Assembly: GCA_009720755.1 (NCBI GenBank)
Contig: WNKV01000002.1
Coordinates: forward strand, 62,001 to 126,000
Direction: 5' to 3'
Origin: Rhodoplanes serenus
GTDB taxonomy: Bacteria > Pseudomonadota > Alphaproteobacteria > Rhizobiales > Xanthobacteraceae
Length of the DNA: 64,000 bases
Shown here: piece by piece, positions 1 through 64,000 of the stretch
Layout: every line of letters starts with the position of its first letter
Position numbering within the stretch: the stretch's first letter is position 1
Notes under the pieces: generated by a model
Databases searched by the model: none
Told to the model about the DNA's origin: nothing
Seen by the model: only the letters and a program-made list of their open reading frames with translations
Translations under genes and position numbers: made by a program

Positions 1-368
1 TGATCGTCAACGGCGCTTTTCTCCAGGCCAAGCCGGCCGTGGTCGAGAATTTCGTCAAGATCTCGCAGCGCGCCTTCGCCCAGTGCGTCGCCGACTTCAC
101 GCCGTGCCTGAAGGCGCTGACCGAGGGCGTGTCGGGCCTCGACGAAGCCACCCAGCGGCGCCAGTGGGAGCGCATCAAGTGGCTGATGACCGATAGCTTC
201 ACCACCGAGAAGGGTCTCGGCTGGATCGACGGCGACCGGCTGAAGGCCGATTACGAGCTGGTGCAGACCTATATCGGCCTGGACAAGCCGTTCGATCCTG
301 CGAGCGTGTTCACCACCCGGTTCCTCGACCCCGCCGTGAAGATGGACGCCTCCAAGGTCAAGAACTGA
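1..368 (+). CDS. ABC transporter substrate-binding protein, NMT1/THI5-like (C-terminal end only)
   Basis: The reading frame is already open at the left edge (first full codon at base 3) and ends at TGA 366-368, so only about 121 C-terminal residues are visible. The pattern of an 'AVVENFVKISQRAF' helix followed by 'GLGWIDGDRLKADYELV' and 'FDPASVFTTRFLD' is what I know from the second lobe of periplasmic NMT1/THI5-type binding proteins, which deliver nitrate/sulfonate/pyrimidine-like or aromatic solutes to an ABC importer. Substrate cannot be told from this piece. The permease and ATPase would lie to the left, outside the window. No signal peptide can be seen because the N-terminus is missing. 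Confidence 0.7.
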   Translation, partial: IVNGAFLQAKPAVVENFVKISQRAFAQCVADFTPCLKALTEGVSGLDEATQRRQWERIKWLMTDSFTTEKGLGWIDGDRLKADYELVQTYIGLDKPFDPASVFTTRFLDPAVKMDASKVKN

Positions 369-491
369 CGGACCGGCCGGGGCGCCGGCGGGGGCGGACG
401 GCTGACGATAGGGCTTGCGGGCGCCGCAGATCCGCCCCAAGTGTCGTCGAAGACTGATCCGCTTCCGTGGGTCCGCCAGCAAGGCCGCGCC

Positions 492-1238
492 ATGCTCCGT
501 CTCGTCGTCTCCGGGCTCGTCGTTTCCCGGTCGTTTGCCGCCATGGCGTCGCGGCTGCGCCCCGTCGCCATGCTCGCCGCTGCTGTCGTCCTTTCGGCGG
601 GGCTGTCGCTCGCCGCGCTGTCGGCAGCAGGGCCGGCTGCCGCCCAGGCCACGGGCCAGACGCCGCCCCAGGCGCAGGCTGGCCGTGGTGGCGCCGACGC
701 CGTCACCCCGGTCGAGGAGTACGCCAAGCAGGTCGAGGAGCTGAAGAAGGGCTATCCCGATCTCGGCAAGCGCATCGAGGAATCGGCCCGCACCATCGAC
801 GAGATGAGCGATGTCGGCACCGCCCGCAAGGAGATCGAGGAGCTGCGCGCCGTCGTCGCCGGCCTGCTCGGCGCCGTCTCCGACAACGGCACGGTGTCGC
901 AGCTCGGCGCCAAGGCGCTGGCGCACGGCCGCGGCAAGCTGAAATCGATCGAGCAGGACGCCCGCTTCAAGCCGGAGGAGCGCGAGTTCCTGCTCGACCA
1001 GTGGCGCCGGCTGGTCGCCGAGACCGAGCGCGCCACCGAGGACCTGGAGAGCGCCCGCAAGGAGTTCGCCGATCTCCTGCGCACGCTCCAGACCCGCGAG
1101 GACTTCATCGACGAGCTGATGCAGGTGCGCCGCGCCACCGAGGCGTTGGCGGTGATGCGCAACCTCACCCGCGAGATCCGCGACGCCTCCAGCAAGCTGA
1201 AGTCCCTGATCGGGGGCCTCAAGCCGCCGGGAGTGTGA
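492..1238 (+). CDS. exported coiled-coil protein of unknown function
   Basis: I do not recognise a family. The protein has a hydrophobic stretch near the N-terminus ending in an alanine-rich 'AAGPAAAQA' that looks like a signal-peptidase site, then a long, charged, almost entirely helical region rich in E, K, R and L with heptad-like spacing (coiled coil) up to the end. ATG 492 is taken as start. GTG 441 (17 residues longer) and ATG 543 are alternatives, and none has a convincing Shine-Dalgarno sequence. It ends 3 bases before the next gene, so the two are probably co-transcribed. Likely periplasmic or membrane-anchored. Confidence 0.6.
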   Translation: MLRLVVSGLVVSRSFAAMASRLRPVAMLAAAVVLSAGLSLAALSAAGPAAAQATGQTPPQAQAGRGGADAVTPVEEYAKQVEELKKGYPDLGKRIEESARTIDEMSDVGTARKEIEELRAVVAGLLGAVSDNGTVSQLGAKALAHGRGKLKSIEQDARFKPEEREFLLDQWRRLVAETERATEDLESARKEFADLLRTLQTREDFIDELMQVRRATEALAVMRNLTREIRDASSKLKSLIGGLKPPGV

Positions 1239-1241
1239 GCG

Positions 1242-1622
1242 ATGCGCAAGGTCGTGCTCGCCGCCGGGGCTGCGGCGGCGCTGGCGCTCGGCGGCATCGC
1301 CGCCTGCAAGCTCGACGGCGGCGGCACCGGCTATGTGGAGATTCGCACCGTGCCGGTGACGCCGCCGCCCAGCATGACGCTGTTCCTCGGCGGCGCGAAG
1401 CTCGATCCGTTCAAGAAGGGCAGCGCCGTGCTGCGCCAGAGCGTCGGCACTCACAAGCTGGGCGTCGCCACCTCGGGCGATCCGATCCCGCTGTGCGAGC
1501 TGGTGGTGAAGAAGGACCGCATCACCACCGTCACGGTGTCGCTTTTGGAGCGGCCGCCGCGCTGCCAGTGCCGCGCCACGTCCGGCACCGACGCGGCCTC
1601 CAACAAGCGCTGCGAGGGGTGA
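1242..1622 (+). CDS. small putative lipoprotein
   Basis: A 126-residue protein whose N-terminus MRKVVLAAGAAAALALGGIAAC has two early positive charges, a hydrophobic core and a lipobox-like GIAAC, so the Cys at about residue 22 is a plausible lipidation site. The mature part has a beta-rich look, 'GYVEIRTVPVTPPPSMTLFLGG', and three late cysteines (CQC and C near the C-terminus). It starts 3 bases after the coiled-coil protein and probably shares its mRNA. The two may act together at the envelope. No family recognised. The convergent operon on the minus strand ends 36 bases downstream. Confidence 0.6.
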   Translation: MRKVVLAAGAAAALALGGIAACKLDGGGTGYVEIRTVPVTPPPSMTLFLGGAKLDPFKKGSAVLRQSVGTHKLGVATSGDPIPLCELVVKKDRITTVTVSLLERPPRCQCRATSGTDAASNKRCEG

Positions 1623-1658
1623 GGACCGGACGAGCCAGGCTCCCGGCCTTGCAATTCC

Positions 1659-2225
1659 TCACGCCGCCAGCGGTTCGGCCAGCGACAGGCCGGCGCGGGC
1701 CGCCGCCAGGTTGAGATCGGCGAACTTCTCCGGCGTCTCGCGGCGGATCGCCTCGGCGAGCGCCTCCGGCCCGCACAGGCCCGACAGCGCCACGAAGGCG
1801 CCGAGCGCCACCATGTTGGCGATGCGTGGGCTGCCGGTCGCCACCGCCCGCGCCGCGATTGGCAGCCGGTGCAGGCGTCCGCCCGCCGGCCCGGTGGCGA
1901 TGCTCTCGTCGACGAGGACGAGCGCATCCGGCTTGATCAGCCCGGCCGAGCGGTCGTAGCCGACCTGGTCGAGGGCGATCAGCACGTCGAGCCCGGTCAC
2001 CAGCGGGAAGTCCGACAGGTCCTCGGTGACCACCACGTCCGAGTGGCAGAAGCCGCCGCGCGAGGTCGGCTCGTAGCTCTGCGACTGCGAGGCGCGCCGC
2101 CCTTCGACCGCGAGCGCCTCGAACAGGATGCGGGCACCGAGGATGAGGCCCTGGCCGCCGCTGCCGGCGAGGCGGATCTCCAGCCGGTCGGCGGCCGGCC
2201 GGCCTTGTGGGGTGCTCCGGGTCAT
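1659..2225 (-). CDS. 2-oxoacid:ferredoxin oxidoreductase, gamma subunit (KorC-like)
   Basis: 188 residues. The N-terminal 'RLAGSGGQGLILGARILFEAL' followed by 'QSQSYEPTSRGGFCHSDVVVTED' is the signature of the gamma domain of pyruvate/2-oxoglutarate ferredoxin oxidoreductases, which helps bind CoA and completes the alpha-beta-gamma core. ATG 2225 overlaps the TGA of the beta gene by 4 bases (ATGA), indicating translational coupling. It is the last gene of the paaK-ior-kor operon. The substrate of the complex (2-oxoglutarate, a branched-chain or an aryl 2-oxoacid) cannot be read from this subunit. Confidence 0.85.
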   Translation of the reverse strand: MTRSTPQGRPAADRLEIRLAGSGGQGLILGARILFEALAVEGRRASQSQSYEPTSRGGFCHSDVVVTEDLSDFPLVTGLDVLIALDQVGYDRSAGLIKPDALVLVDESIATGPAGGRLHRLPIAARAVATGSPRIANMVALGAFVALSGLCGPEALAEAIRRETPEKFADLNLAAARAGLSLAEPLAA

Positions 2226-3067
2226 CGCTCTGTCTCTCCGCGCAGGGCTGCCGCATGGGCCCGCCAGCGCTCGCCGTACTCGGGCAGGTCGCGCTCGACG
2301 AACACGCCGGTCGGCAGCGCGTTCGGGCGGAACGGCTGGTCGGGCGCGTCGCGCCGCGCCTCCGGCCGCATGTCGGCCTTCTGGCTCAGGATCATCTCGG
2401 GGGCCTCGCCGAGATCGTTCTTGCGTCCGTAGATCTCGGTGCAGTCCGACATCACCTCGACGAAGGCGAAGCCGGGGTGGCGCAGCGCCCGGGCGATCAG
2501 GGTCTTCAGCGCCGGCGCCTGGCGGGTCACCTCGCGGCCGACGAAGCCGGCCCCGGCGGCGGCGGCGAGCGCGCAGGCGTCGAACACCGGCTCGATGGCG
2601 CCGGACGGCGTCGTCGAGGTCAGGCGGGTGGCCGCCGTGGTCGGCGACGCCTGGCCGCCGGTCATGCCGTAGACCTCGTTGTTGAGCATCAGGCAGGTGA
2701 TGTCGAGATTGCGCCGGGCGGCGTGGATCAGGTGGTTGCCGCCGATGGCGAGGCAGTCGCCGTCGCCGGTCACCACCACGACGGTGAGGTCTGGCCGCGC
2801 CAGCTTGAGCCCGGTCGCGAAGGCGAGCGGCCGGCCGTGGGTGGTATGGAACGTGTTGGCGTCGATGTAGCCGCCGACCCGGCCGGAGCAGCCGATCCCG
2901 CAGACGACGGCGAGCCGGTCCTTGTCGATGCCGCAGTCGTGGACGGCGGCGAGCAGCGCTCGCAGCGCGATCCCGTGGCCGCAGCCCGGGCACATGAAGT
3001 GCGGCATGGTGTCGAGCCGCAGATAGTCCTTGATGTCGAACGGCAGCGTTCGGGTGGCCTCAAGCAT
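2222..3067 (-). CDS. 2-oxoacid:ferredoxin oxidoreductase, beta subunit (KorB-like)
   Basis: 281 residues, the usual size for the thiamine-diphosphate-binding beta subunit. CPGCGH (residues 26-31), a second Cys-containing GIGCSGR (58-63), the ThDP/Mg motif GDGDCLAIGGNH (101-112) and NNEVYGMTGGQ (129-139) are all present, so one [4Fe-4S] cluster and ThDP are expected. The reaction is 2-oxoacid + CoA + 2 oxidised ferredoxin to acyl-CoA + CO2 + 2 reduced ferredoxin. The start overlaps the alpha gene's end by 8 bases and the end overlaps the gamma gene by 4 bases. Catalytically it looks complete. Confidence 0.9.
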   Translation of the reverse strand: MLEATRTLPFDIKDYLRLDTMPHFMCPGCGHGIALRALLAAVHDCGIDKDRLAVVCGIGCSGRVGGYIDANTFHTTHGRPLAFATGLKLARPDLTVVVVTGDGDCLAIGGNHLIHAARRNLDITCLMLNNEVYGMTGGQASPTTAATRLTSTTPSGAIEPVFDACALAAAAGAGFVGREVTRQAPALKTLIARALRHPGFAFVEVMSDCTEIYGRKNDLGEAPEMILSQKADMRPEARRDAPDQPFRPNALPTGVFVERDLPEYGERWRAHAAALRGETER

Positions 3068-4199
3068 GGCGGGCGAGCTCCCTCACGGCGGCGGCGATCT
3101 CGCCGGGCGTCATCGGCTCGCCGTCGATGCGGCCGAGCGGGCGGACCGGCGGCGCGCGCCCGATCACGCGCTGCACCTCGAGCACGAGCTGGCCGGCGTT
3201 CATCTCCGGCACCAGCACGGCGCGGGCCGTCTCGGCGGCGCGCAGCAGCGCCCGCTCCGGGAACGGCCACACGGTGACGGGGCGGAACAGCCCGGCCTTG
3301 ACGCCGTCGCGGCGCAGCTCGGTGACGGCGCGGCGGGCGGCGCGCGCCGTGATGCCGTAGGCGACGACCAGCACTTCGGCGTCCTCGGTGGCGAGCGTCT
3401 CGGTCTTCTCGATGCCAGCGAGATGCAGGTCGATCTTGCCGAGCAGGCGGCGCATCATGCGGTCGGCCACCGCCGGCGACTGGGTCGGGAAGCCGCTCTC
3501 CGCATGGGTCAGCCCGGTGGTGTGGACGCGGTGGCCATCGCCGGGCCGCGCCATCGCCGGCACCCCGTCGTCGTCGGCCGCGTAGGGCTGGAAGCCGCCC
3601 GCGCCGTTCGCCCACTTGCGGGCCGCGACCTTGACGGCCTCGGGCGGCGGAATGGCGACACTCTCCAGGAGCTGGGCGATCACCTGGTCGTACAGCACGG
3701 TGACCGGGGTCCGCAGCCGCTCGGCCAGATCGAAGGCGCGGATGGTCTCGGTGTAGATCTCCTGCACCGAGGCGGGCGCGAGGGCGACCACCGGGCGGTC
3801 GCCGTGGCTGCCGAAGCGGGCCTGCATCACGTCGCCCTGGGCCGGCCGCGTCGGCATGCCGGTCGACGGGCCGCCGCGCATCACGTCGATGACGACGCAG
3901 GGCACCTCGGTCATCGCGGCGTAGCCGATGTTCTCCTGCATCAGCGAGAAACCGGGGCCGGAGGTCGCCGTCATGGCGCGCATGCCGCCGAGCGAGGCGC
4001 CGATCACCGCCGCGATGGAGGCGATCTCGTCCTCCATCTGCACGAACACGCCGCCGGCGCGCGGCAGCGCGTGCGACATGTGCTCGGCGATCTCGGACGA
4101 CGGGGTGATCGGATAGCCGGCGAAGAAGCGGCAGCCGGCCGCTACCGCGGCGAGCGCGCAGGCATGGTTGCCGTGCAGAGCGGTGAGCCGTGCGGTCAT
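3060..4199 (-). CDS. 2-oxoacid:ferredoxin oxidoreductase, alpha subunit (KorA-like)
   Basis: 379 residues. N-terminal pyrimidine-binding domain with 'GCRFFAGYPITPSSEIAEHM' and 'VQMEDEIASIAAVIGASLGG', then 'TATSGPGFSLMQENIGYA', all hallmarks of the alpha subunit of KOR/VOR-type enzymes. The transketolase-C-like domain follows ('EVLVVAYGITARAARRAV' ... 'LFRPVTVWPFPE'). ATG 4199 overlaps the TGA of the preceding gene (ATGA at 4196-4199), which fixes the start. The alpha-beta-gamma set has no separate ferredoxin (delta) gene. A KorD-like ferredoxin is instead fused to the upstream gene product. Confidence 0.88.
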   Translation of the reverse strand: MTARLTALHGNHACALAAVAAGCRFFAGYPITPSSEIAEHMSHALPRAGGVFVQMEDEIASIAAVIGASLGGMRAMTATSGPGFSLMQENIGYAAMTEVPCVVIDVMRGGPSTGMPTRPAQGDVMQARFGSHGDRPVVALAPASVQEIYTETIRAFDLAERLRTPVTVLYDQVIAQLLESVAIPPPEAVKVAARKWANGAGGFQPYAADDDGVPAMARPGDGHRVHTTGLTHAESGFPTQSPAVADRMMRRLLGKIDLHLAGIEKTETLATEDAEVLVVAYGITARAARRAVTELRRDGVKAGLFRPVTVWPFPERALLRAAETARAVLVPEMNAGQLVLEVQRVIGRAPPVRPLGRIDGEPMTPGEIAAAVRELARHA

Positions 4200-5116
4200 G
4201 CCGGCACTCCTTCGTTGCGGACCGTGACGGCGAAGTCCGGGCACAGCCATTCGCACACCCGGCAGCCGGTGCAGGCCGAGGGCGTCGCCACCACGGCGAT
4301 CGGCCCGTCCATGGCGAGGCAGCGCTCCGGGCACAGCTTCACGCAGATGGCGCAGCCCTTGCACCAGGCCGGATCGATGGCGACGCTGATGTGGAGATCC
4401 GGCAGAGCGGCCAGCGGCGGTGACGCCACCGTCGCATCGGCCGTCCCGGGATCACCGATGTCGGTTCGTGGTGGCGTCCAGGCGCGGCCGGCGTCGAAGG
4501 CGCGGCGGTTGATCTCGGCGGTGCCCTTGGGGGCGATGGCCTCGACCACCGCATGCCAGTCGCCGACCGGATAGTCGAGCCAGGCGGAGAGGCGGCCGAG
4601 CAGCACCGTGTTGGCGGTGCGGGCGTCACCGAGCGCGGTGGCGATCTCGGTGGCGTCGAGGGCGCAGCCGTCGGCATGGCGGCCGACGATCTCGGCCGGG
4701 GTCTCGCGCGCATAGGCGGAGGGAGCGCCGGGCTTGCGGCTGCGGCACGCGAAGGGCGGCACGATGCGTCGGGTATCGGCGATGAACACGCCGCGGCCCG
4801 GGCGCAGGTGATCGAGCCAGCGCAGCCCCTCGGCCCATTCGAGCGCGATCAGCACGTCGGCCTCGCCCTTGGCGATGGTGGGCGACCACACCTTGGGGGC
4901 GAAGCGGACGTGGCTGAACACGATGCCGCCCCGCTTGGCCATGCCGTGAACCTCGCTCTGCTTGACCTCGAAGCCGCGCCGCTGCGCCAGCAGCGCGAGC
5001 GCCTTGGAGATCATCAGAACGCCCTGGCCGCCGACGCCGACCACCAGGATGTTGAGGCCGGTCTCGACGCAACGCGGGGCCGGGGCGAAATCGTCGTTGG
5101 GGAGCGGACGCATCAC
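4196..5116 (-). CDS. iorB: indolepyruvate:ferredoxin oxidoreductase beta subunit fused to a 2[4Fe-4S] ferredoxin
   Basis: 306 residues. Residues about 20-215 are the IorB/gamma domain: 'ILVVGVGGQGVLMISKAL' and 'EVHGMAKRGGIVFSHVRF'. After a linker (about 216-245) comes a ferredoxin with two complete CxxCxxCxxxCP sets (C252, C255, C258, C262 and C282, C285, C288, C292). Wording such as CKGCAICVKLCP and CRVCEWLCPDFA resembles KorD/PorD delta subunits, and the next gene is the KorA-like alpha subunit. So the fusion may serve both the IorA partner upstream and the Kor trio downstream (inference). The start is GTG 5116 or ATG 5113. The gene begins 9 bases after iorA. Confidence 0.85.
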   Translation of the reverse strand: MMRPLPNDDFAPAPRCVETGLNILVVGVGGQGVLMISKALALLAQRRGFEVKQSEVHGMAKRGGIVFSHVRFAPKVWSPTIAKGEADVLIALEWAEGLRWLDHLRPGRGVFIADTRRIVPPFACRSRKPGAPSAYARETPAEIVGRHADGCALDATEIATALGDARTANTVLLGRLSAWLDYPVGDWHAVVEAIAPKGTAEINRRAFDAGRAWTPPRTDIGDPGTADATVASPPLAALPDLHISVAIDPAWCKGCAICVKLCPERCLAMDGPIAVVATPSACTGCRVCEWLCPDFAVTVRNEGVPA

Positions 5117-5125
5117 GTTGGTGCC

Positions 5126-6976
5126 TCACGCCGTGACGGGCTGGATGCAGTCGGTGGTGCAGACCTGCGCGCACAGGGTGCAGCCGATGCAGGTGGTGGC
5201 GTCGATCGCCACCTTGTGACGGCCCTCGAACAGCTCGCCCGACCAGGTGATCGAGGGACAGCCGAGGTTCATGCACGCCTGGCAGGCGATGCAGCCCTCC
5301 GGCCGCACCATCAGCGGGGCGCCCTTGATCTTCACCGGATCGAGCACGCAGGGCCGCTCGGCGATCACCACCGAGACGCCGCGCCAGGCGGTCGCCTCGC
5401 GCAATGTCTGCATCAGCCGGCCGACATCGTAGGGGTCGACCACCCGCACCCAGTCGATGCCGACGGCCCGGCACAGCGCCGCGTAATCGACCCTCGGGGC
5501 TGGCTCGCCGCGCAGCGTCCGCCCGGTGCCGGGATGGTCCTGGCCGCCGGTCATCGCGGTGATGTGGTTGTCGAGGATCACGACGGTGATGTCGGCCTTG
5601 TTGTAGACGGCGTCGATCAGCGGCGGGATGCCGGAGTGCAGGAAGGTCGAGTCGCCGATGGTGGCGACGACGGGCTTCTCGGCGCCCGCCTTGGCCATGC
5701 CGATGGCGTTGCCGATGCTCGCTCCCATGCACACGCAGGTGTCCATGGAGCGCAGCGGATCGATGGCCGCCAGGGTGTAGCAGCCGATATCGCCGGCCAC
5801 ATGCGCCCCGATGCTGCGCAGCGCCAGGAAGCTCGCGGTGTGCGGGCAGCCCGAGCACAGCACCGGCGGCCGCGCCATCGGGGCGATGGCGGCCGGCGGC
5901 ACTGGCCCCGGCGGCGCCATCAGGCCGGCCTTGGCGAGCCCTTCGCGCAAGAGCTCGACCGACAGCTCACCGAGCCGCGGGAACAGGCTCTTGCCCTCGC
6001 ACGGCAGGCCGAGGCCGCGGATCGCCTCCTCCAGCGCCGGCTCCAGCTCCTCGACCACGATCAGCCGGTCGACGGTCGCCGCGAAGGCGCGGATCGCCTC
6101 GGCGGCCAGCGGATAGCTGCCGGCGAGCTTGAGCACCGGCAGGTGCGGCGCCGCCTCCTTGACGTAGAGATAGCCGATGCCGGTCGTCACGATGCCGCAG
6201 CGCCCGCCGGCCGCGCCCTCCGGCGTGCTGCCGTCGCCGTCGCCGTCGTCGCGCAGCGTCAGCGGCGTCTCGGAGAACCAGCGGGCCAGCGCCGCCTCGC
6301 GGGCGATCACCTTGGGGTGCAGCCGGCGCGCATTGGCCGGGATCGTCACGGTGCGGGTGTGGTCGCCGACGAAGCCGCGCGATGGCGGCACCGTGCGGGC
6401 GCCAACCCGGACGACGCTGCGGGTGTGCGACAGCCGCGTGGTGCCGCGCAGGATCACCGGCGTCTCGAACTCCTCGCTCAGCGCGAACGCGACCTTGGTG
6501 TACTCCAGCGCCTCCTGGGCATCGGCCGGCTCCAGGATCGGCACGCCGGCCAGCTTGGCGAACAGGCGGGTGTCCTGCTCGTTCTGCGACGAGTGGATGC
6601 CGGGGTCGTCGCACACGACGATCACCAGGCCGCCATGGGCGCCGATATAGGACATGCTCATCAGCGAGTCGGACGCCACATTGAGTCCGACATGCTTCAT
6701 CGCGGCGAGCGCGCGGACGCCCGCGAAGGACGCCCCGATGGCGGTGTCGAGCGCCACCTTCTCGTTGACCGACCACTGCGCCGTCACCTCGGCCGGATCG
6801 TAGTCGGCGAAGCTCTCCAGAATCTCGGTCGACGGCGTGCCCGGATAGGCGGCGGCGACCCGCACGCCGGCCTCCCAGGCGCCGCGCGTGATGGCCTCGT
6901 TGCCGGTCAGCGGCAGCGCCTCGGTGGTGATGGTCCGGCCGGTCCGGGAGACGGCCTCCAGCGTTTCGGCAGTCAC
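5126..6976 (-). CDS. iorA: indolepyruvate (arylpyruvate):ferredoxin oxidoreductase alpha subunit
   Basis: 616 residues, normal for IorA. 'LTGNEAITRGAWEAGVRVA' with 'AYPGTPSTEILESFA' form the N-terminal domain. 'CSGCPHTASF' and 'GDIGCYTLAAIDPL' precede the ThDP motif GDSTFLHSGIPPLIDAVYN with 'DNHITAMTGGQDHPG'. A ferredoxin-like tail (about residues 561-616) carries CIACQACMNLGCP and CIGCTLCAQVC. It oxidatively decarboxylates aryl pyruvates from Phe, Tyr or Trp to arylacetyl-CoA, reducing ferredoxin. The GTG start at 6976 is supported by a strong AGGAGGGGAG ribosome site. PaaK upstream fits the same arylacetyl-CoA product. Confidence 0.92.
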   Translation of the reverse strand: MTAETLEAVSRTGRTITTEALPLTGNEAITRGAWEAGVRVAAAYPGTPSTEILESFADYDPAEVTAQWSVNEKVALDTAIGASFAGVRALAAMKHVGLNVASDSLMSMSYIGAHGGLVIVVCDDPGIHSSQNEQDTRLFAKLAGVPILEPADAQEALEYTKVAFALSEEFETPVILRGTTRLSHTRSVVRVGARTVPPSRGFVGDHTRTVTIPANARRLHPKVIAREAALARWFSETPLTLRDDGDGDGSTPEGAAGGRCGIVTTGIGYLYVKEAAPHLPVLKLAGSYPLAAEAIRAFAATVDRLIVVEELEPALEEAIRGLGLPCEGKSLFPRLGELSVELLREGLAKAGLMAPPGPVPPAAIAPMARPPVLCSGCPHTASFLALRSIGAHVAGDIGCYTLAAIDPLRSMDTCVCMGASIGNAIGMAKAGAEKPVVATIGDSTFLHSGIPPLIDAVYNKADITVVILDNHITAMTGGQDHPGTGRTLRGEPAPRVDYAALCRAVGIDWVRVVDPYDVGRLMQTLREATAWRGVSVVIAERPCVLDPVKIKGAPLMVRPEGCIACQACMNLGCPSITWSGELFEGRHKVAIDATTCIGCTLCAQVCTTDCIQPVTA

Positions 6977-7210
6977 GTTCGTCTCCCCTCCTGGCCCCTT
7001 TGGGCCGGCTTCGTCGCGCTTCGCGGCACGCCCGTCATTCCGGGCTGTCGCAGTGCCGGCGCCGAATCGGTCCGCACGGGCGTCCGCCCAAGCGGCCGGT
7101 TGCCCAATTCAGATCGGCGGATCGACCGCAGGGGGCGCGGTCAGGTATCCGGCGCGCACTCTGGTGCGTCTCGTCCGCGCCGGTGTTGAGAAAGGTCAAA
7201 CCGATGCGGC

Positions 7211-8545
7211 TCAGCTCGTCTTGTGGCGCTCGTCCTTCACCCGCACCGCCTTGCCCTGGGAGCGCGGCACCTCGCCGGGCAGCATGGCGGCGACGCGGCA
7301 GCTGATTCCGATGGTCGACTTGATGCGGTGCTGGACGTCGCGGGCGATGCGGGCGCGGGCCGCGTCGTCGCGCGGCGCGTCCGGCGCGATCTCGACCTCG
7401 ACCGCCATCTGATCGAGCGCCTGCTCGCGCGTCAGCACGATCTGATAATGCGGCGCGATGCCGGGCAGGCCGACCAGCACCGACTCGACCTGCGACGGGT
7501 ACACGTTGATGCCGCGGATGATCATCATGTCGTCGTCGCGCCCGGTGACCCGCATGATCCGCACATGAGAACGGCCGCAGGCGCACGGCTCGTCGGTCAG
7601 GCGGGTGATGTCGCGGGTGCGGTAGCGCACCATCGGCAGTGCGACCTTCGAGAGCGTCGTGATCACGAGCTCGCCGGTCTCGCCGAGCGGCAGCGGCTCG
7701 AGTGTCTTGGGATCGACCACCTCGAACAGGAAATGATCCTCCCAGCCATGCAGGCCGGCCTGCTCGGTGCACTCGCAGGCGACGCCCGGACCGAGAATCT
7801 CGGACAGCCCGTAGATGTCGATGGCCTGGAGGCCGAGCCGTGTCTGGAGCTCGTGGCGCATCGCCTCGCTCCACGGCTCGGCGCCGAACACGCCGACCCG
7901 CAGGGCGAGGGCACCGCGCGGAATCCCGCTCGCCTCCGCCACCTCGGCGATGTTGAGGGCATAGGAGGGCGTGCAGCACAGGACGTTGGCGCCGAAGTCG
8001 CGCATCAGGGTCACCTGCCGCTCGGTCATGCCGCCGGAGACCGGGACCACCATGCAGCCCAGCGTCTCGGCCCCGTAATGGGCGCCGAGCCCGCCGGTGA
8101 ACAGGCCGTACCCGTAGGCGATATGGACGATGTCGCGGCGCGTCACCCCGGCGCCGACCAGCGAGCGCGCCATCAGGTCGGCCCAGACCCGGATATCGGC
8201 GGCCGTGTAGCCGACCACGATCGGCTTGCCGGTGGTGCCCGACGAGGCATGCACACGGACGATCTCGTCGCGCGGCACCGCGAACAGGTCGAACGGGTAG
8301 TTGTCGCGGAGGTCCGCCTTGCCGGTGAACGGGAAGTGGCGGATGTCGGCGAGAGTCTTCAGGTGGTCGGGCGTCACGCCGGTCTCGGCGAAGCGCCGGC
8401 GCATGTGGGGGACGTTGTCGTAAGCGTGCCGCAGCGTCTTCCTCAGGCGGGCGAGCTGGAGGTCGGCGAGATCGCGCCGCGGCATCGTCTCGGCTTGTGG
8501 ATCGTAGAGCGGCGCCGTGGCGCGGCGGGCGGCCTGCCGGTTCAT
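7211..8545 (-). CDS. paaK: phenylacetate-CoA ligase
   Basis: 444 residues, typical of PaaK. Contains the P-loop-like AMP-binding motif SSGTTGKP (101-108), 'YGLSEILGPGVACEC', 'GETGELVITTL', 'MVRYRTRDIT' and the C-terminal 'GRDDDMMIIRGINVYPSQVE' with the late catalytic lysine region 'PRSQGKAVRV'. It activates phenylacetate or a related arylacetate with ATP and CoA. It is the first gene of the minus-strand operon, separated from iorA by 234 bases in which I see no gene. No aerobic paaABCDE genes are nearby, so a role in 2-oxoacid/anaerobic arylacetate metabolism is more likely than aerobic phenylacetate ring attack (inference). Confidence 0.92.
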   Translation of the reverse strand: MNRQAARRATAPLYDPQAETMPRRDLADLQLARLRKTLRHAYDNVPHMRRRFAETGVTPDHLKTLADIRHFPFTGKADLRDNYPFDLFAVPRDEIVRVHASSGTTGKPIVVGYTAADIRVWADLMARSLVGAGVTRRDIVHIAYGYGLFTGGLGAHYGAETLGCMVVPVSGGMTERQVTLMRDFGANVLCCTPSYALNIAEVAEASGIPRGALALRVGVFGAEPWSEAMRHELQTRLGLQAIDIYGLSEILGPGVACECTEQAGLHGWEDHFLFEVVDPKTLEPLPLGETGELVITTLSKVALPMVRYRTRDITRLTDEPCACGRSHVRIMRVTGRDDDMMIIRGINVYPSQVESVLVGLPGIAPHYQIVLTREQALDQMAVEVEIAPDAPRDDAARARIARDVQHRIKSTIGISCRVAAMLPGEVPRSQGKAVRVKDERHKTS

Positions 8546-8875
8546 GGTGGTCCCCTTCGGTCTTGTGCGCGCAGGCGTGGCCGGGCATCGCCCGGACGTC
8601 GTCGCGCGCGGAGGTGAGCGAAAATCGGGGAGCCGGCCGCCGTCGACCCGGTCTGCACTGCGGAACTCATTGGACTCACAGAAACAATCAGGAAATCCGC
8701 GGTGGCTGCGAGGCTCTCGCGTGATAATCTTATTGCCATAGGGGATAGAGCGGCGCAGCGCAATTGCGCAACAGTCCGGACAAGGGCCGGCAGCGTTGCG
8801 TGCTGATCAGATCGGATCGGCAAGTCTGATGAGAAATAACGTCGTGTTATAATGCGGGGTGTCGGCCGCGGCGCG
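8546..8875. promoter_or_regulatory. gene-free upstream region of paaK with a 12-bp palindrome
   Basis: 330 bases without a credible gene, locally less GC-rich than the surroundings. It must hold the promoter of the paaK-ior-kor operon (minus strand). A perfect 12-base palindrome GCGCAATTGCGC lies at 8758-8769, and an ATAAC/GTTAT inverted repeat with a 5-base spacer lies around 8837-8851. Either could be an operator, but no regulator gene is adjacent and I cannot assign a factor. Confidence 0.35.
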
Positions 8876-11173
8876 TCAGCCGCGCCGCCGTTTCTCCGGC
8901 GTGCTCTGCGACGGCGATGCCGCCAGCGCCCCGAGGACACGGGCCGGCGTTAGCGGCAGCTCGCGGATGCGGGCGCCGGTCGCCGCCGCGACCGCGTTGG
9001 CGATGGCGGCCGCGGTGGGGCCGAGTGCGGCTTCTCCGACACCGCGCGACGGCGCCTCCGGGCGGTCGATCAGCACGACGTCGACGGAGGGCACCTCGGG
9101 CATGGTGAGGATCGGGTAGTCGGCGAAGCTGCGGCTGGTGATGCCGGTTGCGTCGAAGCGCACCGCCTCGCGCAACGTCCAGCTCGTCGCCTGGATGACG
9201 CCACCCTCGATCTGCGCCGCGGCACCGTCCGGATTGACGATGGTGCCGGCATCGACCGCGATGACGACGCGCGCCACCCGCACGGCACCGCTGCGGCGAT
9301 CGACCGCGACCTCGGCGACCGCCGCCACATGGGCGCCGTCGTCGCGATAGCGGGCGAAGCCGATCCCCAGCCCCGGACGGTTGCCGCCGCGTCGCCCGGG
9401 CCAGCCGGCGCGCCGCGCCGCCGCCTCCAGCACGGCTCGGGCATGCACATCCGACAGATGAGCGAGCCGGAAGGCCAGCGGGTCGGCGCCGGCCGCCCGC
9501 GCCAGCTCGTCCATGAAGGATTCGCCGGCGAACACGTTGGCGAAGGCGCCGAGCGAGCGCAGTGCCGAGACCCGGAGCGGCATGTCGAGCACCCGGTGCT
9601 CGACGATGCGCCGGCGCGGCAGGTCGTAGGGCGGCACGGCGTTGCGCTCGGCACCGCCCCCGGCCGTCGCCGGTGCGGTGCGCGGCGGGGCCGCCTCGGC
9701 GGTGCCGTCGAGCTGCCAGGCCGCCAGAAGGTTCGGCTCGTCCGCCTCGCCGGGCCGCATCGCGTGGGTGTTGCTCCACACCGTGTGCGACCAGGTGGCG
9801 ATGCGGCCGTCGCGGCCGACCTGTCCGGCGAGATCGACCATCATGGCAGGCCCGAACGGCGACCACGCGAAGGTCTCGTCGCGCTCCCATTGCAGCCGCA
9901 CCGGGCGGCCCGGCACGGCCCGCGCGAGGAGCGCGGCGTCGAGCGCCGCGTCGTCGGCGCCGTCTTGGCCGAAGCTGCCGCCGGTCTCGGCATGGATGCA
10001 GCGGATGTCGGAGGCCGGCATGTGCAGCGCCGCGCCCAGCGCCTCGCGCAGCGCGAACACGTCCTGCGACGCGGTCCACACGGTGAGAAAGCCGTCGTCG
10101 AACACCGCGACCGCGGCCGGCGGCGCGATAGCGGCGTGCGCCACATAGGGCTTGCGGTAGCTCGCCGTCAGCGCCACCGCGCCGGCCGGTGCCGAGGCGA
10201 CGTCGTCGCCCCGCTGGTCGATCACATGGGTCTGGGCCGGGGCTGTGCGCAGGTGCTCCCACAGCCGATCGGGCGCCGGCAGGGTGGTGCCGCCGGACCA
10301 CGTGGTGGCGCGCCGCAGGGCCGCGCGCGCCTGCACGGCCTGCTCCTCGCGCTCGGCGAGCACGCCGAGAAAGCTGCCGTCGCGCACCAGCACGACGATT
10401 CTGGGCAGATCCTTCACGGCGTCCGCGTCGACGGTGTCGAGCACCGCGCCGTAGCGCGGCGGCCGCACCACGCGGCCGTACAGCAGGCCGTCGGGCGCGA
10501 TGTCCTGCACGAAGCGGGCGGCGCCCGTCACCTTGGCGGGCAGATCGCGGCGCGGCACCGCGGTGCCGACGATGCGCCGCTCCGCGGCGGGCTTGGGTCG
10601 GACCGCCGGGGCATCGGCCCGGCGGGGCGCGGTGCTGCGGGGGGCGGCGTCGGCAGCGAGCGCCGCGTAGGCGAGGCTGCGGCCGTCCGGCGCGGTGACG
10701 ACGCCGTCGCGCACCGTCAGGCGATCGGCCGGAACGTCGAGCCGCTCCGCTGCGCGATCGACCAGCAGGGCGCGCAGGGTGGCGCCGGCTTGGCGCAGTG
10801 CCGCCCCGGTCGTCTCGATGGAACGGCTGCCGGTGGTGGCGCCCTCGTTCGGCACCCGCTCGGTGTCGCCCGAGATCACCGTGACATGGTCGACCGGCAG
10901 GTCCAGCTCCTCAGCGGCGATCTGGGCGAGGGCGGTGAGCAGGCCGTGGCCCAGCTCGACCTTGCCGGTGAACAGCGTGGCCCGGCCGTCAGGGCCGATC
11001 CGCAGCCAGGCGTCGTGCGGCGGCGAGCCGGTCTGATCGGCGGCGATATCGTCGGCCGCGACCGGGGCCGCGGTGGGCTCGGGCTCGGCCGCGATCGCCG
11101 GCGTGAGCATGAAGCCGACGACGAGGCCGCCGGCTCCGGCCAGGACGGCGCGGCGGGAGATCGACGCGCGCAT
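8876..11173 (-). CDS. molybdopterin-binding subunit of a xanthine-oxidase-family hydroxylase (isoquinoline 1-oxidoreductase beta-type)
   Basis: 765 residues. Starts with a Tat signal (SISRRAVLAGAGG, then a hydrophobic stretch), so the enzyme is exported folded with its cofactor. Seen: 'DAWLRIGPDGRATLFTGKVELGHG', 'GATTGSRSIETTGAALRQAGA', 'AVPRRDLPAKVTGAARFVQD', 'YRKPYVAHAAIAPPAAVA', 'HAETGGSFGQDGADD' and the C-terminal 'SRGVGEAALGPTAAAIANAV' with the Glu expected at the Mo site. This is the large subunit of two-subunit Mo hydroxylases annotated as isoquinoline 1-oxidoreductase or aldehyde dehydrogenase. True substrate unknown. ATG 11173 is one base after the 2Fe-2S gene's stop. An upstream ATG at 11215 would lie inside that gene and spoil the Tat signal position. 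Confidence 0.85.
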   Translation of the reverse strand: MRASISRRAVLAGAGGLVVGFMLTPAIAAEPEPTAAPVAADDIAADQTGSPPHDAWLRIGPDGRATLFTGKVELGHGLLTALAQIAAEELDLPVDHVTVISGDTERVPNEGATTGSRSIETTGAALRQAGATLRALLVDRAAERLDVPADRLTVRDGVVTAPDGRSLAYAALAADAAPRSTAPRRADAPAVRPKPAAERRIVGTAVPRRDLPAKVTGAARFVQDIAPDGLLYGRVVRPPRYGAVLDTVDADAVKDLPRIVVLVRDGSFLGVLAEREEQAVQARAALRRATTWSGGTTLPAPDRLWEHLRTAPAQTHVIDQRGDDVASAPAGAVALTASYRKPYVAHAAIAPPAAVAVFDDGFLTVWTASQDVFALREALGAALHMPASDIRCIHAETGGSFGQDGADDAALDAALLARAVPGRPVRLQWERDETFAWSPFGPAMMVDLAGQVGRDGRIATWSHTVWSNTHAMRPGEADEPNLLAAWQLDGTAEAAPPRTAPATAGGGAERNAVPPYDLPRRRIVEHRVLDMPLRVSALRSLGAFANVFAGESFMDELARAAGADPLAFRLAHLSDVHARAVLEAAARRAGWPGRRGGNRPGLGIGFARYRDDGAHVAAVAEVAVDRRSGAVRVARVVIAVDAGTIVNPDGAAAQIEGGVIQATSWTLREAVRFDATGITSRSFADYPILTMPEVPSVDVVLIDRPEAPSRGVGEAALGPTAAAIANAVAAATGARIRELPLTPARVLGALAASPSQSTPEKRRRG

Positions 11174-11174
11174 G

Positions 11175-11642
11175 TCAGGTCCTCCGCGGCGCGCGGCCGG
11201 CGCGCAGCACGGCACGGACGATCCGGTTGTGGCTGCCGCAGCGGCACAGATGGTCGGCGAGGGCGGTGCGCACCTCGCTCTCGGTCGCTTTGGGATTGCG
11301 GTCGAGCAGCGCCTTGGCGGCGACCAGCATGCCGCCGGTGCACCAGCCGCACTGGGCCGCCTGCTCGGCGAGCGCCGCCGCCTGCAACGGATGCGGGTGC
11401 GCCGCGGAGCCGAGCCCTTCGATGGTGAGGATGCGGGCGTTCGTCAGCTCGCCCACCGGGGTGCGGCACGCCCGCAGGGGACGGCCGTCGACCAGCACCG
11501 TGCAGGCGCCGCACTCGCCGGCGCCACAGCCGAACTTGGTGCCGGTGAGAGCGAAGTCGTTGCGCAGCACGTAGAGAAGCGGCGTGTCGGCCGCCGCCGC
11601 GGTCTCGCGGACGGTGCCGTTGACGTTGAGACGAAGAACCAT
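11175..11642 (-). CDS. 2Fe-2S subunit of the molybdenum hydroxylase
   Basis: 155 residues. N-terminal plant-type 2Fe-2S centre with C39, C44, C47 and C59 (GCGAGECGACTV), C-terminal four-helix 2Fe-2S centre with C98, C101, C133 and C135 (QCGWCTGG ... LCRCGSH). This is the standard small subunit of xanthine-oxidase-family enzymes. It has no Tat signal itself and would travel with the Tat-tagged large subunit. ATG 11642 (MVLRLNVNG) is chosen because homologues start there. The frame stays open for 23 more codons upstream. No FAD subunit, cytochrome or cofactor-insertion (XdhC/CoxF) gene is adjacent. Confidence 0.9.
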   Translation of the reverse strand: MVLRLNVNGTVRETAAAADTPLLYVLRNDFALTGTKFGCGAGECGACTVLVDGRPLRACRTPVGELTNARILTIEGLGSAAHPHPLQAAALAEQAAQCGWCTGGMLVAAKALLDRNPKATESEVRTALADHLCRCGSHNRIVRAVLRAGRAPRRT

Positions 11643-11842
11643 CGTCGCGTGTGTCTCTCGAAACTCCGGGGCGGCGCAGCGGGCGCCGCAAAAAAATCCA
11701 CGGGGCGACAATCGTCGCGCGCGCCCGGCAGGGTGCGTCGGGGGCCGCGTGGATGTTGCGTCGCCATGATGGCACCGCGGCGGCGCCGACGACAGCGTGT
11801 TTCGACGGATCGGGCGTGGAGGGATTCAGCCCGGGTGCGGAT

Positions 11843-13075
11843 TCAACGGGAGGCGACGGCGAGCCTTTGGCACAGCCGGGCCACCGCCTCGGCCAGCACG
11901 GCGCAGCCGAGCACGATGTCGGCGCTCGCGGTGTTCTCGGCGACGTTGTGGCTGATGCCGCCGATGCTGGGGACGAACAGCATGCCGGCCGGGACGATGC
12001 GGCCGAGCACCATGGCGTCGTGGCCGGCGCCGCTCGGCAGCCGCACCGGCGTCTCGCCATGGGCGGCCGCCGCCTCGGCCAGCACCGCCACCACATCGCC
12101 GGCCATCGCGGTCGGCGTCACCACGGTGGTGCGCTCGATCGACACGGCGACGCCGCCGCGTCCGGCCGTGGCCACCTCGGCCGCCAGCGCCGCCTCCATG
12201 CGGTCGAGCACGGCGACGTCGAGATCGCGCATCTCCACCGACATCTCGGCCTCGCCCGGCACCACATTGGCGGCGCCGGGACGGAACGCCATCGCGCCGA
12301 TGGTCCACACGGTCTCCGGGCCGCCGAGGGCCGGGAAGCGGTCGTGGACCCAGCCGGCGAGGCGCACCAGCGCGGCGCCGGCGTCGCGCCGCAGCGCCAT
12401 CGGGGTGGTGCCGCCGTGATTGGCGGTGCCGGTGGCGACCACGCGGAAGCGCCGGATGCCGGTGATGCCGGTGACGACGCCGATGCGGCGGCCGGCGGCC
12501 TCCAGCCGCGGCCCCTGCTCGATATGGGCTTCGAGATAGGCGAGGTGGCGGGTGGGGTCGAGCCGCTGCGGCTCCGGGCCGTCCGCGAAGGCCGCCATGA
12601 CATCGGCGAGCGCGGTGCCGTCCTCGGCGCGGGCGGCGGCGATCTCGGCCGCGTCGAGGGTGCCGCAGAAGGCGCGGCTGCCGAGGAACGGCAGATAGGT
12701 GCCTTCCTCGTCCTGGAAAGAGACGACGTCGACCCCGATCGCCCCACCCGCGGCGCCGGCGGCGCGCAGGCTGCGGGCGATCTCGATGGCGCAGATCACC
12801 CCGAGGGCGCCGTCGAGCCGGCCGCCGCGCGGCACCGTGTCGGTGTGGGAGCCGAGCAGGATCGCCCGGCGGGCGGCGGGATCGCGACCGATCACGTTGC
12901 CGACCCGGTCGATGGTCGCGTCCAGGCCGGCCTCGCGCATCCGCTCGGCGAGCCAGTGGCGAGCCGCCACGTCGGCGGCCGAGAAGGCGACGCGGTCGAC
13001 CCCGGTCTCGCAGGCGCCGAAGCGGGCGAGCGCGTCGAGGTCGGCCAGCAGGCGGTCGCCGTCGATGGCGATCAT
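11843..13075 (-). CDS. Zn-dependent M20 hydrolase: allantoate amidohydrolase / N-carbamoyl-L-amino-acid hydrolase family
   Basis: 410 residues, typical length. Metal-binding motifs are in order: GSHTDTVPRGGRLDGALGV, 'SFQDEEGTYLPFLGSRAFCG' (Glu-Glu pair), 'YLEAHIEQGPRLEA', 'ITGIRRFRVVATGTANHGGTTPM' and the late 'PSGAGHDAMVL' with 'GISHNVAENT'. The family removes carbamoyl groups from allantoate, ureidoglycine or N-carbamoyl amino acids in purine or pyrimidine breakdown. Exact substrate cannot be decided, and no other ureide or hydantoin genes are nearby. ATG 13075 has GGAG 10 bases upstream. ATG 13099 is the alternative. Confidence 0.85.
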   Translation of the reverse strand: MIAIDGDRLLADLDALARFGACETGVDRVAFSAADVAARHWLAERMREAGLDATIDRVGNVIGRDPAARRAILLGSHTDTVPRGGRLDGALGVICAIEIARSLRAAGAAGGAIGVDVVSFQDEEGTYLPFLGSRAFCGTLDAAEIAAARAEDGTALADVMAAFADGPEPQRLDPTRHLAYLEAHIEQGPRLEAAGRRIGVVTGITGIRRFRVVATGTANHGGTTPMALRRDAGAALVRLAGWVHDRFPALGGPETVWTIGAMAFRPGAANVVPGEAEMSVEMRDLDVAVLDRMEAALAAEVATAGRGGVAVSIERTTVVTPTAMAGDVVAVLAEAAAAHGETPVRLPSGAGHDAMVLGRIVPAGMLFVPSIGGISHNVAENTASADIVLGCAVLAEAVARLCQRLAVASR

Positions 13076-13164
13076 GGGCGGGGGCTCCGGACGAAACATC
13101 GCGCTGCCGCCGCGAGGCCGCGACGGCGCGACGAGAGGTGGGACGGAGCGACCCGGCGGGCCGG

Positions 13165-14016
13165 TCAGGTGGTCGTCGGCACGACGATCCGCCGATAGAG
13201 GTGCCAGGTCGCGTGACCCAGCACTGGTAGCACGATCACCAGGCCGAGGAACCCCGGCAGCGAGGCGACGATCAGCAGCAGCACGATGGTCGCCGCCCAG
13301 CCGATCATCGGCAGCGGGCTCGTCACCACGGCGCGCACGCTGGTGATCATGGCGGTGACGAAGTCGACGTCGCGGTCGAGCAGCAGCGGGAACGACACCA
13401 CCGTCAGCGAGAACAGGACGAGCGACAGCGCCGCCCCGACCAGATGGCCGATCACCAGGAACAGCCAGCCCTCGGGCGTCGTCGTCACCACGAGCAGGAA
13501 CTCTTGCAGCGACGAGAAGCTGCGCAGCCCGAGAAACAGCGCGATCAGCAGGCGGACCTGGTACATCCAGACGACGAACACGAACAGCGTGACGAACGCC
13601 ATCCAGCCCAGCTCGCGATGGCGCTGGGCCACGATGGTGCCGAGCACCGCTCGCCACGACAGCGGTGCGCCCGCCTCGCGCCGGCGACTGACCTCGTAGA
13701 GCCCGACCGCGACGAACGGGCCGAGCAGCGCGAAGCCGGCCGCCATCGGGTAGGCCAGATAGCCGACCCCGGCCGCCACCGTGAGAACGACGACCGCGAG
13801 CCCGCCCAGCGCATAGAGGGCGCCGAAGGCGAGACCGTAGAATGGCGCCGCCTGGAAATCGCGGAGGCCGGCGGCGACGGCTTCGGCGATGTCCCTCACG
13901 GCGACGGTGCGGATCTGCGGGTCGGCGCGGCGGACCGGCGCCACCGAATCGTTGGCGGCGGTCGGCACGGCGGTGGACAGTGGCGTGTCGGCGGTGGCGT
14001 GGTGCTGGCGGCTCAT
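13165..14016 (-). CDS. DUF2189 integral membrane protein
   Basis: 283 residues. A soluble N-terminal 45 residues precede 'IRTVAVRDIAEAVAAGLRDF', then about six hydrophobic segments ('ALGGLAVVVLTVAAGVGYL', 'MAAGFALLGPFVAVGLYEVS', 'MAFVTLFVFVVWMYQVRLLI' and others). 'GFALLGPFVAVGLYEVSRRRE' is characteristic of the DUF2189 family, common in Rhizobiales and of unknown function. The start ATG 14016 has AGGGGG four bases upstream. It is transcribed alone or ahead of the amidohydrolase gene (89-base gap). Confidence 0.82.
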   Translation of the reverse strand: MSRQHHATADTPLSTAVPTAANDSVAPVRRADPQIRTVAVRDIAEAVAAGLRDFQAAPFYGLAFGALYALGGLAVVVLTVAAGVGYLAYPMAAGFALLGPFVAVGLYEVSRRREAGAPLSWRAVLGTIVAQRHRELGWMAFVTLFVFVVWMYQVRLLIALFLGLRSFSSLQEFLLVVTTTPEGWLFLVIGHLVGAALSLVLFSLTVVSFPLLLDRDVDFVTAMITSVRAVVTSPLPMIGWAATIVLLLIVASLPGFLGLVIVLPVLGHATWHLYRRIVVPTTT

Positions 14017-14261
14017 GGCGTCCCCCTTGGGCACGGGCGTTTCCTGGACACCAGCGTCGCGGCAATACCGGCGGCTGGCAAGCGCGACGGTGCCGCGGTC
14101 GATCACGCTCGCGCGAACTGCCGGCGCGTGGTTCTCGTTGCGGTGCAGCGAGATCGCGGGAGCGGAGCGCGCCCTGGCGGGAGAACCGTGCGGCCGGCGC
14201 CACGTTGTCGGGAAGGTGGGTGCCATGCCGCCGTCGGGCGGTTCGCCGGGGAGGGACGCTC

Positions 14262-15020
14262 TTGCACGATCGCGTGTCGACGCCACCACCGTCGCCGAGG
14301 CCGGCATCCGACCGTCACCGTCTCGGCGAGCCGCGGCCGCCGGCCGGGCCAGGCCGGCGCTTCGTGCGGGCGGCCATTCACTTCTTCTCGTATCACCTGT
14401 TCCTCAGGCGGCGGTCGCGGCGTGTCGTCGAGGCAGCCGGGTTTCGCCTCGCCGTGCTGCCTACCGTGTTCGATCCGCGGCGTTTTCTCACCAGCGAGTT
14501 CTTCGCCGACTTCCTCGGCACGCTGGACCTGCGCGGCCGGGCGGTCGCCGATGTCTGCACCGGCTCCGGCATCCTGGCGCTCGCGGCGGCGCGCGCCGGC
14601 GCTGATCGGGTGGTCGCTCTCGACATCAATCCGCAAGCCGCGCAAGCCGTGTCCGAGAACGCCGCCCGCAACGGGCTCGCTGACCGGGTGGTGGCGGCCG
14701 CGTCGGATCTCCTGTCGGCGGTGGCGGCCCGGCCGCTGTTCGACGTGGTGATCGCCAGCCCGCCGTCGTTCCCGGGCGAGCCGCGCGACATCGCCGATCG
14801 GGCCTGGGTGGCGGGACCGGATTATCGCGACATCGCCGGCCTGTTCGAGCAGGCGGGCGAGCGGCTCAACCCGGACGGCTGCATGTACGTGCTCTTCTCC
14901 TCCGACTCGGACCTGCATCGGCTGGGCCGCCTGATCGTCGAGGCGGGCTTCTCGGCCCGCCTGGTGGCGGAGCGCTCGATCGGGTTCGAGGTCTTCGTCG
15001 TCTACGAGTTGCGGCGGTGA
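14262..15020 (+). CDS. class I SAM-dependent methyltransferase (small methyltransferase domain)
   Basis: About 252 residues. SAM-binding motif I is 'VADVCTGSGILALAAARAGAD' with the acidic motif II 'VVALDINPQAAQAVSENAARNG', and 'FDVVIASPPSFPG' is a variant of the (N/D)PP(Y/F) motif of HemK/RsmC-type enzymes (Ala-Ser in place of Asn). The start is uncertain. TTG 14262 has GAGGG six bases upstream and is preferred. GTG 14274 is an alternative, and there is no in-frame ATG before the domain. The target (protein, rRNA or small molecule) is unknown. The DUF2189 gene is divergent to it. Confidence 0.7.
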   Translation: MHDRVSTPPPSPRPASDRHRLGEPRPPAGPGRRFVRAAIHFFSYHLFLRRRSRRVVEAAGFRLAVLPTVFDPRRFLTSEFFADFLGTLDLRGRAVADVCTGSGILALAAARAGADRVVALDINPQAAQAVSENAARNGLADRVVAAASDLLSAVAARPLFDVVIASPPSFPGEPRDIADRAWVAGPDYRDIAGLFEQAGERLNPDGCMYVLFSSDSDLHRLGRLIVEAGFSARLVAERSIGFEVFVVYELRR

Positions 15021-15188
15021 GCTGCGCGCCGTCCCCGGCCGCGACTTCGACACGGTCAAGTCCAAGACAATAAACAGAATTCGACCCTGGCGGGTGCCCA
15101 TTGCGGCCGGCGGCGTCACGCTTCCCAGCGCGTCGCCGACCCGATAGGGTCCGTGCCGCACCCCGGACCGCTTCGCCCGATCACCACG

Positions 15189-15839
15189 ATGCCCATGACT
15201 GACCGATCTCCGCACCCGGCCGCCGGCTCGGCGCCGCCCCGACCGCCCGGTGCCGCCGGCCCTGCCGGCTCCGCGCTTCCTCGACTCGTGGTGCCGCAAC
15301 GGTTCGCCGATTCGCGCGGCTGGTTCTGCGAGACCTTCAACGCCCGGCGGCTGGCCGCTCTCGGTCTCGCGGTGGACTTCGTCCAGGACAACGAGTCCTG
15401 GTCGGCCCGCCGCGGCACCGTGCGGGGCCTGCATCTCCAGGCGCCGCCGCACGCCCAGGCCAAGCTGGTGCGGGCGGTGCGCGGCCGCATCTACGACGTC
15501 GCGGTCGACGTGCGGCGCGGCTCGCCGACCTACGGCCGGTTCGTCGGCGCCGAGCTGTCGGCCGAGAACGGCCACCAGCTCTTCGTGCCGGTCGGCTTCG
15601 CGCACGGCTTCTGCACCCTGGATGACGACGTCCTGGTCGCCTACAAGGTGTCGGGCTTCTACGACCGGGCGAGCGAGGGGGGCATCCGCTTCGACGACGC
15701 CGATATCGGCATCCCGTGGCCGCTGCCGGAGGAGGGCGCCTGCGTGTCGGACAAGGACGCGCTGCTGCCGGCGCTGCGCGACTGGGTGAGCCCGTTCGAT
15801 TACGATGGGGTGCCGCTGACGGCCCTCGACTCGGTCTGA
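15189..15839 (+). CDS. rfbC: dTDP-4-dehydrorhamnose 3,5-epimerase
   Basis: About 216 residues from ATG 15189 (GTG 15153 and ATG 15195 are alternatives). The N-terminus is longer and more Pro/Ala-rich than usual for a family of about 185 residues. Family signatures: '[14 protein letters not shown]', '[21 protein letters not shown]' with the active-site His, '[18 protein letters not shown]', '[14 protein letters not shown]' and 'YKVSGFYD' with the active-site Tyr. Third step from dTDP-glucose to dTDP-L-rhamnose. First gene of rfbCBDA, 20 bases before rfbB. Also called rmlC. Confidence 0.92.
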
Positions 15840-15859
15840 CGCAAGGGGGAGGGGGAGCC

Positions 15860-16933
15860 ATGGGGACGCCGCGACGCATCCTGGTCACCGGCGGGGCCGG
15901 CTTCATCGGGTCCGCCGTGGTCCACCACCTCGTCGACGAGGTCGGGGCCGACGTCCTGGTGGTCGACAAGCTCACCTATGCGGGCAATCTCGCCTCGCTC
16001 GGCGGCCTCGACGGCCGGCCGGGCTATCGCTTCGTCCAGGCCGACATCTGCGATGCCCCCCGCATGGCGGCGCTGTTCGCCGCCTTCGATCCCGACGCGG
16101 TGATGCATCTCGCGGCCGAGAGCCATGTCGACCGCTCGATCGATGGGCCGATGGCCTTCATCGAGACCAACGTGGTCGGCACCTGCACGCTGCTCCAGGC
16201 GGCGCTCGCCCACTGGCGCGCCCTGCCGACGGAGCGCGCCGCGGCGTTCCGCTTCCATCACGTCTCCACCGACGAGGTGTACGGAGCCCTCGGCGAGGAC
16301 GGGCAATTCACCGAGACGACGCCCTACGATCCGCGCTCGCCCTACTCGGCCTCGAAGGCGGCCTCCGACCATCTGGTCAGCGCCTTCGGCCACACCTACG
16401 GGCTGCCGGTGATCATCAGCAACTGCTCCAACAATTACGGCCCGCGGCAGTTTCCCGAGAAGCTGATCGCGCTGATGATCATCAAGGGGCTCGCCGGCCA
16501 GCCGCTGCCGGTCTATGGCGAAGGCCGCAACGTCCGCGACTGGCTCTATGTCGAGGATCACGCCCGGGCGCTCGCCCTCATCCTCGCTCGCGGCCGGGTG
16601 GGCGAGACCTACAATGTCGGCGGCGCCGCCGAGCGGCGCAACATCGACGTGGTGCGGACGCTGTGCGCCGTGCTGGACGATCTGGCGCCGCGGCCGTCCG
16701 GCCGGCACGCCGACCTGATCGCCTTCGTGCGCGATCGCCCCGGCCACGACTATCGCTACGCCATCGACTTCTCCAAGCTGGAGCGCGAACTCGGCTGGCG
16801 CCCGCAGGAGTCGTTTGAATCCGGAATCGCCCGGACGGTGCAATGGTATCTCGACAACCGCGCCTGGTGGGAGCCGCTGGTGAGGACGCACGACGCCGCC
16901 GCGCGGCGCGGGCTCGCCGGCGTCGGCCCTTGA
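15860..16933 (+). CDS. rfbB: dTDP-glucose 4,6-dehydratase
   Basis: 357 residues, extended short-chain dehydrogenase. NAD-binding TGGAGFIGS near the N-terminus, '[15 protein letters not shown]', '[13 protein letters not shown]' with the catalytic Thr-Asp-Glu, and YSASK with the catalytic Tyr and Lys. Converts dTDP-glucose to dTDP-4-dehydro-6-deoxyglucose. A GGGGGAG ribosome site sits just upstream of ATG 15860. Also called rmlB. Confidence 0.95.
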
Positions 16934-16958
16934 GCATGTCGAGGCGAGGATCACGGTC

Positions 16959-17843
16959 ATGAACATTCTTCTTCTCGGCGGCAGCGGCCAGCTCGGCCGG
17001 GAGATCCTGCTGCAAACGCCGCCGCGGGTGCGCGTCGCGGCGCCCGGCCGCGACGAGCTCGATCTCGCGGCGCCCGAGGCCATCGAGGCGCTGATCGAAT
17101 CGCAGCCCTTCGACGTGGTGATCAACGCCGCCGCCTACACGGCGGTCGATCGGGCCGAAGAGGAGCGCGACCGCGCCTTCGCCATCAACGCCGAGGCGCC
17201 GCGCCGCCTCGCCGCCGCGGCGGCCCGCGAGGGCGTCCCGGTGCTCCATGTCTCCACCGACTACGTGTTCGACGGCCGCAAGGGCGCGCCCTATCGGCCG
17301 GACGATCCGGTGGCGCCGCTCGGCGTCTACGGCGCCAGCAAGGAGGCGGGCGAGCAGGCGGTCCGCGCCGCCGGCGGCCGCGCCGTGATCCTGCGCACCG
17401 CCTGGCTGTACAGCCCGTTCGGCGCCAATTTCCTCAAGACCATGCTGCGGCTCGCCGGCGAGCGCGACACCCTGCGGGTGGTCGACGACCAGCGCGGCAC
17501 GCCGACCGCGGCCGCCAGCCTCGCGGCCGCCTGTCTCGCCGTGGCGGTGCGCCTCGTCGCCGATCCGAACCAGCCGGGTGGCACCTTCCACTACACCGAC
17601 GCCGGCGAGACCACCTGGTGCGGCTTCGCCCGGGCGATCTTCGAGACCGCCGGGTCGCGGCTCGCCCGTGTCCCGGCCGTCGCGGCGATCACCACGGCCG
17701 AGTACCCCACCCCGGCGCAGCGTCCCGCCGATTCGCGGCTCGACTGCACCGACACCCTCACCCGCTTCGCGGTGGTGCAGCCCGACTGGCGGGCCACGCT
17801 CGCCACCACGGTCGAGCGGCTTCTGCGCAGGACCGACTCATGA
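16959..17843 (+). CDS. rfbD: dTDP-4-dehydrorhamnose reductase
   Basis: 294 residues. '[14 protein letters not shown]' Rossmann motif, '[18 protein letters not shown]', '[18 protein letters not shown]' and YGASKEAGE with the Tyr-Lys pair. Reduces dTDP-4-dehydro-L-rhamnose to dTDP-L-rhamnose with NAD(P)H. Its TGA overlaps the ATG of rfbA by 4 bases, so the two are translationally coupled. Also called rmlD. Confidence 0.95.
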
Positions 17844-18724
17844 AGGGCATCATCCTGGCCGGCGGCAGCGGCACCCGGCTCTATCCGGCGACGCTGGCGG
17901 TCAACAAGCAGCTCCTGCCGGTCTACGACAAGCCGATGATCTACTACCCGCTGTCGGTGCTGATGCTGGCCGGCATCCGGGACATCCTGCTGATCTCGAC
18001 GCCCGAGCATCTCGGCTTCTACCAGCGGCTGCTCGGCGACGGCTCCACCTGGGGCATCCGGCTCGACTACGTGGTGCAGGACAAGCCGGTCGGTCTCGCC
18101 CACGCCTTCGTGCTCGGCCGCGACTTCGTCGGCGGCGACAAGGTGTGCCTCATCCTCGGCGACAACATCTTCTACGGCCACGGCCTGTCGGCCGCGCTGG
18201 CGCAGGCCACGGCCTCGCCGGCGGGCGCCACCGTGTTCGGCTATTACGTGCGCGATCCCAGCCAGTACGGCGTCGTCGTCTTCGACGCGGCCGGCCGGCC
18301 GGTGGAGCTGATCGAGAAGCCCGCGACGTTCCGGTCCAACTGGGCGGTGACGGGCCTCTACTTCTACGACAACCGGGTGCTCGACATCGCCGCCGACCTG
18401 AAGCCGTCGCCCCGCGGCGAGCTGGAGATCACCGACGTCAACCGCCGCTACCTGGAGCTCGGCGCCCTTGAGGTGGTGAAGCTCGGCCGCGGCTATGCCT
18501 GGCTCGACACCGGCACCCACGACGCGCTGCTGGAAGCCTCCGAATTCGTCCGCTCGATCCAGGCCCGTCAGGGCCTCCTGGTCGGCTGCCTGGAGGAGAT
18601 CGCCTATCTCCAGGGCTTCATCGACGGCGACAGCGTGCTGCGAATCGCCCACCGCTTCGACAAGACCTCCTACGGCGCGTATCTGCGCCGGCTGGTCGAG
18701 GAGGGGGTCTCCGCGACTCGTTAG
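17840..18724 (+). CDS. rfbA: glucose-1-phosphate thymidylyltransferase
   Basis: 294 residues, the normal length. '[36 protein letters not shown]' spans the nucleotide-binding signature. '[12 protein letters not shown]', '[23 protein letters not shown]' and '[14 protein letters not shown]' are further family blocks. Makes dTDP-glucose from dTTP and glucose-1-phosphate, the entry step of the rhamnose pathway. Last gene of the rfbCBDA operon. No glycosyltransferases or O-antigen genes follow. Also called rmlA. Confidence 0.95.
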
Positions 18725-18867
18725 AATCCGACCGATCCGCCGAAGACGAGGCTAACCCTCGCGCCCGAAACGACGTTTCGTACGGTGTTGCGCCCCGGCG
18801 GGGTGTGGCCGGATGGCCATGTCCTTTAAGAATTGAAGGCGACAATAAGCACAAACAGCGCTGGAAC

Positions 18868-18895
18868 CTTGGCGGGGCATTCGCGTTCTTATACA
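18868..18895 (+). promoter_or_regulatory. possible sigma-70-like promoter upstream of the L,D-transpeptidase gene
   Basis: A CTTGGC element at 18868-18873 and TATACA at 18890-18895 are 16 bases apart and lie about 47 bases before the GTG start at 18942, in a locally AT-richer stretch. This is visual matching only. The -35 is weak and the spacing short. Confidence 0.3.
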
Positions 18896-18941
18896 CGGCG
18901 CGAAGCGGACATCGGCGCGCCGTTCAACACGGGGGGAGCTC

Positions 18942-20315
18942 GTGACCGATACGACGTGTGACGTGCTGCGTGCGTGCGGCCGGCTGCGCGGAAGCGCGAC
19001 GTTCGGCCATGGCGGTCTCGCTGGCCTCGCCCTCGGGGCGGCGCTGACGGTTCTCTCGGTCGGCACGGCCGATGCCTCGTACTACTATTATTACGGACAT
19101 CCGAGCGCCTATGCGCCGGGCAGCGTCTACCTGCCGGCGACGCCGCGCCCCGCCGCCAAGAAGGCGCGCCGCCCGGCCGCCGACCAGCCCCAGGCCGGCA
19201 AGCCGAAGGGTGAGGCCGCGGCGCGGGCGCCGCGCGGGCCGCTGCTCGTTTCGGTGTCGCTCGGCGACCAGCGGGTGCGCGTGTTCGATGCCGGCGGCCA
19301 GGTCGCCGAGGCGCCGATCTCCAGCGGCACCAAGAGCCACCCGACCCTGACCGGCGTTTTCAGCATCATCCAGAAGAACCGCCACCACTTCTCGAATCTC
19401 TACGCCAACGCGCCGATGCCCTACATGCAGCGGCTGACCTGGTCGGGCACCGCCATGCACACCGGCGCGCTGCCCGGCTATCCGGCCTCGCACGGCTGCA
19501 TCCGCATGCCGAACTCGTTCGCGTCGCATCTGTGGGGCATGACCAAGCTCGGCACCCGGGTGATCGTGGCGCGAAGCACGGTGACGCCGGTCGAGATCAG
19601 CCACCCGCAGCTCGCCCGCTTCGACCGCAAGCCGGACGCCGCGACCCCGGTGGTGACGCTGCCGGCCGCGCCGATCAAGACGGCGGCGGCCGAGCAGACC
19701 CTGTCGGATGCCCCGAAGCCGGCGATGCCGCTGGCCACTTCGACGTCCGGTGCGGGCGAGGCGGCGCCGGCCGCAATCCCCGCTCCGGCGGACGCGCCGG
19801 CCGCGGCACCATCTGCCACGGCCCCGGCCGGGCCGCCGGCGCCGCTGGTGGAGTACGGGCCGCCGCTGCCGCAGAAGTCCGGCCCGATCTCGATCTTCGT
19901 CAGCAAGAAGGAAGGCAAGCTCTTCGTTCGCAAGAACTTCGAGCCGATCTACGAGACCCCGGTGACGATCTCCCAGCCGGACGCGGCGCTCGGCACCCAT
20001 GTGTTCACCGCCATGGCGCTCGACGAGAACGGCCGCAGCCTGCGCTGGTCGGTGATGTCGCTGCCGGCCGAGCCGCGCGCCGAGCCGGTCGAGGGCCGCA
20101 AGGTCCGCGGCGCCGCCGCCAAGGCTGTGCCCGCAACGACGGCCGCCGGATCGACGGCCTCCGCCCGCGAGGCGCTCGAACGCATCGAGCTGCCCGCCGA
20201 GGTGGTGGAGCGCCTCGCCGAGATGATGGCGCCGGGCTCCTCGCTGATCGTCTCCGACAAGGGCCTCGGCCCGCAGACCGGACGCGGCACCGACTTCATC
20301 GTGCTGACCCGCTGA
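18942..20315 (+). CDS. secreted L,D-transpeptidase-family protein (YkuD domain)
   Basis: 457 residues. Signal-peptide-like N-terminus ('GLALGAALTVLSVGTADAS') followed by a Tyr run. YkuD domain at about residues 100-210: 'LLVSVSLGDQRVRVFDAGG', 'HPTLTGVFSI' and the catalytic HTGALPGYPASHGCIRMPN with the His and Cys. A Pro/Ala-rich linker (about 240-310) leads to a second region 'ISIFVSKKEGKLFVRKNFEPIYETPVTI' that resembles the start of another YkuD domain but has no HGC motif. It would make 3-3 peptidoglycan cross-links or attach proteins to the wall. The GTG start has a strong GGGGGAG site 4 bases upstream. Confidence 0.85.
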   Translation: MTDTTCDVLRACGRLRGSATFGHGGLAGLALGAALTVLSVGTADASYYYYYGHPSAYAPGSVYLPATPRPAAKKARRPAADQPQAGKPKGEAAARAPRGPLLVSVSLGDQRVRVFDAGGQVAEAPISSGTKSHPTLTGVFSIIQKNRHHFSNLYANAPMPYMQRLTWSGTAMHTGALPGYPASHGCIRMPNSFASHLWGMTKLGTRVIVARSTVTPVEISHPQLARFDRKPDAATPVVTLPAAPIKTAAAEQTLSDAPKPAMPLATSTSGAGEAAPAAIPAPADAPAAAPSATAPAGPPAPLVEYGPPLPQKSGPISIFVSKKEGKLFVRKNFEPIYETPVTISQPDAALGTHVFTAMALDENGRSLRWSVMSLPAEPRAEPVEGRKVRGAAAKAVPATTAAGSTASAREALERIELPAEVVERLAEMMAPGSSLIVSDKGLGPQTGRGTDFIVLTR

Positions 20316-20952
20316 CCATCGGACGACCGCATTGATCTCGTGACGTGAGACATGGCCGGGCATTCCGGCCATGTCTCGTTTCGGGTGGGCGGCGTGCGGC
20401 GCCGCTCGCCCGCTCGTCCTACGCGGGCTCGACCCGCCCGCATCTGCCCAGCCGCGTCATACGCGGGCTCGACCCGCGTATCCATCATCAGAAACGAGAC
20501 TCCCGCCAGGGATGGATGGCCGGGTCACGGCCTGCGGCCGGCCCGGCCATGACGGAGAGAGCGGGTCAGCCGGGCCGAGCCCGGCCATGTTGCGCTTCTG
20601 AGCCTCGCCGCCCGGGTGGATTCGGCTGGACGGCGCTGCTGCCGCCAATTGGCGGCGGGTGGCCGGCCCGCCGCGCGCGCCGGCGGCGAGAATGACAAAC
20701 GCTCGGTTGCTCGATCTCGTCCTCACGCCCTGTTCCGGGAAAAAAACCTGGCCGTCCGCGGTTCTGTGCGATAAGGAACCGCTTTCCGATCTGGCCGGAC
20801 CGAGTTCGGATTCCGCGGTGCGACGTGCTCGCGCTGCGCGCAGGCCGTTCCTGCGATGCTCCTGCCCGGCCCGCACGGCGGCCCTCGCCGTGCCGTGATG
20901 GCCGCCGCCCTGGCGACCGTGGCTCCCGGATCGGCAAGGCGAGGTGGGCGGC
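20316..20952. repeat. long intergenic region with REP-like palindromes
   Basis: 637 bases without a gene I can support. After the terminator at 20347-20382 there are two copies of TACGCGGGCTCGACCCGC (20420-20437 and within 20459-20481). The second forms a hairpin with 9-bp arms (ATACGCGGG/CCCGCGTAT, loop CTCGA). A further GC-rich palindrome with TGGCCGGG/CCCGGCCA arms lies at about 20516-20552. This matches the dispersed palindromic repeats common in Rhizobiales. A similar element sits at 59641-59721. Bases about 20600-20952 must hold the promoter of the Ehr operon. Nothing clear seen there. Confidence 0.6.
20347..20382 (+). terminator. hairpin terminator after the L,D-transpeptidase gene
   Basis: Perfect 13-bp stem GAGACATGGCCGG / CCGGCCATGTCTC with a 5-base loop GCATT, followed by GTTTC. 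It lies 32 bases after the stop codon. The T-tract is short, so efficiency is uncertain. Confidence 0.55.
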
Positions 20953-22965
20953 ATGCCTGAGGTCGCAGTCGCGCTGTGGTGCATCGCGGGCTTTCTCGGA
21001 GCGGGCGTCGTCGGCGCCGTCCTGGGGAACCGTCCGTTCGCCACGCCGCTCGTCTACGGGGCTTGCCTCGCGATCGCGCTGCTCGGCGTGCTGGTCGCTC
21101 TCGGGGTGCTGTTCGGCGGGGCTCCGGCCACGGCCGTTGTGCTGCCGGTGGGGCTGCCCGGCATCGGCGCCCATGTCCGCCTCGATCCGCTCGCCGCCTT
21201 CTTCATGCTGGTGGTCGATCTCGGCGCCGCCGCCGCGAGCCTCTACGCCATCGGCTACGGCCGCCACGCGGCCGAGCCGCGGCGGGTGCTGCCGTTCTAC
21301 GGCGCCTTCCTGGCCGGCATGAACCTGGTGGTGCTCGCCGCCGACGCCTTCACGTTCCTGCTCTCCTGGGAGTTCATGTCGCTGGCTTCGTGGGCGCTGG
21401 TGGTGTCCGATCATCGCAGCTCCGCCAGCCTGCGGGCCGGCTACGTCTATCTGCTGATGGCGGGCTTCGGCACCTTCTGCCTGCTGCTCGCCTTCGGCCT
21501 GCTCGCCGGGACCAGCGGCGACTTCACCTTCGCGCATCTGCGCACCGCCGGGGCGGGCGAGACCGCGACGGCGCTGGCCACCATGCTGGTGATCGTCGGC
21601 ACCGGCTCCAAGGCCGGTCTGATGCCGCTGCATGTGTGGCTGCCGCTCGCCCATCCGGCCGCACCGAGCCACGTCTCGGCGCTGCTCAGCGGCGTGATGA
21701 CCAAGGTCGGCATCTATGCCTTCATCCGCCTCGTCTTCGATGTGATCGGCGATTTCAGCCCGTGGGTGGGCCTCGTCGTCGTGATGTCGGGCGGCGGCAC
21801 CGCGGTGCTCGGCGTGCTCTATGCGGTGATGCAGCGCGACCTGAAGCGGCTGCTCGCCTATTCGACGGTCGAGAATGTCGGCATCGTGTTCATCGGCCTT
21901 GGCCTGGCGCTCGCCTTCCGGGCCAACGGGCAGGGGCCGGCGGCCGCGCTGGCGATGACCGCGGCGCTGTTCCACGTCCTCAATCACGCGGCCTTCAAGA
22001 GCCTGTTGTTCTTCGGCGCCGGCGCGGTGCTGGCGGGGAGCGGCGAGCGCGACATGGAGAAGCTCGGCGGCCTCGTCCACCGCATGCCGCAGACCGCCGT
22101 GGTGTTCCTGCTCGGCTGCATGTCCATCGCGGCGCTGCCGCCGCTCAACGGCTTCGTCTCCGAGTGGCTGACCTTCCAGGCCATCCTGCTCAGCCCGCAG
22201 CTGCCGCAATGGGGGCTCAAGTTCGCGGTGCCGGCGGTCGGCGCCCTGCTGGCACTGGCGGCGGCGCTGGCCGGCGCCTGCTTCGTCAAGGCGTTCGGGG
22301 TGGTGTTCCTGGGCCGGCCGCGCTCACCCGCCGCCGCGACGGCGCACGAGATCGACGCCTTCGGGCTCACCGCCATGCTGACGCTCGCCTGGATCTGCCT
22401 CGCCGCCGGCACGCTGCCCGGCTTCGTCATCGATGCGCTCGCGCCGGTCACCCGCGATCTCACCGGCAGCGCGCTGCCGGCGCAGGCCAGCCTGCCATGG
22501 CTGTCGATCGTGCCGATCGCCGAGAGCCGCAGCTCCTACAACGGCCTCGTCGTCTTCTTCTTCCTCGTCGCCTCCGGCTCCTTCACGGCCATCGCGGTGC
22601 ATCGTGTGGCGAGCCGGCGCACCCGCCGGGCGCCCGCCTGGGACTGCGGCTATCCGCTCGACAGCCCGCTCACCCAGTATTCGGGAGCGAGCTTCGCGAT
22701 GCCGATCCGCCGCGTGTTCGCCACCGTCACCTTCGGGGTGCACGAGACCGTCGACATGCCGCGCCCCGGCGAGATGCGGCCGGCGCGCTTCCGCCTGCGG
22801 GTGCGCGATCCCGCCTGGCGGTTCTTCTACGGGCCGCTCGCGCGCGGCGTCGAGCGGGCCGCCCGCCGGCTCAACCGGCTCCAGTTCCTGACCATCCGCC
22901 GCTATCTCGCGCTGGTGTTCGCGGCCCTGGTGGTCCTCATGCTGGTGGTGGCGGCATGGCGATGA
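20953..22965 (+). CDS. hyfB: Ehr complex, antiporter-like membrane subunit (HyfB/NuoL-type)
   Basis: 670 residues (E. coli HyfB is about the same). Around 14-16 hydrophobic segments. Antiporter-like core: 'FTFLLSWEFMSLASWALVV', 'GTGSKAGLMPLHVWLPLAHPAAPSHVSALLSG' with the Lys-Pro-His signature, 'MQRDLKRLLAYSTVENVGIV' and 'FFGAGAVLAGSGERDMEKLGGL'. Proposed proton/ion-pumping subunit of a complex-I-like machine. ATG 20953 is chosen. First gene of the six-gene operon, overlapping hyfC by 10 bases. The symbol reflects homology to hydrogenase-4, not hydrogenase activity. Confidence 0.88.
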   Translation: MPEVAVALWCIAGFLGAGVVGAVLGNRPFATPLVYGACLAIALLGVLVALGVLFGGAPATAVVLPVGLPGIGAHVRLDPLAAFFMLVVDLGAAAASLYAIGYGRHAAEPRRVLPFYGAFLAGMNLVVLAADAFTFLLSWEFMSLASWALVVSDHRSSASLRAGYVYLLMAGFGTFCLLLAFGLLAGTSGDFTFAHLRTAGAGETATALATMLVIVGTGSKAGLMPLHVWLPLAHPAAPSHVSALLSGVMTKVGIYAFIRLVFDVIGDFSPWVGLVVVMSGGGTAVLGVLYAVMQRDLKRLLAYSTVENVGIVFIGLGLALAFRANGQGPAAALAMTAALFHVLNHAAFKSLLFFGAGAVLAGSGERDMEKLGGLVHRMPQTAVVFLLGCMSIAALPPLNGFVSEWLTFQAILLSPQLPQWGLKFAVPAVGALLALAAALAGACFVKAFGVVFLGRPRSPAAATAHEIDAFGLTAMLTLAWICLAAGTLPGFVIDALAPVTRDLTGSALPAQASLPWLSIVPIAESRSSYNGLVVFFFLVASGSFTAIAVHRVASRRTRRAPAWDCGYPLDSPLTQYSGASFAMPIRRVFATVTFGVHETVDMPRPGEMRPARFRLRVRDPAWRFFYGPLARGVERAARRLNRLQFLTIRRYLALVFAALVVLMLVVAAWR

Positions 22966-23912
22966 TGCTCGACCTCGCGCTCCAGCTCGTGCAGATCACC
23001 CTGTTGGTGGCGATCGCGCCGCTGATCGTCGGCATCACCCGCAAGGTGCGGGCGCGGCTGTTGCGCCGGCGCGGGCCGCCGCTGCTGCAACCCTATCACG
23101 ACCTGTGGAAGCAGATGCACAAGGAGGCGGTGGTCGCCGACAACGCCTCGTGGGTCTATCGCCGCGCTCCCTACATGGTGTTCGCAGCGACCTGGGTGGC
23201 GGCCGGCCTGGTGCCGACCTACGCGACCGGGCTGTTGTTCTCGTGGTCGGCCGACCTGATCGCCGTGGTGGCGCTGCTCGGCACCGCGCGCTTCGCCCTG
23301 GCGCTGGCCGCCATGGATGTCGGCACCGCCTTCGGGGGCCTCGGCGCCTCGCGCGAGATGATGATCGCGTCGCTGGCGGAGCCCGCGATGCTGCTGATCG
23401 CCTTCGCGGTCGCGCTCATCGCCGGCACCACCCAGCTCTCCGCCATCGCGGCCTTGTTCGCCACCGGGGACGTCGGGCTGCGGGTGTCGCTCGGCCTGGC
23501 GCTGCTCGCCCTCGTCATCGTCGGCATCGCCGAGAACGCCCGCATTCCGATCGACAATCCGTCGACGCATCTCGAGCTGACCATGGTGCACGAGGCGATG
23601 ATCCTCGAATATTCGGGCCGCCATCTCGCGATGATCGAGGCCGCCTCGCACCTCAAGCTGGTGCTCTACTTCTCGCTGGTCGGCTGCCTGTTCGTGCCGT
23701 TCGGCATGGCGACCGGCGACAAGACGTTGCCGGCGCTCGCCATCGGGCTCGCCACCTTCGTGGCCAAGCTGGTCGCCTTCGCGGTGCTGCTGCCGATCGC
23801 CGAGACCACCGTCGCCAAGATGCGGGTGTTCCGCTATCCGGCCTTCATCGGCAGCGCCTTCGCGGCGGCGGCGCTCGCGGTGTTCCTGCGCTTCGTCTCG
23901 CGGGGGTTCTGA
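22956..23912 (+). CDS. hyfC: Ehr complex, NuoH-like membrane subunit (HyfC-type)
   Basis: 318 residues, about eight hydrophobic segments. 'RGPPLLQPYHDLWKQMHKE' and 'ENARIPIDNPSTHLELTMVHEAMILEYSGRHLAMIE' are the conserved cytoplasmic loops of the NuoH/HyfC/HycD family that join the hydrophilic arm to the pump. 'ALAAMDVGTAFGGLGASREMM' is also typical. ATG 22956 overlaps the end of hyfB, and the TGA overlaps the hyfE start (TGATG). Confidence 0.9.
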   Translation: MAMMLDLALQLVQITLLVAIAPLIVGITRKVRARLLRRRGPPLLQPYHDLWKQMHKEAVVADNASWVYRRAPYMVFAATWVAAGLVPTYATGLLFSWSADLIAVVALLGTARFALALAAMDVGTAFGGLGASREMMIASLAEPAMLLIAFAVALIAGTTQLSAIAALFATGDVGLRVSLGLALLALVIVGIAENARIPIDNPSTHLELTMVHEAMILEYSGRHLAMIEAASHLKLVLYFSLVGCLFVPFGMATGDKTLPALAIGLATFVAKLVAFAVLLPIAETTVAKMRVFRYPAFIGSAFAAAALAVFLRFVSRGF

Positions 23913-24583
23913 TGTCGACGTTGTGGTTCGATATCGCGCATCTGTTCGCCGGCGGCGTGCTGGTGCTCAGCCTGGCGCTGCTCTACCAGGACCGCATCAC
24001 CGCGGTGATCAACGTATTCGCGCTCCAGGCGGTGGTGCTGTCGCTGTCGGTCGCCTGGCAGTCGGTGGTGCAGGGGGCGCCGCATCTCGTCGCCACCGCG
24101 GTGATCGCGCTGGTGGCCAAGGGCCTGATCATCCCGACCGCGCTGCATCGCATCGTCCGCAAGCTCGACGTGCATCGCGAGGTCGAGCGGGCGATCGGCG
24201 GCGGCCCCACCATGCTGGCCGGCCTCGGCCTGGTGGCGCTGTCGATCCTGCTGGTCGAGCCGGTGGTCGACACCGCCGATCCGGTGGCGCGCGAGGACTT
24301 CGCCTTCGCGCTCGCCGTGGTGCTGCTCGGCCTCCTGATGATGATCACGCGGCGCAACGCCGTCACCCAGGTGGTCGGCTTCATGTCGCTGGAGAACGGC
24401 CTGGTGCTCGCCGCCACCGGCGCCAAGGGCATGCCGCTGGTGGTCGAGGTGTCGGTCGCCTTCTCGGTGCTGATCGCCTTCATCGTCTTCGGGGTGTTCG
24501 TGTTCCGCATTCGCGAGCGCTTCGACACCGTCGACGTCAACGTGCTCGAACGCTTCCGCGGCGAGCGGCGGGAGCATCTGTGA
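23912..24583 (+). CDS. hyfE: Ehr complex, HyfE-type small membrane subunit
   Basis: 223 residues, close to E. coli HyfE. Hydrophobic segments resembling NuoK plus extensions: 'DRITAVINVFALQAVVLSLSVAWQSVV', 'TAVIALVAKGLIIPTALHRIVRKL', 'RNAVTQVVGFMSLENGLVLAATG' with the membrane Glu. ATG 23912 overlaps the hyfC stop. Its own TGA (24581-24583) overlaps the start of a 31-codon reading frame that bridges to hyfF. Confidence 0.88.
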   Translation: MSTLWFDIAHLFAGGVLVLSLALLYQDRITAVINVFALQAVVLSLSVAWQSVVQGAPHLVATAVIALVAKGLIIPTALHRIVRKLDVHREVERAIGGGPTMLAGLGLVALSILLVEPVVDTADPVAREDFAFALAVVLLGLLMMITRRNAVTQVVGFMSLENGLVLAATGAKGMPLVVEVSVAFSVLIAFIVFGVFVFRIRERFDTVDVNVLERFRGERREHL

Positions 24584-24678
24584 TGGGGAGCATCGCCACC
24601 ATCGCCATCGGCCCGTCCCTGGTCATGTCCGCGACGCGCGCCGACATGGCGACTCAGAGTTCGACGAGGATGCGATGA
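24583..24678 (+). CDS. 31-residue micro-ORF bridging hyfE and hyfF
   Basis: The only non-overlapping gap between the four membrane-subunit genes is exactly filled by an open frame ATG 24583 to TGA 24678. Its ATG overlaps the hyfE stop (TGATG) and its TGA overlaps the hyfF start (ATGA). GGAG at 24571-24574 stands 8 bases before the ATG. The peptide starts MGSIATIAIGPSLVM and continues with a polar Met/Thr/Arg-rich tail. No family recognised and no clear membrane segment. It may be a real small protein, a translational-coupling device, or chance. Confidence 0.4.
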   Translation: MGSIATIAIGPSLVMSATRADMATQSSTRMR

Positions 24679-26135
24679 CCGACCTCGTCGCCGCTCTGCC
24701 GCTGCCGCCGGTGGCGCTGGTTCTGCTGATCCCGGCGCTCGCGATTCCGGTACTCGCGGTGATCTCGAACTACCGGCTCGGCGCCGGCCTCAACGTGCTC
24801 GCCTCCGGTCTCACGCTCGTGGCGGGGCTGATGCTGCTGGTCGCGCCGCGGGTGCGCGGCGATTTCCTGATCGTCGACGACTTCAACATCTTCCTCGTGG
24901 TGCTCACCGCCTTCGTCGGCTTCTCGACCAGCGTGTACAGCGCCAGCTATATCGGCCACGAGCTCGACATCGGCCGGCTGACGCCGGTGTTCCTGCGCTT
25001 CTACCACGCCATGTACCAGGCCATGATGGGCGCCATGAATCTGGCGCTCGTCTCCAACAATATCGGCCTGATGTGGGTGGGGCTGGAGGTGGCCACGCTC
25101 GCCACCGTGATGATGGTCGGTCTCTACCGCACCCCGGAGGCCATCGAGGCGGCGTGGAAGTACTTCATCCTCGGCAGCGTCGGCATCGGGCTGGCCTTCT
25201 TCGGCACCATCCTGATCTACATGGTGTCGTCGAGCGTCATCGGCGGCGGCGTCCCGGCGATGGCGTGGGACCAGATTCTCGTCAACGCCGCCAAGCTGGA
25301 GCCGCGACTCCTGTCGCTCGCCTTCGTGTTCCTGCTGGTCGGCTACGGCACCAAGGTCGGGCTGGCTCCGTTCCACGCCTGGCTGCCGGACGCCCATGCC
25401 GAAGGTCCGACGCCGATCTCGGCGGTGCTGTCGGGCCTCCTGCTCAACGTCGCCCTCTATGCGCTGCTGCGCTTCAAGATGGTGCTGGCCGGCAATGCCG
25501 GGGCCATCGACGTCGGCGCCATCATGATGACGCTCGGGCTGGTCAGCGTGCTGTTCGCCGCCCTGATGCTGTACCGGCGGCGCGACATCAAGCGGCTGTT
25601 CGCCTATTCGTCGATCGAGCACATGGGCATCGCCACCTTCGCGTTCGGCATCGGCGGGCCGCTCGCCAACTTCGCCGGCCTGCTGCACATGAGCATGCAT
25701 TCGCTGGTCAAGTCGGCGATCTTCTTCGCGGTCGGCCACATCGCCCAGGCCAAGGGCACCCAGCGTCTCGCCGATCTCGGCGGCCTGTCGGCGACCCATC
25801 CGATGCTGGCGGTCGGCTTCGCGCTCGGCGTCGTGGCGATCGTCGGGCTGCCGCCGTTCGGCGTGTTCACCAGCGAGTTCCTGCTGATCTCCATCGCCTT
25901 CACGCACCAGCCGATCCTCACCGTGATCCTGGTCGTCGGCCTCCTGGTCGCGCTCGGGGCGCTCCTCTTGCGCCTCCAGCAGGTGGTGTTCGGCGAGCCG
26001 CGCGGAAAGGCCGATCCGGTGGAGGCGTCCTACGTGCCGCTGTTCGTCCATCTCGCGCTGGCGCTGGTCGCCGGCCTGTGGCTGCCGGAGGCGCTGGTGC
26101 GCTGGTTCCGCAGCGTCGCCTCGCTGCTCGGGTGA
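24675..26135 (+). CDS. hyfF: Ehr complex, antiporter-like membrane subunit (HyfF/NuoN-type)
   Basis: 486 residues, somewhat shorter than E. coli HyfF. Multi-span antiporter-like protein: 'NNIGLMWVGLEVATLATVMMVGLY', 'YGTKVGLAPFHAWLPDAHAEGPTPISAVLSGLLLNVALYALLR' (conserved Lys and Pro in the pump helix) and 'YRRRDIKRLFAYSSIEHMGI'. Second putative ion-pumping unit. ATG 24675 has GAGGA five bases upstream and overlaps the micro-ORF stop by four bases. Five bases separate its stop from the large-subunit gene. Confidence 0.9.
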   Translation: MTDLVAALPLPPVALVLLIPALAIPVLAVISNYRLGAGLNVLASGLTLVAGLMLLVAPRVRGDFLIVDDFNIFLVVLTAFVGFSTSVYSASYIGHELDIGRLTPVFLRFYHAMYQAMMGAMNLALVSNNIGLMWVGLEVATLATVMMVGLYRTPEAIEAAWKYFILGSVGIGLAFFGTILIYMVSSSVIGGGVPAMAWDQILVNAAKLEPRLLSLAFVFLLVGYGTKVGLAPFHAWLPDAHAEGPTPISAVLSGLLLNVALYALLRFKMVLAGNAGAIDVGAIMMTLGLVSVLFAALMLYRRRDIKRLFAYSSIEHMGIATFAFGIGGPLANFAGLLHMSMHSLVKSAIFFAVGHIAQAKGTQRLADLGGLSATHPMLAVGFALGVVAIVGLPPFGVFTSEFLLISIAFTHQPILTVILVVGLLVALGALLLRLQQVVFGEPRGKADPVEASYVPLFVHLALALVAGLWLPEALVRWFRSVASLLG

Positions 26136-26140
26136 TCGCG

Positions 26141-27658
26141 ATGCGCCAGGATCGGGTTTCCGCTCTGCTCGCCGACGTTCCTGCCGGACCACTTCGTCCG
26201 TGGCCGCGTCACGAGGTCGACGCCGCCGTCTTCGCCACCATCGCCGAGGCGCTCGGCGCCGGCGAGCGCGAGCTTCTCGCCCTGTGGGGCGAGCCCGGCC
26301 GGGTCCACATGGCGATCCGCATGGTCGGCGAGATGCCGTGCGTGATCTCCACCGCGGTGGTCGACGGCCGCTTCCCGTCGGTCGGCCGCTGGCATCCGCC
26401 GGCGATCCGGCCGGAGCGGGCGATCCGCGACCTGTTCGGCTACGAGCCCGAGGGGGCGCCCGACATTCGGCCGTGGCTCGATCACGGGGCGTGGGACCGC
26501 TCGGCGCCGCTCGGTGCGGCCGGCCCGGCGGTGCGGCGCGATCCGGCCGACTACGAGATGCTGCCGGTGATCGGCGAGGCGCTGCATCAGATCCCCGTCG
26601 GCCCGGTGCATGCCGGCATCATCGAGCCCGGCCACTTCCGGTTCACCGCCAACGGCGAGACGGTGGTGCGGCTGGAGGAGCGCCTCGGCTACGTCCACAA
26701 GGGGATCGACGCGCTCACCACCGACGTGCCGATCGCCCGCGCCGCCGAGCGGGTGGCGCGCCTCTCCGGCGATTCCACCGTGGCGGCGAGCTTCGCGTTC
26801 GCGCGTGCCGTCGAGGCGGCGCTCGGCATCACGGCGCCGCCGCGCGCCGCCGCCATCCGCGGCGTGATGGCCGAGCTGGAGCGGCTCGCCAACCATTTCG
26901 GCGATGTCGGCGCCATCTGCAACGACGCCGCCTTCGCGATCGTGCTGGCCCATTGCGGCATTTTCCGCGAGCGCATCCTGGCGCTCTCCGCCGCCGTGTT
27001 CGGCCATCGGCTGATGATGGACACGATCGTGCCGGGCGGTGTCGCCGCTAACATCACGGCCGAGGCGGCCCGCATGATCGTCGCCACGCTCGATGCGCTG
27101 CTGCCGGCCTTCGACGAGATCGTCCGTCTCTACGAGGACACGCCGTCGATCCAGGATCGCACCTGTGGCACCGGCCATCTCGCCGCCGACCTCGCGGTGC
27201 GCTTCGCGGCCGGCGGGCCGGTCGGGCGCGCCTCGGCGCGCGACTTCGACGCGCGGCGCGATCTCGCCTATCCGCCCTACGAGGGCCGCGCCTTCGACGT
27301 GCCGGTGTTCACCGCCGGTGACGTCGACGCCCGCATCCGGGTGCGCATCGGCGAGATCGCCGCCTCGGCGACGCTGATCCGGGCGCTGCTGGGGACCATG
27401 CCGGAGGGGCCGATCCTGGCGCCGGTGCCCGAGGCGGTGGCCCCGTGCGAGGGCATCGCGGTCACCGAGGCGTTCCGCGGCGATCTGCTGGTGTGGGTGC
27501 GGCTCGCGGCGGGGGGACGGGTGGCGCGCTGCCATGTGCGCGACGCCTCGTGGTTCCAGTGGCCGCTGCTCGAAGCCGCCATCGAGGGCAACATCGTGGC
27601 CGACTTCCCGCTGTGCAACAAGTCGTTCAACTGCTCCTACTCGGGACACGACCTGTGA
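26141..27658 (+). CDS. Ehr complex large subunit (HyfG/HycE/NuoCD-like) without NiFe-binding cysteine pairs
   Basis: 505 residues. The N-terminal NuoC-like part holds 'PERAIRDLFGYEPEGAPDIRPWL' (86-113). The NuoD/large-subunit part follows with 'PVGPVHAGIIEPGHFRF' (152-168), 'EERLGYVHKGIDALTT' (179-194) and 'ELERLANHFGDVGAICNDAAF' (245-265). Where group 4 hydrogenases have RxCGxC, this protein has RVARLSGDST (204-213). At the C-terminus, instead of DPCxxC, it ends FNCSYSGHDL (496-505), keeping at most one Cys (C498). A NiFe site is therefore not expected. No C-terminal protease-cleaved extension follows, and no hyp genes are nearby. This fits the energy-converting hydrogenase-related (Ehr) family, whose reaction is unknown. 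Confidence 0.85.
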   Translation: MRQDRVSALLADVPAGPLRPWPRHEVDAAVFATIAEALGAGERELLALWGEPGRVHMAIRMVGEMPCVISTAVVDGRFPSVGRWHPPAIRPERAIRDLFGYEPEGAPDIRPWLDHGAWDRSAPLGAAGPAVRRDPADYEMLPVIGEALHQIPVGPVHAGIIEPGHFRFTANGETVVRLEERLGYVHKGIDALTTDVPIARAAERVARLSGDSTVAASFAFARAVEAALGITAPPRAAAIRGVMAELERLANHFGDVGAICNDAAFAIVLAHCGIFRERILALSAAVFGHRLMMDTIVPGGVAANITAEAARMIVATLDALLPAFDEIVRLYEDTPSIQDRTCGTGHLAADLAVRFAAGGPVGRASARDFDARRDLAYPPYEGRAFDVPVFTAGDVDARIRVRIGEIAASATLIRALLGTMPEGPILAPVPEAVAPCEGIAVTEAFRGDLLVWVRLAAGGRVARCHVRDASWFQWPLLEAAIEGNIVADFPLCNKSFNCSYSGHDL

Positions 27659-27703
27659 GGATGGCGCCGTTCTCAGAGGCCGGAGTCCCGTGACGAGGCC
27701 GCC

Positions 27704-28255
27704 ATGCGCACGCTGATCCTGAAGTCGCTGTTCGCCAGGCCCGTCACCGTGCCGGCGCCGGACCCTGCGACCGCCGCGCTGGAGGAGGTCGGCCGTGCCC
27801 TGGAGGCGCGAGTGCGCCGCGTCTACGGTCGCTCGCTGGCGATCCGCGAGGTCGATGCCGGCTCCTGCAACGGCTGCGAGCTGGAGATCCACGCGCTCAA
27901 CAATGCCGTCTACGATTGCGAGCGCTTCGGCCTGCGCTTCGTCGCCTCGCCGCGCCATGCCGATGTGCTGATGGTGACCGGCCCGGTCACCCGGAACATG
28001 CGGGTGGCGCTGGAGCGCACCTATGCGGCGACGCCCGATCCCAAGTGGGTGGTGGCGGTAGGCGATTGCGGCGCCGGCTGCGGCGTGTTCGAGGGCAGCT
28101 ACGCGGTGGTCGGTGCGGTCGACAAGGTAATTCCGGTCGATCTCACGATCCGCGGTTGCCCGCCGCGTCCGATCGACCTGTTGCAGGGGCTCGTGGCGCT
28201 GATCGACCAGGCCGCCAAGGCCCGGCCGGGCGCGGAGACTATCCGGGCCCGCTGA
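27704..28255 (+). CDS. Ehr complex small subunit (HyfI/NuoB-like [4Fe-4S] protein)
   Basis: 183 residues. [4Fe-4S] ligands in the NuoB/small-subunit pattern: C55 and C58 (SCNGCELEIHALNN), C122 (GDCGAGCGVFEGSY) and C152 (RGCPPRPIDLLQGL). The proximal/N2-type cluster is intact although the large subunit lacks its NiFe site, so electron transfer into the complex is still expected. It ends the hyf-like operon. A 10-codon frame (27661-27693) lies in the 45-base gap before it. No HyfH/NuoI-like ferredoxin subunit is present, so the electron donor must come from elsewhere. Confidence 0.88.
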   Translation: MRTLILKSLFARPVTVPAPDPATAALEEVGRALEARVRRVYGRSLAIREVDAGSCNGCELEIHALNNAVYDCERFGLRFVASPRHADVLMVTGPVTRNMRVALERTYAATPDPKWVVAVGDCGAGCGVFEGSYAVVGAVDKVIPVDLTIRGCPPRPIDLLQGLVALIDQAAKARPGAETIRAR

Positions 28256-28402
28256 GGGGAAGCGGCGGCAAAACTCTCGCCGGGGTTGACGATTGCGACC
28301 AAAGTTCTACCAAAACGGTCATTTCTACTGATGGACAGCGGCGCCGCGTCGCAGTGACTCTGCACCGCATTGTCAATCGATGCGTTCAATCCGGAGACCT
28401 CG

Positions 28403-29737
28403 ATGTCGACCATGACCCTGCATGTGGAGGCGGGAACGCCGGCGCGCGCCCGCAAAGCCTTCTACAAGACCCTGTACGTGCAGGTTCTCTTTGCCATCGT
28501 GGTGGGCGGCCTGCTCGGCTGGCTGGAGCCGCAGATCGCCACCAACGAGTGGATCAAGGCGCTCGGCGACGGCTTCATCAAGCTCATCAAGATGGTGATC
28601 GGCCCGATCATCTTCTGCACCGTGGTGTCGGGCATCGCCCACATCCAGGACGCCAAGAAGGTCGGGCGGGTCGGCGTCAAGGCGCTGCTCTACTTCGAGG
28701 TGGTGTCGACCTTCGCGCTGGTGATCGGCCTCGTGGTCGGCAACCTGTTCCAGGTCGGCCATGGCATCGGAGCGCAGGCCAACGCCCAGGCGGTCGCCAG
28801 CTACGCCAAGCAGGCGGGCGAGCACCGCACCGTCGACTTCGTCCTCGGCATCATTCCGGACAGCGTGGTGGGCGCCTTCGCGCGCGGTGACATTCTCCAG
28901 ATCCTGCTGTTCTCGATCCTGTTCGGCTTCGCCCTGATGCTGCTCGGCGATCGCGGCCACGGCGTGCGCACCTTGATCGACGAGCTGGCGCAGGGCGTCT
29001 TCGGCGTCATCGCCATCGTCATGAAGGCAGCGCCGTTCGGCGCCTTCGGCGCGATGGCCTACACGATCGGCAAGTTCGGCCCGGCCGCGCTCGGCAATCT
29101 CGCCGGCCTCGTCGGCCTGTTCTACATGACGGCGGCGCTGTTCGTGTTCGTGGTGCTCGGCACCATCGCCCGCATCGCCGGCTTCCGCATCGTGCGCTTC
29201 CTCGCCTACATCAAGGACGAGCTGCTGATCGTGCTCGGCACCTCGTCGTCGGAGAGCGCGCTGCCGCAGCTCATGCGCAAGCTGGAGGCGCTCGGCTGCT
29301 CCAAGTCGGTGGTGGGCCTCGTGGTGCCGACCGGCTATTCGTTCAATCTCGACGGCACCAACATCTACATGACGCTCGCCACCCTGTTCATCGCCCAGGC
29401 CATGGGGGTCGAGCTGAGCTACGGCGACCAGCTCACCATCCTGCTGGTGGCGATGCTGACCTCGAAGGGCGCGAGCGGCGTCACCGGCGCCGGCTTCGTC
29501 ACGCTCGCCGCGACACTGTCGGTGGTCAATCCGGTGCTGGTGCCCGGCATGGCGATCGTCTTCTCGATCGACAAGTTCATGAGCGAGTGCCGCGCCCTCA
29601 CCAACATCGTCGGCAACGGCGTCGCCTGCATCGTGGTGTCGTGGTGGGAGGGCGAGCTCGATCGCGGCAAGCTGCGCGACGCCATGGCCGGAAAAGCGCC
29701 GGCCAGCGATGCGGGAGCGATGCGCGAGGCGGTCTGA
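28403..29737 (+). CDS. dctA: C4-dicarboxylate:cation symporter
   Basis: 444 residues, normal for DctA (DAACS family). '[21 protein letters not shown]', '[22 protein letters not shown]', '[22 protein letters not shown]' (serine-rich re-entrant loop) and '[25 protein letters not shown]' are family hallmarks. Imports succinate, fumarate and malate with protons or Na+. ATG 28403 has GGAG seven bases upstream. Separate from the Ehr operon (147-base gap) and closed by a strong terminator. No dctBD regulator is adjacent. Confidence 0.93.
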
Positions 29738-29759
29738 CGGTCCCGGCCGAGCGACGACG

Positions 29760-29791
29760 AAAAAAGCCGGCCGCGAGCGCGGCCGGCTTTC
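29760..29791 (+). terminator. intrinsic terminator of dctA
   Basis: Nine-bp GC stem GCCGGCCGC / GCGGCCGGC (29766-29774 and 29779-29787) with loop GAGC, preceded by a run of A and followed by TTTCT. It lies about 30 bases after the dctA stop and can work in both directions. Confidence 0.85.
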
Positions 29792-29816
29792 TGGTGTCCC
29801 GTATTCGGGGAGACTG

Positions 29817-29913
29817 GAGCGGTATCCGATCCAACTGGATCGGCCCCGCTCTAGAAGTCGTTATTCGATCGCATTTTCGACGGCGAACCGGGTCCCACTT
29901 CGCCGGAAAATGC
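29817..29913. repeat. pair of Rhizobiales-type intergenic hairpins
   Basis: Hairpin A, 29817-29851: GAGCGG..CCGATCC / GGATCGG..CCGCTC around AACT. Hairpin B, 29871-29913: GCATTTTC..CGGCGAA / TTCGCCG-GAAAATGC. Hairpin B ends two bases before the stop codon of the minus-strand biotin-carrier gene. From memory, the 'GCATTTTCCGGCGAAGTGG' type sequence is widely repeated between genes in Rhizobiales. Function unknown, possibly a convergent terminator region. Confidence 0.6.
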
Positions 29914-29914
29914 T

Positions 29915-30382
29915 CTAGCTGATCGTCACCAGCGGCTGGTCGGCGTCGACGGCGTCGCCCGACTTCACATGCACGCCGGTGACCTTGCCGGCCTTGTGGG
30001 CGCCGATCACCGTCTTCATCTTCATCGCCTCGAGCACGACCACCTGGTCGTCGACATCGACGCTGTCACCCACCGCGACGCTGACCTCCAGCACCACGCC
30101 GGCGAGCGGGGCGAGACGGTCGTCGGCGCCGCCGCTCGGGCCGGCCCCCTTGGCGGCGGGCGCGGCGGGAGCCGGTGCCGGCGCGGCGGGTGCCGGGGCG
30201 GGAGCGGCTGCCGGGGCAGGCGGCGGCGGTGCTACGGGGGCGGGCGCGGGCCGCGGGGCCACGGGGGCAGCGACCGGCGCCGGGATGGAGGCGTAGCCGG
30301 ACGCCCCGCCGGACTCGGTGACGTCCTCGACGACGACGTCGAAAACCCGGCCGTCGACTGTGATCCTCAGGTGTCTCATCAT
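29915..30382 (-). CDS. biotin carboxyl carrier protein (decarboxylase/acyl-CoA carboxylase type)
   Basis: 155 residues. Three parts: an N-terminal 'LRITVDGRVFDVVVEDV' strand region, a long Ala/Pro linker (about residues 35-80) and a biotinyl domain ending 'VVVLEAMKMKTVIGAHKAGKVTGVHVKSGDAVDADQPLV'. The AMKM lysine is the biotinylation site. This linker-rich layout is that of MmdC/OadA-type carriers. Start GTG/ATG pair at 30379-30382 with no strong ribosome site. Downstream of the OadG-like and carboxyltransferase genes (27-base gap), so it is likely the carrier for that carboxyltransferase. Confidence 0.85.
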   Translation of the reverse strand: MMRHLRITVDGRVFDVVVEDVTESGGASGYASIPAPVAAPVAPRPAPAPVAPPPPAPAAAPAPAPAAPAPAPAAPAAKGAGPSGGADDRLAPLAGVVLEVSVAVGDSVDVDDQVVVLEAMKMKTVIGAHKAGKVTGVHVKSGDAVDADQPLVTIS

Positions 30383-30409
30383 GATTGGTCTCGTCCCGAG
30401 CGGCGCGAT

Positions 30410-30787
30410 TCAATGGTTGGGGTGATAGGGGGCGTGGGAGCTGTGATGGCGGCTGCGCATCTGCGCCGCCCAGCCGGAGCCGGACCGCGCCTCGCCGATA
30501 TAGACGATGCGGTGGGCCCCGAAGGCGGCCGCCGCGATGGCGGCGACCACGGCATAGTCGTCGGCGCTCGGGCCGGCCGCGACGGCCGGAGCCGCGGCGG
30601 GCACGGCTGCGGCCGGCATGGCCGCGGTGGCGGCCGGGGCCGGTACGGCCGCGGCGGCGCTTCGCTCCGCGTTGCGTCCCGTCATAATCCGCACCGTGAC
30701 GATCGCGGTCAGGGCGGCGACGACGGCGCTCACCAGGAACGAGCCGTAGAGATAGAGAAGGATGCCCTCGAGCATCTCCGGATTCAT
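30410..30787 (-). CDS. OadG-like small membrane protein
   Basis: 125 residues. One membrane helix at about 8-35 ('GILLYLYGSFLVSAVVAALTAIVTV'), an Ala/Pro-rich stretch (42-72), then a helix 'DDYAVVAAIAAAAFGAHRIVYIGE' and 'SGSGWAAQMRSRHHSSHAPYHPNH'. The organisation and the His-rich tail resemble the gamma/delta (OadG/MmdD) subunit of biotin-dependent sodium-pump decarboxylases, which tethers the carboxyltransferase to the membrane and binds metal. No OadB/MmdB pump subunit is present here. It lies between the carboxyltransferase and biotin-carrier genes in one operon. Confidence 0.7.
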   Translation of the reverse strand: MNPEMLEGILLYLYGSFLVSAVVAALTAIVTVRIMTGRNAERSAAAAVPAPAATAAMPAAAVPAAAPAVAAGPSADDYAVVAAIAAAAFGAHRIVYIGEARSGSGWAAQMRSRHHSSHAPYHPNH

Positions 30788-30828
30788 GACCGGCGAACTC
30801 CGTTTGGCTGGACTGGCTGCGACATCGA

Positions 30829-32391
30829 TCAGAGCGGGATCAGGCCGTGCTTCTTCGGCGGCCGCAGCTCGCGCTTGGTGAGCAGCTTGCGGAGCGACAT
30901 CGACACCACGGCGCGGGTCAGCTCCGGCTCGATGATGTCGGTGATGTAGCCCTTGCAGGCGGCCAGATAGGGCGAGGCGAACTCGTTGCGATAGTGCTCG
31001 ACGAACTCCTTGCGTTTGGCCTTCTTGGCCTCGGCGTCCTCGATCGCCTTCAGCTCCTTGCTGTACAGGATGTTGACCGCGCCCTCGGCGCCCATCACGG
31101 CGATCTGGGCGGTCGGCCAGGCGAACACCACGTCGGCGCCCATCTCCTGGCTGCACATGGCGAGATAGGAGCCGCCATACGCCTTGCGGGTCACGATGGT
31201 GATCTTCGGCACGGTGGCGCTCGAATAGGCGAACAGCATCTTGGCGCCGTGCCGGATGATGCCGCCGCGCTCCTGGTCGGTGCCCGGCAGGAAGCCGGGC
31301 ACGTCCACGAAGGTCACGATCGGGATGTTGAAGGCGTTGCAGAAGCGGATGAACCGCGCGCCCTTGTCGGAGGAGTCGATGTCGAGGCAGCCCGCCTTCT
31401 CCATCGAGTTGTTGGCGAGGACGCCGACCACCACGCCCTGCACGCGGCCGAAGCCGACGATCAGGTTCTTGGCGAAATTGGCGTGGATCTGGAACAGGTC
31501 GCCGCCATCGAGCACGCGCCGCAGGATGGCCAGCATGTCCATCGGGTCGGAGGCGTCCGAACGCACCAGGGCGTCCATCCCCGGGTCCGGCTCCATGTCG
31601 AGCTGCGGGCTCGGATCGTGCGGCGGATCGTCGGTGTTGTTGCTCGGGAAGAACGACAGCAGCTTGCGGGTCAGCTCCACCGCGTGGCGATCGTCGTCGG
31701 CGAGGAGATGGACATTGCCGCTCACCGCGGCGTGCATCTCGGCGCCGCCGACATCCTCCATGCTGACGTCGCGCCCCGACACCGCCTTGATCACCTGCGG
31801 GCCGGTGATGAACATCTGGGCGTTCTTCCGCGTCATGATGATGAAGTCCATCAGCGCGGGAGAGTAGGAGGCGCCGCCGGCGCACGGGCCGGCGATGATG
31901 GCGATCTGCGGCACCACGCCGGAGAGCGAGACGTTGCGGTAGAACACCTCGCCGTAGCCCGAGAGGGCGTCGATGCCCTCCTGGATGCGAGCGCCGCCCG
32001 AGTCCTTGAAGCCGACCAGCGGAACGCCATTCTTCTCGGCGTAGTCCTGGGCCCAGACGATCTTCTGGCCGTGCGACTTGCCGAGCGTGCCGCCGACCAC
32101 GGTGAAGTCCTGGCTGAAGGCGGCGATCTGGCGGCCGTCCACATAGCCGGTGCCGACCACCACGCCGTCGGCCGGGATGTCCACCTCGGACATGCCGAAG
32201 GCGGTGCAGCCGTGGCGGATGTGGGCGCCGTATTCCTGGAAGGTGCCGTCCTGGAGCAGGGCGGCGAGGCGCTCACGCGCCGTCATCAGCCCCTTGGTAT
32301 GCCGATCGGCTGTCTTCTTGGCGCCGCCGGCCGCCATCACCTTGTCGCGTCGCCGCGCCAGCGTCGACCGTAGTTCCTCGTCGAGCGGCAT
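30829..32391 (-). CDS. acyl-CoA carboxyltransferase (methylmalonyl-CoA decarboxylase alpha / propionyl-CoA carboxylase beta)
   Basis: 520 residues, typical. N-terminal crotonase-fold half with 'KGLMTARERLAALLQDGTF', 'KSHGQKIVWAQDYAEKNGVPLVGFKDSGGARIQEG' and 'AGPCAGGASYSPALMDF'. C-terminal half with 'VPGFLPGTDQERGGIIRHGAKMLFAYSSATVPKITIVTRKAYGGSYLAM' and the oxyanion 'MGAEGAVNILY'. Transfers carboxyl between biotin and propionyl-CoA or a similar acyl-CoA. AGGGGGGCGAGC precedes ATG 32391. First gene of the three-gene minus-strand operon. Company with an OadG-like protein suggests a decarboxylase-type assembly, but biotin carboxylase and pump subunits are both absent here. Confidence 0.88.
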   Translation of the reverse strand: MPLDEELRSTLARRRDKVMAAGGAKKTADRHTKGLMTARERLAALLQDGTFQEYGAHIRHGCTAFGMSEVDIPADGVVVGTGYVDGRQIAAFSQDFTVVGGTLGKSHGQKIVWAQDYAEKNGVPLVGFKDSGGARIQEGIDALSGYGEVFYRNVSLSGVVPQIAIIAGPCAGGASYSPALMDFIIMTRKNAQMFITGPQVIKAVSGRDVSMEDVGGAEMHAAVSGNVHLLADDDRHAVELTRKLLSFFPSNNTDDPPHDPSPQLDMEPDPGMDALVRSDASDPMDMLAILRRVLDGGDLFQIHANFAKNLIVGFGRVQGVVVGVLANNSMEKAGCLDIDSSDKGARFIRFCNAFNIPIVTFVDVPGFLPGTDQERGGIIRHGAKMLFAYSSATVPKITIVTRKAYGGSYLAMCSQEMGADVVFAWPTAQIAVMGAEGAVNILYSKELKAIEDAEAKKAKRKEFVEHYRNEFASPYLAACKGYITDIIEPELTRAVVSMSLRKLLTKRELRPPKKHGLIPL

Positions 32392-32982
32392 GCTCGCCCC
32401 CCTGTTCCGCGATGCCTGATGAATGACGACGTCGCGTCGCGTGCCCCGTCCACCGCACCAAAGCGGCCTCGGCCAGATCAGTGTTCGTGAACCGCGGCCG
32501 GGGCGACTACACCATAAGGCCGCTGCTTCGTCGAATCCCCCGGCCTCGCGGCAGTTATGCACTAGCGCCATATATCCTAGACGAATCAATAAGCAGTGAT
32601 CCGGGGCCGGGGTCTGCGGGACGCCGCTATGACGTCAGGTCGCGGGTCGGCCGACCGGCTGCGTCGGCATGCCGCTCGCCCGCGGCGAGGGTCGTGGCGT
32701 CTCGCACCGGCCCCGATTAGGGACTGGCTAGCCAGTCGGGCTTTCGAGCGATGAATCGTCGTGCCGACCGTGTTAGCCTTCCGATGCGCGCAGAATCGGG
32801 TGTGCGGGGCTGCCGCGCACGGGGCCGGGCCGGGGGCGGCGAGGGGAAGGCCGCGATCTCCCCGTGCGCGCGCCCGTGTTCGCGCGATGGGGCGCAGCCG
32901 GGTGTTGCAGGAAGGTCGCACCCGGGCCGGTATGCGGGGGGATGGGCCCATTCATGACGTTCGCGTTTGAACCGCCGACTTT
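32392..32982. other. divergent intergenic region, no gene seen
   Basis: 591 bases between the divergent carboxyltransferase and ECF sigma genes. It must hold promoters for both. I found no coding frame with believable composition and start, and no clear -35/-10 pair. Bases 32500-32620 are less GC-rich. The ECF gene probably has an auto-regulated promoter here, but I cannot point to it. Confidence 0.4.
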
Positions 32983-33582
32983 TTGGTCGCGACTACCCTC
33001 ACGAGCCGACCGTTGAACGCCGATCCCGCCACCTCGGATGCCGAGCTGATCGGCCGGATCGCGACTGGCGACCGGCTCGCCATGCAGGTGCTGTTCTCGC
33101 GGCACCATGTCCGCGTCTATCGCTTCGTACTGCGGATCGTGGGCAGCGAGACGATCGCGGAGGACATGATCGGCGAGGTGTTTCTGGACGTGTGGCGCCA
33201 GGCGGACCGTTTCGAGGGACGCAGCGCCGTGTCGACCTGGCTCCTCGCCATCGCACGGTTCAAGGCGCTGTCGGCCATCCGGCGGCGCGGCGACGAGGCG
33301 CTGGACGACGACGCGGCGGCGGCCATCGAGGACCCTTCGGACGATCCGGAGGTCGCGGCTCAGAAGAAGGACAAGAGTGCGGTGTTGCAGAAGTGCCTCA
33401 TGTCCCTGTCGCCCGAGCACCGGGAGATCATCGACCTCGTCTATTACCACGAACGCTCGGTCGAGGACGTGGCGCGGATCGTTGGCATCCCGGGGAACAC
33501 GGTGAAGACGCGCATGTTCTACGCGCGCAAGAGGCTGGGCGAGCTGCTGAAGGCGGCCGGGGTCGAACGAGGTTGGCCATGA
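32983..33582 (+). CDS. ECF-family RNA polymerase sigma factor
   Basis: Up to 199 residues. Region 2: 'MQVLFSRHHVRVYRFVLRIVGSETIAEDMIGEVFLDVWRQADRFEGRSAVSTWLLAIARFKAL'. Region 4: 'LSPEHREIIDLVYYHERSVEDVARIVGIPGNTVKTRMFYARKRL' with a helix-turn-helix. No regions 1 or 3, as expected of ECF factors. Start uncertain: TTG 32983 or TTG 33013, as no ATG precedes the sigma-2 domain. Overlaps the next gene by 4 bases (ATGA), the standard sigma/anti-sigma layout. Directs stress or envelope genes, regulon unknown. Confidence 0.88.
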   Translation: MVATTLTSRPLNADPATSDAELIGRIATGDRLAMQVLFSRHHVRVYRFVLRIVGSETIAEDMIGEVFLDVWRQADRFEGRSAVSTWLLAIARFKALSAIRRRGDEALDDDAAAAIEDPSDDPEVAAQKKDKSAVLQKCLMSLSPEHREIIDLVYYHERSVEDVARIVGIPGNTVKTRMFYARKRLGELLKAAGVERGWP

Positions 33583-34289
33583 CGACGACGCACGAACGGG
33601 GTCTCGATCGGGCCGCCCTCGAGGAGATGCTGCCCTGGCATGCGGCCGGCACCCTGGGGCGGGCCGAGACCGAGGCGGTGGAGCAGGCGCTCGCCCGCGA
33701 TCCGGAGCTCGCCCGCCGCTACGAGCTGGTGCGCGAGGAGCACCTGGAGACCATCCATCTCAACGAGAGCCTGGGAGCGCCGTCGGCCCGCGCCTTGGAC
33801 CGCGTGATGGCCGCGATGACGCAGGACGCGGTGGCGCACGACCCGCGTGCCGCCTCGCGTCGTGGCCCGGCCGCGGTGCTGAGCCGGATCGCCGCCGTGC
33901 TGGACGTGCTGTCGCCGCGGGCGGTGGCCTGGGCCGGTGCCGCCGCCGCCGTGGTGATCCTGGTGCAGGCCGGCTTGATTGCCGGCCTGGCGGTCGGCGA
34001 GCGCGGCGGGGCCGTCCTGGAGATGGCCTCCTACGATGCGCCGGCCGGTTCGGCCGCTCCGGCGGCCGGGGCGTTCGCCCTGGTCCGCTTCGTCCCGCAG
34101 GCGACGGCGGCCGACATCGCCCGGGTGCTGGAGGCGCGCGGCGCCACCATCGTGGACGGGCCGAAGCCCGGCGGTCTCTATCGCGTTCGCGTCGCCGGCG
34201 AGGCGTTGACCGACGACGACTTCGCCCGCCTGCTGGCCACCTGGCAGGCCGAGACGGCGGTGGTCGGCTTCGTCGCCAAGGCCCAGTGA
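33579..34289 (+). CDS. anti-sigma factor, membrane-anchored
   Basis: 236 residues. N-terminal cytoplasmic helical domain 'LEEMLPWHAAGTLGRAETEAVEQALARDPELARRYELVREEH', the usual start of alphaproteobacterial anti-sigma proteins. It has the His but no HxxxCxxC zinc motif. One membrane segment at about 108-132 ('AVAWAGAAAAVVILVQAGLIAGLAV') followed by a periplasmic domain with 'VRFVPQATAADIARVLEARGATIVDGPKPGGLYRVRV'. It overlaps the ECF gene and would hold the sigma factor until an envelope signal arrives. Confidence 0.82.
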   Translation: MTTTHERGLDRAALEEMLPWHAAGTLGRAETEAVEQALARDPELARRYELVREEHLETIHLNESLGAPSARALDRVMAAMTQDAVAHDPRAASRRGPAAVLSRIAAVLDVLSPRAVAWAGAAAAVVILVQAGLIAGLAVGERGGAVLEMASYDAPAGSAAPAAGAFALVRFVPQATAADIARVLEARGATIVDGPKPGGLYRVRVAGEALTDDDFARLLATWQAETAVVGFVAKAQ

Positions 34290-34572
34290 CGTCGCCCGGG
34301 CGCGCCGGGCGGGATTCCCTCGTGGCCTTCCGCATGTCTCGCATGCGTCGATGAAGCGCCGCAGAACGGGGGGCGCCGAAAGCCCGCCAATCGGGGCTAA
34401 AACGGTTCTGCCCTCCGTCGCGATCGCGGCCGCCACGAAAAATTTTGCTCGCCTGTCCCGGCGGTATCGCCATAAAGTGGCCACAGCATCGCGTACCGAG
34501 TCGGTCGCTTTCTGTGCGCGTCCTTGTGCGCGTGTTCCACCATCAGAATCGTCAGCTCAGCGGGCGCACCCG

Positions 34573-34950
34573 ATGCCCTCTCCGATTCCGCGTGCCATTT
34601 CGGCCGCTACCCTTCGCCGAGGCTTGATGCTGGCGGAGCGCCGCCGGGCGCATCTCGTCGAGCTCTATCGCAGCGGACGATGGCGCCGCTACTTCACCGA
34701 GCAGGAGCTCGTGCTACGCATGCGCGATGCGGTCCACGAGGTGGAGGTGTGGAGCACCGCGGCCGCCCGTTGGGACGGGGCGCCGGAGGGCAACCGGCCC
34801 GGTGACGAGGGGATCACCGCCGGCCTGCCGGTGGCTTCCGGCCTGCCGGTCGCCGAACCGGCGGACGCCGACCCCCACCCCGCGACGACGAGCGTCCCGA
34901 CGCCGGCGGAGCCTGCCACTCAGGCCGGATCGCCGGCGCTTCTGTCGTAG
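34573..34950 (+). CDS. small conserved Rhizobiales protein (TIGR03809-like)
   Basis: 125 residues from ATG 34573. The core 'LMLAERRRAHLVELYRSGRWRRYFTEQELVLRMRDAVHEVEVW' matches my recollection of the small TIGR03809 family of Rhizobiales. Function unknown. The remaining C-terminal 55 residues are low-complexity Pro/Ala/Thr. The frame is open further upstream (to 34351), but that part has no family look. Its last 31 bases overlap the end of the convergent gene on the minus strand. Confidence 0.55.
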   Translation: MPSPIPRAISAATLRRGLMLAERRRAHLVELYRSGRWRRYFTEQELVLRMRDAVHEVEVWSTAAARWDGAPEGNRPGDEGITAGLPVASGLPVAEPADADPHPATTSVPTPAEPATQAGSPALLS

Positions 34951-35306
34951 CGCACCGGCTCCAGCCACGCTTCGCTGGTCCACACCACGTGTTCGAGCCC
35001 GCAGAGCGGGCAGCGCGTCACCAGCAGCGTGTCGGGCAGGCGGGCGAACTCCGCGTCCTCGATCTCAATTCCAGTGGACACCGCGCGCCCGCGATAGGGG
35101 CAGCGTACCGTCACGACCTTCACGTCTCGCCTCGCCAGTCTCTTGGTCTTCTTCGCAGGCGTCTTCTCGACGATGACGTCCGGCAGGAGGGAGCGGGCGG
35201 GATGCGCCCGGGCCGACGCCCTGCCGACGGAATCCGGAAACGACGGCCGCTCGCGCTGCGATGTCCCGCCTGCCGATCTCCTCGACCCGGCAGTGGTCGG
35301 GCTCAT
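34920..35306 (-). CDS. small protein with a CP..CPLC cysteine pattern, unknown function
   Basis: Up to 128 residues. The C-terminal half 'VVTVRCPYRGRAVSTGIEIE' ... 'LLVTRCPLCGLEHVVWTSEAWLEP' looks like a zinc-ribbon-like module found in small Rhizobiales proteins. The N-terminal 45 residues are low complexity, and the true start may lie further inside. Overlaps the convergent TIGR03809-like gene by 31 bases. The cysteine-containing part is protein-like and the frame is long for its context, so I think it is real. Confidence 0.5.
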   Translation of the reverse strand: MSPTTAGSRRSAGGTSQRERPSFPDSVGRASARAHPARSLLPDVIVEKTPAKKTKRLARRDVKVVTVRCPYRGRAVSTGIEIEDAEFARLPDTLLVTRCPLCGLEHVVWTSEAWLEPVRYDRSAGDPA

Positions 35307-35597
35307 GCTCAGTATCGCAGCCGATGGGGCCTCGGCGCGCGCTGGTTGGATTACTTAGTCGGCCTGCCGACCGACGCGGCGCGCCGCGACCGCGGCGCAG
35401 ACCGCCGGCGTCGATCGCCCGCACGGCGGTCCAGCGAGCCGTGGTTCTCAGATGTCCATGACGGGCGGGGTAAGGGGCGGGAGTGTGAAGGGTCATCACG
35501 GACGAACGCTGCGCCACCGGGCGGCGACGCGGCATTCGTCGCGGTGCCGAGTGTCCGGAGCAGAGTGACGCTCCGGACACCGGACGTGAGATCGTGA

Positions 35598-35798
35598 TCA
35601 GGAGTGGCGGCTCAGCCAGTCGTCGACGTCCTTCTTCACCTGGTCGCGCGTGTAGCCGTAGCGGTCTTGCAGCTTGCCTTCGAGCTGGTCGCGGCGGCCC
35701 TCGATCGCGGTCAGGTCGTCGTCGGTGAGCTTGCCCCACTGCTCCTTGATCTTGCCCTGGAACTGCTTCCAGTTGCCTTCGATGCGATCCCAGTTCAT
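35598..35798 (-). CDS. CsbD family stress protein
   Basis: 66 residues, complete. 'MNWDRIEGNWKQFQGKIKEQWGKLTDDDLTAIEGRRDQLEGKLQDRYGY' spans the whole CsbD-like domain, an abundant small acidic/basic protein of general stress responses with unknown molecular role. A GGAGG ribosome site is a few bases upstream of ATG 35798. Monocistronic. The 291 bases downstream (35307-35597) hold no gene I can support. Confidence 0.92.
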   Translation of the reverse strand: MNWDRIEGNWKQFQGKIKEQWGKLTDDDLTAIEGRRDQLEGKLQDRYGYTRDQVKKDVDDWLSRHS

Positions 35799-35911
35799 GC
35801 GGTGCCTCCGTTGTTGCCTGATACCGCACCAACCGAAGGAGTGCGCCGAGGTTCCGCATGGTACCGCGCTCAAATGTCGGCCGCCGCCTCTTGATCTCGC
35901 GGGCCGACAGC

Positions 35912-36604
35912 CTACCGGAGGGCGGCCGCGATGCTCACCAGCAGGGCCTCCAGGGCGGCGAGCAGACGCGCCCGCTCGGCCGCGACGTGACACCGACGTG
36001 ACAGTCGGCGCGGCGATGCCCGACCGAGACGATGCAGGCCGAGGCGATGCAGGCCGAGGCGATGCAGACCGAGGCGATGCAGCGGTGGCACATGCACGAA
36101 GACGACGAGCCGCGGTCCGCCGTCGCGGTCCGCCGCGTCGAGGGCGCGCCAATAGGCGAAGTTGCAGAGATAGGTGCCGGCGTTGCGTGACGAGGCCGCA
36201 TCGATGCCGTGCGTCCGCAGCGCCGCCCGCAGGGCCGCCGCCGGGAAGCGGCCGCGGCGGACGAACGGCGCGCCCGCCGCGATGCCGAGATGCGTGCGGC
36301 GCGCCCCGCCCGCATCGGGAAACAGCACGCTCGTCCGGTTGCGCGCGACCTGCTCGATGCGCACGCGGTCGGCGCGGCCCGCGACGCCGAGCAGCAGCAC
36401 GGCGTCGGGCTTCTCCTGTGCGACGAGGCGAGGCAGCGTGCCGTCGACCTCGTCCCAGCGGGTCGCGAACACATGGCCGACGAGCCGCACGCCGGCGAGC
36501 GCCGGGCGTCGCCGACGCACCAGCGCGGTGGCGAGATCGGCCGCCGGATTGAACTGTGCGCCGGGAAACCGTCCGAAGCCGGTGACCAGGATCGTCGCTG
36601 TCAT
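35912..36604 (-). CDS. pcp: pyroglutamyl-peptidase I (C15 peptidase), with a tandem-repeat insertion
   Basis: 230 residues (family about 215). 'ILVTGFGRFPG' N-terminus. Catalytic E84 (RIEQVARN), C147 (SRNAGTYLCNFAYW) and H171 (VVFVHVPP) are all identifiable. Immediately after the His comes LHRLG repeated about four times (175-194), encoded by a 15-bp tandem repeat, then a short divergent tail. The enzyme removes N-terminal pyroglutamate from peptides. The repeat replaces the expected post-His sequence and may affect folding. ATG 36604 is used. The gene lies 31 bases after meaB on the same strand. Confidence 0.78.
   Translation of the reverse strand: MTATILVTGFGRFPGAQFNPAADLATALVRRRRPALAGVRLVGHVFATRWDEVDGTLPRLVAQEKPDAVLLLGVAGRADRVRIEQVARNRTSVLFPDAGGARRTHLGIAAGAPFVRRGRFPAAALRAALRTHGIDAASSRNAGTYLCNFAYWRALDAADRDGGPRLVVFVHVPPLHRLGLHRLGLHRLGLHRLGRASPRRLSRRCHVAAERARLLAALEALLVSIAAALR
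36028..36081. repeat. 15-bp tandem repeat inside pcp
   Basis: About 3.6 copies of GCGATGCAGGCCGAG (single-base differences between copies) read on the plus strand. Because the unit is a multiple of three it keeps the pcp frame open and encodes LHRLG units. Confidence 0.9.
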
Positions 36605-36635
36605 GCGTCGCCATCCCCGCGGAGCGACGCGCCAG

Positions 36636-37640
36636 TCACCACCCGAGCGCGGCGAAAATCCGGTCGACCGCCACGGCGGGTGACAGCCGTCCGTCGGCGA
36701 CATCCGCCTCGAGGCGCGGCAGCTTGGCGGCGAGCGATGGATCGGAGGTGATGCGGGTGCGCATGCGGTCCTCGACCATCGACCACATCCACTTCACCTG
36801 CTGGTCGCGCCGGCGCGCCGCCAGCTCGCCGGTCTTGGTCATGGTGTCGCGATGCTCCACCACCTTGGCCCACAGCGCCGCGAGGCCGTCGCCCGTGTAA
36901 GCCGAGTACGTGACGACCGGCACCTGCCAGTTCGGCGAGCGCGGCGACAGGATGTGCAGCGCCGCCCGGTACTCGGCCGCCGCGGTGCGGGCGCGGGGGA
37001 GGTTGTCGCCGTCCGCCTTGTTGACCGCGATCATGTCGGCGAGCTCGACCAGGCCCTTCTTGATGCCCTGGAGCTCGTCGCCGGCGCCCGGCAGCATCAG
37101 GGCGAGGAAGAAGTCGGTCATGTCGGCGACGGTGGTCTCCGACTGGCCGGTGCCGACCGTCTCGACCAGGATCACGTCGTAGCCGGCGGCCTCGCAGATC
37201 AGCATGGTCTCGCGCGTCTTGGCGGCGACACCGCCGAGCGTGCCGGCCGAGGGCGACGGACGGATGAAGGCGTGCGGATCGGCCGAGAGCTGCGCCATCC
37301 GGGTCTTGTCGCCGAGGATCGAGCCGCCGGTGCGGGCCGAGGAGGGGTCGACCGCCAGCACCGCCACCCTGTGGCCCTGGCCGGTGAGGTAGGCGCCGAG
37401 CGCATCGATGGTGGTCGACTTGCCGACGCCCGGAGCGCCGGTGATGCCGACGCGCAGCGCCTGCCCGGTGTCCGGCAGGAGCGCCTGCACCAGGGCACGG
37501 GCGGCGAGCTGGTGATCGGCGCGCTTCGACTCGGCGAGCGTGATGGCGCGGGCGAGCACAGCGCGCTGGCCGGCGCGGACGCCGGCGACCAGGCGGTCGA
37601 TGTCGGGAGCCGACGGGGCGGTGTGGGTGCGCGGACTCAT
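36636..37640 (-). CDS. meaB: methylmalonyl-CoA mutase-associated GTPase MeaB
   Basis: 334 residues, typical. P-loop GAPGVGKS (68-75), 'AVLAVDPSSARTGGSILGDKTRMAQLSADPHAFIRPSPS', 'VILVETVGTGQSETTVADMTDFF' (switch/Walker B) and NKAD. MeaB guards and reloads the cobalamin of methylmalonyl-CoA mutase, which is encoded 12 kb away in this window (49-53.3 kb). ATG 37640 chosen, as the upstream open frame is low complexity. Regulation not visible. Confidence 0.95.
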   Translation of the reverse strand: MSPRTHTAPSAPDIDRLVAGVRAGQRAVLARAITLAESKRADHQLAARALVQALLPDTGQALRVGITGAPGVGKSTTIDALGAYLTGQGHRVAVLAVDPSSARTGGSILGDKTRMAQLSADPHAFIRPSPSAGTLGGVAAKTRETMLICEAAGYDVILVETVGTGQSETTVADMTDFFLALMLPGAGDELQGIKKGLVELADMIAVNKADGDNLPRARTAAAEYRAALHILSPRSPNWQVPVVTYSAYTGDGLAALWAKVVEHRDTMTKTGELAARRRDQQVKWMWSMVEDRMRTRITSDPSLAAKLPRLEADVADGRLSPAVAVDRIFAALGW

Positions 37641-37905
37641 GGTGCCCCCGTGTAGAGCACAGGTCGGCGGCGAGCGGAACGCCCGCCGGGGCGACGGCGC
37701 CATGCAGGCCGCCAGAACAGGGGTTGCGCCGGGGCCGGCCGGGCGGGGGCGCGGCACCGCGCCCCGGGGGCCGGCCATCGCACCCGCCGCTCATGATCAT
37801 TGATATCAATGGTTTATGGGCGTGGTTAACGAAACATGAACTTTCCTCTCCCCTTGCCCTACCAAACCGATATCATTCGAGAAATTTCCGCGGGGAGGGG
37901 ATCTC

Positions 37906-40104
37906 ATGCGCTCCGGATCGGTTCCGACGACCGCTGGTGCGAGGGGTTCGAGTGCGGCGATGACCCGAAGGGTCGCATCGGCCGCCGTCGTGACGCTCGC
38001 GCTGGCGGCATCCCCGGCGGCGGCCGCCGATCTCCTCTGGGAGGTCGAGAATCCGTTCCGCTTCTTCAAGCGCACCAGCGCGTTCGACCTGCACGAGCGG
38101 GCCTACAAGGCGGTGCGCGGCGCCGCCGAGGACCCGGTGCCCGGCAACATCGTGTGGCGCACCGAGCGCCGCCTCAACGATCCCGATTGCCGCGACGCTT
38201 CCTCGCCGGCCGCCTGCGCGGCGACCGCCGGCCGCAACTACGAGAGGAGCCGGCTCGGCTGGGCGGCGCAGACGCTCGACGTCAACTGCTACGACCGCAA
38301 CGCCCGGCCGCGGCGCTATCTCGTTACCTGCGACCGCCAGTACTCCTGGGGCACCGCCAAGGAAGACACCATCCTGCCGGACGCCCACACGGTGATCGTG
38401 CGGCTCGCCCCGCAGCATCTGGCGTCTGCCGCCGGCGATTGCACCTGGACGTGGCGCCCGCGCCGCGGCGGCGCCGGCGAGACGGTGCGGCAGTCCTGCG
38501 CGGTGCCGCTGGTGATCAAGCGCGTGCCGTTCTCGACGCAACGCGCCGCCTCGGGCGTCGCGGTCGCGGTGCGGTTGCCGGACGGCCGCGAGCTCGTCGA
38601 CTCCCACATCGTGGTCGAGGACGTGCTGATCGTCGCCATGGGCGATTCCTTCGCCTCCGGCGAGAGCAATCCCGATCGCCCGGTGGTGTTCAGCGCCGGC
38701 CGCGAGATGGTCTACGACCCGGTCAACACCCGCGACGAGGTGGCGACCCGCTCGATGCGCGGCGCTCCGACCTACGGCATCGCCTCGGCGCCCGAGGTCG
38801 TCAATCCGAAATCGCTGCCCAAGCGGCTGATGGAGGACGAGGAGAGAGGGCTGATCTACCGGCCGTCCTCGGCCGAGTTCCAGGCCGCCTTCGACAAGCG
38901 CGGGGCCCAGTGGCTGTCGGCCGATTGCCACCGCTCGCAATACGGCTATCCGTTCCGCGTCGGCCTCCAGCTCGCACTCGAGAACCGCCACCGCGCCGTC
39001 AGCTTCGTCAGCCTCGCCTGCTCGGGCTCCGACACCGTGGAGGGCCTGTTCGGCCCGCGCGAGCCGCGCGAGCAGACCACCGGGCCGAACGCCCAGCGCG
39101 TGGTGGTGCCGCAGCTCGATCAGCTCACCGAGCTGATCTGCCGGCCGGGCGCGCCGCGCGCGCGCGACGCCGTCTACACGCTGCCGACCTATGCGCACGG
39201 CTCCACCAGCATCGGCCAGCAGACCTTCACCAAGTTCTGGTGCCCGCCGGAGAGCCGCAAGCGGCCGATCGATCTGGTGCTGCTGTCGATCGGCGGCAAC
39301 GACGTCGGCTTCGGGGCGCTAGTCGCCTACGGCATCACCGAGAGCGCCGCCGATCTCGCTCCCATCGCCGGGCTGGTCGGCCGCCAGCTCCGCTTCGAGC
39401 CGCACGTCGCCCGCGTCTATCTGGACGTGCTCGACCGCCGCATGAAGGCGCTGAAGGACGCGCTGGTCGACGGCTTCGGGGTCGATCCGTCGACGGTGCT
39501 GCACAATGCCTACGAGCCGGTGCAGTTCGACGAGACCGGCCGGGTCTGCGGCATGCAGCCGACCATCGGGCTCGACGTGCATCCCAAGCTGCATTACGGC
39601 AGCGCCCGGGTGCAGGAGGTCTCCGACTTCACCCGCGATCTGCAAGCCCGGATGGAGTGCATGGCGGATGCCCGCCGGCGTCCCGGCTGCCCGCGGCTCG
39701 CCACCGGCAGCGGCACCGGCTTCCGCTTCGTCGCCGAGCACACTGCGATGTTCGCGCGCCGCGGCGTCTGCGCCCGCGACCCGCAGCGCACTCTGGCCGA
39801 CCAGATCAACATGATGATGCCGCGGCTGTCGCAACGTATCGACGAGTTCCAGCCCTACTCGCCGGCCGTGGCGCTGCCCTACGGCAAGCGGTGGCGGCTG
39901 ATCCACAGCCCCAACGACGCCTTCCTCACCGCCAACACCCACCGCGAGGGCATCTCGCCCTTCGACATCCTCCAGCCGGCGTATGCGGCGCTCTATTCCG
40001 GCGCGTTCCATCCGACCGCCGAGGGCCATGCCATCGTGGCCGACGCGGTGGTGCGGCACGCCCGCGACATCCTCGATCGCCGCGCCATCGTCGACGTGCG
40101 GTAG
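37906..40104 (+). CDS. large secreted SGNH/GDSL-hydrolase-like protein
   Basis: 732 residues. Signal peptide at about 20-41 ('RRVASAAVVTLALAASPAAA'). The first 240 mature residues form an unrecognised beta-rich, Cys-containing domain. The hydrolase part has block I GDSFASGE (246-253, Ser248), block III GGNDVGF (463-469) and block V FHPTAEGHA (701-709, His702), so a Ser-His esterase/lipase-type site is plausible. Long insertions separate the blocks. Substrate unknown (possibly polysaccharide ester or lipid). GGGGAGGGG five bases before ATG 37906 fixes the start. Ten or more cysteines suggest disulfides. Confidence 0.75.
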   Translation: MRSGSVPTTAGARGSSAAMTRRVASAAVVTLALAASPAAAADLLWEVENPFRFFKRTSAFDLHERAYKAVRGAAEDPVPGNIVWRTERRLNDPDCRDASSPAACAATAGRNYERSRLGWAAQTLDVNCYDRNARPRRYLVTCDRQYSWGTAKEDTILPDAHTVIVRLAPQHLASAAGDCTWTWRPRRGGAGETVRQSCAVPLVIKRVPFSTQRAASGVAVAVRLPDGRELVDSHIVVEDVLIVAMGDSFASGESNPDRPVVFSAGREMVYDPVNTRDEVATRSMRGAPTYGIASAPEVVNPKSLPKRLMEDEERGLIYRPSSAEFQAAFDKRGAQWLSADCHRSQYGYPFRVGLQLALENRHRAVSFVSLACSGSDTVEGLFGPREPREQTTGPNAQRVVVPQLDQLTELICRPGAPRARDAVYTLPTYAHGSTSIGQQTFTKFWCPPESRKRPIDLVLLSIGGNDVGFGALVAYGITESAADLAPIAGLVGRQLRFEPHVARVYLDVLDRRMKALKDALVDGFGVDPSTVLHNAYEPVQFDETGRVCGMQPTIGLDVHPKLHYGSARVQEVSDFTRDLQARMECMADARRRPGCPRLATGSGTGFRFVAEHTAMFARRGVCARDPQRTLADQINMMMPRLSQRIDEFQPYSPAVALPYGKRWRLIHSPNDAFLTANTHREGISPFDILQPAYAALYSGAFHPTAEGHAIVADAVVRHARDILDRRAIVDVR

Positions 40105-40131
40105 GACGCCGCCGGCCCGGTCGCGCTCGCT

Positions 40132-40157
40132 CACGCTCGCCCCGCTCGCGGGGCGAG
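40132..40157. repeat. perfect 11-bp hairpin after the SGNH gene
   Basis: CGCTCGCCCCG / CGGGGCGAGCG with loop CTCG, 28 bases after the stop codon. No T-tract follows on the plus strand, so it may be a factor-assisted terminator, an mRNA-end stabiliser or a repeat. Confidence 0.6.
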
Positions 40158-40301
40158 CGTCTCAGCCGTGGGGCGACCCAGACGCCGGACGAGAAGGTGC
40201 GGCCCGGCACCTAGACAGCCGCCCGGTTTCCCCCGAACATCGGCGGTATTGCGTGACGGCTGCGGGGGCGGCCGGACCGTCGGTCCGAGGGGCAAGCATT
40301 C

Positions 40302-42050
40302 GTGGCCGAGCTGCGTGATCGCGGGCAATTGGCATACTGGCTGGCCGCTCAGCCGATCGAGGCCGCGATAGCGCTCGCGGCCCGTTCGGCGTTGCGCGTC
40401 GTGCCGTCGCTACCGCCCTGGCGCGGGCTGCCGGAGCACGACCGCTGGAACGCCCAGCGGGTGCTGCTGTCCGAGATGGCGACGCTCGCGACCGCCTGGG
40501 CCGTGGCCGCCTATCCGGCGCATCGTCGCCGGATCTTTGGGCATCCTCATCGCCGCCCGGGAGGGGAGGCGGGCCTTCAGGTCCTTGCCGCGGTTGAGGC
40601 GCAGCTCTCGCTGCCAACCGATGCGGCGAACGAGGCGACCCGGGACTCGGTCGCTTTCGCCGTCGTCGCCTCGGCGCGCGCCGCCTCCGCGTTCGCGGCC
40701 GAGATGGCCGACCCCGCCGCTGTCGCGCTCCGCTCGGGCGGCGTCTGGCAAGCCGTCGGCGCCGATGTGCGCTGGCTCGAAGACCGCGGGATCACGCCCG
40801 AGAACGGCATGGCTCTGATGCATCTACCGCTGTGGTCCCGCGGCCCGCCCGACTGGGCCGCACGCCGGTGGACGGTGTTGCGTCGCGCGATGCTCTCTGC
40901 CCATCCCGACTGGACGGTGTGGACCGAGTGGTACGAGGCGCGGCTCGCCGGACATCCGGCCGACGAGCGGCTGGAGATCGCACGGGTTGGAGCGCTCGCA
41001 GCGCTCTGGGCCGAGGACCCCCGCCGCGTCAATGCCGAGATCCGCGACCTGGTCGCCCGGCACACGCTGGTCCCGCGGGAGCCGCAGCCCGATTCCGATC
41101 CCGCTCCGCCGCCCGCGCCCCCTCCCCAGCCGCCCCCGGACGGTCCCGGTCCGCGGCTGATGGCCACTCCCGACGGCTTCGACACCGTCCTGATCGGCCC
41201 CGGTCCGCGCGAGCGCGACGACCCGATGCAGCTCAGCCTGCACGCCCGGGTGAAGGCGCGGGTGGCCCGGCTCGCCGGGCCGATGGAGCGCGTGCAGAAC
41301 ACCCACAAGGCGCTCCACGACGAGTTCGTCGACTACATGGGTTTCGTGGCGCCGACCGTGGCGGAAATTGACGTGCCGTCGCTGTGGTCGGCCGGCGCGG
41401 CGCTGCGCGACATGGTCGAGGCGCTGGCGCCACTCGACGGCAGTGCCCGGCGCACTCTGCTGGAGCCGCTGGAGCCCGACGTGCTGGCGCTGCTCCGCGC
41501 GCTGCTGCGCGACCACACCGCTTTCATCATGGGCTTTCCGGAGGCCGAGGAGCTGGAGCGACGGGCGCGGGCGCTGGCGTTGCTCGACGTGCCGCTCGCC
41601 GAGCTGGCGCGGCGTGCCCGGGCGGTGTTGGCGCCGATGCTGCGAGTGCCGTCGCTGCTCACCTGCCGCGCCAAGGCGCTGGTGCAGATGCTGGACCGCG
41701 CCCTCGATCAGGCCGACGAGCGCACCGTCGCCCTGGTCGGCGCGGGGGTCGCGACCGCGACCGAGGGCATCGTCGCGTTCGGGCGCGCCGTGACGCCCTT
41801 CGTCGTGGTCGCGGCGACCGCGGCCGGCGTGTCCGGCTACACGATCAAGGATCTGGTCGGCGACCCCAACGCCGAGGCGCTGAAGGCGGCGCTCTCCTAT
41901 CTGATCCAGAACGGCCGGACCCTGCTCGCCTTCGCGTGCCACAATCCACAGCTTCAAGCGTGGCTGGAATGGCTGATCGAGGAGGTGCGTCGGAGGGCGC
42001 CGCTCGGCGGCCGCGAGCCGGATCGTCGTCCACGGGCTTCGGCGGACTGA
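40302..42050 (+). CDS. 582-residue protein of unknown function with N-terminal Rhizobiales helical domain
   Basis: Starts at GTG 40302. Residues about 1-250 are helical and include 'LPLWSRGPPDWAARRWTVL' and 'AHPDWTVWTEWYEARLAG', a Trp-rich stretch I recall from many otherwise unannotated Rhizobiales proteins where it precedes variable C-terminal parts. A Pro-rich linker (about 258-282) follows. The rest is helical with a hydrophobic segment near 500-525 ('AVTPFVVVAATAAGVSGYTI'), possibly one membrane span. No catalytic motif seen. It stands alone with 194 bases before the next gene. Function unknown. Confidence 0.65.
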   Translation: MAELRDRGQLAYWLAAQPIEAAIALAARSALRVVPSLPPWRGLPEHDRWNAQRVLLSEMATLATAWAVAAYPAHRRRIFGHPHRRPGGEAGLQVLAAVEAQLSLPTDAANEATRDSVAFAVVASARAASAFAAEMADPAAVALRSGGVWQAVGADVRWLEDRGITPENGMALMHLPLWSRGPPDWAARRWTVLRRAMLSAHPDWTVWTEWYEARLAGHPADERLEIARVGALAALWAEDPRRVNAEIRDLVARHTLVPREPQPDSDPAPPPAPPPQPPPDGPGPRLMATPDGFDTVLIGPGPRERDDPMQLSLHARVKARVARLAGPMERVQNTHKALHDEFVDYMGFVAPTVAEIDVPSLWSAGAALRDMVEALAPLDGSARRTLLEPLEPDVLALLRALLRDHTAFIMGFPEAEELERRARALALLDVPLAELARRARAVLAPMLRVPSLLTCRAKALVQMLDRALDQADERTVALVGAGVATATEGIVAFGRAVTPFVVVAATAAGVSGYTIKDLVGDPNAEALKAALSYLIQNGRTLLAFACHNPQLQAWLEWLIEEVRRRAPLGGREPDRRPRASAD

Positions 42051-42244
42051 ACCGCGGCGCCGGCTCGCGCTTCTCATGGAGAACGCAGCCCGCTCGCGTC
42101 GCCGGTCGGGCGCCCGTCGATCGCGTCCGCGTTGTCGGTCTGCCCGGCCCGGTGGTACCCTGATCGGCCGCATACCCATGACGTCCGGTGCCGCCGGGCG
42201 CGTGGAACAAGATCGCCACGATGCGGTCAACCGGGGGGAACACC

Positions 42245-43903
42245 ATGGCCGAGTCAGCAGGGTCGGCGGGCGATGTCGTGGTCGGCGAGAACGACCATCG
42301 GCCGCTGGAAGAGTGGGAGGACGCCTTCGCGATGGCGCTGCGGGCGCGGCCCGACGACCGCGATGCGCTGATCGGCTGGGGCTTCGCCCTGATCGAGCGG
42401 GCGGGCCTCGCCGACGATCCCGCCGTGGCGGAGCGGATGCTGATCGACGCCGAGCGCAAGTTCGCCGAGGCGGCCCGCCTCGCGCCCAACCGGGCCGACG
42501 CCTTCAACGGCTTCGGCATCGCGCTCGCCGAGCGGGCCGAGCGGGCCACCGATGCCGCCGTTGCCGACCATCTGTTCGTCCAGGCCGAGGCCAAGTTCGC
42601 CCAGGCGCTGCGTCTGGCGCCCGACCAGGGCGACGCCATGGTCAACTGGGCCACCGCCCTGACCGAGCGGGCCGGTCGCACCGCCGACGCGGCTACTGCC
42701 GAGCGCCTGCTGCGCGAGGCGGACGTCAAGTTCGCGGCCGCTATGCGGCTCGATCCCGACCAGCCGGGCGCGCTGGTCGACTGGGGGGTGGCGCTCGCGG
42801 CGCTGGCGCGTCGCGCCGCCGACCCGGCCGAGGCGGACCGGCTGTGGGACATCGCCGCCGACAAGTACGCGGCCGCGCTGCGGCTCGATCCCGGCAAGGT
42901 CGAGGCGCTGGTCGACTGGGCGAACGCGCTCGCCGACCGGGCCGAGCGGACGGCCGATCCCGCCGTGGCGGCGCGGCTGTTCGAGGAGGCGGAGGCGAAA
43001 TACGCCCGCGCGCTGGAGCTCGTCCCGGACCAGTACGAGGCGCTGACCGACTGGGCGAATGCGCTCGCCGAGCGGGCCGGGCGCAGCGCCGGCACCGAGG
43101 CGGAGCGGCTGCTCGCCGCCGCCGAGGCCAAGTATGCGGCCGCCCTGCGGCTGCGGCCGGACCGTCCCGAGGCGCTGATCAACGGCGCCGCCGCGCTGGT
43201 CGAGCACGCCCGCCGCACCTCCGATCCCGACACCGCGGATCGCCTGTTCGTCCAGGCCGAGGCGAAATACGCGGCGGTGTTGCGGGTCGATCCGGCCTCG
43301 CACGAGGCGCTGTACAGCTGGGGCGCGGCACTGACCGCGCGGGCACGGCTCGCCCGCGATGCCGAGACGGCCGAGCGGCTCTTGGGCGAGGCGGAGAAGC
43401 GCTATGCCGAGGCGGTGCGGCTGCGGCCGGACCGGCCCGAGGCGCTGATCAACTGGGGCACCGAGCTGGCCGAGCGCGCCGAGCGTACCGCCGACCCGGC
43501 GGCGGCGGAGCGGCTGTTCGCGCTGGCCGACGACAAGTATGCGGCGGCGCTGCGCATCGATCCGGGGCAGTACGATGCGCTGTGCGATCGCACCACCGGG
43601 CTGATGCGCTGGGCGCGCCGCGCCGCCGATGCCGCGACCCGCGCGGCGTTGCTCGACCGTGCCGAGGAGAGCTGCCGGGCGGCGCTGCGCACCGTGCCAC
43701 ACGAGACCTACAATCTCGCCTGCATCGCGGCGCTACGCGGTCGCCCGGACGATTGCCGCGCCGCGCTGGAGACCGCCGAAGCGGCCGGCATGCTGCCCGA
43801 TGCTCATCACCTGCTCGCCGACGAGGATCTCACCGCGGTGCGCGAGACGCCGTGGTTCGCGGCGCTCGTCAGCCGCCGCGGCGCCCGCGCCGGCGGGCAC
43901 TGA
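42245..43903 (+). CDS. protein built of ten tandem 45-residue TPR-like repeats
   Basis: 552 residues from ATG 42245 (GGGGGGAACACC just upstream). After about 20 N-terminal residues there are ten near-regular 45-residue units of the form A-E-A-K-Y-A-A-A-L-R-L-x-P-D, then 'EALxxWGxALxxRAxRTxDPxxAERLF', each 135 bp. One unit has 44. A final irregular unit has 'TYNLACIAALRGRPDDCRAALE', a classic TPR-end sequence. Each unit would form two or three helices in a solenoid, a protein-binding scaffold. No signal peptide and no enzymatic domain. Partner unknown. Confidence 0.8.
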   Translation: MAESAGSAGDVVVGENDHRPLEEWEDAFAMALRARPDDRDALIGWGFALIERAGLADDPAVAERMLIDAERKFAEAARLAPNRADAFNGFGIALAERAERATDAAVADHLFVQAEAKFAQALRLAPDQGDAMVNWATALTERAGRTADAATAERLLREADVKFAAAMRLDPDQPGALVDWGVALAALARRAADPAEADRLWDIAADKYAAALRLDPGKVEALVDWANALADRAERTADPAVAARLFEEAEAKYARALELVPDQYEALTDWANALAERAGRSAGTEAERLLAAAEAKYAAALRLRPDRPEALINGAAALVEHARRTSDPDTADRLFVQAEAKYAAVLRVDPASHEALYSWGAALTARARLARDAETAERLLGEAEKRYAEAVRLRPDRPEALINWGTELAERAERTADPAAAERLFALADDKYAAALRIDPGQYDALCDRTTGLMRWARRAADAATRAALLDRAEESCRAALRTVPHETYNLACIAALRGRPDDCRAALETAEAAGMLPDAHHLLADEDLTAVRETPWFAALVSRRGARAGGH

Positions 43904-43970
43904 GCGGCGCGCCGACTCGCAGGGGGCCGACGCGACCACTATAGTCGTCGGGTCAACGAAGGGCTTGCCC

Positions 43971-44558
43971 ATGACCGTCGCCGTCACCCGAGGTGCCGAA
44001 GGCTACCCCCGCCGCGCCTTCACGGTCGAGGACATCCGCCTGATGATCGAGGCCGGGGTGTTCGGCGAGGACGAGCGGTTCGAGCTGATCGAGGGGGAGA
44101 TCGTGCCGATGCAGGCGAACAGCATCGCCCACGATCGGGTGAAGAACGCGCTGAACATCGCGCTGGTCCGGTCGGTGGGGCCGGGGTTCTATGTCGGGGT
44201 CGAGTCCACGGTTCAGCTCGCCCGCGACATTCTCGTCGCGCCCGATCTGTGCGTCATCGCGCAGTCCGTCTACGACGCCGACCCGAAGAGCTTCGCACAG
44301 CCGCGTGCCGACGACGTGCTGCTGCTGATCGAGGTCGCCGTGACCAGCCGGGCCTTCGACCGCAAGGTCAAGGCGCGGCTCTATGCGCGCCACGGCATCC
44401 GTGAGTATTGGGTGATCGACACCATGGAGCGCACCACGGTCGTGCATGCCGCCCCGCAGGGCGACGGCTGGTCGTCGGTGGTGGCGCACCCGGCCGACGC
44501 GACGCTCGCCTGCGCGGCGGTGCCGGGCTTCTCGTTCCGCCTCGCCGATGTGGCCTGA
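43971..44558 (+). CDS. Uma2 family protein (DUF820, putative restriction-endonuclease fold)
   Basis: 195 residues. 'FTVEDIRLMIEAGVFGEDERFELIEGEIVPM' start, then 'APDLCVIAQSVY' (Pro-Asp) and 'LLLIEVAVTSRAFDRKVKARLYARHGIREYWVID' with the E-x-A..K-x-x-x-Y pattern typical of Uma2/DUF820 proteins, which have the PD-(D/E)XK nuclease fold. Biological role of the family is unclear, and copies are often dispersed in genomes. Start ATG 43971. Probably monocistronic. Confidence 0.88.
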   Translation: MTVAVTRGAEGYPRRAFTVEDIRLMIEAGVFGEDERFELIEGEIVPMQANSIAHDRVKNALNIALVRSVGPGFYVGVESTVQLARDILVAPDLCVIAQSVYDADPKSFAQPRADDVLLLIEVAVTSRAFDRKVKARLYARHGIREYWVIDTMERTTVVHAAPQGDGWSSVVAHPADATLACAAVPGFSFRLADVA

Positions 44559-44603
44559 GCGGCGACCGGCTCATACGAGATCCGGCTGATCCAGTTGGTG
44601 GTC

Positions 44604-44745
44604 ATTCCGGAAGCCGCGAAGCGGCTGTCCGGAATCCAGCCGAGAGTCAAAAGTCTGCCGCGGGACGACGTGTGTCGCTGGGTTCCGGGTTCGCGGCACT
44701 CGGAAGCCGCGAAGCGCCGATCCGGGGGCCGCGCCCCGGAACGAC
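44604..44745. repeat. REP-like palindromes between Uma2 and DUF3298 genes
   Basis: First hairpin 44604-44635: ATTCCGGAAGCCGC / GCGGCT-GTCCGGAAT around GAA. A second related palindromic stretch containing 'CGGAAGCCGCGAAGCG' lies at about 44698-44745. The 213-base gap holds no gene. Confidence 0.6.
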
Positions 44746-44771
44746 GGCGAACCGATCACCCGGACACAGGA

Positions 44772-45554
44772 TCACTCGTCCTTCGGGGGCGGGACCGGAT
44801 CGCCGGCGAACAGCGCGCGGCCCTCGTCCGACAGGAAGCGCTCGAAGGTGCGCCACGGCACCACCACGGTGTAGGAGCCTTCCGCGTAAGGGCCGACCGC
44901 GTAGGGCGAGAAGAACACCGCGAGCCCGCCGCTCTTGCCCGGCACCGTCGAGCCGATCGGCACCAGCGGCCCGAGGCCGAGCAGCTTCGGCTCGATCGCC
45001 GACACCCAATCGTCCTTGGCGGGATCGTCGGCGACCTCGATGCCGCGCGCCTTCTTCTCGGCCCGCACGGCGGCGCGGATCGCCGCCGCCAGCGCCGTCA
45101 TGGTGGGGCCGCCGTCGCCCGTCTCGGTGAAGAACGGCCGCACGCTGATGCGCCGCTTCATCGCGCTGTCCCAGAGAATGGTGTCGAGCACCGTGTTGGG
45201 ATGGGCCCCGCCGCTGTAGACGTAGTCACGCCGCAGCACGCCGACATAGCGGCCGACCGCCGACACCTGGGTGTAGGTGCGCTCGAAGGTCCAGCGGCGG
45301 CCGTCGGCGAAATCGGAGGGATCGTCCTTGTACGCCTTCTCGGCCTCGGCGCGGTTCTGCGACAGCCAGCGCCGGCCCTCGGTGGCGAGGTTCTCGTAGA
45401 GGCCCGGCGGCTTGGCGAGCACGTCGGCGACCTCGAGCTTGGCGGTGAGCGCCTTGGTGTCGGCCGTCGTCACGGTGGCGGCGGTGGCCGGAAGCGGCGC
45501 GGTGATCAGCACGACCAGAACGGCCGCGGTGCGCAGGCAGTTGGCGAACATCAT
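44772..45554 (-). CDS. secreted DUF3298 domain protein
   Basis: 260 residues. Signal peptide ('AAVLVVLITAPLPATAA'), then 'FERTYTQVSAVGRYVGVLRRDYVYSGGAHPNTVLDTILWD'. The SGGAHPN motif is characteristic of the DUF3298/RsiV-like domain, and 'VFFSPYAVGPYAEGSYTVVVPW' is the conserved C-terminal block. The related PdaC/RsiV extracellular domains bind lysozyme or peptidoglycan, but a role here is not shown. Start ATG 45554 (a second ATG follows at once). Monocistronic. Confidence 0.82.
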   Translation of the reverse strand: MMFANCLRTAAVLVVLITAPLPATAATVTTADTKALTAKLEVADVLAKPPGLYENLATEGRRWLSQNRAEAEKAYKDDPSDFADGRRWTFERTYTQVSAVGRYVGVLRRDYVYSGGAHPNTVLDTILWDSAMKRRISVRPFFTETGDGGPTMTALAAAIRAAVRAEKKARGIEVADDPAKDDWVSAIEPKLLGLGPLVPIGSTVPGKSGGLAVFFSPYAVGPYAEGSYTVVVPWRTFERFLSDEGRALFAGDPVPPPKDE

Positions 45555-45670
45555 GGACGGTCGAACCCGAACGGAAGGAGACCCGTCATCTCTGTGCCGG
45601 ACGGCGCCGTGCTTGGCAACGCTGCGGTCACACCCGCCGGCGCCGGCGCGCTCGCTCGGGGCCGGCCCGA

Positions 45671-46567
45671 TCAGCGCGCGCGTCCCGATCCCACCCGCAC
45701 CAGCAGCACACCGCCGAGGATGAGGGCGAGGCCCGCGAGGGCGGCGGGACCGACCGGCTCGCTGAGCGCCACCGCGCCGACCACCAGGCCGAAGACCGGC
45801 ACGAGGTAGTTGTTGAGGGACGCGAACACGGCGCCGGCGGTGTGGATCAGCCGGACATAGACCACGTAGGCGAAGGCGGTGTTGACGACACCGAGCACCA
45901 CGAGCGCGACGATCGACGCGGTCGACACTGTCTCCAGGACCGCCGCAGCCGAGGCACCCCATAGGGCGAGCCAGGACGCCGCCGCGACGGCGGCCGACAG
46001 CGACATCGAGGCCGTCACGATCATGGTCGCGCCGACCTCGCGCGACAGGTTGCGGGAGACGATCGCCCCCACGGCGTAGCCGACCGCCGCCAGCAGCGCA
46101 CAGAGGCGGCCGATCAGATGTCCGTCGGTGCCGCCGGGGAGCACGTCGACCGGCGGCGACAACGCGATCACGACGCCGACGAAGCCGAGGCCGAGACCCG
46201 CCGCGGCGCGCAGCGTCCACGGCTCGCCCGGCGGCACCACGCGGGCGATCAGGAAGGTGACGAGCGGGGCGGCTCCCATCATCAGCGCCATGTCGACACT
46301 GGTCGTGAGGTGTCCGGCGAGCCCGAGCATCAGGAACGGGAAGATCTGCCCGCCGAGCGACAGCATGACGATCTTGCCCCATGCGGCGCGCGTGCGTGGC
46401 CAGGCGACGCTGCGCACCACGGCAGGCAGCAGGAGACAGCACGCCGCCACCACCAGCCGCCCCGCCGCGATGCCGAGCGGATCGATGCCGCCGGCCGCCA
46501 CCTTGATGAACAGGAACGACGATCCCCACAGCAGCGAGACGAAGACGAGCGAGAGGATCGCCCTCAC
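45671..46567 (-). CDS. EamA-family DMT superfamily transporter
   Basis: 298 residues with ten hydrophobic helices in two EamA halves: 'ILSLVFVSLLWGSSFLFIKVAAGGIDPL' opens the first and 'IGRLCALLAAVGYAVGAIVSRNLS' the second, closing with 'LVPVFGLVVGAVALSEPVGPAALAGLALILGGVLLV'. Exports or exchanges small metabolites, often amino acids, substrate unknown. GTG 46567 is used as the start because there is no ATG upstream in the protein-like part. It follows the DauR-like/threonine-synthase-like pair on the same strand after 250 bases, so a functional link (amino-acid export) is possible. Confidence 0.85.
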   Translation of the reverse strand: MRAILSLVFVSLLWGSSFLFIKVAAGGIDPLGIAAGRLVVAACCLLLPAVVRSVAWPRTRAAWGKIVMLSLGGQIFPFLMLGLAGHLTTSVDMALMMGAAPLVTFLIARVVPPGEPWTLRAAAGLGLGFVGVVIALSPPVDVLPGGTDGHLIGRLCALLAAVGYAVGAIVSRNLSREVGATMIVTASMSLSAAVAAASWLALWGASAAAVLETVSTASIVALVVLGVVNTAFAYVVYVRLIHTAGAVFASLNNYLVPVFGLVVGAVALSEPVGPAALAGLALILGGVLLVRVGSGRAR

Positions 46568-46817
46568 GGGATCGGACCCGCCGGGCGCCGCACCGCGCCT
46601 CTCGGTCCGGTGTCGGCCAGGTCGGTCGCCGAGCTGCCGATCGCCGGACCGTCGATCGCGGCCGGGAGGTGGGCGAATGCCGTGGCGGCGAAAGCGGCGG
46701 CCGCCATGGTCGGAGGCGGTCGGACGAAAGACATGCGTACGGAATCCCGATCGACGAGGGTTCGTCGCGCTCCTCTGCACCACGACCCGACGGTTGGCAA
46801 TGCGGACCAGCCGGTGG

Positions 46818-47476
46818 TCATTTCGCGTCGGCGTAGACGGTCGCCCGCGACACGCCGAGATGGGCCGCGATGATGTCGGCCGCGCGCCGGATCTCCAGGC
46901 AGCCGGCCTGGCGCAGCTCGCGCAGCAGCGCCCGCCGCTCCTCCGCCGCGAGGGCACGCGGCGTGGTGGCGCGTCGCGCCGCAAACTGGTCGATGCGGGC
47001 GCGGATCGCCGCGGCGCCGCCGGGGGCGAGCGACTCGGGCGGCCCCTCGCGGGTGCGCAGCGCGGTGAACTGCGCGAGCATGTCCTGGACACCGCGGAAC
47101 AGCGTCACGTCGACATTGAGGCACAGGGCCGCGACGTAGTCGCCGGCGGCGTTGCGGATGCCGATCGACGTGCTCTTCGCCTGGCGCCCATCCGGCAGCA
47201 TGTTGGCGTAGTTGGTGATCACCTGCGGATAGGCGGGATCGGCGATGCGGGCGAGCCCCAGCTCAGTGGCGGGGTCGCCGACCCGCCGGCCCGACAGGTT
47301 GTTGTGGATGGCCAGGATGGCGTGGTCCGGGGTGGTGAGGTCGTGCAGCACCACTTCGCAGAACGGCGCCAAGGTCTCGCCGAGCCCCTTGGCCACCTGC
47401 TCGAGCTGGTCGATCAGCGGGTCCCGCGGTGGCGATGTCGCGGCCGGTGATCGGGCCGCGGCGCGGCGCCCGCACG

Positions 47477-47480
<4 letters not shown>
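46818..47480 (-). CDS. YheO/DauR-like PAS-HTH transcriptional regulator
   Basis: 220 residues. 'LAPFCEVVLHDLTTPDHAILAIHNNLSGRRVGDPATELGL' and 'KSTSIGIRNAAGDYVAALCLNVDVTLF' form the YheO-like PAS domain. The C-terminal 'AGCLEIRRAADIIAAHLGVSRATVYADAK' is the matching helix-turn-helix. DauR, a known relative, represses D-amino-acid use. ATG 47480 overlaps the stop of the PLP-enzyme gene by 4 bases, so the regulator is made together with the enzyme and probably controls that operon, perhaps sensing the substrate amino acid (inference). Confidence 0.85.
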
Positions 47481-48628
<1,148 letters not shown>

Positions 48629-49032
48629 GCCGGCGGTCCTTCAACGGCCCCGCGCGAGACGACGCGCTGCGGGCGGGCTTTGGACTAGATGTAGGAAAAT
48701 GGACTAAATGTCCAGAACGGAGCGCCGGCTGATGCCGTTCGATTGGCGCGGGGGGCAGCGAGTGGCACGGCTTTCACCTCTCCCCGCGTGCGGGGAGAGG
48801 TCGGATTTCGCGCGCTCGCGCGAGAAATCCGGGTGAGGGGGGCGCGAACACCATGCTTCGATGCTTATGGCCATCACCCCGGCTCGTTCTGCTCGCCGAC
48901 CCTCTCCCGACGGGAGAGGGTCGGACCCCGAGCCGGCGCTGACCTGGCCGCAAACGACGACGGCCGGCATCCGTGGATGCCGGCCGTCGGGTTCGGTGCC
49001 CCGGGTCCGGGGCGGCAGGCTGCGCCAAAAAC
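48629..49032. repeat. gene-free region with palindromes
   Basis: 404 bases without a gene. CCTCTCCCCGC/GCGGGGAGAGG hairpin at 48777-48800, then GATTTC..GCGCG/CGCGC..GAAATC at about 48804-48829, and CCCTCTCCCG/CGGGAGAGGG at about 48900-48920. This is a common type of dispersed repeat in alphaproteobacteria. The mutB terminator follows at 48951-48989. The promoter of the threonine-synthase-like gene should lie just right of 48628. Confidence 0.55.
48951..48989 (-). terminator. hairpin terminator of the methylmalonyl-CoA mutase operon
   Basis: Long perfect stem CGACGGCCGGCATCC / GGATGCCGGCCGTCG (48958-48972 and 48975-48989). On the minus strand it is followed by TTTGC, a short T-tract. It lies 44 bases after the mutB stop codon. 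Confidence 0.6.
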
Positions 49033-51198
<2,166 letters not shown>

Positions 51199-51428
51199 GT
51201 TCGAGCCTCTCGCGCGAAGCGACCCGCCGGCCGCCAAAGTCTCAGGTCCTATCGGTCCGTCGCCGTCGGCGTGGTCGCCGTCGTGGCGGAAGGGCGATCG
51301 AGGCGGCTCGCCGGCACCTGCGTGACGGTGCCTCGGCCCGATCCTCGTCGCGCGGCCACCGGGCCGCTCGCCGGAGCGCGCGGTCGCGGCCAGGCCGCGT
51401 CCGTCGCTCCGGGGTCGTCACGTCGTCC

Positions 51429-53315
51429 TCAGCCGGCGGCGCCGGCGAGCTTCTGCGCCTCCGTGAGCGTCGCGAGCACATCGCAGCCCATGAAGATCGC
51501 GTGGCCGATGCCGGCGGCCTTGAACTCGGCCTCGCGCTCGCCCGGTCGTCCCGCCAGATAGATGTTGGCGCAGCCCGCCGCGATCAGCGCCTTCGCGGCC
51601 TCCACCGCCTCGGCGGCGTAGCCGTCGTCGGACGAGCACAGGCAGGCGAGCTGGGCGCCGGACGCCTTGAAGGCGGCCGCGAGTGCCGCGAGATCGGTCT
51701 TGCCGTCGACCTCGAAGCCGTCGTTGGTCACCGCCTGGATGCCGCCGGCCTCGAAGAAGTTCTTGGTGAAGGTGGCGCGCGCCGTGAACGCGGCGAGTCG
51801 GCCGAGATTGGCGAGGAACACCTTGGGCCGCGCCCCGGTCTTCGCCAGCATAGCGTCGGAGGCGTCGCGCAGCGCCTCGAACGGGCCGGCGAGCCGCATG
51901 GCGGCGAGCGGCTCCAGGGTGACGCCGGCGGCGAGCGCCGCGACGCTCGCCGGAGCGACGTCGAGCACGCCCGGCGTCCCCTCGGCGATGTTGGGGAACT
52001 CGCTCACGCCGGTGATCGGATCGCGCCGGCCGGCCACCGCCTTCTCGCGCGCGGCGCGGACGGTGGCGACCTTCTTCTGGAGCAGCCCTTGCGTCAACGC
52101 CGCCCAGATGCCGCCCGCCGCCTCGATCTCCTGGAACAGCGTCCAGGCGGTGGTGCAGAGGCCCTTGGTCAGCGCCTCGATGCCACCGGCACCGGCGGTC
52201 GGATCGGCGACCTTGGCCAGATAGGACTCCTCCAGCAGGATGAGCTGGGTGTTGCGGGCGATGCGCCGCGCCGGCCGGTCGGGCAGGCCGAGCGGGGCCG
52301 TCCACGGCAGCACCGTGACGGCATCGGCGCCGCCGACGCCGGCCGCGAACACCGCGACGGTGGCGCGCAGCATGTTCACGGCGGGATCGCGCCGCGTCAT
52401 CATCCGCCACGCCGTCTCGGCCGACACCACCGCATGGGCGGGAGCGAGACCGCAGGCCGCCTCGACCCGCGCCCACAGCACGCGGAGCGCCCGGATCTTG
52501 GCGATGGTCAGGAACTGCTCGGCGTCGGCCGCGACCCGGAACGAGACGATGCGCCGCGCCGCGTCGAGCGGCACGCCCTCGGCCTCGAGCGCCCGCACAT
52601 AGGCGAGCGCCACCGCCAGCATGTAGGCGAGCTCCTGCGCCTCCGAGCCGCCGGCGTCGTGCACGACGCGGCCGTCGGCGACCGCGAACGGACCCTTGAA
52701 GCCGCGCGCCGCCAGATCACGAACCCTGATCACGAACTCCTTGGCCATCTCGGGCCAGGCGATCCGCGCCTTGCCGAAGGCCGCCATGGCGCCGATCGGA
52801 TCGATGCCGAAGCGAATGTCGAGGGCGGCCGGCGCGAGGCCGCGCGCCGCCACCAGCTCGGCGATGCGCTGCGGCGCCTCGCGGGCCTGCGGCGAGAGCT
52901 GAAGCTCGAGCGCGATGGCGTCCAGGCGGATGTCGTCGAGCACCCGGGCGATCGTGTCGGCGTCGGCCGCGATGCCGTAGCCGCGAGCGCCGAGGCTGCC
53001 GGCGAACACCAGCGATAGGCCGGTCGCGCCGTGCTCCAGATCGTGCAGTGCCTCGGCATTGGCGGCCTTGGCGTCGGGATGGTCGACCCGCTGCATCACC
53101 AGCCAGGGGGCTCCGCTGGCGCGGGCCGCGACGGGCTTGGCGGTGCGGTCGCTCGGATAGAGCGGCTCGATGCGCAGCCCGTCGTAAGTCTTCGACACCA
53201 GTCGCTTCTCGAACGGCGCGCCCTTGAGCGTGCCCTCGACGAGCGCGAGCCACTGCTCGCGGGTGGCCGGCGGGAACTCCGCGGCGAGAGTGAGGTCTTC
53301 GGCGGTCTGTGTCAT
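51429..53315 (-). CDS. mutA: methylmalonyl-CoA mutase small subunit
   Basis: 628 residues, typical of the small subunit. 'KRLVSKTYDGLRIEPLYPSD' and 'PWLVMQRVDHPD' open it. The barrel contains '[75 protein letters not shown]'. The C-terminal Rossmann-like domain ('RPKVFLANLGRLAAFTARATF') lacks the DxHxxG cobalamin motif, as expected. It forms the heterodimer with MutB. ATG 53315 chosen. First gene of the mut operon. Confidence 0.92.
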   Translation of the reverse strand: MTQTAEDLTLAAEFPPATREQWLALVEGTLKGAPFEKRLVSKTYDGLRIEPLYPSDRTAKPVAARASGAPWLVMQRVDHPDAKAANAEALHDLEHGATGLSLVFAGSLGARGYGIAADADTIARVLDDIRLDAIALELQLSPQAREAPQRIAELVAARGLAPAALDIRFGIDPIGAMAAFGKARIAWPEMAKEFVIRVRDLAARGFKGPFAVADGRVVHDAGGSEAQELAYMLAVALAYVRALEAEGVPLDAARRIVSFRVAADAEQFLTIAKIRALRVLWARVEAACGLAPAHAVVSAETAWRMMTRRDPAVNMLRATVAVFAAGVGGADAVTVLPWTAPLGLPDRPARRIARNTQLILLEESYLAKVADPTAGAGGIEALTKGLCTTAWTLFQEIEAAGGIWAALTQGLLQKKVATVRAAREKAVAGRRDPITGVSEFPNIAEGTPGVLDVAPASVAALAAGVTLEPLAAMRLAGPFEALRDASDAMLAKTGARPKVFLANLGRLAAFTARATFTKNFFEAGGIQAVTNDGFEVDGKTDLAALAAAFKASGAQLACLCSSDDGYAAEAVEAAKALIAAGCANIYLAGRPGEREAEFKAAGIGHAIFMGCDVLATLTEAQKLAGAAG

Positions 53316-53484
53316 GGCCGGAACATGCCACGACTGAGCCGCTTCGCCAAGAAACCGATCGTGAACGCATGGCAGAACCAGCCCGAGCGGGTGGCCCGGC
53401 CGAGCCTCCATGTCCTCGGATAAGTACACGTCCGGATGGACATTTCGTCGCCGGCTCGCGGACCCGTGAGGGCCGGCGCGTCGA

Positions 53485-54027
53485 CTACGGATTTCTCGTT
53501 ATCGGCTCGGTCTCGCCGGCTCCGGCCGGGTCGGCCAGACGGACGATGCCGCCGCTGTCGAGGCGGGCGAGGGCCTCGCCCACCCGCACGCCGGCGACCG
53601 GCCGGTCGGGGGCGATCTCGGCGAGCGGCATCAGCACGAAGGGGCGCTCCAGGGCGCGCGGATGCGGCAGCGTCAGGCCCGGCTCGTCGATAGCGATCTC
53701 GCGGCCGCCGTCGTCCGCGAACGACACGATGTCGATGTCGACGGGGCGCGGTCCCCAGCGCCGTTCGCGGGCGCGGTCGCGGCCGAGCCGCGTCTCCACG
53801 TCACGTGCCCGCGACAAGAGCGCACGCGGCGTCAGGGTCGTCGTGACGATGGCGCACAGGTTCACGAAGGACGGCTGGTCGGTGTCGCCCCACGGCGGCG
53901 TCTGGTAGTCGGCCGAGCGGGCGACGAGCCGCACCGCATCGTCCTCGCACAGGAGCGCGAGGGCGCGGGCGAGCGTCGTCCGCGGTGACCCGACATTGCC
54001 GCCGAGCGACAGGACGGCCTCAGCCAT
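53485..54027 (-). CDS. folK: 2-amino-4-hydroxy-6-hydroxymethyldihydropteridine pyrophosphokinase
   Basis: 180 residues. 'AVLSLGGNVGSPRTTLARALALL', 'TPPWGDTDQPSFVNLCAIVTT' and 'RRWGPRPVDIDIV' followed by 'LPHPRALERPFVLMPLAEIAP' are the HPPK blocks, including the ATP/Mg-binding Asp pair (DID). Transfers pyrophosphate to 6-hydroxymethyldihydropterin in folate synthesis. ATG 54027 overlaps the end of folB by 8 bases. Third gene of the folP-folB-folK operon. Confidence 0.93.
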   Translation of the reverse strand: MAEAVLSLGGNVGSPRTTLARALALLCEDDAVRLVARSADYQTPPWGDTDQPSFVNLCAIVTTTLTPRALLSRARDVETRLGRDRARERRWGPRPVDIDIVSFADDGGREIAIDEPGLTLPHPRALERPFVLMPLAEIAPDRPVAGVRVGEALARLDSGGIVRLADPAGAGETEPITRNP

Positions 54028-54393
54028 TCCGCGCGCGCCGGATCGACACGCCGACATCCGTGAAGGTGGCGGGGATGGGCGCGTGCGGCTTGTGCACTGT
54101 CACCCGCACCTCGGCGACCCGCGGGAAGTCGGCCAGGATGGCGTCCGCCACCGCGGCGGCGGCAGCCTCCACCAGGCGGAAGCGCTTGGCCGCGAAGGCG
54201 CGCGTGGCGCAGTCCACCACCAGATCGTAGGAGACGGTCGCGGCGTGGCGATCGGTGCGCGATGCCTCGCCGAGATCGGCCGTGAGGGTGAGATCGAGCA
54301 GGAAGGTCTGGCCGACCGTGCGCTCGTGCTCCATCACGCCGTGATAGGCGTGGACCGCTAGGCCGGTGACGAAGATGGTGTCGGAGGCGGAGG

Positions 54394-54397
<4 letters not shown>
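54020..54397 (-). CDS. folB: dihydroneopterin aldolase
   Basis: 125 residues. 'DTIFVTGLAVHAYHGVMEHERTVGQTFLLDLTL' is the family N-terminus with the active-site His-Gly and Glu. 'VSYDLVVDCATRAFAAKRFRLVEAAAAAVADAIL' and 'VRVTVHKPHAPIP' complete it. Splits dihydroneopterin to glycolaldehyde and 6-hydroxymethyldihydropterin. ATG 54397 overlaps the folP stop by 4 bases. Confidence 0.93.
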
Positions 54398-55275
<878 letters not shown>

Positions 55276-55338
55276 GCCGCACGGGCTTTGCGCGGCGGCG
55301 GCGCGCTGTCAAGCGCCGAGCCCGAGCGCCACGTCTTA

Positions 55339-55604
55339 GAGCCCGTTTGGGAACTCGGACGGGACTGCGTCGCGGCGCGACCTGTCGGGCACCAGGAGAA
55401 AAGCGAGACCGATATCAGGGAGTATCGGCGAGCTTTTCGACGCCGTGGCCGGCGGTCGCCCCGCGACCCGAAGGGCCGGGCCGCTTTCGACCGCCCGGGG
55501 CGTCGCCGATCTCGCCGTACTCCCTGATATGCCCTTCGATCGGCTCCTGCCGGATCGGCCGAAATCGGCTCCGGCGCAGCCCGTCGGAGTTCCCAAACGG
55601 GCTC
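55339..55604. repeat. 266-bp giant imperfect palindrome (MITE-like element)
   Basis: Terminal inverted repeats of 25 bases, GAGCCCGTTTGGGAACTC(G/C)GACGGG, lie at 55339-55363 and, inverted, at 55580-55604. A nested pair ATATCAGGGAGTA(T)CGGCGAG lies at 55412-55432 and 55511-55530. Further inner arms include 'TCGACGCC'/'GGCGTCG' and 'GGCCGGCGGTCG'/'CGACCGCCCGG'. The whole element could fold on itself. It is flanked by TTA and TCA. No transposase frame inside. The terminal repeats recall IS5-group ends (memory), so a miniature transposon is likely. A structured RNA is the alternative. Confidence 0.75.
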
Positions 55605-56012
55605 TCAATAGGAGATCTTCACCGGCAGGTCCTTGGCGGCCTCGATCCACCGCTCGATCGCCTTCTCGGAGGGGAGGGTGCGCACCAGCTTGCGCTGGCG
55701 GTTCACCTCGGCCATCCGCTTGGCCAGGTTGGCGGGGTTGCGGTACTTCAGCTCGCGCACGGTATCGACGCCGGCCGCCTCCAGCAGCTCGGCATAGTCC
55801 TCGCCGACCCCCTTGATGCGCATCTTGTCGGCATAGTTGGCGACCCGCAGTAGGCACTGCGGCGACAATCCGGTCCGCTCCGCCAGGGTCTTGCGTCCCT
55901 TGGGGGTCTTGGCGGCTTCGAGGAGGCGGGCGGTGGTGCGGATGCCGGCCGCCTTGAGGGCGACGGCGATGCCCGGAACCACGGTGTCGAGCTCCGCGAT
56001 GGAGTACCGCAT
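55605..56012 (-). CDS. DUF4332 (helix-hairpin-helix-type) protein
   Basis: 135 residues from ATG 56012. 'MRYSIAELDTVVPGIAVALKAAGIRTTARLLEAA' and 'RIKGVGEDYAELLEAAGVDTVRELKYRNPANLAKRMAEVN' are two copies of a helix-hairpin-helix-like unit characteristic of DUF4332. The family is thought to bind nucleic acid or act as a scaffold, function unproven. The frame extends 43 codons upstream without family character. Its stop codon touches the right end of the 266-bp palindrome, so its original C-terminus could have been altered by that element. Confidence 0.82.
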   Translation of the reverse strand: MRYSIAELDTVVPGIAVALKAAGIRTTARLLEAAKTPKGRKTLAERTGLSPQCLLRVANYADKMRIKGVGEDYAELLEAAGVDTVRELKYRNPANLAKRMAEVNRQRKLVRTLPSEKAIERWIEAAKDLPVKISY

Positions 56013-56335
56013 CGCGCGGTCCCGCGCGGTGCCGTCGAGCCCCACGCCCTTCGGCTCGAACGAATCCACGGCGTCGGCGTCCGTGACGCGGTCCGGACCC
56101 GCGTGCTCTCCCCCCGTGTCCCGGCCGGTGACCCGCCCCATGGCCCCTCTCGCCCCGTCGTCACGTCATCATTCTGACACTGCGCCTTCGAAACACAATC
56201 GCGCCACGATTGTCGGTCGCCATGTTGCAGGTCTGTGTTGCGGGGCCGCAACGTCAAACGGACGTGACGCCGCTGCGGCATCGTGCGGTCCGACCGGCCG
56301 AGCGGGGCGGCTCGCGCCGGCGCGTCGCACTCACT

Positions 56336-56373
56336 ATAACCTTGGAATCGACCGATAACCTCGGAATCGACAG
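56336..56373 (+). promoter_or_regulatory. tandem 19-bp direct repeat upstream of the HerA-like gene
   Basis: ATAACCTTGGAATCGACCG (56336-56354) is followed directly by ATAACCTCGGAATCGACAG (56355-56373), 16 of 19 bases identical. The pair lies about 65-100 bases before ATG 56437, in the promoter zone, and could be an operator with two sites about two helical turns apart. No matching factor known to me. Confidence 0.45.
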
Positions 56374-56436
56374 GCGATCGCGCCGCCCGCGGGCCGGCCG
56401 ATCGGGCCGCAGCACGCCGCGGGAGATGCGACCACC

Positions 56437-58059
56437 ATGGGCACCCTCGATCAGGACGGAAAGATTCTCGTCGGGACGAGCCGCAAGCCGGAATGCCTGT
56501 CCCTCGCGTTCGGCAACCGTCACGGCCTGATCACCGGCGCGACCGGCACCGGCAAGACGGTGACGTTGCAGGTGCTGGCCGAAGGCTTCTCGCGTGCCGG
56601 CGTGCCGGTGTTCGCGGCCGACATCAAGGGCGACCTGTCGGGCGTCGCGGCGCGTGGCGAGGCGAAGCCCGCCTTCGTCGAGCGCGCCAAGCAGATGGGG
56701 CTGGACTATGCGCCCGACCAGTTCCCGGTGGTGTTCTGGGATCTGTTCGGCGAGCAGGGCCATCCGATCCGCGCCACCGTGCACGATCTCGGGCCGCTGC
56801 TGCTCGCCCGCATGCTCGATCTCAACGAGGTGCAGGAAGGCGTCGTCAACATCGCCTTCAAGGTGGTGGACGAGGCGGACGGCACCGCCGACGGCGTCGC
56901 CCGCGATCTCGTCGACCTCGCCAATCTGCGCGAGCTGCTCGCCTATCTGGGCCAGAACGCCCGCGACATCGGCACCCGCTACGGCAATGTCTCGGCCTCG
57001 ACCATCGGGGCGGTGCAGCGCCAGCTCCTGGTCATCGAGAACCAGGGCGGCGACAAGTTCTTCGGCCTGCCGGAGCTCGACCTCGCCGACTTCATGGCGG
57101 TGGACGCGCAGGGCCGCGGCCGCATCAACATCCTGGCGGCCGACAAGCTGATGCAGAGCCCGCGGCTCTACGCCACCTTCCTCTTGTGGCTGATCGCCGA
57201 GCTGTTCGAGCGGCTGCCCGAGGTGGGCGACCTCGACAAGCCCAAGCTCGTGTTCTTCTTCGACGAGGCGCATCTGCTGTTCAACGAGGCCCCGAAGGCG
57301 CTGCTCGACCGCATCGAGCAGGTGGTGCGGCTGATCCGCTCCAAGGGTGTCGGCATCTATTTCGTGACCCAGAACCCGCTCGACGTGCCCGACACCGTGC
57401 TGGCGCAGCTCGGCAACCGCGTGCAGCACGCGCTGCGCGCCTTCACGCCGCGGGACCAGAAGGCGGTGCGGGCCGCCGCCGAGACGTTCCGTCCCAACCC
57501 GCAGCTCGACACCGCCCAGGCGATCACCGAGCTCGGCAAGGGCGAGGCGCTGGTGTCGTTCCTCGAAGGCAACGGCACGCCCTCGATGGTGGAGCGCACG
57601 ATGATCCGCCCGCCGACCGCCCGGGTCGGCCCGCTCACCGCGCAGGAGCGCCAGGCCGCGCTGGCGGCGAGCCCGCTGCGCGGCCGCTACGACCGGCTGG
57701 ACCCGCACCGGCCGCTCACCGACCTGCTCGCCGGGAGCGCCACGGCGGGTGGCGACGCGGAAGCCGGATCGGGCCGCGCCGGCGCACCGGCCGAGCAGCC
57801 GGGTCTGGGCACGCGCATTCTCGGCGGCATCGGGGCGTTCCTGTCGCATCCGGCGGTGCGCCAGTTCGGCCGCTCGGTCGCCGCCGTGGTGGCCCGCACC
57901 GCCACCCAGGAGGCGATGAAGCGCATGGGCATGTCGACCTCCTCGCGCCGTCGTTCGAGCCGCGGCGACAGCGGCTACGGCCTGCTCGACACCGGCGCCG
58001 CCGCCGGGCCGTCCGAGCGCGGCCTGTTCGGCAATCCGCAGCGCCCCGGGCGGCGCTGA
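56437..58059 (+). CDS. HerA-like ATPase (DUF853, helicase HerA C-terminal domain-like)
   Basis: 540 residues. Walker A GATGTGKT (34-41), '[14 protein letters not shown]', Walker B-like '[75 protein letters not shown]' and an arginine-finger-type '[16 protein letters not shown]' match the DUF853/HerA-FtsK ATPase family. A low-complexity Gly/Ala/Arg tail follows. Ring-shaped DNA or protein translocation is inferred. No NurA or Sir2 partner gene is adjacent, so this is the stand-alone type common in proteobacteria. Confidence 0.9.
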
Positions 58060-58115
58060 GCGACCCCGCCGCTCCGTCCCGATCGGGTGGAGCAATCAGA
58101 AGGATCAGATTGGAA

Positions 58116-59498
58116 ATGACCGTTCTCGACCGGGTGCTGGCCCGTATCGACGCCGATCTCGACGCCAGCCGCGAGCGGCTGTTCGCGTTCCTGCGCATCC
58201 CGTCGATCTCGACGGTGCCGGACCACGCCGCCGACTGCCGCGCCGCCGCCGCGCATCTCGCCGCCGATCTGCGCAGCCTCGGGCTCGCCGCCGAGCTGAG
58301 CGAGACGGCCGGCCATCCGGTGGTGCTGGCGCGCAGCGACGGGGCGGACGACCGGCGCGTGCTGTTCTACGGCCACTACGACGTGCAGCCGGTCGATCCG
58401 CTCGATGCATGGACGACGCCGCCCTTCGCGCCGCGCATCGCGACGCTCGACGACGGCCGCGAGGTGATCGTCGCCCGCGGGGCCTCCGACGACAAGGGCC
58501 AGGTGATGACCTTCGTCGAGGCGTGCCGCGCCTATGTGGCGGTCACCGGCGCCCTGCCGGTGCCGGTCACGCTGCTGATCGAGGGCGAGGAGGAGTGCGG
58601 CTCGAAGAACCTGCCGGCCTGGATCGCCGACAACCGCGCCGCGCTGGCGGCCTCGCTGGCGCTCGTCTGCGACACCGGCATGTGGGACGCCGACACGCCG
58701 GCCATCACCACGGCGCTGCGCGGCCTCGTCTACGACGAGGTGGAGATCGAGGCGGCCGACCGCGATCTGCATTCCGGGCTCTATGGCGGGCCGGCTCGCA
58801 ATCCGATCCGGGTGCTGACCCGCATCCTCGGCGCGCTGCACGACGACGCCGGCCGCATCGCCATCCCGGGCTTCTACGACGGCATCACCGATCCGCCCGC
58901 CGACGTGCTCGCAGCATGGCGCCGCCTCGATCTGACGCCGGAGAGCTTTCTCGGTCCGGTCGGTCTCGGCGTGCCGGCCGGCGAGCGCGACCGCAGCGTC
59001 ATCGAGCAACTGTTCTCGCGGCCGTCCTGCGACATCAACGGCATCTGGGGCGGCTACACCGGGGCGGGCTCGAAGACCGTGATTCCCGCCAAGGCATCCG
59101 CGAAAGTGTCGTTCCGCCTCGTGGCGGGGCAGGACCCGGCGCGGGTGCGCAGCGCCTTCCGCGAGTTCGTGACGGCGCGGCTGCCGGCCGACTGCTCGGC
59201 GCGCTTCACCGATCACAGCGGCGCGCCTGCCGTCGCGGTGCCGTGGGGCCTGCCGCAGCTCGCCGCGGCGCGGGCGGCGCTCACCGACGAGTGGGGCCGC
59301 GACGCGCTGCTGGTCGGCTCCGGCGCCTCGATTCCGATCGTCGCCGACTTCAAGCGGCTCGCCGGGCTCGACACGCTGCTGATCGGCTTCGCGCTCGACG
59401 ACGACCGCATCCATTCGCCCAACGAGAAGTATGACCTCAAGTCGTTCCACAAGGGCATCCGGAGCTGGGCCAGGGTGCTGGCGGCGCTGGCCGGGTAG
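58116..59498 (+). CDS. M20-family dipeptidase/carboxypeptidase
   Basis: 460 residues, typical of the M20 dipeptidase group. Zinc ligands in order: FYGHYDVQP (His), 'GASDDKGQ' (bridging Asp), 'IEGEEECGSKNLPAW' (catalytic and metal Glu), 'VCDTGMWD' (Asp) and 'RIHSPNEKYD' (last His). The lid domain is between 'DLHSGLYGGPARNP' and 'GGYTGAGSKTVIPAKASAKVSFRLV'. Cleaves dipeptides or N-acyl amino acids in the cytoplasm. ATG 58116, 56 bases after the HerA-like gene. The two may share a transcript. Confidence 0.92.
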   Translation: MTVLDRVLARIDADLDASRERLFAFLRIPSISTVPDHAADCRAAAAHLAADLRSLGLAAELSETAGHPVVLARSDGADDRRVLFYGHYDVQPVDPLDAWTTPPFAPRIATLDDGREVIVARGASDDKGQVMTFVEACRAYVAVTGALPVPVTLLIEGEEECGSKNLPAWIADNRAALAASLALVCDTGMWDADTPAITTALRGLVYDEVEIEAADRDLHSGLYGGPARNPIRVLTRILGALHDDAGRIAIPGFYDGITDPPADVLAAWRRLDLTPESFLGPVGLGVPAGERDRSVIEQLFSRPSCDINGIWGGYTGAGSKTVIPAKASAKVSFRLVAGQDPARVRSAFREFVTARLPADCSARFTDHSGAPAVAVPWGLPQLAAARAALTDEWGRDALLVGSGASIPIVADFKRLAGLDTLLIGFALDDDRIHSPNEKYDLKSFHKGIRSWARVLAALAG

Positions 59499-59640
59499 GG
59501 ACGCGGCGCATCGACGTTCTGGTGGAGCGGGAGGGAGAGGCGCGATGGTTTGGCCGACGGCGCGCCAGCTCACGGCCGGATATCGGTGTCACATCGCGAT
59601 CCCACAATCATCTGATACCGATGGCCGCTGATGCCTCGTC

Positions 59641-59721
59641 ATGCCCGGCCTCGTGCCGGGCATCCACGACTTTTAGGCCGAGCAGCCACAAAGACGTGGA
59701 TGGCCGGGACAAGCCCGGCCA
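59641..59721. repeat. composite REP-like element
   Basis: Three hairpins in series: ATGCCCGGC/GCCGGGCAT (59641-59663), TCCACGACTTT/AAAGACGTGGA (59663-59700) and TGGCCGGG/CCCGGCCA (59701-59721). The last is shared with the 20.5-kb repeat region. The gap 59499-59736 contains no gene. Confidence 0.65.
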
Positions 59722-59736
59722 TGACGGAGGATTCAG

Positions 59737-59937
59737 TCAGAGAGTGCTGCCGTGGATATGATTGCCGCCGGCCTTCGGCTGCTCGATGTCGATCGACAGG
59801 CAGCCTTCGATGGCCTCGCGCAGGTTTTGCAGGAGCTCGTCCAAGGTCTCGCCCTGGGTGGCGCAGCCGGGAATGGCGGGCACCTCGGCCCAGAAGCCCC
59901 CTTCGTCGGCCTCGTGTACGACGGCCTTGATCTTCAT
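59737..59937 (-). CDS. short HicB-like protein, apparently without HicA
   Basis: 66 residues. 'MKIKAVVHEADEGGFWAEVPAIPGCATQGETLDELLQNLREAIEGCLS' is a complete HicB antitoxin N-terminal (degraded RNase H-like) domain. The C-terminal DNA-binding part found in many HicB proteins is missing, and no HicA-like reading frame flanks it on either side (repeat element on one side, lrgA promoter on the other). Either a stand-alone HicB-like protein or a relic of a toxin-antitoxin pair. Confidence 0.8.
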   Translation of the reverse strand: MKIKAVVHEADEGGFWAEVPAIPGCATQGETLDELLQNLREAIEGCLSIDIEQPKAGGNHIHGSTL

Positions 59938-60062
59938 GTCGGAGTTTTCATCGGGTCCCGAATGTATGCGATCGCGCCCCGCGCGCAAGCCCGCCTTGTC
60001 ACCCGCGGCCGCAGCGGCGAGAGTGCGCGCCCCGATCCTGCCGGCGGAGGTGACGAGGTTCC

Positions 60063-60443
60063 ATGCTCTACGGTTTCGCGACTCTTCTGGGCTGCCAGCT
60101 CGTCGGCGAGGCATTCGTGCGGGCGCTGGCGCTGCCGATCCCCGGCCCGGTGATCGGCATGACGCTGCTCGCCTCGCTGATGCTCGCTCGGGCGCCGCTG
60201 CCGGCCGGCGTCGGCGAGGTCGGCGACGGCCTGCTCAAGCATCTGTCGCTGCTGTTCGTGCCGGCCGGCGTCGGCATCGTGCAGCAGCTCGGCCGCGTCG
60301 GCAGCGAGGGCTTGCGCATCCTGCTCGTGGTGCTCGTCTCGACCGCGGTGACCCTGGTGGTCACCGCCGTGGTGTTCGCCGGCGTCGCCCGCCTGATGGG
60401 CGTGGCGGCGACCGAGCAGGCGACCCGGGAGGGCGAGCCGTGA
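60063..60443 (+). CDS. lrgA: CidA/LrgA family holin-like membrane protein
   Basis: 126 residues with four hydrophobic segments. 'PIPGPVIGMTLLASLML' and 'LLKHLSLLFVPAGVGIVQQL' are the CidA/LrgA family hallmarks. With LrgB it is linked to murein-hydrolase control and, in other bacteria, to pyruvate or glycolate transport. GAGG a few bases before ATG 60063. Stop overlaps the lrgB GTG (GTGA). Confidence 0.9.
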   Translation: MLYGFATLLGCQLVGEAFVRALALPIPGPVIGMTLLASLMLARAPLPAGVGEVGDGLLKHLSLLFVPAGVGIVQQLGRVGSEGLRILLVVLVSTAVTLVVTAVVFAGVARLMGVAATEQATREGEP

Positions 60444-61156
60444 GCCTCGTCGATCTGTGGGTCTATCTCGCCGGCGGGCCGCTGTTGTGGCTCACCACCA
60501 CCTTGATCGCCTATGTGGCGGCGGATGCGCTGTTCGTCGCCGTGGGCCGCCGGCCGCTCGCCAATCCGGTGCTGATCGCCGTCACGGTGGTGTCGGTCGT
60601 GCTGGTGGTGAGCGGCACGCCGTTCCCGGCCTATTTCGCCGGCGCGCAGTTCGTCCATTTCCTGCTCGGCCCGGCGACGGTGGCGCTCGCGGTGCCGCTG
60701 GTGCGCTATCTGCCGCAGGTGCGCCGCCTGATGGTGCCGATGCTGGTCGCGCTGGTGGTCGGCTCGGTCACCGCCATCGTCAGCGCCGTGCTGCTGGCCC
60801 GCGCGGTCGGGCTCGACGCGACCACGGTGCGGGCCCTGGCGCCGAAGAGCGCGACCGCGCCCATCGCCATGGGCACCGCCGAGGCGGTCGGTGCCGATCC
60901 GGCCCTCACCGCCGTGCTGGTGATCCTCACCGGCATCGCCGGCGCCATCATGGTGACGCCGCTGATGAACGCGCTCGGCCTGAAGAACTTCGCGGCGCGC
61001 GGCTTCGCGGCCGGCCTCGCCTCGCACGGCATCGGCACCGCGCGGGCCTTCCAGGTCGATCCCTTGGCCGGCACCTTCGCGGGCATCGCGCTCGGCCTCA
61101 ACGGCTTCCTCACCGCCGTGCTGGTGCCGCTGCTGCTGCCCTGGCTGCTCGGCTGA
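60440..61156 (+). CDS. lrgB: LrgB family membrane protein
   Basis: 238 residues, all hydrophobic helices. 'GTPFPAYFAGAQFVHFLLGPATVALAVPLVRYLPQVRR', 'RALAPKSATAPIAMGTAEAVGADPALTAVLVILTGIAGAIM' and 'RGFAAGLASHGIGTARAFQVDPLAGTFAGIALGLNGFLTAVLVP' are LrgB/CidB signatures. GTG start at 60440 with GGGAGGGCGAG upstream, overlapping lrgA by 4 bases. Partner of LrgA. No lytSR regulator is adjacent. Confidence 0.92.
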   Translation: MSLVDLWVYLAGGPLLWLTTTLIAYVAADALFVAVGRRPLANPVLIAVTVVSVVLVVSGTPFPAYFAGAQFVHFLLGPATVALAVPLVRYLPQVRRLMVPMLVALVVGSVTAIVSAVLLARAVGLDATTVRALAPKSATAPIAMGTAEAVGADPALTAVLVILTGIAGAIMVTPLMNALGLKNFAARGFAAGLASHGIGTARAFQVDPLAGTFAGIALGLNGFLTAVLVPLLLPWLLG

Positions 61157-61197
61157 GGCGGCCTGTCCTCGGCCGCCGTCACCAGGGCTCGCCCGCA

Positions 61198-61848
61198 TCA
61201 GCCCGTCAGCGCCGCGAGGCTGCGCAGCACGCGGATCGGGGCGAGCTCCGGATACTCCTCCGGCAGCCCGGCCCGATTGATCCACACGGCGCGGAAGCCG
61301 AACGCCGCGGCGCCCATCACGTCCCAGCGGTTGGACGAGACGAACACGACATCGCGCGGCGCCACCGCGAAGGTGTCGAGCACCATCTGGTAGACCTCGG
61401 GCCGCGGCTTGTAGAGGCGCACCGCCTCGACCGACAGCACGGCGTCGAGCGCATCGCCGAGCCCCGCCGCCTCGACGACGCCGGCGAGCATCCGCAGCGT
61501 GCCGTTGGACAGGATGGCGGTGCGCTCGCCGCGCGCCTTCAGGGCGTCGAGTGTCGCGCGGGCGTCCGCATAGGCGTCGAGCACCCGGTAGGCGTCGAGG
61601 AGCCGCGACCGCACCGCGGGATCGACCGACGGGTGGCGCGCGAGGGCGTGGTCGAGCGCCCGCTCGGTCAACGCCCAGAAGTCGACGAAGCGGCCGGCGA
61701 GCGTCAGCGTCCAGGTGTATTCGAGCTGCTTGGTGCGCCACAGGTCGGAGAGCCGGTCCGCCTCCGGGCCGACCGTCTCGCGATGGCGCGCGATGGCGGC
61801 GTGCACGTCGAACAGCGTCCCGTAGGCGTCGAACACATGGACCGGCAT
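61198..61848 (-). CDS. haloacid dehalogenase, type II
   Basis: 216 residues. Catalytic 'VFDAYGTLFDVHAAIARHRE' with the nucleophile Asp, 'LWRTKQLEYTWTLTLAGRFVDFWALTERALDHAL' (substrate-binding helices typical of L-2-haloacid dehalogenases), 'TAILSNGTLRML', 'YKPRPEVYQ' (Lys) and 'VVFVSSNRWDVMGAAAFGFRAVWINR'. Hydrolyses L-2-haloacids to D-2-hydroxyacids in characterised relatives. Convergent with lrgB (41-base gap). Confidence 0.9.
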   Translation of the reverse strand: MPVHVFDAYGTLFDVHAAIARHRETVGPEADRLSDLWRTKQLEYTWTLTLAGRFVDFWALTERALDHALARHPSVDPAVRSRLLDAYRVLDAYADARATLDALKARGERTAILSNGTLRMLAGVVEAAGLGDALDAVLSVEAVRLYKPRPEVYQMVLDTFAVAPRDVVFVSSNRWDVMGAAAFGFRAVWINRAGLPEEYPELAPIRVLRSLAALTG

Positions 61849-61934
61849 GGCGGCGTCTCCTCCCGAGGAGCCACCATCCTGACAAGCCGGGAGCGCGCCA
61901 CCAAGACCGACGAAGGAAGGACGACCGCGGTCCG

Positions 61935-63575
61935 TCAGGGCGGCGCCAGGGTCAGGAGCGAGGGGATGTCGCGGCCGCGGATGTCGTAGATGCGGGCGAA
62001 GACGACGCCGTCGCGCACCACCTCGGCGATCACCGGCGCGTCCAGCGGAGCGCAGTAGAACTCGTTGAGCGAGATCGCGTAGTCGGCGCCCTGCGGCTGC
62101 CAGTCGGTCGGATAGTTCTTGCCGAGCGCCAGCCGCACCGGCCGCTGCGGGCCGCAGATGGCGACCTTGACCTTGTGCTCGCGCGTCGCCAGCTCGCCGC
62201 GCGCCGTCAGCGCGTCGAGCAGCGCCTGTGAGGCCTGCTTGAGCGACAGGCCCCAGTAGTCGCGCATGAAGCGGCCGTCGGCCGCCTGCAAGCCGCCGGC
62301 GACGGCGTTGAAGTAGGTATATTGATAGGGATGCAGCCGCACCATGCCGATCACCGCATGGGCGAGGCCGACCGCCAGCACGGCGGCGGCGATCAGCGCC
62401 TTGCGTCGGGCGCTGCCGCCGAACCGCTCGGCCAGCAGGGCGCCGACCAGGCCGCCGAGCACCGCCATCGGCGGCAGCACGAACACGAAGTGGCGCAGCC
62501 CGTTATACATGGCCGGCTTGGTCACCACCGTGAAGGCGATGGGGAACACCACCGAGACGGCGAGGAACACCAGGCTCGCACGGCGGTTCAGCGGGCGGTC
62601 GCGCTGCACGGCGCCGGCCAGCGCCGCCACGATGCCGGCGATGCCGAAGGCCCAGAACAGCTCGGGCGTGGTCAGCGCGAACAGCTCCGGCACGTAGCGG
62701 CGCGGCATCTCGGCGACCGACAGGAGCGCGCCTTCGAACAGCTCCTTCCACGGCTTCTCGAAGAAGTGCGAGAAGTACACCAGCGCCCGCAACGGATTGA
62801 GCGGCGACACCACCGACCACGGCCAGATCAGCGCCATCAGCGCATAGGCGACGACCAGCGCCGGGACGAGCCGCAGCAGGAACTCGCCGGCCCGCCACAG
62901 GGCGGAGCGCAGATCGCTGCGCCGCGCCTCGGCCGCGATGATCAGCAGAAAGGCGGCGGCGGCCGGCACCGCGGCGAGCGCTCCCATCACGCGGGTGCCG
63001 AACGACAGGCCGAGCCCGAGCCCGAGCAGCGCCGTCGTCGGCACCGTCGGGTGCGGATACTCCGAGAAGGCGCGCACGAAGCCGAGCGTCGCGGCCAGCA
63101 TGGCGACCGCGAAGGGCACGTCCTTCGGGTTGATGAACATGTGCCCGACATAGAGCGGGCAGGTGGCGAGCAGCGTCACCGCGACGAAGCCGGCGAGCGG
63201 GCCGCCGAGCCGGCGGGCGATCCGCCACGTCATCGCCAGGCCGGCGATGCCGATCACCGCGCCGACCAGGCGGCGCGTCTCGAACAGCGGAAACGGCAGC
63301 ACCTTGGCGGCGAGTGCGGCCAGCATGTCGAAGCCGCCGCCATAGGCGTAGAGATTGACGAAGGAGAGCGCGCGGCGGTCGGTGAAGCCGGAGCCGTAGA
63401 GGCGCAACAGCAGCCCGCCATACTCGGCGTGGGCGTAGTCGTCCCAGCCCATGCCGAAGTCGCGGAAGGTCAGCAGCGCGACCACGCAGGTCGCCGCCAG
63501 CACGATGACGGCCGCGACGTCGGCGGTGTGCAGCCCGCGGGCCGCGGCCGGGCGGGCAGGGGCGGTGGTGATCAC
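61935..63575 (-). CDS. GT39-like polytopic membrane glycosyltransferase
   Basis: About 546 residues from GTG 63575. 'FRDFGMGWDDYAHAEYGGLLLRL' carries the acidic D-D loop of GT39/ArnT-like enzymes, followed by about eleven hydrophobic segments ('GFVAVTLLATCPLYVGHMFINPKDVPFAVAMLAATLGF', 'LVFLAVSVVFPIAFTVV' and others) and a soluble C-terminal part 'HPYQYTYFNAVAGGLQAADGRFMRDYWGLSLKQASQALL'. Probably moves a sugar from a polyprenyl-phosphate donor, acceptor unknown. The frame stays open to 63773 through a 15-bp tandem repeat, so the start is uncertain. Confidence 0.75.
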   Translation of the reverse strand: MITTAPARPAAARGLHTADVAAVIVLAATCVVALLTFRDFGMGWDDYAHAEYGGLLLRLYGSGFTDRRALSFVNLYAYGGGFDMLAALAAKVLPFPLFETRRLVGAVIGIAGLAMTWRIARRLGGPLAGFVAVTLLATCPLYVGHMFINPKDVPFAVAMLAATLGFVRAFSEYPHPTVPTTALLGLGLGLSFGTRVMGALAAVPAAAAFLLIIAAEARRSDLRSALWRAGEFLLRLVPALVVAYALMALIWPWSVVSPLNPLRALVYFSHFFEKPWKELFEGALLSVAEMPRRYVPELFALTTPELFWAFGIAGIVAALAGAVQRDRPLNRRASLVFLAVSVVFPIAFTVVTKPAMYNGLRHFVFVLPPMAVLGGLVGALLAERFGGSARRKALIAAAVLAVGLAHAVIGMVRLHPYQYTYFNAVAGGLQAADGRFMRDYWGLSLKQASQALLDALTARGELATREHKVKVAICGPQRPVRLALGKNYPTDWQPQGADYAISLNEFYCAPLDAPVIAEVVRDGVVFARIYDIRGRDIPSLLTLAPP

Positions 63576-63644
63576 GGCGGGCAGCGGGTGGCCGGCATGG
63601 GCACGGCGGTGGGGTGGCGGAGCGGGCGGGGACGATCGGTCGGG

Positions 63645-63749
63645 ATACCGGGACTTGAAGCACCGGTACTGGAAGCACCGGGACTGGAGATGCCGGCAAT
63701 GGAGATGCCGGGAATGCAAGGACCAGGACTCGACGCACGGGGAACCGGC
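63645..63749. repeat. 15-bp imperfect tandem repeat near the GT39-like gene start
   Basis: About seven degenerate units such as GCACCGGGACTGGAG and ATGCCGGCAATGGAG, in phase 15, on the plus strand. On the minus strand the units read as five-residue blocks ('HCRHL', 'QSRCF', 'QYRCF') in the same frame as the glycosyltransferase, upstream of its hydrophobic part. Confidence 0.8.
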
Positions 63750-63823
63750 AGGACGCCTCGCGTCGAGACGCACGGCGGCACCGGCCGGTGCCGATGCCGC
63801 CGCATCATCTCACACCCGAGAGG

Positions 63824-64000
63824 CTACTTGGAAGCGGCCTCGTAGAGCTCGGCCACGTAGTCCCAGTTGACCAGATGGTCGACGAACGCCTTCAGGTAGT
63901 CGGGGCGCCGGTTGCGATAGTCGATGTAGTAGGAGTGCTCCCACACGTCGGCGCCGAGGATCGGCACCGCGCCGTGCACCAGCGGGCTCTCGCCGTTCGG
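63824..64000 (-). CDS. superoxide dismutase, Fe/Mn type (C-terminal part only)
   Basis: The frame runs off the right edge of the window, and stop TAG is at 63824-63826. The visible 58 residues include '[27 protein letters not shown]' with the DVWEHSYY metal-ligand motif (Asp and His) of Fe/Mn superoxide dismutases, then '[15 protein letters not shown]'. Converts superoxide to hydrogen peroxide and oxygen. The metal cannot be determined from this fragment. Confidence 0.93.

Follow-up and report, generated by a model that had tools for sequence, protein, structure and literature searches.

We find that a stretch of the Rhodoplanes serenus genome (64,000 nt of contig WNKV01000002.1, hereafter the window, to which all positions refer) encodes, judging by its predicted proteins, a well-preserved member of the energy-converting hydrogenase-related (Ehr, ehrABCDLS) complexes. 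The complex is very probably no hydrogenase; it is likely to act as an ion-pumping oxidoreductase fed by a soluble carrier. A sequence-only reading of the same DNA had put the locus forward as a candidate for an undescribed system, a view that has to be withdrawn since the kind is already described, in papers on Geobacter, Methylacidiphilum, Nitrospira, ammonia-oxidising archaea and lineages sibling to Cyanobacteria (PMC6349859, PMC6688271, PMC12342949, PMC10432482, PMC10284858, PMC7894505). In the excerpts consulted, several papers state that the NiFe ligands are missing, and most call the function unknown or untested, which bears out that reading where it regarded the substrate and the electron partner of Ehr as not established.

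The ehr operon and its surroundings

Translation of open reading frames together with profile matches placed a run of six genes on the + strand at 20944-28255 (Table 1), which by its predicted products is a complete six-subunit Ehr set (A, B, C, D, L and S), antiporter-like subunits included. The subunit letters follow excerpts of PMC6688271 and PMC7894505, the letters B and D having been matched to HyfC and HyfF by letter order. The HyfB, HyfC, HyfE and HyfF types named in the sequence-only reading are all present; an ORF at 23923-24678 was rejected as hyfE because it lies in another frame. Genes within the run overlap by 4 bases (ehrA/ehrB) and by 1 base (ehrB/ehrC), and no HyfH-like gene occurs in it, in agreement with the earlier claim that a HyfH-like ferredoxin is lacking.

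Table 1. Features of the ehr run (window positions)
Feature	Position	Strand	Evidence
ehrA: hyfB-like, NuoL-type antiporter-like subunit, 673 aa	20944..22965	+	NCBIfam 'hydrogenase 4 subunit B' 847 bits, cut-off 667
ehrB: hyfC-like, NuoH-type membrane anchor, 316 aa	22962..23912	+	PF00146 4.4e-39
ehrC: hyfE-like, 223 aa	23912..24583	+	frame from translation; homologue at the equivalent place in related loci
ehrD: hyfF-like, second antiporter-like subunit, 486 aa	24675..26135	+	NCBIfam 'hydrogenase 4 subunit F' 772 bits, cut-off 533
ehrL: large subunit, HycE/HyfG/NuoCD-like, without NiFe ligands, 505 aa	26141..27658	+	alignments and tree
Codons of S209-G-D-S212, replacing hydrogenase CGIC	26765..26776	+	HycE alignment
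Codons of EhrL residues 492-505 (CNKSFNCSYSGHDL), aligned to HycE 524-537, in the place of CYSC; protein end	27614..27655	+	
ehrS: small subunit, C55, C58, C122 and C152 for one [4Fe-4S]	27704..28255	+	PF01058

The related loci compared were the best 80 of at least 583 confirmed relatives. All six genes stand in this order on one strand in 61 of the 80; in nine the first gene or genes of the operon are missing, and ten have no ehrS beside ehrL (L025 among these because its contig ends there); a broken gene order was seen in none, so that the arrangement is not due to chance. The nearest relatives among the matches listed were Rhodoplanes elegans and R. tepidamans, with a large subunit 80% identical to that of the window, and related operons were also matched in strains of Rhodopseudomonas, Xanthobacter and Methylocystis. 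Each of the ten genomes without ehrS beside ehrL carries the gene at another place in its assembly (266 to 289 bits), and the idea of a cluster-free Ehr in Rhodopila-type genomes was rejected for this reason. On the ten stretches fetched around unlinked ehrS, eight showed no other ehr genes and two had ehrS in the Y-type operon described below. The eight lone copies (L156-L161, L163 and L164) come from Rhodopila-type and related genomes, and some of their contigs are short.

Clustering of the ORFs that flank these 80 loci (again the best 80 of at least 583) and the window, with flanks of differing length, brought up no conserved redox partner gene and no FDH cluster among the conserved ORFs. 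The one widely conserved real neighbour is a well-conserved gene of about 80 aa, read as XRE-like from its sequence, just upstream of hyfB on the same strand, found in 37 of the 60 loci that have hyfB and more than 600 bases upstream of it (e.g., L021:4634-4888); it possibly regulates Ehr. The window, L004 and L005 showed no such gene. Three other large flank clusters look like antisense shadow ORFs (three members of each were judged), and the next real cluster, which is ABC-transporter-like, occurs in 12 loci. An SDF-type dicarboxylate transporter gene lies downstream of the run in the window; it was rejected as an Ehr partner, a homologue having been seen in just one of the 80 loci (Rhodoplanes elegans), within flanks of unequal length. 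The window further holds two methylmalonyl-CoA mutase genes (49033-53429, - strand), a MeaB GTPase gene (36636-37778) and a carboxyl transferase gene (30829-32589).

Ligand positions of the large subunit

EhrL aligns with HycE of the E. coli formate hydrogenlyase (FHL; 7z0s_E) over residues 76-502 (E 3.5e-50), and also with NuoD. The HycE ligands C241, C244, C531 and C534 fall on S209, S212, S499 and G502, i.e., none of the four Cys is kept, with HycE CGIC facing S209-G-D-S212 and CYSC facing S499-Y-S-G502. As aligned, EhrL is therefore without the four Cys ligands of a group 4 [NiFe] hydrogenase. The sequence-only reading had been correct in describing a large subunit without a NiFe site and a C-terminal SYSGHDL in place of CxxC, and partly so in giving ARLS as the replacement of CGxC: residues 206-209 do read ARLS, but the true equivalent is SGDS at 209-212, which overlaps it by one residue. 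The EhrL alignment held 118 Ehr sequences, the window's included and second copies from the same genomes removed, of which 99 form a close group (E1) and 19 a divergent one (E2). Residue 209 is Ser in 98/99 of E1 and 18/19 of E2, the remaining two having Cys, and all 118 have Gly at residue 502.

C492 and C498 might suggest a hydrogenase whose ligands have moved, since they lie near the former site and are both Cys in 99/99 of the close group, but in the divergent group Cys is found at 492 in 2/19 and at 498 in 14/19, so these are not family-wide shifted ligands and were rejected as displaced ones. Together with the lack of HypD in the genome (see below) this leaves such a hydrogenase a negligible probability. 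The alignment check proposed earlier, for four conserved Cys at shifted positions, likewise found none family-wide among the 118 sequences. Every one of the 118 aligned EhrL ends at the position of HycE R537, which we take to be the cut site of the HycI protease, while HycE runs 32 residues further; C-terminal cleavage thus seems unnecessary, and EhrL seems to be made at mature length.

Kinship was examined in a tree of 44 rows, consisting of 29 ligand-less large subunits, seven HycE/HyfG-type proteins and eight NuoD (one of which, L176, is short and divergent); of the described Geobacter, Nitrospira and Methylacidiphilum types, the last was the one represented by name, through L082 from Methylacidiphilaceae. 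A branch at 100/100 separates the 29 ligand-less rows from both other types, and because they form a single group the loss of the ligands is, on this tree, old and a trait of the whole Ehr group. The assignment to the Ehr type made in the sequence-only reading therefore stands; its wording that the subunit "has lost" the site holds in that the ligands are absent, but not as an event in this genome. Two further ligand-less types lie inside the 29-row group. The X type (L116:8375-13374 and L117, from the alphaproteobacteria G039 and G295) has its own small subunit and different neighbours, with no match above 30 bits to the EhrA, EhrC and EhrD profiles at either locus, and its large subunit ends in SSFGILSTGVDL in L116. 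The Y type (L162:9306-15586 and L165:9318-15649) is a second divergent Ehr-like operon beside a standard Ehr in the same genomes, with, in L162, the motif SADS and the C-terminus SFALPASGMDL. A tandem ehrA pair ahead of ehrB was also observed (L127:2007-6183 and L130:1907-6021), in a family, f28, with many Ehr-bearing members.

Residues of the cavity, the cluster and the pump

Residue roles were taken from excerpts on the structures of FHL (PMC9474812) and MBS (PMC7684303), the former giving HycE E193 as the proton-exchanging Glu and H188 as part of the coupling loop. Their counterparts E162 and H157 are each kept in 99/99 of E1 and 18/19 of E2, H252 (HycE H284) in 117/118, and E405 (HycE E437), R363 (HycE R395) and the canopy R446 (HycE R478) in 118/118. 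Nearly all EhrL would on this basis keep the hydrogenase proton path (E162, H252, E405, R363, R446). Other positions have changed: the canopy Asp D529 of HycE has become N497 and G526 has become K494 in 118/118, D192 corresponds to I161 in 99/99 of E1 and 18/19 of E2, and H289, which is Ala in HycE, is His in 118/118 as well as in the X and Y types. The quinone-site His and Tyr of complex I (Nqo4 H38 and Y87) are replaced in EhrL by I161 and G210, so that a quinone would need another site. It should be noted that the proposed EhrL site is not universal, since several of its residues are missing from L105 (Phe at 157 and Ala at 162), from the X type (no H157, E162, K494 or N497) and from the Y type, which has the Glu at 162 and lacks H157, K494 and N497. 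In the predicted structure pLDDT is below 50 in precisely the site loops (154-164, 181-184 and 501-543), and the cavity geometry was set aside as unusable on account of this low confidence. The EhrL fold matches the complex I large subunit, in a comparison covering mainly model residues 145-503 and the EhrS part barely; MBS was not among the matches listed, which does not speak against a likeness.

In the alignments made subunit by subunit, matches covering less than 80% of the query or containing X were dropped; with the window's own sequences, 66 remained for A, 72 for B, 74 for C, 77 for D, 81 for L and 70 for S. EhrS C55, C58, C122 and C152 are present in 70/70, in line with the earlier description of an intact [4Fe-4S] small subunit, and EhrS aligns with MbhJ over 142 residues with no gap. 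From the CxxC with two further Cys and this gap-free match the EhrS cluster is predicted to be fully Cys-ligated; the MBS motif, by comparison, is given as three residues shorter with three Cys ligands in the relevant passage of PMC7684303. Selected electron transfer is indicated by the four invariant cluster Cys and by the retention of ehrS even where it is unlinked. EhrA E143, K223 and E407 occur in 66/66, EhrD E138, K227 and E401 in 77/77, and EhrB E132, E140, E191, E205, E211 and E216 in 72/72; these are the usual pump and E-channel-type residues. EhrA C568, the counterpart of the coupling-loop Cys C537 of HycC, is found in 65/66. EhrB has H203 and H210 in 72/72, against Glu and Gln in HyfC and HycD, and the loop that carries them was three residues longer than in HyfC/HycD in the two Ehr sequences compared.

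Hydrogenase and ferredoxin markers across genomes

In the R. serenus genome (5.5 Mb, completeness 99.71%) neither PF00374 nor HypD (PF01924), the Hyp protein searched, was matched, and there is no Fdh-alpha at E<=1e-150; NuoD is the only other 49-kDa homologue found. The absence of hyp and formate dehydrogenase genes, reported before for the window, thus extends to HypD and Fdh-alpha genome-wide. Nor does the locus resemble formate hydrogenlyase in content, as FDH and ferredoxin-like subunits are absent from the operon. The missing NiFe ligands, the old and group-wide character of their loss and these genomic absences are the grounds on which we regard the complex as very probably not a hydrogenase. 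Excerpts of two Geobacter proteomics papers count against this, since they discuss Ehr with H2 metabolism: the authors of one (PMC7894505) link the rise of Ehr with formate to H2 made from formate, and the other (PMC8691401) raises a possible role of Ehr in hydrogen metabolism.

The distribution of markers was surveyed in 299 genomes of the window's phylum, with an Ehr-type large subunit called at >=465 bits and one partial case (G144, at a contig end) excluded; 57 genomes carried it. HypD was found in 21/57 Ehr genomes against 60/242 others (p 0.07, kinship ignored) and was missing in 36/57; when completeness of >=90% and contamination of <=5% were required, 42 Ehr genomes remained, 19 with HypD and 23 without. 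All seven genomes with a HycE-type match (249 to 265 bits) had HypD. POR_N, a marker of 2-oxoacid:ferredoxin oxidoreductases, occurred in 33/57 Ehr genomes against 89/242 others (p 0.004, kinship ignored) and, within the alphaproteobacteria, in 10/16 against 19/70 (p 0.016, kinship ignored); 24/57 Ehr genomes gave no match at E<=1e-10. POR_N was matched six times in the R. serenus genome and by two proteins encoded in the window. The survey points weakly to ferredoxin as the best-supported partner candidate. The window carries putative 2-oxoacid:ferredoxin oxidoreductase genes at 2222-6976 on the - strand (TPP_enzyme_C; POR_N with PFOR_II; POR with Fer4; and an IorA-like gene with POR_N), adjoining a phenylacetate-CoA-ligase-like gene (7211-8545) and an XDH-type molybdenum hydroxylase gene (8876-11215), all named from Pfam matches.

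Relation to known complexes

The founding Ehr papers are those of Coppi in 2005 and Marreiros in 2013. Compared with the described complexes (Geobacter GSU0739-45, Methylacidiphilum ehrABCDLS and those of Nitrospira) the window has the same six subunit types and is likewise without the NiFe ligands, and the EhrL of the Methylacidiphilaceae relative L082 is 55% identical to its own; no difference of kind was found. Neither in the window nor in its Rhodoplanes relatives is hyfB preceded by the XRE-like gene. With E. coli hydrogenase-4 (hyf) and hydrogenase-3 of the formate hydrogenlyase (hyc) the window shares the B, C, E, F, G and I types in the same order, whereas HyfA, HyfD, HyfH and HyfJ are absent from the Ehr operon; EhrL is like HycE over most of its length, including the proton-path residues, but has no Cys ligands, an Asn for the canopy Asp and no C-terminal extension. 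Complex I (NuoD/NuoB/NuoH) shares the large-subunit fold and the NuoL/M- and NuoH-type membrane subunits, and EhrL has N251 and D262 as in NuoD, but the Ehr operon has no NADH module and EhrL no quinone-site His and Tyr, and the complex I small subunit is described, in the excerpts consulted, with two adjacent Cys where EhrS has CxxC. The Pyrococcus MBS sulfane reductase is, like Ehr, related to the group 4 hydrogenases and has no NiFe site; as far as the excerpts of PMC7684303 go, it differs in having a ferredoxin-like subunit, MbsN, in keeping two of the four Cys and in its small-subunit motif, and EhrS has neither its three-Cys proximal cluster nor the shortened motif.

Proposed reaction and alternatives

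The reading that we tentatively favour, without calling it probable, is that Ehr would pass electrons between a ferredoxin- or flavodoxin-type carrier and a small acceptor, perhaps a quinone, by way of the EhrS cluster, and couple this to ion pumping. As a ferredoxin subunit of the HycF/HyfH type is missing from the operon, we infer that the soluble one-electron carrier would dock directly on EhrS, whose single cluster would exchange electrons between it and the acceptor in a cavity between EhrL, EhrS and EhrB. The acceptor might be held by the Ehr-specific S209, D211, H289, K494 and N497 together with EhrB H203/H210, and protons would enter along the retained hydrogenase path (E162; H252-E405-R363; R446). 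Turnover would shift the coupling loops, EhrL H157 against EhrA C568, and so lead to ion translocation, and operation in reverse, with a proton gradient used to reduce the carrier, would be possible. To name ferredoxin and quinone as the two partners is a guess with some support from the comparisons above. A doubtful but still appreciable possibility is that EhrL holds an active site of a new type with no metal cofactor of its own, made of S209-G-D-S212, H289, K494, N497 and the longer EhrB loop (H203, H210), which would couple ion pumping to the reduction of some substrate that is neither H2 nor quinone nor sulfur, again with a soluble carrier at the EhrS cluster.

In the cell the machine might work the other way round, the proton gradient driving electrons from quinol to ferredoxin and providing low-potential electrons, e.g., for nitrogenase. 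The R. serenus genome has one NifH, and within the alphaproteobacteria NifH occurs in 5/16 Ehr genomes against 4/70 others (p 0.010, kinship ignored), but the whole sample gives 10/57 against 26/242 (p 0.17, kinship ignored) and no NifH at E<=1e-110 was found in 11 of the 16 alphaproteobacterial Ehr genomes, and we consider habitual reverse flow unlikely. We think it very unlikely that a formate dehydrogenase supplies the electrons, as proposed for lineages sibling to Cyanobacteria (PMC6349859): the genome has no Fdh-alpha at E<=1e-150, the conserved flanks hold no FDH cluster, and Fdh-alpha over the curated cut-off occurs in 17/57 Ehr genomes (missing in 40/57) against 102/242 others (p 0.10), or in 29/57 against 135/242 at E<=1e-150 (kinship ignored). 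Excerpts of the literature do speak for this coupling, in that levels of all Geobacter Ehr subunits were higher with formate than under conditions that contained hydrogen (PMC7894505) and fdhA adjoins nuoE/F-like genes in some Ehr genomes (PMC6349859). FDH, NifH and POR_N were each rejected as obligate partners, none being universal among Ehr genomes.

Two other explanations would place the chemistry elsewhere. In an MBS-like reaction the proximal [4Fe-4S] cluster would itself reduce a hydrophobic substrate, e.g., polysulfide, in the emptied cavity; Pyrococcus MBS is reported, in excerpts of PMC7684303, to lack two of the four NiFe-site Cys and the quinone residues and to have a catalytic proximal cluster. 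The shorter, three-ligand motif of MBS contrasts, however, with the predicted full ligation of EhrS, and the proton Glu absent from MBS is mostly present in EhrL, which makes this reaction improbable for Ehr. The complex could also be mainly an ion transporter for pH homeostasis, its redox chemistry secondary or absent, as parts of PMC6688271 suggest for Methylacidiphilum and as intact pump residues would allow, but the four cluster Cys occur in every EhrS aligned, and ehrS is retained also where it lies apart from ehrL; the probability of such a role is low.

An oxidoreductase that exchanges electrons with a soluble carrier and pumps ions thus remains the likely description of the complex. 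Ehr is common in the phylum, being present in 57 of the 299 genomes sampled, and the comparison narrows the question of its function to a few residues and one [4Fe-4S] cluster.
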